Part shown: piece after piece, positions 1 to 21,489 of the stretch | How the letters are laid out: each line of letters opens with the position of its first letter | How positions within the stretch are numbered: position 1 is the first letter of the stretch | Virus record (IMG/VR): IMGVR_UViG_3300037585_005363 | Location: 1-21,489 of that record | Source of the DNA: a virus | DNA length: 21,489 bases | Direction: 5' to 3' (one strand) | The notes under the pieces: generated by a model | The model's input: the letters and a program-made list of their open reading frames with translations, nothing else | Database searches by the model: none | What the model was told of the DNA's origin: nothing | Position numbers and translations under genes: made by a program

Positions 1-74
1 CCTTCGGATTGTAAACACCTGTATATCTCTATGACAGGTAAAACTTTATTATAATCTGTTATTCTTTTACGCAT
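1..74 (-). CDS. queE: QueE-like 7-carboxy-7-deazaguanine synthase, N-terminal fragment
   Basis: Only the first 24 codons lie in the window; the rest runs off the left edge. The ATG sits inside the last codons of queC and overlaps its stop, so the two genes are translationally coupled. Residues 12-25 read LPVIEIYRCLQSEG, which matches the conserved QueE N-terminus (consensus near P-V-x-E-I-F-x-T-L-Q-G-E-G), the strand and substrate-contacting loop just before the radical-SAM cysteine cluster. QueE is a radical-SAM enzyme that converts 6-carboxytetrahydropterin to 7-carboxy-7-deazaguanine (CDG), the substrate of QueC. The radical-SAM CxxxCxxC motif would lie beyond the window, so function rests on this short motif and on the adjacent queC. 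Confidence 0.72.
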   Translation of the reverse strand, partial: MRKRITDYNKVLPVIEIYRCLQSE

Positions 75-843
75 GGCTTGCTAATAATTCTTCTACATGT
101 TTTTTAGCTACTTCCCAACCATCTACATATTCAACTGGATCGGGTCTTCCTAATTTTAAGAATGCCTCTATTCTTTCTACTGATGAAGCTGATTTATAAT
201 CTGATAATCCTTCTGCTGTAGGTTTATATGATGTGTTAGTTCTTTTATAAACTTCATCAAAATCTAAACCTAATACAAAACATGCTGCTTCTCCATCTAC
301 TAATATATCATATTTATCGCCATCTAAAAATGGTGTTATATATGTAACCCTTTCAGCTTCCCAGTTTCCTTGCTTAAATGCTTCATAATCAGCATCTCTA
401 AATTCTTGTCTACAATCAGGATAAATTGCATGATCACCTGCATGAATACCCATTGCTATTTTTACTTCGCAATCTTTTTCATTTGCAATTGATAATGCTG
501 CAGCTTGAATAATTGATGAAAATATTTTATTCCTGTTAGGTACAACAGTGTCTTTCATATTTTCTTCTTCATAATGTCCTTCTGGGACATCTTCTCCTCC
601 TTTTACAAGGTTTGAATTTAATAAACCAACTAATCCTTGTAAAGTAATTCTTTGATATTTTACTGGGTAGCCATTTCTATCCAAATATTCAATTAGTTCT
701 GATGCTCTTTCTAATTCAACATTATGTTTTTGACCATAATCAAAACTTAATGCTGTTACTTCGTAACCTTTGGCTAATAAATGCAATAATACTGTGCTGC
801 TATCCATTCCTCCTGATAATGATAATACTGCTTGTTTTTTCAT
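67..843 (-). CDS. queC: QueC-like 7-cyano-7-deazaguanine synthase, zinc-site variant
   Basis: A 258-aa member of the QueC family, which uses two ATP and ammonia to turn CDG into preQ0 through an amide intermediate (ADG). Visible motifs: the PP-loop SGGMDSST at residues 10-17, SFDYGQKH at 33-40, VPNRNKIF at 101-108, and GDHAIYPDCRQEF at 136-148 (family consensus ends YPDCRPEF). The family normally ends with a four-cysteine zinc site (C-x8/9-C-x2-C-x2-C before VER). Here the aligned positions are S205, D215, S218 and S221, followed by VER (222-224), so all four ligands are replaced with spacing intact. It lies 10 bp downstream of the P-loop ATPase gene and overlaps queE. In a phage, this pathway usually supplies a base for DNA rather than tRNA queuosine. 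Family assignment is firm; the exact product is uncertain. Confidence 0.9.
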   Translation of the reverse strand: MKKQAVLSLSGGMDSSTVLLHLLAKGYEVTALSFDYGQKHNVELERASELIEYLDRNGYPVKYQRITLQGLVGLLNSNLVKGGEDVPEGHYEEENMKDTVVPNRNKIFSSIIQAAALSIANEKDCEVKIAMGIHAGDHAIYPDCRQEFRDADYEAFKQGNWEAERVTYITPFLDGDKYDILVDGEAACFVLGLDFDEVYKRTNTSYKPTAEGLSDYKSASSVERIEAFLKLGRPDPVEYVDGWEVAKKHVEELLASHA

Positions 844-853
844 AATAATTTCT

Positions 854-1477
854 CTATCTTATTGTAATTGCTGAAGGATCTATTTCTTTCTCCTCCATTT
901 TGATCAAACCATTTTCTTCTAAATAATCTGTTATTTCTTGAACTCTTTCATTGATCCCAATTGTTTCTAATTCTACAACATCCAAATCAGGGTGGCCATT
1001 CTTTATTACATGAATAGTATTTTTCATATGAATTGCAATCTTTTCCTGGTATTCCGCGTCAGTATCTCTTACACCATCTTCCTTAAGAAATTCTTTATAA
1101 GGAGGTATATATATAACTAAATCAACTGGAAATGTATGGAATATTGCGTTCATTATTCTACTTGAATAATTAACCGATTCCGAACTAACAAATCCATCTT
1201 GCATACATTGCATTGCATAAGCATGTGAATCAATTATACATCTGTCAAATAATGAATATTTATGTGCATAATGTGCTTCTTGTGCATTTCTTAAATGAGT
1301 AAGGGAAATTAAATCTTGCGAATAATCATCCCCCTCTTTATTTATCTTAACATTAGGATTCTTTGCCAATGTTCTAACTACTTCATCATAAACATGCATC
1401 CATGGCATAGCATTTTTTAATTTATTTACTAATGTTGTCTTACCTGTTCCTTGTGCTCCTACGAAAGCTATTTTCAT
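854..1477 (-). CDS. P-loop ATPase/kinase (NadR/AAA_28-like)
   Basis: This 207-aa protein has a Walker A motif GAQGTGKTTL at residues 7-16 and a compact nucleotide-kinase-like layout. YDEVVRTLAK (30-39) follows, then an FDRCIIDS segment (about 77-84) that could serve as Walker B, and a hydrophobic strand VDLVIYIPP. The arrangement recalls NadR-type and AAA_28 P-loop proteins, many of which phosphorylate small nucleoside-like substrates. The start has a strong AAAGGAG ribosome binding site and a sigma70-like promoter just upstream (1502-1530). It sits between the DpdA-like gene and queC in the deazaguanine cluster, so a role with the modified base, its nucleoside or its nucleotide is possible but inferred only from position. 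Confidence 0.7.
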   Translation of the reverse strand: MKIAFVGAQGTGKTTLVNKLKNAMPWMHVYDEVVRTLAKNPNVKINKEGDDYSQDLISLTHLRNAQEAHYAHKYSLFDRCIIDSHAYAMQCMQDGFVSSESVNYSSRIMNAIFHTFPVDLVIYIPPYKEFLKEDGVRDTDAEYQEKIAIHMKNTIHVIKNGHPDLDVVELETIGINERVQEITDYLEENGLIKMEEKEIDPSAITIR

Positions 1478-1501
1478 ATTTTTTCTCCTTTATTATATTA
1501 T

Positions 1502-1530
1502 AATATACAAAATTATTTCAATATATCCAA
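1502..1530 (-). promoter_or_regulatory. Sigma70-like promoter TTGG-N18-GTATATT
   Basis: Read on the minus strand, TTGG (1530-1527), an 18-nt spacer and GTATATT (1508-1502). As a -35/-10 pair this is TTGGNN, 17 bp, TATATT. It lies over the 3' end of the DpdA-like gene and would drive the ATPase-queC-queE genes. Five other sites in the window share the same layout. Confidence 0.65.
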
Positions 1531-2265
1531 CACATATTCCTGATTTTTTGTCATTATTTTATCATTAATTGAATATTTTTCCTCTAAATCAATTGTCCAA
1601 TCAGGTTTTTTATAATCATATTTATCTTCGAACTTTATTCCATCTATAGCACAATGATAAACTATACTGGTATCAACACCACGTATTAATGATTTTTCTT
1701 CAGCTGAATATTCCTTAAATTCATCTACTGTACTCCAACATCCTAACAGATGTATTTCTTTATTTAATGGATTATTTGCCAATGCATATCTTACAGCTTC
1801 TGGTCTCCCACCAGCAAATTGGGTTTCAGTAACCTTTGGCACAGCTAATACATCTACGTCTTCATATTTACTTAATGTATCCCATGTGCTTTTCCATTCA
1901 TCTGGATCCTTCCCGTGACATACCACTTGTAATTTTGTTTCATCCATCATCAACCATAATTCTACTTTGGATAAAGCTGTGTCAGTTGATTTAATTGTTG
2001 CTGCCCCATCTTTATAAACATCTGGTAATACTATTTCTGATGGTCTTAATTCTTCGGCTGCTTTCATTACAACATCTGATTGCAATGCCTTATTACCTAA
2101 TTCAATCAATGAATTATCTAAAATTACGTATTCTCCATCAGCTAATTTTTGTTTATAAAATTCCGTATATTCTGGATATTTTAATATTAAATGTGTTAAT
2201 GCCATATGATAGTCTGTATTATCATATTTTAGGTCGTGTGTTGGGCAAATAAATGCTACTTTCAT
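1513..2265 (-). CDS. dpdA: DpdA-like (TGT-fold) DNA 7-deazaguanine transglycosylase
   Basis: A 250-aa protein resembling the short phage DpdA proteins, TIM-barrel relatives of tRNA-guanine transglycosylase (TGT) that swap guanine in DNA for a 7-deazaguanine. LDNSLIELG (residues 49-57) sits where TGT has its DSGGFQ loop with the base-binding Asp. VLPDVYKDG (79-87) and HLLGCW (172-177) follow barrel strands. RGVDTS (195-200) matches the strand carrying the nucleophilic Asp of TGT, making D198 the candidate nucleophile. The C-terminal zinc site of tRNA-acting TGTs (CxCxxC...H) is absent, as expected for a DNA-acting relative. The start has a GAAGAGA ribosome binding site and overlaps the end of the DenV-like gene by 4 bp. 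QueC and QueE genes downstream support the call. TGT-like tRNA activity cannot be excluded. Confidence 0.72.
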   Translation of the reverse strand: MKVAFICPTHDLKYDNTDYHMALTHLILKYPEYTEFYKQKLADGEYVILDNSLIELGNKALQSDVVMKAAEELRPSEIVLPDVYKDGAATIKSTDTALSKVELWLMMDETKLQVVCHGKDPDEWKSTWDTLSKYEDVDVLAVPKVTETQFAGGRPEAVRYALANNPLNKEIHLLGCWSTVDEFKEYSAEEKSLIRGVDTSIVYHCAIDGIKFEDKYDYKKPDWTIDLEEKYSINDKIMTKNQEYVLDILK

Positions 2266-2744
2266 ATTTTCTCTTCATTTAGATTATATAATTCTGAATG
2301 ATGTAAATCATTACAGAATTTTTCGTAATTATTTATTAGTGAACTTTTATATCGGTGATATTTATGACCGGGTTTACCATTAAGAGGGTTTCTTAATCTT
2401 TTAACTATTCTATCCCTGAGTATCATTGATGCACTCATATCGGGTTGCCAATCATTGTGGTATTTTTTAGGAAATTCGTCTAGATCTAATTTAGTCCCAG
2501 GGTTGAAATTACGTCTTCGCATTTCTTTATTTACGGACTCTAGTCTTTTTTTAAGATATACTAACTTATTCTTAAAAAAATTAATATGTCCTGTACCCAT
2601 TCTAAAAGTCTTTGGGACAGAAGATTTAATCTCATAACCATTTTTTCTTAACCCTCCTGTAATCATTGTAATCTCAACACTTTCTGCTATTAAGTGTTGA
2701 TCCGATAAATGCTTCGGGTTTACTCCTATATTAACTCTTGCCAT
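2262..2744 (-). CDS. denV: DenV-like pyrimidine-dimer DNA glycosylase (T4 endonuclease V family)
   Basis: A 160-aa protein that follows T4 endonuclease V over its N-terminal half: ARVNIGV (2-8), DQHLIAESVEI (15-25), then F-x-M-G-x-G-H-I-N-F-F (48-58) matching the T4 FILGAGHVTFF segment, and a KLVYLKKR helix. This family cuts the glycosidic bond at cyclobutane pyrimidine dimers and then nicks the abasic site. T4 uses the N-terminal amino group (Thr2 after Met removal) as nucleophile and Glu23 as acid; here the equivalents are Ala2 and Glu24. The gene has its own sigma70-like promoter (2758-2786) and overlaps dpdA by 4 bp, so UV repair and base modification are co-transcribed. Confidence 0.85.
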   Translation of the reverse strand: MARVNIGVNPKHLSDQHLIAESVEITMITGGLRKNGYEIKSSVPKTFRMGTGHINFFKNKLVYLKKRLESVNKEMRRRNFNPGTKLDLDEFPKKYHNDWQPDMSASMILRDRIVKRLRNPLNGKPGHKYHRYKSSLINNYEKFCNDLHHSELYNLNEEKI

Positions 2745-2757
2745 AACCTTTTATTAT

Positions 2758-2786
2758 AATATACAAAAAAATTTATTAACTGCCAA
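2758..2786 (-). promoter_or_regulatory. Sigma70-like promoter TTGG-N18-GTATATT
   Basis: Minus-strand TTGG (2786-2783), an 18-nt spacer ending in a T7 tract, then GTATATT (2764-2758), 14 bp upstream of the denV-like start. It has the same layout and spacing as the copies at 1502, 6557, 9648, 11141 and 18270. It would start the denV-dpdA transcript. Confidence 0.65.
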
Positions 2787-2804
2787 ATTTATTTTACACT
2801 TCTT

Positions 2805-3185
2805 TTAACATGATACAAAACATTGTTCAAATGGTGGATTTACGTTTCCAATTATTCTTTCCACATATACACATGTATCGCCTTCATGAAATCCTTTTTC
2901 TAATAATAAGGGTAGGCTCATTGGTTTGCACCATGCATAAACTTTATACCCTTCATAATCATTACTAACAAACTCCCATCTAGTATCCCACAACTGTCTA
3001 AATATTCCCTTACGCCTATGATTCTCATGCACCCAAGCATCCATAAATTTGATTGTCTTGTTTGGCTCTATTTGCATGCGAATATGACCAGTACATAATT
3101 GATCTGAATATGATATCCACGAGTGTTGACAATATTGGGTTGTCCCTGTTGGTGGTATATACAAAATTTTGTTTTCGTATTTCAT
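2805..3185 (-). CDS. GNAT-family N-acetyltransferase, small
   Basis: A 126-aa protein with the acetyl-CoA-binding signature of GNAT enzymes: a beta strand IKFMDAWV (45-52), then HENHRRKGIFRQLWD (54-68), containing the R/Q-x-x-G-x-x phosphate-binding loop (RRKGIF) at the start of a helix. A later strand and turn, KVYAWCKPMSLPLLLEKGF, fit the C-terminal half of the fold. The acceptor substrate is unknown. It starts behind an AAAGGAA ribosome binding site, 62 bp downstream of the ribonucleotide reductase stop. Phage GNATs can modify host proteins, toxins or modified bases; nothing here decides which. Confidence 0.65.
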   Translation of the reverse strand: MKYENKILYIPPTGTTQYCQHSWISYSDQLCTGHIRMQIEPNKTIKFMDAWVHENHRRKGIFRQLWDTRWEFVSNDYEGYKVYAWCKPMSLPLLLEKGFHEGDTCVYVERIIGNVNPPFEQCFVSC

Positions 3186-3247
3186 AATTTCCTTTGTATA
3201 TAACCATATTCATTTTCTAGTTGTTAATATCTTGTATCCAATCTTTT

Positions 3248-5107
3248 CTATTTAACTTCACAACTCCCTCCTGCGCATGCTAATTCGCCTGAAAGATTTG
3301 TATTATCATCAATTTCTATCACATTTGTTAAATCCACGCCTTGTAATGCTTTTACTAATTCATCATATCTTTCTTTCGAGATATCCTCAAATGGTGCTTG
3401 TATATATGATCCACCATCATGAGGTAGAACTGAAAGACCATTATAATGTTCTCTATTTTCCCACATCCATTCGCCTGCTAATTCCCAATCATCATCTTTT
3501 AAGGAAATCGTAGCTGAAACATTATGAGTATTAGATCCATTTCTATGGCCATTTTTTACCCACTCTGTTGCAATATTTTTTACCCTCTCCATCAATTGAA
3601 ATGGTGATTCTGTTCTCATTATTGCTCCTTCTGGTGCTTTTTGAGGGACTTGGATTACTGCTGTATCATGTGGTCTAAAATATTCATCCTCTACTAATTC
3701 AGGATGATTATTAATAAGGTAATTATATATTGATTCGTTCTTACCTACTCTAATTCTTCTAATGTAATAATCATTATGCCATGCATGGATGCCTGATGAG
3801 GTTCCTAATGCTAATGAAGTTGTTCCTGCTGGCTTTACCGTTGTTGTTCTTGCCGCTTTTTTTACACCAATTAGTTTTGATACTCTTGAATTTTCCCTCT
3901 TTACCTTATCCGCAGCCTTTTCCATATCATATCCTAATACTACACCTGAACCTATACCAGTCATTGAAACACCAATTAATGCATCTTTTTCAGTTGTCTC
4001 TCTCCACACATCTCTTAAATAATGAAAATCAGTATATCCGGCTTGGAGTGTTCCTATAAATGCAGCAGCTTTTACCCTTTCCTCTAAATCCTCTTGAGAT
4101 TCTATATCACTAGCATTAACTTCGCATAAATTACAAAATTGATATGGTCTTAATGCGATTTCACAACATGGATTAGTTCCCCAATCTTTATCATTATTAA
4201 AGTAAATACCGGGCTCACCAGCTCCACTTAATTTTACCCTATCCCAAATTTCCATGAAGAATTGTTTAGTAATTTTATGTCTCATTAAACAAGCTGAATT
4301 ATTTGCTCTACCTCTTTGTGGATTTAATTCCCACCAAGGTCCTGCCTTACATGAAATCATTTCATCATCATCTGCACTGAATAAACTAATAAGTGCTGCT
4401 CTTCTAATACCGCCTGCTAATACTGCATCTGCAATATGGCAAACTATATCATGAGCTTCAAGTGTTGTTAATTTGGTTCCATTTTCCTTCTGTTCTAATA
4501 TACCACCAACTTTTAATATACATTCCTTTAATGGTTGTGGTCCTGGAGCTTTACCACCTGAAGTAACTAATTGAGCACCTTTAGGTCTAATATCTGAATA
4601 GTCGAATTCGATTCTACTACCGCCACCATTCATATATGATTTCATTAAAACTTTTACGGCATCTGCCCATCCCTCTATTGAGTCACCAATTAGGAATCTT
4701 TTCTTTCTTTTAGGATATGGCTTTTGTATGACTGGTAATTTTGCTATATGATGTTTCTGCACTGAAAATCCTACACCTGTTCCTCCCAATAATAAAAACA
4801 TAGTTTCATTAAATGAATCTAAACTATCTATAGGGAGATATGCGCAGTTATATATTCTATTAGGAGATATTGTGATCGGTTTACCTGCAAATTGCATGCT
4901 TCTCATAGAAGGTAACACCTTCTTGTCGTATACTAATTTATACTTTTCATCAATCTCATTCTTTAATTGAGGGTATTGTTTAATATGCATATTCTTATTA
5001 CGTGTGACCAACTCTTCCCACGTTTCCCTTCTATTTAGTTCTGGAAGGTATTTTGCGTATTTCATATAGACTGTGATGTCCGATAGAATTTGTGTAGAAA
5101 TTTCCAT
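3248..5107 (-). CDS. nrdJ: Adenosylcobalamin-dependent class II ribonucleotide reductase
   Basis: A 619-aa monomeric class II reductase of the Lactobacillus leichmannii RTPR type, making deoxyribonucleotides for phage DNA synthesis. Key residues are visible. TNPCCEI (311-317) gives the thiyl-radical Cys314 and Glu316. C88 (YNCAY) and C325 (YQFCNLCEVN) form the expected active-site disulfide pair; C325 lies 11 residues after C314, as in the bacterial enzyme. PAGTTS and LGTSSGIHAWH bind phosphate and substrate. The C-terminus ends with C611-x4-C616, the redox pair that reduces the active site. It is shorter than the roughly 740-aa bacterial enzyme. It requires B12 from the host. The AAAGGAGC ribosome binding site lies just past an intrinsic terminator. 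Confidence 0.9.
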   Translation of the reverse strand: MEISTQILSDITVYMKYAKYLPELNRRETWEELVTRNKNMHIKQYPQLKNEIDEKYKLVYDKKVLPSMRSMQFAGKPITISPNRIYNCAYLPIDSLDSFNETMFLLLGGTGVGFSVQKHHIAKLPVIQKPYPKRKKRFLIGDSIEGWADAVKVLMKSYMNGGGSRIEFDYSDIRPKGAQLVTSGGKAPGPQPLKECILKVGGILEQKENGTKLTTLEAHDIVCHIADAVLAGGIRRAALISLFSADDDEMISCKAGPWWELNPQRGRANNSACLMRHKITKQFFMEIWDRVKLSGAGEPGIYFNNDKDWGTNPCCEIALRPYQFCNLCEVNASDIESQEDLEERVKAAAFIGTLQAGYTDFHYLRDVWRETTEKDALIGVSMTGIGSGVVLGYDMEKAADKVKRENSRVSKLIGVKKAARTTTVKPAGTTSLALGTSSGIHAWHNDYYIRRIRVGKNESIYNYLINNHPELVEDEYFRPHDTAVIQVPQKAPEGAIMRTESPFQLMERVKNIATEWVKNGHRNGSNTHNVSATISLKDDDWELAGEWMWENREHYNGLSVLPHDGGSYIQAPFEDISKERYDELVKALQGVDLTNVIEIDDNTNLSGELACAGGSCEVK

Positions 5108-5137
5108 TTGATGCTCCTTTATTATTTTATATGTGAG

Positions 5138-5168
5138 ATAAAAAAGACGAACCTGTTGGGTTCATCTT
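5138..5168 (-). terminator. Rho-independent terminator after the helicase gene
   Basis: On the minus strand a 10-bp stem AAGATGAACC / GGTTCGTCTT (one T-G wobble) closes a 5-nt loop CAACA and is followed directly by a run of T. It lies 26 bp after the helicase stop and about 30 bp before the nrdJ start, separating the replication transcript from nrdJ. The stem occupies 5144-5153 and 5159-5168. Confidence 0.85.
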
Positions 5169-5193
5169 TGATGTATTAATAATTAGACAAAAC

Positions 5194-6549
5194 CTATACA
5201 TTACCCTCTAATTCCTTAAACTTATTTTGTAAATATTTTCGTCCAGCTTCCTCACCCTTATCCATTTGTTTTTGCGTATTGCGTCCTTGCAATGATCCTT
5301 CATCATATATTTCAATTTGTCCATTTGATGTATTCATCTTACTTGGAAAAGTAATACCATCAGGTCCAAATCTATTTTTAATAACATGCCACCTCCCAGT
5401 GCCTGCTATTTTATCTTCTATTTTTCTACTTAAAGATAATACAAAATCTGCTGTCATTATTTTAGAATATGATTCAGCAATTTTTTCTGCACCGATCACA
5501 TCATCCTCTAACGATGATCTATTTGCTTGTGATGCTGTCCAAACCGGTATCTGATATTCTCCAGCCATACCTCTTAAGTCTTCATATATATTACCAAGTT
5601 CATGCCTTAAATCCTGGGATCTACCTGCACCTCTTAATAAATCAGCATAATCCACAACTATCATATCTGGTTTATATCCCATCATCTGACATCTATCTAA
5701 ATGGGCCTTAATAGTGTTAACAGTTGCCGATTTAGTAGGATAATATTTTACTACCAATTTACCTGATAAATTTTCAACAACTTTTTTAACATCATCAATA
5801 TGATATTTCAAATTCTGTGCTGCTATTCCTGAAAATACAGAGTCAAATCTTAATCCAACATATGCGTCATTTAACTCTAATGTATAGTGCACTGCACTTA
5901 ATCCAGCTTTCACCGAATTAGCTGCAACATTTACTAATCCCCATGACTTACCTATACCTGCTGGTGCTACAAATACGCCTAACTCACCAGGACCTAAACC
6001 ACCATCCATTAAATCATCAATTACATTCCATCCTGTAGGAACTGTTTTACGGGTGCTTTCTTGGAATCGTGCATCAACATCAATATTATATTCATGACCT
6101 ATATCTCTTTCAGCTCCGGCTTTCATAGCAGTATCTATTTTTTCCTTAATAGAATCATACTCGCCTTGTTGGAGTAAATTAACTGATTCCATTATAGCAG
6201 ATTTAAGGGTTTGATTTTTACAAAAATCTAATGCTTCCTTTTCTATAAATTCGATATCCTCTGCATCAGATTGTTTTGTTATCTGCTTTAGATTATCAAC
6301 AATAGTAGTTTTTAATACATCACCATCTACATCATCCAATTTTACTTTCATAACCTCTAATGTAGGTAATGAACCATAATCCCTAAAATAATCTAATACT
6401 GTTTGCACAATCCATTGGTTTGCTTCTGATTCCATAAATAATGGATTTAGAATATCACTAATTTGTTGTAAAAACATCCTGTCCTTAAATAATGCTGCAA
6501 TGAGCTTTATTTGGAAAGAATACCCGAATTTGCTAAATGTATCTGTCAT
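5194..6549 (-). CDS. Replicative DNA helicase, DnaB/T4 gp41-like
   Basis: A 451-aa hexameric-helicase-type protein that would unwind DNA ahead of the phage fork. An N-terminal helical region (about 1-150) resembles the DnaB collar and linker. The RecA-like motor domain has Walker A APAGIGKS (195-202), a catalytic-Glu strand HYTLELND (221-228), Walker B MIVVDYADLL (296-305) and a sensor-like TASQANR (338-344). LSRKI further on could carry the arginine finger. No primase domain is fused. It is the last gene of the gp32-recombinase-nuclease-helicase block and is followed by an intrinsic terminator. Its promoterless start lies 37 bp downstream of the 5' nuclease gene and has the sigma70-like site 6557-6585 in that gap. 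Confidence 0.88.
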   Translation of the reverse strand: MTDTFSKFGYSFQIKLIAALFKDRMFLQQISDILNPLFMESEANQWIVQTVLDYFRDYGSLPTLEVMKVKLDDVDGDVLKTTIVDNLKQITKQSDAEDIEFIEKEALDFCKNQTLKSAIMESVNLLQQGEYDSIKEKIDTAMKAGAERDIGHEYNIDVDARFQESTRKTVPTGWNVIDDLMDGGLGPGELGVFVAPAGIGKSWGLVNVAANSVKAGLSAVHYTLELNDAYVGLRFDSVFSGIAAQNLKYHIDDVKKVVENLSGKLVVKYYPTKSATVNTIKAHLDRCQMMGYKPDMIVVDYADLLRGAGRSQDLRHELGNIYEDLRGMAGEYQIPVWTASQANRSSLEDDVIGAEKIAESYSKIMTADFVLSLSRKIEDKIAGTGRWHVIKNRFGPDGITFPSKMNTSNGQIEIYDEGSLQGRNTQKQMDKGEEAGRKYLQNKFKELEGNV

Positions 6550-6556
6550 TAATACT

Positions 6557-6585
6557 AATATATAAAAATTTTTTCAATTAACCAA
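6557..6585 (-). promoter_or_regulatory. Sigma70-like promoter TTGG-N18-ATATATT
   Basis: Minus-strand TTGG (6585-6582), an 18-nt spacer and ATATATT (6563-6557) in the gap between the 5' nuclease stop and the helicase start. It is the one member of the set with A instead of G before TATATT. It would give the helicase its own promoter in addition to read-through. Confidence 0.55.
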
Positions 6586-6586
6586 A

Positions 6587-7633
6587 TTATTTGGCATTTT
6601 GTTTTGCGAATGCATCTAAAGATGCAAATGTTTCGCGTAACCAGAAATCAAGATTTCTGATAATATTGGTAAGTCTATCTTCCATTAACATAACCTTAAA
6701 GCTAGTTACATTTAATGCATTGATTTGCTCGTCTACTATATTTCGTATTTTTTCTTTTGCACTTCCCGAAATTTCGACATCATATAATTGCATTAATTTA
6801 TGATTCAATTCTATCTGATCCCTATTACTATTTATCTGCTGTAGTATTTTAAGTTTAGAATCTTCTGATGCTTTTAATACTTCATCAATAGAGATATTTC
6901 TATCTTCAAATAAAATTGGTAAGCGTTTTTGTAATGTTTTCAAACCAGCTCCTTTAATTCCAGGAATATTATCTGATTTGTCACCTGTTAGTGTTCTATA
7001 TAATAAATAATTATGTGCAGGTATCCCTGTATCTGATAATACATCCCCTTTGAAATATAATTTCTTTTTAGTAGGGCTCCACACTGTTATTCTATCATCC
7101 ACTAATTGTAAAAAGTCTTTATCTGAAGACATGATAAAACATTGTGAATCAGATAATACTTGCTTACAGATATATGCAATAGTATCATCAGCTTCGATAT
7201 TATCTAATGATAAAATTGAAACAGGTAAATTATCCATGTAATTTACTAATCGTCCCAGTTGCATACCCATATTTTTTCGCTGGGCTTCTTTATCATCGCT
7301 CCCTACAAATGCTCTATTCAAATTTGAGGTAGGTTTTCTATTACCCTTATATTCAGGGAATAGTTTTCTTCTTCGCTGGCTTCCACCTTTACCATCAAAA
7401 CATAAAATAACTCGTGTCGGTTTTATATTTTTTATAGCATATCCAATCGATAATAACGAACCTGATATTCCACCTACATGAACTCCATCATCATTGGTAA
7501 CAGGAGAAATAGCCCAAGCCCTGATGAATGTATTTAACCCATCAACCAACAAGACTCTGTCATTGAGTCCTGTTGGTTTTGAGTTATTTTCCTGCAATGT
7601 TTCTAAAATAGAAAAATACTTGTTATTACTCAT
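6587..7633 (-). CDS. 5'-3' exonuclease/flap endonuclease (T4 RNase H-like)
   Basis: A 348-aa FEN/5'-nuclease-family protein, expected to remove RNA primers and flaps from lagging-strand fragments. The metal-binding acidic residues are all present: LLVDGLN (D31), ILCFDGKGG (D80) followed by RRRKLFPEYKGNRK, IEADDTIA (E147, D149, D150), SSDKDFLQL (D171, D173), and GDKSDNIPG (D218, D221) leading into a helix-hairpin-helix-like IKGAGLKT. It starts 3 bp after the recombinase stop, so the two are co-translated. Its partners nearby (gp32-like protein, recombinase, helicase, ligase) make up most of a T4-like replication toolkit. Confidence 0.9.
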   Translation of the reverse strand: MSNNKYFSILETLQENNSKPTGLNDRVLLVDGLNTFIRAWAISPVTNDDGVHVGGISGSLLSIGYAIKNIKPTRVILCFDGKGGSQRRRKLFPEYKGNRKPTSNLNRAFVGSDDKEAQRKNMGMQLGRLVNYMDNLPVSILSLDNIEADDTIAYICKQVLSDSQCFIMSSDKDFLQLVDDRITVWSPTKKKLYFKGDVLSDTGIPAHNYLLYRTLTGDKSDNIPGIKGAGLKTLQKRLPILFEDRNISIDEVLKASEDSKLKILQQINSNRDQIELNHKLMQLYDVEISGSAKEKIRNIVDEQINALNVTSFKVMLMEDRLTNIIRNLDFWLRETFASLDAFAKQNAK

Positions 7634-7636
7634 ATA

Positions 7637-8770
7637 CTACCCTTCTGGAACTGGTTCTTCTGATAATTCGACATCATCGATACCTAATTCATCAGATTTA
7701 TATTCCATTATTGCAGCATTACACATTTTATCATAGATCTCATGTTTCAACTCGTCGTTGTTATCAACTAGAGCTTCCCAATCTTTAGATAAAAATTTAT
7801 GTGTGTTTCCTGATTCATCGGTATATCCATACCATGCCCCAGATTGCGTAACCAATTTATGGTTCTTCAATAGGGTTAACCATCCACCATAATCATCTAT
7901 TCCCTTATCAAAGAAAATATCAAATTCTGCTGTTCTTAAAGGTGGTCCCATTCTGTTTTTAATAACCTTAGCTTTGGTTTTGATTCCAATTACCTTATCT
8001 AAAGCAACAATTGAACCTTTTTGTTTAATTTGACCTGCAGCTTGTAAACGTAGTCTACAAGAAGCATGAAACCCAATTGCTTTACCGCCAGAAGTGGTAT
8101 ATGGATCGCCAAACATAACTCCAAGCTTAACCCTTAATTGATTAGTAAATATAAGTGTTACCTTATTCCTACCTAATAATTGTGTAATTTTACGCATTGC
8201 TTTTGATAATACAATAGCTTTACTAGTTGCCCATCCATCTTTACTATAATCGGCTTCTTGTTCAACTTTTGTAGTGGCAGCTGCAACAGAATCTACAACA
8301 ATCGTTACCATACGATCTTTATTAGATTCTCTTACCTTGGAAATGATGTTTTCAATAACCTCAAAGATATCTTCAATTGTTTCTAATTGAATATATAACA
8401 TTTCAGCCACATCAACACCAATACAACGTAAAAATTCTTCATTACATGCATTTTCAGTATCGATAAATACTGCTAGTCCACCTTTCTTTTGGGTGTTAGC
8501 TAAAATATGGCCAGCTAGTAATGATTTACCTGAAGCTTCTAAACCAGTTAATTCAGTAATTCTACCAACAGGTATACCACCATTCTTCCTATTTGAAATA
8601 GCAAGATCTAATGTAGCTGAACCTGTTGAAATGAATTCCGTTAAATCAGTTGGTGTTTCTTCAGAACCATCTAGAAAGTATGCGACCTTGTAACCCTTAA
8701 ATTGTTTATTAAGACTTGTAGCTAATACGCTAGCCAAGTCATCTCTAACTTCTGCTTTTTTCTTCGCCAT
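7637..8770 (-). CDS. uvsX: RecA/UvsX-like recombinase
   Basis: A 377-aa RecA-superfamily protein for strand exchange and recombination-dependent replication. Walker A is GLEASGKS (76-83), the catalytic glutamate lies in VFIDTEN (E106), Walker B is VTIVVDSVAAA (155-165), and the DNA-binding L2 region follows LIFTNQLRVKLG (206-217) with TTSGGKAIGFHAS. The length matches T4 UvsX (about 390 aa) more than a typical bacterial RecA. The C-terminus is acidic. It starts with an AGAGGT ribosome binding site 14 bp after the gp32-like gene, a sensible pairing because gp32 and UvsX act together on ssDNA. Confidence 0.9.
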   Translation of the reverse strand: MAKKKAEVRDDLASVLATSLNKQFKGYKVAYFLDGSEETPTDLTEFISTGSATLDLAISNRKNGGIPVGRITELTGLEASGKSLLAGHILANTQKKGGLAVFIDTENACNEEFLRCIGVDVAEMLYIQLETIEDIFEVIENIISKVRESNKDRMVTIVVDSVAAATTKVEQEADYSKDGWATSKAIVLSKAMRKITQLLGRNKVTLIFTNQLRVKLGVMFGDPYTTSGGKAIGFHASCRLRLQAAGQIKQKGSIVALDKVIGIKTKAKVIKNRMGPPLRTAEFDIFFDKGIDDYGGWLTLLKNHKLVTQSGAWYGYTDESGNTHKFLSKDWEALVDNNDELKHEIYDKMCNAAIMEYKSDELGIDDVELSEEPVPEG

Positions 8771-8784
8771 ATAAATAACCTCTA

Positions 8785-9555
8785 TTAATTATTAAATAAT
8801 TCATCAAATGCTGCACCTACATCATCAACTTTTTTAGTATTCTGTGTCGTCGTTGTAGTAGTCGATACAGGTGTTGTATTTGGTTGTGCAGAATTATCTT
8901 CATCAGGGTTTAACCATTCAGCAAGTGATTGCTTAAGATCATCATAAGAACCCTTTTTGAATATATCAAAAATATCTTTTTGACCATTCATAATTGCTTC
9001 TGCTACTTCTTTATTATCAGTAGCTGGAGTCTGATTAGGTTTAATTCTAATCGAAGTAGAAGGGAATTGCTTTCCTGTTTCTTCTGCGGTTTTGAATTCA
9101 ACTGTAATATCTCTACCATTATTCACATCAGTGATATCACCATAATCAGGATCAGCGATAAAGCTTAAAAGTTCTTGGTAAACTGTTTTACCAAATCCCC
9201 ATAATTTTACACCTTCTGATTCTTGCCCTCTTACTAATACAGGAACATAAGTTCTCATTTTAGGTTCAAGTTTTCTTGACATTTGCCAATCATCTCTATT
9301 ACCTGTAGCTTTTAACTTTTCTGCAAATTCTACGATAGGATCTGCTTCACCATGTGTTACTGGTGATAAAAAGTTTTTACCATTAAAGCCATAATGAAAG
9401 TAAAGTTCCAAGAACGGATTGTCTTTGTTATACTGGTAAGGTACGATTCTTACTGTTTGTTTACCTGGTTCAGGTTTCCATAAATTGTTTTGTCTACCTG
9501 TTTGGTTTTGAAGGCCGGATAGCCTTTTGCGGATTGCATCTAAATCTAATGCCAT
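8785..9555 (-). CDS. gp32-like single-stranded DNA-binding protein
   Basis: A 256-aa protein like the gp32 proteins of marine T4-type phages. A basic N-terminal arm (IRKRLSGLQ), expected for cooperative binding, is followed by an OB-fold-like core rich in aromatic residues (LWKPEPGKQTVRIVPY, LELYFHYGF, LWGFGKTVYQELL). A Thr-rich linker (about 225-241) and an acidic tail DDVGAAFDELFNN follow. The protein contains no cysteine, so the His-Cys3 zinc site of T4 gp32 is missing; HGEADP stands near its expected place. It is the first gene of the replication block, has an AAGAGGAA ribosome binding site and a structured, repeat-rich leader that may be an autogenous operator. Confidence 0.8.
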   Translation of the reverse strand: MALDLDAIRKRLSGLQNQTGRQNNLWKPEPGKQTVRIVPYQYNKDNPFLELYFHYGFNGKNFLSPVTHGEADPIVEFAEKLKATGNRDDWQMSRKLEPKMRTYVPVLVRGQESEGVKLWGFGKTVYQELLSFIADPDYGDITDVNNGRDITVEFKTAEETGKQFPSTSIRIKPNQTPATDNKEVAEAIMNGQKDIFDIFKKGSYDDLKQSLAEWLNPDEDNSAQPNTTPVSTTTTTTQNTKKVDDVGAAFDELFNN

Positions 9556-9566
9556 AATTTTTCCTC

Positions 9567-9641
9567 TTAATTGTTAATTGTTAATAAAATGATTTAATTG
9601 TTATTTGTTACTGTATATAAATAGTATACGTAACTAATATT
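9567..9641 (-). promoter_or_regulatory. Leader of the gp32-like gene: hairpin/pseudoknot plus TTAACAA repeats
   Basis: With a start site near 9641 predicted from the promoter at 9648-9676, the leader is about 85 nt. A hairpin at 9607-9634 pairs GTTAC with GTAAC and GTATA with TATAC (one bulged A, loop CTATTTA). The loop bases TATTT can pair with AAATA immediately 3' of the stem, giving an H-type pseudoknot. The rest, down to the ribosome binding site, is unstructured and repeats AACAATTAA-type units (9567-9606). T4 gene 32 mRNA has the same plan: a 5' pseudoknot nucleates cooperative gp32 binding that spreads to the ribosome binding site. The similarity of layout is seen; the function is inferred. 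Confidence 0.5.
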
Positions 9642-9647
9642 ATATAT

Positions 9648-9676
9648 AATATACAAAAAATTTCTTTAGTATCCAA
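9648..9676 (-). promoter_or_regulatory. Sigma70-like promoter TTGG-N18-GTATATT of the replication block
   Basis: Minus-strand TTGG (9676-9673), an 18-nt AT-rich spacer ending in six T, and GTATATT (9654-9648). It lies 1 bp beyond the stop of the endonuclease-like gene and would start the gp32-uvsX-nuclease-helicase transcript. Confidence 0.65.
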
Positions 9677-9677
9677 C

Positions 9678-10259
9678 TTATTCACTAAAACTTTTTTTCC
9701 ATTTTTCTATTTTTTCTACTAATCGATTGTAATATCTATTACTATTCATTTTCAATATCCCAATCCACTTATCTCTTTTCTGATTACAGTCGAATTCTAT
9801 TTTATGCATATTGCTTACCTGTAATTGCCCTTTCCCTAGATTGCCAATCGATAAAGAACTCCATTTTATATGTTCTATATATGCAACGGATATATCAAAA
9901 ATTTCTATACGATCCTTATCAAATTTATATGATACAAATATATAAGCTAAACTATTGTTAGGATCCTTATAATAATCATTTAATCTTTTAATGGATATCA
10001 AATTAGGTCTAGAAAATGACGCATCTAAATTATGTGTTTTAATATCCAATTTTAATAACACTTCCTCTAATTGCAGTTCGACATCTTCAATACTTCTAGG
10101 ACTTGATGGATACCGGGCATTAGGATAATTATCTATTATTAATTGCCTAACATGCGCTTCGACTATATCACCAACACCTCTTTGCATAATACCTTTATCT
10201 ACCCGAATATAATCAGGCATCTTGGTATTTAATAGATATTCTATATTTTCTATTTCCAA
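9678..10259 (-). CDS. PD-(D/E)xK restriction-endonuclease-like nuclease
   Basis: A 193-aa protein with the residue pattern of type II restriction endonucleases: a helix glutamate in GDIVEAHV (E34), then SPRSIEDVEL (D59), a 12-residue interval, and KLDIKTHN (D72, K74). This is the E...D...DxK metal site of PD-(D/E)xK nucleases. The following PNLISIKRL (85-93) and a strand-rich C-terminal half also look like small REases. The start is TTG with AGG a few bases upstream, overlapping the membrane-protein gene by 10 bp; an ATG at 10220 would give a 180-aa form with all motif residues intact. No methyltransferase gene lies nearby. It closes a three-gene operon started at 11129-11188. Nuclease fold likely; sequence specificity unknown. 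Confidence 0.6.
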   Translation of the reverse strand: MEIENIEYLLNTKMPDYIRVDKGIMQRGVGDIVEAHVRQLIIDNYPNARYPSSPRSIEDVELQLEEVLLKLDIKTHNLDASFSRPNLISIKRLNDYYKDPNNSLAYIFVSYKFDKDRIEIFDISVAYIEHIKWSSLSIGNLGKGQLQVSNMHKIEFDCNQKRDKWIGILKMNSNRYYNRLVEKIEKWKKSFSE

Positions 10260-10597
10260 AATACCTGTATTAAAACTAATATCATTGCTAATGATAAGGA
10301 TACATATGTTTTTGCTGTTAATGATTCACCCATAAACCACCATGTACAGAATGCGAATGATATCATACCTAATGCAAATACTACTAGTCTCTGTGGCCAT
10401 AGTAATCCATCGAATCCCGCAAATGCCATTTTTGTAGCTATTATAAACATATAGCTAATTGGCACTCCTAATAACGATAGCCATACTGGGTTCTTTTCAA
10501 ACCATTTCCATACAAATTGTCCATTTATTTGAAACCATACTAATGTCTGTGTTACAAAAAATAACAAGCTGCTTATTAAAATTAATTTTATATTCAT
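10250..10597 (-). CDS. Four-helix integral membrane protein of unknown function
   Basis: A 115-aa protein made almost entirely of four hydrophobic segments at about residues 3-22, 37-55, 71-90 and 96-113, with short polar loops such as NGQFVWKWFEKNP and GLLWPQRL. Its size and topology resemble small multidrug-transporter-like or DMT-like proteins. I believe similar proteins occur in marine myophages, but that is memory, not evidence here. The ATG at 10597 is preferred because it begins 1 nt after the stop of the preceding gene; an in-frame GTG at 10645 would add 16 residues and overlap that gene by 47 bp. The location between an unknown gene and the nuclease-like gene suggests an inner-membrane role linked to that operon. 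Function unknown. Confidence 0.72.
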   Translation of the reverse strand: MNIKLILISSLLFFVTQTLVWFQINGQFVWKWFEKNPVWLSLLGVPISYMFIIATKMAFAGFDGLLWPQRLVVFALGMISFAFCTWWFMGESLTAKTYVSLSLAMILVLIQVFWK

Positions 10598-10598
10598 A

Positions 10599-11123
10599 TT
10601 AAAAGAAAAATTTATGTGTATTTTCAAGATTTTTACTTTCCTCACGAAGCTCTAGCAGAATATCAAATCTCCAGATATCTTCTCTATTTCTCATAAAGAC
10701 ATTTACCATATCATCCATAAATTCATTACATTCTTTATGATAATACCCCTTCTTTAGCCATTTAGTATTAGTCTTATACATATCTTTCCATAATACTAAT
10801 CTTTTATCATAACTATATTCTCTTAATAATGTATTATTATTTACATTACTATCTTCTTTATCATATAAAGACCTAACACCATAAGATTCAATTTCTTCCA
10901 CGATCCTATTTATAGCATTTACATTTTTAGCAGCTTTATAACCCATAATCAATCCTTCACACCAATTCACACAACGCTCCCATCTATCTTCAGAACGATT
11001 ATTATCAAAATAACTTTTTACTTTAGATAATTTTTCTTCCAAGCTAAATTTAGATCCTTTAATAGAAGATCTAACTATCTGCCAATCTGCATTATATTTA
11101 GTAATATCTTTACTTTTTCTCAT
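10599..11123 (-). CDS. Hypothetical protein, 174 aa
   Basis: A 174-aa, charged, mostly helical protein with no family I can recognise. The middle has WERCVNWCEGLIMGYKAAKN (47-66) followed by a basic, aromatic-rich half (YSYDKRLVLWKDMYKTNTKWLKKGYYHKE). There is no signal peptide or membrane segment. It is the first gene of an operon with the membrane protein and the nuclease-like protein, directly under the dual promoter module at 11129-11188. The ATG follows the TATAAATA box by only 5 bp, so transcripts from that box would be leaderless or nearly so, and no clear ribosome binding site is visible. Confidence 0.65.
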   Translation of the reverse strand: MRKSKDITKYNADWQIVRSSIKGSKFSLEEKLSKVKSYFDNNRSEDRWERCVNWCEGLIMGYKAAKNVNAINRIVEEIESYGVRSLYDKEDSNVNNNTLLREYSYDKRLVLWKDMYKTNTKWLKKGYYHKECNEFMDDMVNVFMRNREDIWRFDILLELREESKNLENTHKFFF

Positions 11124-11128
11124 ATCAT

Positions 11129-11188
11129 TATTTATATCTAAATATACGAAAAATATTTCATATAACCAAATATTTTCGCTATTATTTT
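11129..11188 (-). promoter_or_regulatory. Dual promoter module B (late TATAAATA + TATATT -10 + TTGG -35)
   Basis: On the minus strand this has an upstream box AAAATAATAGCGAA (ending near 11175), TTGG (11169-11166), an 18-nt spacer, GTATATT (11147-11141), then TATAAATA (11136-11129), the T4 late-promoter octamer. The distances between box, -10 and octamer equal those in the modules at 12746-12839 and 14283-14372. It drives the 174-aa/membrane/nuclease-like operon and lies just downstream of tRNA-Glu. Confidence 0.6.
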
Positions 11189-11197
11189 AGAAAGTCG

Positions 11198-11269
11198 TAG
11201 CCCGACGGGGAATCGAACCCCGGTTACATGGATGAAAACCATGCGTCCTAACCACTAGACGACCGGGCC
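11198..11269 (-). tRNA. tRNA-Glu (anticodon UUC)
   Basis: A complete cloverleaf on the minus strand. The 7-bp acceptor GGCCCGG / TCGGGCT has two G-U pairs, the D-arm carries the TAGTGGTTAGGA-type loop, the anticodon stem CATGG/CCATG encloses the loop TTTTCAT (anticodon TTC), and the T-arm is CGGGG-TTCGAAT-CCCCG, with discriminator A. The CCA end is not encoded. Its 5' end lies 6 bp after the stop of the 74-aa gene, so it is likely cut from an mRNA. Confidence 0.95.
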
Positions 11270-11275
11270 AGCTGT

Positions 11276-11500
11276 TTATGGATATAAAGCATTTATCCGT
11301 TCATGCATATCCTTCCATTCCTTTTCAGTTTGAATGCATGGTTCATGCTTCATGAATTTAGCCATTGAAGTTTCGTTAAATACTTCCAAAGCATTGTCTT
11401 TACTTGTTGCTTCGACTGTAGTGTCATACTGGTCAAAGTCTCTGTAGCTTGGAATCCAAGCCATTCCACTAATGTAGAATTTTTTTAATTTTTCATTCAT
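11276..11500 (-). CDS. Hypothetical protein, 74 aa
   Basis: A 74-aa soluble protein placed between the two tRNA genes. It begins with a basic KLKKFYISGMAWIP stretch, has a central acidic region and ends in a helix with EKEWKDMHERINAL. The strand-helix pattern, FYISGMAWIPSY then VEATSKDNALEVFNE, resembles small phage proteins of ferredoxin-like fold, but I cannot assign a family. The ribosome binding site is poor. It is probably translated from the same transcript that yields both tRNAs. Confidence 0.6.
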   Translation of the reverse strand: MNEKLKKFYISGMAWIPSYRDFDQYDTTVEATSKDNALEVFNETSMAKFMKHEPCIQTEKEWKDMHERINALYP

Positions 11501-11516
11501 AACTTTTTATTTTTTG

Positions 11517-11590
11517 TGGAGAAGGTGGGACTCGAACCCACGACCTCTGCAGTGCAAGTGCAGCGCTCTAGCCAACTGAGCTACATCCCC
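11517..11590 (-). tRNA. tRNA-Ala (anticodon UGC)
   Basis: A complete cloverleaf on the minus strand. The acceptor GGGGATG / CTTCTCC has one T-T mismatch and one G-T pair, the D-arm has GCTCAGTTGGCTAGAGC, the anticodon stem CTGCA/TGCAG encloses CTTGCAC (anticodon TGC), and the T-arm is GTGGG-TTCGAGT-CCCAC, with discriminator A. CCA is not encoded. The 5' end lies 6 bp after the stop of the 98-aa gene. Confidence 0.95.
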
Positions 11591-11596
11591 ATACTA

Positions 11597-11893
11597 TTAC
11601 GTAAACATCTTGTGAACCTCGTTCACTTTCCATTTGCCATTTGATTGCTTAACTAAATATCTATATCTTCCATCAAACATTCTTTTACGTGGTTCTTTTA
11701 AGCTAGTTAAGTGATGACAAAAACTACCACCCCTGTTTCTAACTGGATCATACTCTTTATATCCCTGTATATCTTTAAGATAAAATTTATTCATCTCTGT
11801 GAATGTTGCTTCTCCTAGAAATTCCACAAAATCTAATATAGATGCTGTAATTTCTCCTGTCTTCCATTTTACTACTCCGTTAACTGTTATCAT
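11597..11893 (-). CDS. Hypothetical protein, 98 aa
   Basis: A 98-aa basic protein of unknown function. It starts with a short strand MITVNGVVKW, followed by an amphipathic helix (ASILDFVEFLGEATFTEMNKFYL) that could be a winged-helix-like DNA-binding element. A later turn RNRGGSFCHHLTSL and a basic strand pair (RYRYLVKQSNGKWKVNEV) would suit the wing. This structural guess is weak. It begins 1 bp after the stop of the 140-aa gene and ends 6 bp before tRNA-Ala. Confidence 0.6.
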   Translation of the reverse strand: MITVNGVVKWKTGEITASILDFVEFLGEATFTEMNKFYLKDIQGYKEYDPVRNRGGSFCHHLTSLKEPRKRMFDGRYRYLVKQSNGKWKVNEVHKMFT

Positions 11894-11894
11894 A

Positions 11895-12317
11895 TTATTG
11901 TATATTTTCTGATTCGTTAGCCCATTCCATATCTAATTCTTTTGAGCATGGTACAATATTCAATTTTTCTTGATAATGATTAACCCCTTCTGAATCAAAG
12001 CCTGCACCATCTAATTCCGGTTCATCTTGGTTCATTTGTACTTCTAAATTAGGGTCATCAGCATAAGGGTCCATATCTAATTCCTTTGAGCATGGTACAA
12101 TATTATATTTTTCAACTAATGCATTGTATGCCTTATCATATTCCTTGTCGAATAGATCCAAGTCTAATGGTGTCGCATTTTCAAGAACGTATTGTTCATG
12201 ATTCTTTTTTAGTGTTTCTAATTCAAGTTCAAACGCAACTCTTTCAGTTGTTTTATTATCGATTTCTTGTAGTCTAGCAATTTCAGTCTGCAACTCTTGT
12301 AATCTTTCTTTTGTCAT
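11895..12317 (-). CDS. Hypothetical acidic coiled-coil protein with an internal duplication
   Basis: A 140-aa acidic protein of unknown role. Residues 1-40 form a likely coiled coil (RLQELQTEIARLQEIDNK). The C-terminal half contains the peptide NIVPCSKELDM twice, 48 residues apart; the underlying DNA repeat is 34 bp with one mismatch. The region between copies is rich in Asp, Glu and Pro. It starts 1 bp after the stop of the 54-aa gene. Similar small acidic proteins in phages often bind host proteins or mimic DNA, but nothing here proves it. Confidence 0.62.
   Translation of the reverse strand: MTKERLQELQTEIARLQEIDNKTTERVAFELELETLKKNHEQYVLENATPLDLDLFDKEYDKAYNALVEKYNIVPCSKELDMDPYADDPNLEVQMNQDEPELDGAGFDSEGVNHYQEKLNIVPCSKELDMEWANESENIQ
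11927..11960. repeat. 34-bp direct repeat, copy 1
   Basis: Matches 12071-12104 at 33 of 34 positions (C to T in the middle). It lies in frame at the 3' end of the 140-aa gene and encodes the NIVPCSKELDM peptide. Confidence 0.9.
12071..12104. repeat. 34-bp direct repeat, copy 2
   Basis: The partner of 11927-11960. The offset of 144 bp is a multiple of three, so both copies are read in the same frame. Confidence 0.9.
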
Positions 12318-12318
12318 T

Positions 12319-12483
12319 TTATTTATATTTTTTAATCAATTCTTTATAGTTTTCCATGATGTAAATAATTTGTTCTTCATTTAATCCTGTTAACATTTTT
12401 ACTTTTGTTAAGTCAAACATATTTGTTGCCCCACTTAATCTGCACCCTTCATATCTATTGAATTGTGCTTTGGTAATTTCCAT
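12319..12483 (-). CDS. Small conserved-looking phage protein, 54 aa
   Basis: A 54-aa ORF: it begins MEITKAQFNRYEGCRLSGAT, continues NMFDLTKVKMLTGL, and ends in a helix EEQIIYIMENYKELIKKYK. The pattern T-K-x-x-F-x-x-Y-E-x-x-R-x-S-G-x-T-N-M-F-D matches a very common small phage protein of unknown function that I recall from many myoviruses and siphoviruses. An in-frame ATG at 12495 overlaps the upstream stop as ATGA and would give 58 aa; the shorter start is chosen because relatives begin just before ITK. It is followed after 1 bp by the 140-aa gene. Confidence 0.75.
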   Translation of the reverse strand: MEITKAQFNRYEGCRLSGATNMFDLTKVKMLTGLNEEQIIYIMENYKELIKKYK

Positions 12484-12491
12484 ATTCGTTA

Positions 12492-12734
12492 TCATATTAA
12501 TATCATATGTTTAGGCACATTATAAAGTTGGCCATTTATATCTAATTTACATTTTTTATGATTTACCTTTACTACTTCACAAGTTACACCAGCGAACTTA
12601 GGCGAATCTATTTGAACCTTCTGGCCTATCTTAAATCCAGCATGCTTCATAGCCATCATTGTTTCCACTTGACCTTTTAATGTTTGTAATTCTTCATAAG
12701 ACATTAAATGAAGATTTTCGAAATTTTTTTGCAT
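12492..12734 (-). CDS. Hypothetical protein, 80 aa, with an SH3/KOW-like C-terminus
   Basis: An 80-aa protein. Residues 8-33 form a helix (LMSYEELQTLKGQVETM), and residues 36-78 alternate short strands (KIGQKVQIDSPKFAGVTCEVVKV, KCKLDINGQLYNVPKHMI) like a small SH3 or KOW barrel that could bind RNA, DNA or protein. It is the first gene after the promoter-leader module at 12746-12839 and leads a run of small genes and tRNAs. There is no AGGAG site; the leader hairpin may matter for its expression. Confidence 0.62.
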   Translation of the reverse strand: MQKNFENLHLMSYEELQTLKGQVETMMAMKHAGFKIGQKVQIDSPKFAGVTCEVVKVNHKKCKLDINGQLYNVPKHMILI

Positions 12735-12745
12735 TTTTTTAATAT

Positions 12746-12839
12746 TTTTATTAGCACTCTAGAACTTTGCGTTCCTTATTATTTATATATAAATATACGA
12801 AGAATATCGCACTTTTCCTACAAAAATCGCAGGTATTTT
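12746..12839 (-). promoter_or_regulatory. Dual promoter and structured leader, module C
   Basis: Minus-strand order: a box reading AAAATACCTGCGAT (near 12839-12827), GTATATT (12798-12792), TATAAATA (12787-12780), the hairpin GAAC-GCAAA-GTTC (12774-12762), then GAGTGCTAATAAAA (12759-12746) before the 80-aa start. The -35 position reads TAGG rather than TTGG. The layout is paralogous to the ligase module at 14283-14372. The upstream box overlaps the 3' end of the 43-aa ORF. Confidence 0.6.
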
Positions 12840-12949
12840 AATAAAGTTATGAACAATATTATTGGCCATTCTACGAATATTAGCCACGAAATATTGATAG
12901 TGTGATATAATATATTTAATAATATTATTATTGTAATTAATTCAATCAT
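12818..12949 (-). CDS. Putative 43-aa membrane miniprotein
   Basis: A short ORF whose ATG overlaps the ligase stop as TAATG, a coupling arrangement. The 43 residues are almost all hydrophobic: LITIIILLNILY, then ISWLIFVEWPIILFITLL, ending in a basic KYLRFL. This predicts two close membrane segments or one long one. There are no homologs I can name. It fills most of the otherwise empty 214-bp gap after the ligase gene. AT-rich DNA can produce hydrophobic ORFs by chance, so support is moderate. Confidence 0.42.
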   Translation of the reverse strand: MIELITIIILLNILYHTINISWLIFVEWPIILFITLLKYLRFL

Positions 12950-14274
12950 TATACTGATCTTCCATTTTCATAAACATGCTTTACTGTTGGAAATCTTAAT
13001 GATATTCCACCTTCCTGATTCTCTGTCTCTTCAAAGTATTGAACTGTAATAGTTTTACCTATAATCTTACTATGATCTTTACCGAACTCTTTTCTTTGAT
13101 CTAAAGAAAATCCTGATCCCACACCAACTATATTATCTTTATGTTTAATAGTAACCTGGCTTAATGCATTTATAGTTTTTTCCTTTCCTTCTACTACAAT
13201 TCTGATATCACCATTAGTTGCGCCTGAAACTATATACTCTTCATCAAAGAACTTTTTACATTTTAGTAGATTTTTAGATCTTTTACCTTCATAACCGATA
13301 TTCTTTCTTAACATAACACCTTCATAACCATGTTCTTCTGCAAGATCAATATCTTCCATTAAATGTTTTTCACTTTCAAGTTGAAATTGTTCTAATACTT
13401 CTAATGTATTATTCTCAAATTCTACATAGTCTGGTCCATTATCTTCTAATCTTAAAAGTCTATCTTCTAATTTTGTAGTTCCTTCTTTTGTATCAAATTC
13501 TTCTAATGTTAAATAATCAAATATAATATACTTTGGATTATCAATAGTATGATCTTTTCTTTTGATTTGTTTCATTATACCTTGGAAATCTTCATTACCA
13601 TCTTTATCCATTAAACAAATTTCTCCATCTAAAACAAAATTACCTGGAATTGATGCTACATCATCTAATACCTTTTGTAAGGTTGTAAATTCATTTCCTT
13701 GTCTGGAATATGCTTTAACTTCACCATCTTCCTTTCTAATGATACATCTAACACCATCCAATTTTCTAGATGATAACCATGTTTCATTTTCAAAGTCACA
13801 AAATTTAGGTTCATATTTAGTTGCTAAAGCTACATCAAATGTTGGTATTAAATTTGGAATAACCTTATTAATAACAGATTCAGAAGCTCTTAATTCTAAA
13901 TTTCTATCTAATATATTATAAATTAAATCAGCATATTCTTTATTAACTTCTACAAATCCATTTACTACAGATATTGCCGCATGGCCTGTAAATTCTCTAT
14001 TTCTTAATCCATCTAATAATTCAAATATACTTTCATTCATATAATTCATATCGCATAAATGTTGACCAGTAGAATCACCATAATTGTTATTATACTTCTT
14101 ACAGTTCTTACTAGTAACATGATATTTGAAATATGGATTATACGTATAATATAATACCCTTGTAATAAAGGAATCACCCTCTATACTTTTAATGATTTCT
14201 TTTTTCTCTAATAGAGAAGATGTAGATTTCATCCTATCTACAAACTCTTGTAACCTTTCTAATTCTTTCAGCAT
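12949..14274 (-). CDS. ATP-dependent DNA ligase (T4 gp30-like)
   Basis: A 441-aa nucleotidyltransferase ligase that seals nicks between Okazaki fragments. The adenylation motif I is SRKLDGVR (K171 is the lysine that takes AMP), with SRQGNEF just after. Motif III is FVLDGEICL (213-221), motif IIIa is YIIFDYL (249-255), motif IV is EGVMLRK (318-324) and motif V is LLKCKKF (336-342). The C-terminal OB-like domain has VGVGSGFS and ends FPTVKHVYENGRSV. The helical N-terminal 150 residues match phage ligases, and the length is close to T4 gp30 (487 aa). It is expressed from module A (14283-14372), with no obvious AGGAG site. Confidence 0.93.
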   Translation of the reverse strand: MLKELERLQEFVDRMKSTSSLLEKKEIIKSIEGDSFITRVLYYTYNPYFKYHVTSKNCKKYNNNYGDSTGQHLCDMNYMNESIFELLDGLRNREFTGHAAISVVNGFVEVNKEYADLIYNILDRNLELRASESVINKVIPNLIPTFDVALATKYEPKFCDFENETWLSSRKLDGVRCIIRKEDGEVKAYSRQGNEFTTLQKVLDDVASIPGNFVLDGEICLMDKDGNEDFQGIMKQIKRKDHTIDNPKYIIFDYLTLEEFDTKEGTTKLEDRLLRLEDNGPDYVEFENNTLEVLEQFQLESEKHLMEDIDLAEEHGYEGVMLRKNIGYEGKRSKNLLKCKKFFDEEYIVSGATNGDIRIVVEGKEKTINALSQVTIKHKDNIVGVGSGFSLDQRKEFGKDHSKIIGKTITVQYFEETENQEGGISLRFPTVKHVYENGRSV

Positions 14275-14282
14275 ATTTTTAA

Positions 14283-14372
14283 TTTTATTAGCACTCTTGA
14301 GCTTCGCGCTCTTATTTATATATAAATATACGAAAAATAATTGACATATACACGCTTTTTCGCAATTATTTT
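14283..14372 (-). promoter_or_regulatory. Dual promoter and structured leader, module A (ligase)
   Basis: Minus-strand order: a box AAAATAATTGCGAA (14372-14359), GTATATT (14331-14325), TATAAATA (14320-14313), the hairpin GAGC-GCGAA-GCTC (14311-14299), then GAGTGCTAATAAAA (14296-14283), with the ligase ATG at 14274. The distance from GTATATT to the GCG of the box is the same as in modules B and C. The -35 position reads GTGT, so the -10/late box is the stronger signal. Against module C, the hairpin keeps pairing through a G-C to A-T change. Confidence 0.6.
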
Positions 14373-14380
14373 GCGAAAAA
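14356..14380. repeat. Perfect 10-bp inverted repeat upstream of the ligase promoter
   Basis: TTTTTCGCAA (14356-14365), loop TTATT, TTGCGAAAAA (14371-14380), followed by another TGCGAAAA at 14382-14389. It overlaps the upstream box of module A. Neither strand has a following T run, so it is more likely a protein-binding site than a terminator. Confidence 0.7.
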
Positions 14381-14404
14381 ATGCGAAAAGTTATGAAAAA
14401 ATGA

Positions 14405-14803
14405 TTATTTTTTGACTTTTATGTGAATTACTTCTTGAACCTCGGTATCGATTCTTTTGAGACCTTCTTCGTTTGTAACTAGCATACAATTTCTATAATT
14501 ATCCCAATCAACTTGATATGTTGTATCAAGAACGCCGTTATTTAACACCTTAATAAGAACATTTAATGCATTAATTGTATATAATGTATTTGTATTCTTT
14601 TTACGGTGTAATGAAATTGTATTTGCTAAAATATTTACTTTTGTAGATGAATCGATATTATACGTGCACATTAATTCTGCAGTTTGTTGGCTTTTTAATA
14701 CAAATATCTTATTAAAAAGAATATCATATGATTCTATTATAGTATCAATGGTTGGATGTAATACCTTTGGTGCTGAAAAGGTGCATAGTAGTTGTGTTCT
14801 CAT
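14405..14803 (-). CDS. Hypothetical protein, 132 aa
   Basis: A 132-aa soluble alpha/beta protein that I cannot name. It begins MRTQLLCTFS and contains DIIESYDILFNKIFVL-like and NTLYTINALNVLIKVLN segments, and it ends in a basic strand EVIHIKVKK. The phrase LHRKKNTNTLYTINALN resembles a small protein I associate with T4-like marine phages, from memory only. It begins 25 bp after the 689-aa gene, with AGAAAAG upstream as a weak ribosome binding site, and is followed by the ligase module. Confidence 0.65.
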   Translation of the reverse strand: MRTQLLCTFSAPKVLHPTIDTIIESYDILFNKIFVLKSQQTAELMCTYNIDSSTKVNILANTISLHRKKNTNTLYTINALNVLIKVLNNGVLDTTYQVDWDNYRNCMLVTNEEGLKRIDTEVQEVIHIKVKK

Positions 14804-14828
14804 TATTTATTCTTTTCTGCTGTTTGCA

Positions 14829-16898
14829 TTATATTTTTCCTAATACTTTTGAACCGTCTATTACACTACCACCCGATACTGAAAATGAGAAAGTGTCGGG
14901 CCTTCCTGACCTTAAATCTACTTTGGTATACTTTGTTCCTTTTTCTGTTATAGAATGTAAAATCCACATTTTTACAGAAGCATGACCTTTACCCTTTTGG
15001 ACACTTGATTCTACAATTACACCAGGTACAAATTTTCCATCCTTAACCGCATCGGTCATATTCATAGCTTTAAGTTTATCTTCTCTAAATTCTTTTCCAC
15101 TCTTTAGGTATTCCCAAGCTGTTGACTTCATATCTGCTCCGTATACTTTGAACATTGGCAAGTCTGTTTTTCCAAAATACATTTCCTTTTCCAATTCTAC
15201 AAATTCTTCTAATACTTTTGTGACATTTTTTATTTCACCTTTAGAACTTGCGAGCATTTTTGTCAAGTGTTCGTAAGCAGTGAAGTTAATCATAAGCTTT
15301 ATTATATAATTTGCACCATTTTTTATATCTTTTATTGCATAATCTTCAGGACCTGCTGATATTTTTGTAGGATATATTCCGTCATCTGCGACGTTTAATA
15401 GGTTTTCTAAAATACTCCATTGCTGTTGAGCCTTGTTTAGTAATTTATTAGAATATGACTTATCCTTATTCATGGCTGCTTTTGCAACCATTTCAGCATA
15501 GGCTGAATAACTATATCTAGGTTTTTTAGCTTCCTTTAACTCCATAGGCGCTCTGTTAAATTCCTTCTGCATAAATGATTCAAGTGATGGTGAAGGTTTA
15601 TTCATACTAAACGTTAGACTTGATAGAACTGAGGATGAGAATTTAGCAACCTTGTTTTTTGCCTTATCTAATAAGGTTGTAAACTTATCCTTAATATATT
15701 TTAATCCCTGCGTAAAGTATTGAGCAAGGCCTTCATTTAATAAAAATCCTTTATCGCCATGCTCTGCAATTTCTTTTTGTAGATAAACCCTCCATGTATC
15801 CATAGGTTCCTTTAATCCATACATATCTGCAAATGCTACCTGAATTCTACCTAGTTGAGCTCCGCCCTTTTTAAGTTTATTACTTATTTGAAAAAATTCA
15901 ATACCGGATTCCGTTTTACACTTGCCTGAACTATCGAATTCTATTTTTTCACTTTTCATTGCTGTGATAAGAGCCTGAGGGTCTCCTTTAACTATAACCG
16001 TGTCTGCTGTATTGTCCTTAAAGCCTGAAGTATCTAGATTTTTATTTTCATATCCAGCCTTATAATACCTACCTATACTTGAGTGTATAAAATTCCAACC
16101 TTTACAACCATGTGCGGTTGCAAATACATGTACTCCGTTTGCTAACTCTAAAGCACGTATTACATCAGGTATACCTTCTAAAGCACTTAGTCCAGAAGCT
16201 CCTGCATATTCACCTCCTTTGCTCAAGGCCGTTTTGAAAGCTCCAATTGCAGCTTCAACATCTGATTGTTGAACATTTGGCGTCATTATCTTTGAGTAGT
16301 AAGATGTAGGGTCAAAATATAATCCTGTGCAAGCAGCCGATTCTAGTTCTTTTTCTTTCCAAGATATCTTAAATGGTGAAGATTTTTTTGTAGCATTCTT
16401 AAAAAGCCCTGACATCTTTGTTTTTGCACCACTTATCTTATATGTTTTACCCTTTGCACTAATATATGCGATTTTAGGATTTGCTTCTCCTGGTGATAGG
16501 TCAACTTCGATAGCATCGGCTGTTTTTGCAACAACCGTATATGGTCCTTGAGGTGCATCTTTCCAGTAATTGAATGTTTGTGATCCAGCCAGCTGTTCTG
16601 TTCCTACGGGCTTTTCCCATACAGAAGACTCTGCTAGTATACTTTCGTCGCTAATAATTTTTCCAACCTCAACACAGAATTCTTGAAATGTTTTTGCAGT
16701 GAGTTGTTCTGGTGGATGTTGATCCCCACCAGATGCAGCTAGATTAGCTACTAATTCCTTGATAAATGCATATGAATAATTTTGCTCATACAGAACCTCC
16801 ATTAAGGTTGTAAGATGGGAGTCGTCAGATACGTCAGGCATTCCATTGCCTACTCTCCATGACCACTCTCTTAATATTTTATCTGCGTTAAACCTCAT
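14829..16898 (-). CDS. Large unknown protein (689 aa) with a possible nuclease-like core
   Basis: A 689-aa soluble protein with no signal peptide. The first 80 residues are helical. A middle region contains ELESAACTGLYFDP (about 184-197), then TADTVIVKGDP (297-307), then FFQISNKLKKGGAQLG (335-350). The order helix-Glu, strand-Asp, strand with Q-x-S-x-K is reminiscent of PD-(D/E)xK nuclease cores in phage proteins, but this is weak. The C-terminal 250 residues are helical, ending in a Ser/Gly-rich strand region (SFSVSGGSVIDGS). It lies between the small DNA polymerase and the 132-aa gene and close to tail-like genes, so it could be a virion-associated or DNA-handling protein. A promoter-like AT stretch precedes it (16899-16932), and the ribosome binding site is weak. 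Confidence 0.72.
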   Translation of the reverse strand: MRFNADKILREWSWRVGNGMPDVSDDSHLTTLMEVLYEQNYSYAFIKELVANLAASGGDQHPPEQLTAKTFQEFCVEVGKIISDESILAESSVWEKPVGTEQLAGSQTFNYWKDAPQGPYTVVAKTADAIEVDLSPGEANPKIAYISAKGKTYKISGAKTKMSGLFKNATKKSSPFKISWKEKELESAACTGLYFDPTSYYSKIMTPNVQQSDVEAAIGAFKTALSKGGEYAGASGLSALEGIPDVIRALELANGVHVFATAHGCKGWNFIHSSIGRYYKAGYENKNLDTSGFKDNTADTVIVKGDPQALITAMKSEKIEFDSSGKCKTESGIEFFQISNKLKKGGAQLGRIQVAFADMYGLKEPMDTWRVYLQKEIAEHGDKGFLLNEGLAQYFTQGLKYIKDKFTTLLDKAKNKVAKFSSSVLSSLTFSMNKPSPSLESFMQKEFNRAPMELKEAKKPRYSYSAYAEMVAKAAMNKDKSYSNKLLNKAQQQWSILENLLNVADDGIYPTKISAGPEDYAIKDIKNGANYIIKLMINFTAYEHLTKMLASSKGEIKNVTKVLEEFVELEKEMYFGKTDLPMFKVYGADMKSTAWEYLKSGKEFREDKLKAMNMTDAVKDGKFVPGVIVESSVQKGKGHASVKMWILHSITEKGTKYTKVDLRSGRPDTFSFSVSGGSVIDGSKVLGKI

Positions 16899-16932
16899 AT
16901 CTTATATAAATAGAAATTTTTTAGGGGAAACC
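16899..16932 (-). promoter_or_regulatory. AT-rich intergenic gap, weak promoter-like sequence
   Basis: Between the polymerase stop and the 689-aa start. The minus strand reads AAGG, an 18-nt spacer, then TATTTATATAAG, a poor match to the TTGG-N18-GTATATT set. It may be a degenerate copy; support is weak. Confidence 0.25.
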
Positions 16933-18243
16933 TTACTGCAATGCATTATAATTGTCTCCGCTTTTTGTTTTAATAGGAAAATACAATGCCTCTTCTACAT
17001 CATGTAAAAAGGATTCGCCATCCTCAGGGTTGTAGTCGAATGTAAACGAATCGTAAGTGTATAAAATAAGTTTTGATTTATATTTGTCCATAACATTAAT
17101 TAATTTATCCAAAATTTTGCTGTTATATTCTGTCTCTAATGATTGTAGAAAATAGTTTAACAATTTCGGTGGATTCATATCCACTAGATTGGCAGCATAT
17201 AACTTTCTTTTATATAAATATGTAGAAATATAATTTCTAGCTTTATAATCCTTCCACAATTTCTTTGTAAAATTATCAATTTTATTAAAAAATTCTATAC
17301 TTTTCATTTCTTTAGGAATACCCCCATATAAAATTTTGAAAGATAATGATTTAGATTCATTATATTCATCACGCGTCAATTCATCCTTACCAAAATACTG
17401 TTTACCAAGATACATATGAATGGATCCTTCTGGAAATTTATATCCAATCACATCAGCCATCATTCTTAAATGATATGCATCAAAATCACATTCTATAATT
17501 TTACCATCTTTGAATCTGCTAATATATTTTTCACGAGTTCCATCTTCTTTATTAAGAGCTGCGTAATTTATCCCCCCATATCTATTAGAAGGTCGACCAG
17601 TGGCTGTATATAAATTATATTGAGAATACTCATATCCCAACATAGTAAATAAACCAGAGTCTTCTATTTTATACAAATTATATAATGTATTGTTATTATA
17701 TGTATTATAAGCATTCCTATCTATCTCACCAAAATCATACTGTTTATACGCGATTTCCTTGAGTTTACGACACTTTTCCAGGTGCTTGAAGATAGGAATC
17801 AGCGTGCCAATCTTTGGAAAATTGTAGTATTTACGTTCTATAAAATTATGCGCTATAGTATTGTTATTTGATAATTCAAGAGGTATATTAGTATGAAACC
17901 AATTAGCTAAATTAAGATCTAATATCTTTTCACTTTCTATTTTATTCCACTTTAATATATGTAATAAATCTTTTTTATCTGGTGTGAGTATTCGAGTAAA
18001 ATTTGATAATATTCTACTAGCTTGTTCTAAATCGAATGATGTTAATGCTTCGGGATGATTCATAGGAATTATAAATTCATGACCTTCATCTTTATCAACA
18101 CCTAAATATAAATAAAATAAACATAAATCATTTTTGGCCGGGTGTTTATATATATCAGAAAATACAGGTATAACAAAAGCTGTTGAGAACTTTTTAGACA
18201 TATTAAATAAACTAACTACACTTTGTGGAGTTTCTACAATCAT
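16933..18243 (-). CDS. Small divergent A-family DNA polymerase
   Basis: A 436-aa protein with A-family polymerase motifs in order. TATGRPSNRYGGINYAAL (213-230) corresponds to the T-x-T-G-R-L-S-S / P-N-L-Q-N-I-P region. Motif A is ECDFDAYHLR (D253 catalytic). Motif B (O helix) is K298-x3-F302-x3-Y306-G307. The Q-helix N363 and Q367 are kept. Motif C is TYDSF (D398 catalytic). Differences: the O-helix Arg is Tyr, the motif A Glu is His, and HDE is YDS. The N-terminal 200 residues show no 3'-5' exonuclease motif I can see, and the protein is much shorter than Pol I or T7 polymerase. It has its own promoter (18270-18298) and an AAGG ribosome binding site. It could be a repair or specialised polymerase, or the replicase. 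Confidence 0.82.
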   Translation of the reverse strand: MIVETPQSVVSLFNMSKKFSTAFVIPVFSDIYKHPAKNDLCLFYLYLGVDKDEGHEFIIPMNHPEALTSFDLEQASRILSNFTRILTPDKKDLLHILKWNKIESEKILDLNLANWFHTNIPLELSNNNTIAHNFIERKYYNFPKIGTLIPIFKHLEKCRKLKEIAYKQYDFGEIDRNAYNTYNNNTLYNLYKIEDSGLFTMLGYEYSQYNLYTATGRPSNRYGGINYAALNKEDGTREKYISRFKDGKIIECDFDAYHLRMMADVIGYKFPEGSIHMYLGKQYFGKDELTRDEYNESKSLSFKILYGGIPKEMKSIEFFNKIDNFTKKLWKDYKARNYISTYLYKRKLYAANLVDMNPPKLLNYFLQSLETEYNSKILDKLINVMDKYKSKLILYTYDSFTFDYNPEDGESFLHDVEEALYFPIKTKSGDNYNALQ

Positions 18244-18269
18244 AACCTTTTTTACCTTTTACTTAATTA

Positions 18270-18298
18270 AATATACAAAAAATATTTTAATTTACCAA
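18270..18298 (-). promoter_or_regulatory. Sigma70-like promoter TTGG-N18-GTATATT of the polymerase gene
   Basis: Minus-strand TTGG (18298-18295), an 18-nt spacer ending in T6, and GTATATT (18276-18270). It starts exactly after the stop of the 207-aa gene and is 26 bp from the polymerase ATG. Confidence 0.65.
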
Positions 18299-18922
18299 CT
18301 AATCGCCCCTATAAGACTCATCATATTTTGAATACTCTACAAAATTGTATATAATTTTATGTAATTCTGCTATAGTTTTGCTATTAGAAGCAACTGTTCT
18401 CTTATTAGTATCCTCGATACCTGATTCTAAAAGTTTACCTTCTTTACCCAATATATCAGTTTTGGGGCCTGTCACTTTCCATTTCATTGCAATGGCTTTA
18501 TATAAGAAAGGATTGATGCCTTCATCCTTTGATTCATATTTTTCATATTGCTCCTTATCAATTTCCAAAATAGGGGCTGATATATCGTTTCTTTTTCTAA
18601 TAAAATATCTTATCATATATCCTCGTTGAAAATCATCTTCATCTGGTAATACGACAACATAATATGGGTCATTAAATTTATAGTCGTGTGGAGCATTATT
18701 AGCTTCGGCTAATTGAATATATGTTCTAATAGTTTCTGAATCATATACCACTAAAGGTCTTAATGGTTTGCTAGTACCTTCATCAAATACTCTGCCTGTA
18801 TATGGTCCTGTAGCAGTCACATTGTAATATCCAGTATAAGATACATAATCCATTAACATGAATTTGGATCCATCAGTGTATTGATTTTCTTTTTTTATAT
18901 GTGCAGGGGTATATCTAGCCAT
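18299..18922 (-). CDS. Unknown, probably virion-related protein, 207 aa
   Basis: A 207-aa protein beginning MARYTPAHIKKENQYTDGSK, with Gly/Tyr-rich strands (YVSYTGYYNVTATGPYTGRVF) that look like a small structural fold. The middle has FQRGYMIRYFIRKR and an acidic stretch, followed by MKWKVTGPKTD. No enzyme motif is visible. It starts 2 bp after the hub-like gene, with GGAGGAT inside the end of that gene as ribosome binding site, so it is coupled to it and probably belongs to the same tail or baseplate module. The function is not recognised. Confidence 0.65.
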   Translation of the reverse strand: MARYTPAHIKKENQYTDGSKFMLMDYVSYTGYYNVTATGPYTGRVFDEGTSKPLRPLVVYDSETIRTYIQLAEANNAPHDYKFNDPYYVVVLPDEDDFQRGYMIRYFIRKRNDISAPILEIDKEQYEKYESKDEGINPFLYKAIAMKWKVTGPKTDILGKEGKLLESGIEDTNKRTVASNSKTIAELHKIIYNFVEYSKYDESYRGD

Positions 18923-18924
18923 GA

Positions 18925-21369
18925 TTATCCTCCTGTCTCACCACCCTCTCTTGGTGCGGATAAAATTTGTGTTAGTAAATCCTTACATGAATCGACTTCT
19001 TCTATAGTAGCTTTTCTATAAATTGAAGTTAATAATCTTGTAATTTTATCCTGCATATCATCTACTGTTAACCTTTCACTTTTTACTGTGTCTGGTTCCT
19101 TTCCGGTTTCACCATCTTCTCCTACTGTAATACCTTCACTATCTAAAGACATTACCATAGCATTTGGATAAATGTATGATGCATCGCCTGGTTTATTTCC
19201 TATACCAAATGTTCCTAATCTTTCTTGTTTAGTAATATCATCAATTTCAAGACCATCAACTTGAAGATCAGTTAATTTATCATCTGCTGATGCAATTTTA
19301 CTATAATGTAATTTAGTAAATGCGTCATTTTGTGGAAGGAATCTCATTATACAGTCAATATCAGTAGACCAGTCTTTATCTGATATACTGTGCTTTACAT
19401 CCTTTACGAAAAAGTATACTTGATTTTGGTATCTTGTTGGTATATAATCAATCATAAATCCTTGACCGAATTGTATTCCCGAAATCCCATCTAATTCAAA
19501 ACTACAATCAAGAGGAATTAATTTACTAGCTTGTAATTCGTTTTTTTGTTCTGCAGATCCTGTAAATCCTGTATTAGCTCCAAGAGCTACCATTTGTTTC
19601 ATACCATTAGGAATTTTAGATTTGAAATCCAATTTACGTAAAATACCGTGATTTTTTCCAGCCGGTAATTCTGTTATATAAACCTTATCATTAAGAGTAA
19701 AATTATCATCAACAACAGAACATATATTAGGATACATTTCGTCTACTACCATTCTAAAATTCCATGGATTACCACATGCTTCATTCATACTGCTTAATAA
19801 GCCTTCCATCCATCCTTGCAATGTATCTTCCTCCTGTGTGATTCTAATACATTCATTTAGATTAACAAATATATTTCCTAAATATCCTGCGGACATAGGA
19901 TCCTTTAGAGACATAGGGCCCGAACTTTCCTCGGGTTCTATAATGCCAGCTTCATAAATCGCCTGATCTATTTTTTGAACTGCAAAAAGATCAACGTCAT
20001 CCACGCCACTTAATCCTGATGGTCTATTAGCAGTTTTTACAGCAGGTGTATAATGAGTATCCCCTATCTGACCTGGTATTAGACATACAGATGGATCTGA
20101 TGATAATAAAAATTTATCATTACCTATAACCGCAGTATACATTGGCTCGTCACCTGTATTATTCATTTCGCTACCAATTTTCATTGTCATTAAAGGGCCT
20201 GCGCCTGGTGTTGTCTTATCTCCTTCACCAGCTTCTCTCGTTGCCGCACTAGTAACCTTATATAACGGATTTATCACCTTATCTATTAAATCTCCAAATT
20301 TAACAAAATTAAATCTATCAGATGCGGTTTTAGCTAGATCCGATTCTATAGTATCCTTAAATTTAGAAGTGGATCCATATTTGTATGAAAATACTTTTAA
20401 TGTGGTATCTGGTATTCCTACTATATCTTTTAATTTTATACTTTTATCTTCTATTTTAGTTACGTTATCTTTTACCTGTTTAGCTATACTTACTAAAGCG
20501 GATGATAGTCTGCTCTCTTTTGGTTTTTTATCATCATCCTCATTTTGACCTTGCTGACTTACAGGTGCTGCTAAAGGCATATTTAATGTTGTATCACCCA
20601 TTGCAGTAACTTCTGTTTTACAATCAAATGACATATCATCCCTTAAATTCCAAGAAAAATTAACAGTATATCCAAACATAGCATCATAACAGCCCCCAGA
20701 CTCTTTTCTTCTTTTGTTAATTTCCTGCTGAACCTTTGTAGGATTTTTTAATATTTCATCATCTAAAGGCATTAGGTTTAATGGCGCATTATGATTTACA
20801 GACCAACCCCACTCCACTAATATTCTAATACCTGGAGTCATGTAGAATGTTTCTAATCTTTCAAGATCGTCTAAATGATAACATACCCAATCAATAGAAG
20901 CTTTTTTTAATGCTCCTCTTGATCCTTTATAATTTATTGTTACGCCCTTTATACCAGGCATAGGTTTCAATCCCCTTTGAAGACCTTGAGCTCTAATTTC
21001 GTCTATAGAAGGATTTTCGTTTTCATTGAATTTATATATACCACTATACATCTGGTCAAATCCTTCTCTTCTTCCAAAAGTATCATCATCCTTTCCTTTG
21101 CCCATTCCGGCAAATAGGATATGTTCAAATCTTGTTTGATTGCTAAACTCCCCATTCCATAATTCTTCCTTTTTTTCACCTTCTTTGGTAGGACCTGCGT
21201 CATCTGGAAGTGGGACTGCGTTTGATACTACACGCATATATGGTGTTTTTTGGTGGTGCCAATATCTATCTTCAGGAGATACTCCTGGAATATGTTTTGC
21301 AAGACCTTTTATACGTCTTAATAATTCTTCACGAACATATGGCGCTGGTGCGCTGTTAAATAGTGGCAT
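18925..21369 (-). CDS. Large structural protein, tail/baseplate hub-like
   Basis: An 814-aa protein. An early segment has RFEHILFAGMGKG, and a conserved-looking block GIRILVEWGWSVN (about 175-187) follows GVTINYKGSRGALKKASIDW-type strands. Near residue 690 there is GIQFGQGFMIDYIP, then VYFFVKDVKHSISDKDWSTD and IDCIMRFLP. A strand pair ending in V-x-H-S-I with W-S/T-T is typical of baseplate hub and tail-spike-base proteins (gp27/VgrG/gpD-like), so a role at the baseplate centre is suggested. The assignment is by pattern only. The start has GGAG seven bases upstream, directly after a gene that ends at 21374. The C-terminal 100 residues are acidic and probably flexible. Confidence 0.55.
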   Translation of the reverse strand: MPLFNSAPAPYVREELLRRIKGLAKHIPGVSPEDRYWHHQKTPYMRVVSNAVPLPDDAGPTKEGEKKEELWNGEFSNQTRFEHILFAGMGKGKDDDTFGRREGFDQMYSGIYKFNENENPSIDEIRAQGLQRGLKPMPGIKGVTINYKGSRGALKKASIDWVCYHLDDLERLETFYMTPGIRILVEWGWSVNHNAPLNLMPLDDEILKNPTKVQQEINKRRKESGGCYDAMFGYTVNFSWNLRDDMSFDCKTEVTAMGDTTLNMPLAAPVSQQGQNEDDDKKPKESRLSSALVSIAKQVKDNVTKIEDKSIKLKDIVGIPDTTLKVFSYKYGSTSKFKDTIESDLAKTASDRFNFVKFGDLIDKVINPLYKVTSAATREAGEGDKTTPGAGPLMTMKIGSEMNNTGDEPMYTAVIGNDKFLLSSDPSVCLIPGQIGDTHYTPAVKTANRPSGLSGVDDVDLFAVQKIDQAIYEAGIIEPEESSGPMSLKDPMSAGYLGNIFVNLNECIRITQEEDTLQGWMEGLLSSMNEACGNPWNFRMVVDEMYPNICSVVDDNFTLNDKVYITELPAGKNHGILRKLDFKSKIPNGMKQMVALGANTGFTGSAEQKNELQASKLIPLDCSFELDGISGIQFGQGFMIDYIPTRYQNQVYFFVKDVKHSISDKDWSTDIDCIMRFLPQNDAFTKLHYSKIASADDKLTDLQVDGLEIDDITKQERLGTFGIGNKPGDASYIYPNAMVMSLDSEGITVGEDGETGKEPDTVKSERLTVDDMQDKITRLLTSIYRKATIEEVDSCKDLLTQILSAPREGGETGG

Positions 21370-21373
21370 ATAA

Positions 21374-21489
21374 CTACTCCGGTTTTATATTATTAATTGT
21401 ATCTAATCTAGATAAAACATTTGATACGTCTTTAGGGATTATTAGTTGTGTACCTGGTGTTACAAATAAACTATCTCCTGGTAGATTGT
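21374..21489 (-). CDS. C-terminal fragment of a protein, possibly LysM-like
   Basis: The last 38 codons of a gene that begins beyond the right edge. They read NLPGDSLFVTPGTQLIIPKD and end with SRLDTINNIKPE. The GDSLF...PGTQLIIP pattern resembles the end of a LysM-type domain, which would fit a tail-associated cell-wall-binding protein. The fragment is too short to be sure. Its stop is 4 bp before the hub-like start, so the two genes belong to one transcript. Confidence 0.45.
   Translation of the reverse strand, partial: NLPGDSLFVTPGTQLIIPKDVSNVLSRLDTINNIKPE

What the first reader, a model, noticed from the sequence alone, without database searches (positions are those of the whole stretch)
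9678..10259. Restriction-endonuclease-like protein with no methyltransferase, in a phage that may modify its guanines
E34...D59...D72-x-K74 and the following PNLISIKRL look like a type II REase. No methyltransferase gene is in the window. If phage DNA carries 7-deazaguanine, it would be protected without a methylase, and the nuclease could degrade host DNA or rival phages. This would be a modification-restriction pair built from deazaguanine plus REase.
Basis: inference. Interest (0 to 1): 0.68.

Follow-up and report, generated by a model that had tools for sequence, protein, structure and literature searches.

The report
Phage restriction enzyme, self-purged target site

Summary
The ORF at 9678-10259 (-) is a genuine type II restriction endonuclease of the EcoRV/HincII/SwaI branch. 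It shows 30-40% identity to bacterial REases encoded next to an adenine-type methyltransferase. A confident model (pLDDT 88) matches R.SwaI (TM 0.80) and HincII. D59, D72 and K74 are the catalytic set; E34 is not conserved. No methyltransferase was found in the four contigs that carry it. DpdA, QueC and the start of QueE are in the window, and a relative adds FolE and QueD, so guanine modification is likely. But the enzyme's probable target has no guanine. TTTAAA is absent from all REase+ contigs (0 against 52 expected; 0 against 69 after synonymous shuffling) and depleted in 3 of 4 bacterial genomes with an intact homologous R-M system. SwaI cuts ATTTAAAT. DraI (TTTAAA) freely cuts deazaguanine phage DNA (PMC5567051). 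Best reading: a solitary TTTAAA cutter aimed at host or rival DNA, with self-immunity from genome-wide site purging. Cleavage is untested; a purge driven by a host enzyme is the main rival.

The parts
9678..10259 (-). Solitary type II restriction endonuclease, EcoRV/HincII/SwaI branch (193 aa, TTG start)
   Evidence: 40% identity to the L013 REase of a bacterial R-M pair; AlphaFold model pLDDT 88.2, Foldseek R.SwaI E 4.9e-10 TM 0.80 and HincII E 1.3e-9; profile against HincII E 2.7e-4; dN/dS 0.15-0.17
10083..10085 (-). codon of D59, first catalytic acid
   Evidence: aligned with HincII D114; D in L013, L058 and L061
10038..10046 (-). codons of D72-I73-K74, the D-x-K catalytic motif
   Evidence: aligned with HincII D127-V-K129; D72 and K74 invariant in A2
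10002..10013 (-). codons of S83-R84-P85-N86, putative DNA-reading loop (aligned with HincII Q138-N141)
   Evidence: identical in all phage alleles; P85-N86 invariant in A2
9819..9854 (-). codons of residues 136-147 (LSIGNLGKGQLQ), second putative DNA-reading loop
   Evidence: identical in all phage alleles and strongly conserved in the bacterial relatives
1..21489 (.). Whole window contains no TTTAAA, the predicted target
   Evidence: 0 against 18.0 expected in the window; 0 against 52.4 in pooled REase+ sequence; only 6-mer of 4096 with zero count and expectation above 4.0; 0 against 68.8 after synonymous shuffle
10250..10645 (-). Small membrane-protein gene bordering the cargo slot; overlaps the REase start
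   Evidence: conserved neighbour in 14 further relatives
8785..9555 (-). gp32-like ssDNA-binding protein gene bordering the slot on the other side
   Evidence: position conserved
1513..2265 (-). DpdA-like DNA guanine transglycosylase; separate trait, not the self mark for this REase
   Evidence: tblastn to annotated DNA guanine transglycosylase of Flavobacterium phage immuto, and to Campylobacter phage CP220 and Cellulophaga phage phiST
67..843 (-). QueC
   Evidence: PF06508 E 4.2e-39
1..74 (-). First 24 codons of QueE, cut by the window end
   Evidence: translation MRKRITDYNKVLPVIEIYRCLQSE, matching the complete QueE of sister contig G003

Best explanation
The gene encodes a solitary type II restriction endonuclease that most likely recognises TTTAAA (or a sequence contained in or containing it). 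Its closest bacterial relatives are the nuclease halves of true R-M systems, so the phage lineage probably acquired the nuclease without its methyltransferase, or lost the latter. In the infected cell it would cut host DNA, and any rival phage or plasmid DNA, about once per kb if that DNA is as AT-rich as the phage. The phage survives because selection has removed every TTTAAA from its own genome. Deazaguanine (DpdA, QueC) is a separate shield against host enzymes with G- or C-containing sites and cannot act as the self mark for a G-free site. Shown by computation: the fold and homology, the R-M pairing in bacteria, the purge, and its recurrence in bacteria carrying the same system. Inferred: TTTAAA specificity, catalytic activity, that the enzyme itself drove the purge, and the target of cleavage in vivo.
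For: Homology and fold. Bacterial pairing with a methyltransferase. No methylase in four REase+ contigs. TTTAAA purge: zero in each of four contigs (Markov expectations 18.0, 16.3, 18.0, 24.1) and 0 against 52.4 pooled; 0 against 68.8 +/- 6.5 after synonymous shuffle and 0 of 54 Phe-Lys pairs as TTT AAA; none of 62 sites of relatives kept, while other A/T hexamers are kept at 9-49%. Bacterial genomes with the intact pair: 5/185 (rank 1 of 64), 3/19, 17/59, 71/82, against background sums 104/118 and 133/161. Control: HincII loci give GTCGAC 0.25 and GTTAAC 0.27, TTTAAA 0.92. Closest fold SwaI cuts ATTTAAAT. DraI cuts deoxyarchaeosine phage 9g completely (PMC5567051).
Against: No biochemistry. 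One bacterial genome with an intact pair (G004) shows no depletion (0.86). Two relative lineages without the gene in their fragments also lack TTTAAA (L109+L112, L119-L121; about 12 expected each), so something other than this gene may drive the purge in some phages; near relatives are mildly depleted overall (84/117) and L122 more so (5/19.9). The REase+ contigs represent only two independent lineages and are incomplete.
Confidence: 0.72

Rival explanations
1. The host, or a common resident of its hosts, carries a DraI-like R-M system. The phage purged TTTAAA to escape it, because deazaguanine cannot protect a G-free site. The phage REase may then have any specificity.
For: Phages commonly avoid host restriction sites (general knowledge). 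Two related lineages without a visible REase also lack TTTAAA.
Against: TTTAAA is also depleted in 3 of 4 bacterial genomes that carry the same REase family with a methylase, but not in background genomes, and the closest fold is SwaI, an ATTTAAAT cutter; a host-only cause would make both coincidences. Most close relatives, probably with similar hosts, keep TTTAAA.
Confidence: 0.15
2. One reading: the REase has a G-containing site, and the phage's deazaguanine bases protect it from its own nuclease.
For: Co-occurrence with QueC, DpdA and QueE in the window, and with FolE and QueD in a sister contig.
Against: The one missing word, TTTAAA, has no G, and the bacterial relatives point to the same word. 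Relatives L109 and L115 have DpdA but not the REase in their fragments.
Confidence: 0.07
3. A REase-derived selfish mobile (homing-like) gene, in the manner of T4 segG beside gene 32.
For: Lies beside gp32 in a cargo slot that is empty in L122; a gene-sized allele replacement between G002 and G003, 120 of 183 differences in 480 nt of this gene; segG precedent (PMC2988022).
Against: The slot also carries non-nuclease cargo; no TTTAAA within 500 bp of the slot in 9 of 14 relatives, including L122; exchange ends lie inside the gene, without co-converted flanks; a 6-bp cutter is unspecific for homing. Not exclusive with the best explanation.
Confidence: 0.12
4. A conventional R-M system whose methyltransferase lies elsewhere in the phage genome, outside the held fragments.
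For: Only fragments are held; the bacterial relatives are conventional pairs.
Against: In the bacteria the two genes are adjacent; in the phage contigs the neighbours are conserved and are not methylases. A methylase would relax the need for a complete purge.
Confidence: 0.1

Closest known systems
R.SwaI (ATTT^AAAT; PDB 5tgx, 5tgq)
   Same: Closest solved fold (Foldseek E 4.9e-10, TM 0.80); its site has TTTAAA at its centre
   Different: 15% identity; SwaI belongs to an R-M system; the predicted phage site is 6 bp
HincII (GTYRAC; PF09226)
   Same: Same catalytic spacing D-12-D-x-K and PN loop; profile E 2.7e-4
   Different: GTYRAC is present in the phage (19 sites); below the Pfam cut-off; no methylase partner
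Uncharacterised REase family of Bacteroidales and others (L013, L058, L016/G005, G738)
   Same: Same family by sequence (30-40% identity); TTTAAA depleted in 3 of 4 genomes with the intact pair
   Different: Bacterial members have an adjacent N6/N4 methyltransferase; the phage copy stands alone
DraI / AhaIII (TTT^AAA)
   Same: Predicted to share the recognition sequence
   Different: Sequence relation not tested; I had no DraI sequence to compare
T4 endonucleases II and IV (denA, denB)
   Same: Phage nuclease proposed to cut host DNA while sparing the phage (PMC6071114)
   Different: T4 tells self by a modified base; here apparently by absence of the target sequence
Burkholderia phage KL3 gp45 (EcoRII-C) and Chlorella virus R-M
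   Same: Virus-borne type II REases (PMC3091744; PMC4081073)
   Different: Those are accompanied by methyltransferases

Membership tests
PD-(D/E)XK type II REase, EcoRV/HincII/SwaI branch | Core fold | tested here: met
   SwaI TM 0.80, HincII TM up to 0.79, then NlaIV and EcoRV
PD-(D/E)XK type II REase, EcoRV/HincII/SwaI branch | Catalytic D...D-x-K | tested here: met
   D59, D72 and K74 conserved and aligned with HincII D114, D127, K129
PD-(D/E)XK type II REase, EcoRV/HincII/SwaI branch | Sequence-specific double-strand cleavage | not testable with these tools
   needs purified protein
HincII family (PF09226) | Score above the Pfam gathering cut-off | tested here: not met
   no PF09226 hit for the phage protein; bacterial relatives 15.7-16.9 bits against 23.7
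HincII family (PF09226) | GTYRAC specificity | tested here: not met
   19 GTYRAC sites in the REase+ phage sequence; indirect
Type II R-M system | Cognate methyltransferase | tested here: inconclusive
   none in four contigs, but the genomes are incomplete
Deazaguanine-DNA phage | DpdA plus preQ0 pathway | tested here: met
   DpdA, QueC, QueE start in the window; QueD, QueE, FolE in G003
Deazaguanine-DNA phage | Modified base in virion DNA | not testable with these tools
   needs mass spectrometry
TTTAAA-specific REase (DraI-like specificity) | Genome avoidance of the site tracks the gene | tested here: inconclusive
   zero in both phage lineages with the gene and depleted in 3 of 4 bacteria with the pair, but two REase-less fragment lineages lack it too and G004 does not
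Free-standing homing endonuclease | Cleavage site at the insertion point of gene-less relatives | tested here: inconclusive
   no TTTAAA within 500 bp of the slot in 9 of 14 relatives, including the empty-slot L122; present in 5

The most novel reading that the evidence does not exclude
The enzyme is an inter-phage weapon as well as a host-DNA shredder: self and non-self are told apart only by absence or presence of TTTAAA, and neighbouring phage lineages in which the gene is not seen (L109/L112 and L119-L121) have purged the same word to survive co-infection. The site falls in the one class (A/T-only) that deazaguanine neither protects nor hides, so it also hits rivals that use deazaguanine.
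Probability: 0.2. Interest if true: 0.88.

Novelty: new variant of a known kind. Interest (0 to 1): 0.76.

Why it matters
Type II REases are described as rare on bacteriophages (PMC4081073) and normally need a methylase. Here computation points to a phage that wields one alone and is immune because its genome has been rid of the target word, even though it also appears to modify its guanines. That is a self/non-self principle different from T4's modified base, and one digest would test it. It also gives a predicted specificity (TTTAAA) for an uncharacterised REase family, and shows that site-avoidance statistics can read a specificity from sequence (HincII's GTYRAC was recovered as a control).

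Tried and rejected
Direct Pfam, PHROGs and NCBIfam scans of the ORF gave nothing usable; PADLOC gave only a weak generic REase hit. No homologue in the phage or plasmid collections. ATGCAT was considered as the site because the partner methylases resemble YhdJ; it is not avoided (45 against 36). GTYRAC (HincII) was rejected: 19 sites in the phage. Peptide patterns from the phage proteins failed in genome contigs; a motif pattern with HincII spacing worked. A change of specificity by the allele swap was considered and not favoured: both putative reading loops are identical in all phage alleles and both lineages lack TTTAAA. A first structure model from four near-identical sequences was weak (pLDDT 64) and was replaced by the one from the wider alignment. 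One phylum-wide genome sample gave no new member. A search of 12 relatives for the REase elsewhere in their contigs was empty.

Full report
What is there. The window is a 21,489-base virus record with a T4-like replication module: gp32-like SSB, UvsX, gp41-like helicase, ribonucleotide reductase, ligase and polymerase genes, nearly all on the minus strand. The flagged ORF, 9678-10259 (-), encodes 193 aa from a TTG whose frame overlaps the end of the upstream gene. Three IMG/VR contigs carry the same gene at 99, 84 and 74% identity in the same place. Selection is purifying (dN/dS 0.15-0.17), so the protein is conserved for function.

It is a restriction enzyme. Alone, the sequence only hints at HincII (E 0.58). 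A pattern built on the HincII-type spacing D-[IV]-K-T-x-N-7-PN-[LI]-I-S, run over bacterial genomes, returned many HincII proteins and five members of a second, shorter family. The phage protein aligns to this second family with 30-40% identity. In L013, L058, L061, G005 (L016) and G738 an N6/N4-type methyltransferase gene lies directly upstream of the nuclease; the L061 and L092 nucleases are broken. The combined profile matches HincII at E 2.7e-4. The structure model from the combined alignment has pLDDT 88.2 and pTM 0.85, and its best PDB matches are R.SwaI (E 4.9e-10, TM 0.80) and HincII (E 1.3e-9), then NlaIV and EcoRV. D59, D72 and K74 align with HincII's D114, D127 and K129, its active-site residues (general knowledge).

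No methylase in sight. Neither PF01555 nor PF00145 is found in the window or its three sister contigs, while the same searches ring in control genomes; a motif scan agrees. All contigs are fragments.

Deazaguanine. The window has QueC, a DpdA-like transglycosylase related to that of Flavobacterium phage immuto, Campylobacter phage CP220 and Cellulophaga phage phiST, and the first 24 codons of QueE. Sister contig G003 adds QueD, complete QueE and FolE. Guanine modification is therefore likely, though only inferred.

The target word. A scan of all palindromes in 57.6 kb of REase+ sequence showed TTTAAA at 0 against 52.4 expected. It is zero in each of the four contigs, and among all 4096 hexamers no other zero count has an expectation above 4.0. 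Shuffling synonymous codons gives 68.8 +/- 6.5 sites (minimum 52 in 200 runs) against none observed, and 54 Phe-Lys pairs avoid TTT AAA completely. Sixty-two TTTAAA sites in close relatives align to the window; none is kept, and 26 read TTTAAG. Other A/T hexamers are kept at 9-49%. The absence is thus specific and selected.

Independent check in bacteria. After TTTAAA had been named from the phage, I tested genomes carrying the bacterial R-M pair. TTTAAA counts were 5 against 185 in G006 (the most depleted of 64 palindromes), 3 against 19 in G005, 17 against 59 in G738, and 71 against 82 in G004. Background genomes sum to 104/118 and 133/161, and none with an expectation above 8 falls below about 0.6. 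Taking 0.3 as a threshold (chosen after seeing the data), 3 of 4 against 0 of 13 gives P 0.006. The unaffected genome fits recent acquisition, which Rusinov et al. describe as a cause of missing avoidance (PMC4687349). As a method control, 89 loci with HincII-family genes have their lowest ratios at GTCGAC (0.25) and GTTAAC (0.27), HincII's known site, with TTTAAA at 0.92. SwaI, the closest fold, cuts ATTTAAAT (general knowledge), which contains TTTAAA.

How it most likely works. The enzyme cuts TTTAAA. In DNA as AT-rich as the phage's that would be about one cut per kb. Phage DNA has no site. Deazaguanine cannot serve as the self mark because the site has no guanine; DraI and other A/T-only enzymes digest deoxyarchaeosine phage 9g completely (PMC5567051). 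The function parallels T4's cytosine-specific endonucleases (PMC6071114) with a different self-recognition rule. Host-DNA breakdown, exclusion of rivals, or both, remain inferred.

What does not fit. Relatives L109/L112 and L119-L121 also lack TTTAAA (about 12 expected in each group) but show other genes, or no coverage, in the slot, and no REase in their fragments. They may carry the enzyme elsewhere, meet a TTTAAA-cutting host, or have been selected by REase-bearing rivals. A host-driven purge is thus the main rival.

Mobility. The slot between the small membrane-protein gene and gp32 holds the REase, a UvdE-like gene, a 166-aa gene, or nothing. Contigs G002 and G003 are about 99.5% identical over some 11.8 kb outside the gene, yet 120 of their 183 differences fall in REase nucleotides 11-490: a gene-sized allele replacement, although a metagenome assembly artefact is not excluded. 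The putative DNA-reading loops are the same in both alleles, so a change of specificity is unlikely. A homing origin in the manner of T4 segG (PMC2988022) was considered, but the slot usually has no TTTAAA nearby.

Novelty. Type II REases are described as rare on bacteriophages (PMC4081073); Burkholderia phage KL3 carries one with a methylase thought to protect it (PMC3091744). My literature searches found no phage REase protected by purging its own site; the library is partial, so this is not proof of novelty.

Noticed in passing
L188 (G002) 6353-6925 versus L186 (G003) 1032-1604: Allele replacement confined to the REase gene: 120 of 183 differences between two otherwise 99.5% identical phage contigs fall within REase nucleotides 11-490.
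   Followed up: partly
window 9556-10252 and the same slot in L107-L126: Cargo slot between a small membrane-protein gene and gp32: REase, UvdE-like gene, 166-aa gene of unknown function, or empty.
   Followed up: partly
L109, L112, L119, L120, L121: Phage fragments without a visible REase that also lack TTTAAA (0 against about 12 expected in each of two groups).
   Followed up: partly
L187 9715-11629: Sister contig G003 encodes GroES and GroEL-like chaperonins downstream of a family B polymerase; GroEL and DpdA also lie a few kb apart in Flavobacterium phage immuto, which hints at a Bacteroidota host.
   Followed up: partly
L092 5958-6639 (G008): Degraded R-M relic: the N-terminus of the methylase appears fused in frame to the REase start, and the REase is frameshifted.
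   Followed up: no
G004 and G008 sampled contigs (L199-L218, L239-L253): Strong unexplained avoidance of other words: GTCGAC 3 against 180 in G004, CTAG ratio 0.0 in G008.
   Followed up: no
window 854-1477: Deoxynucleoside- or thymidylate-kinase-like gene between dpdA and queC, kept in that place in G002 and G003.
   Followed up: no
window 2262-2744: T4 endonuclease V-like pyrimidine-dimer glycosylase gene (PF03013).
   Followed up: no
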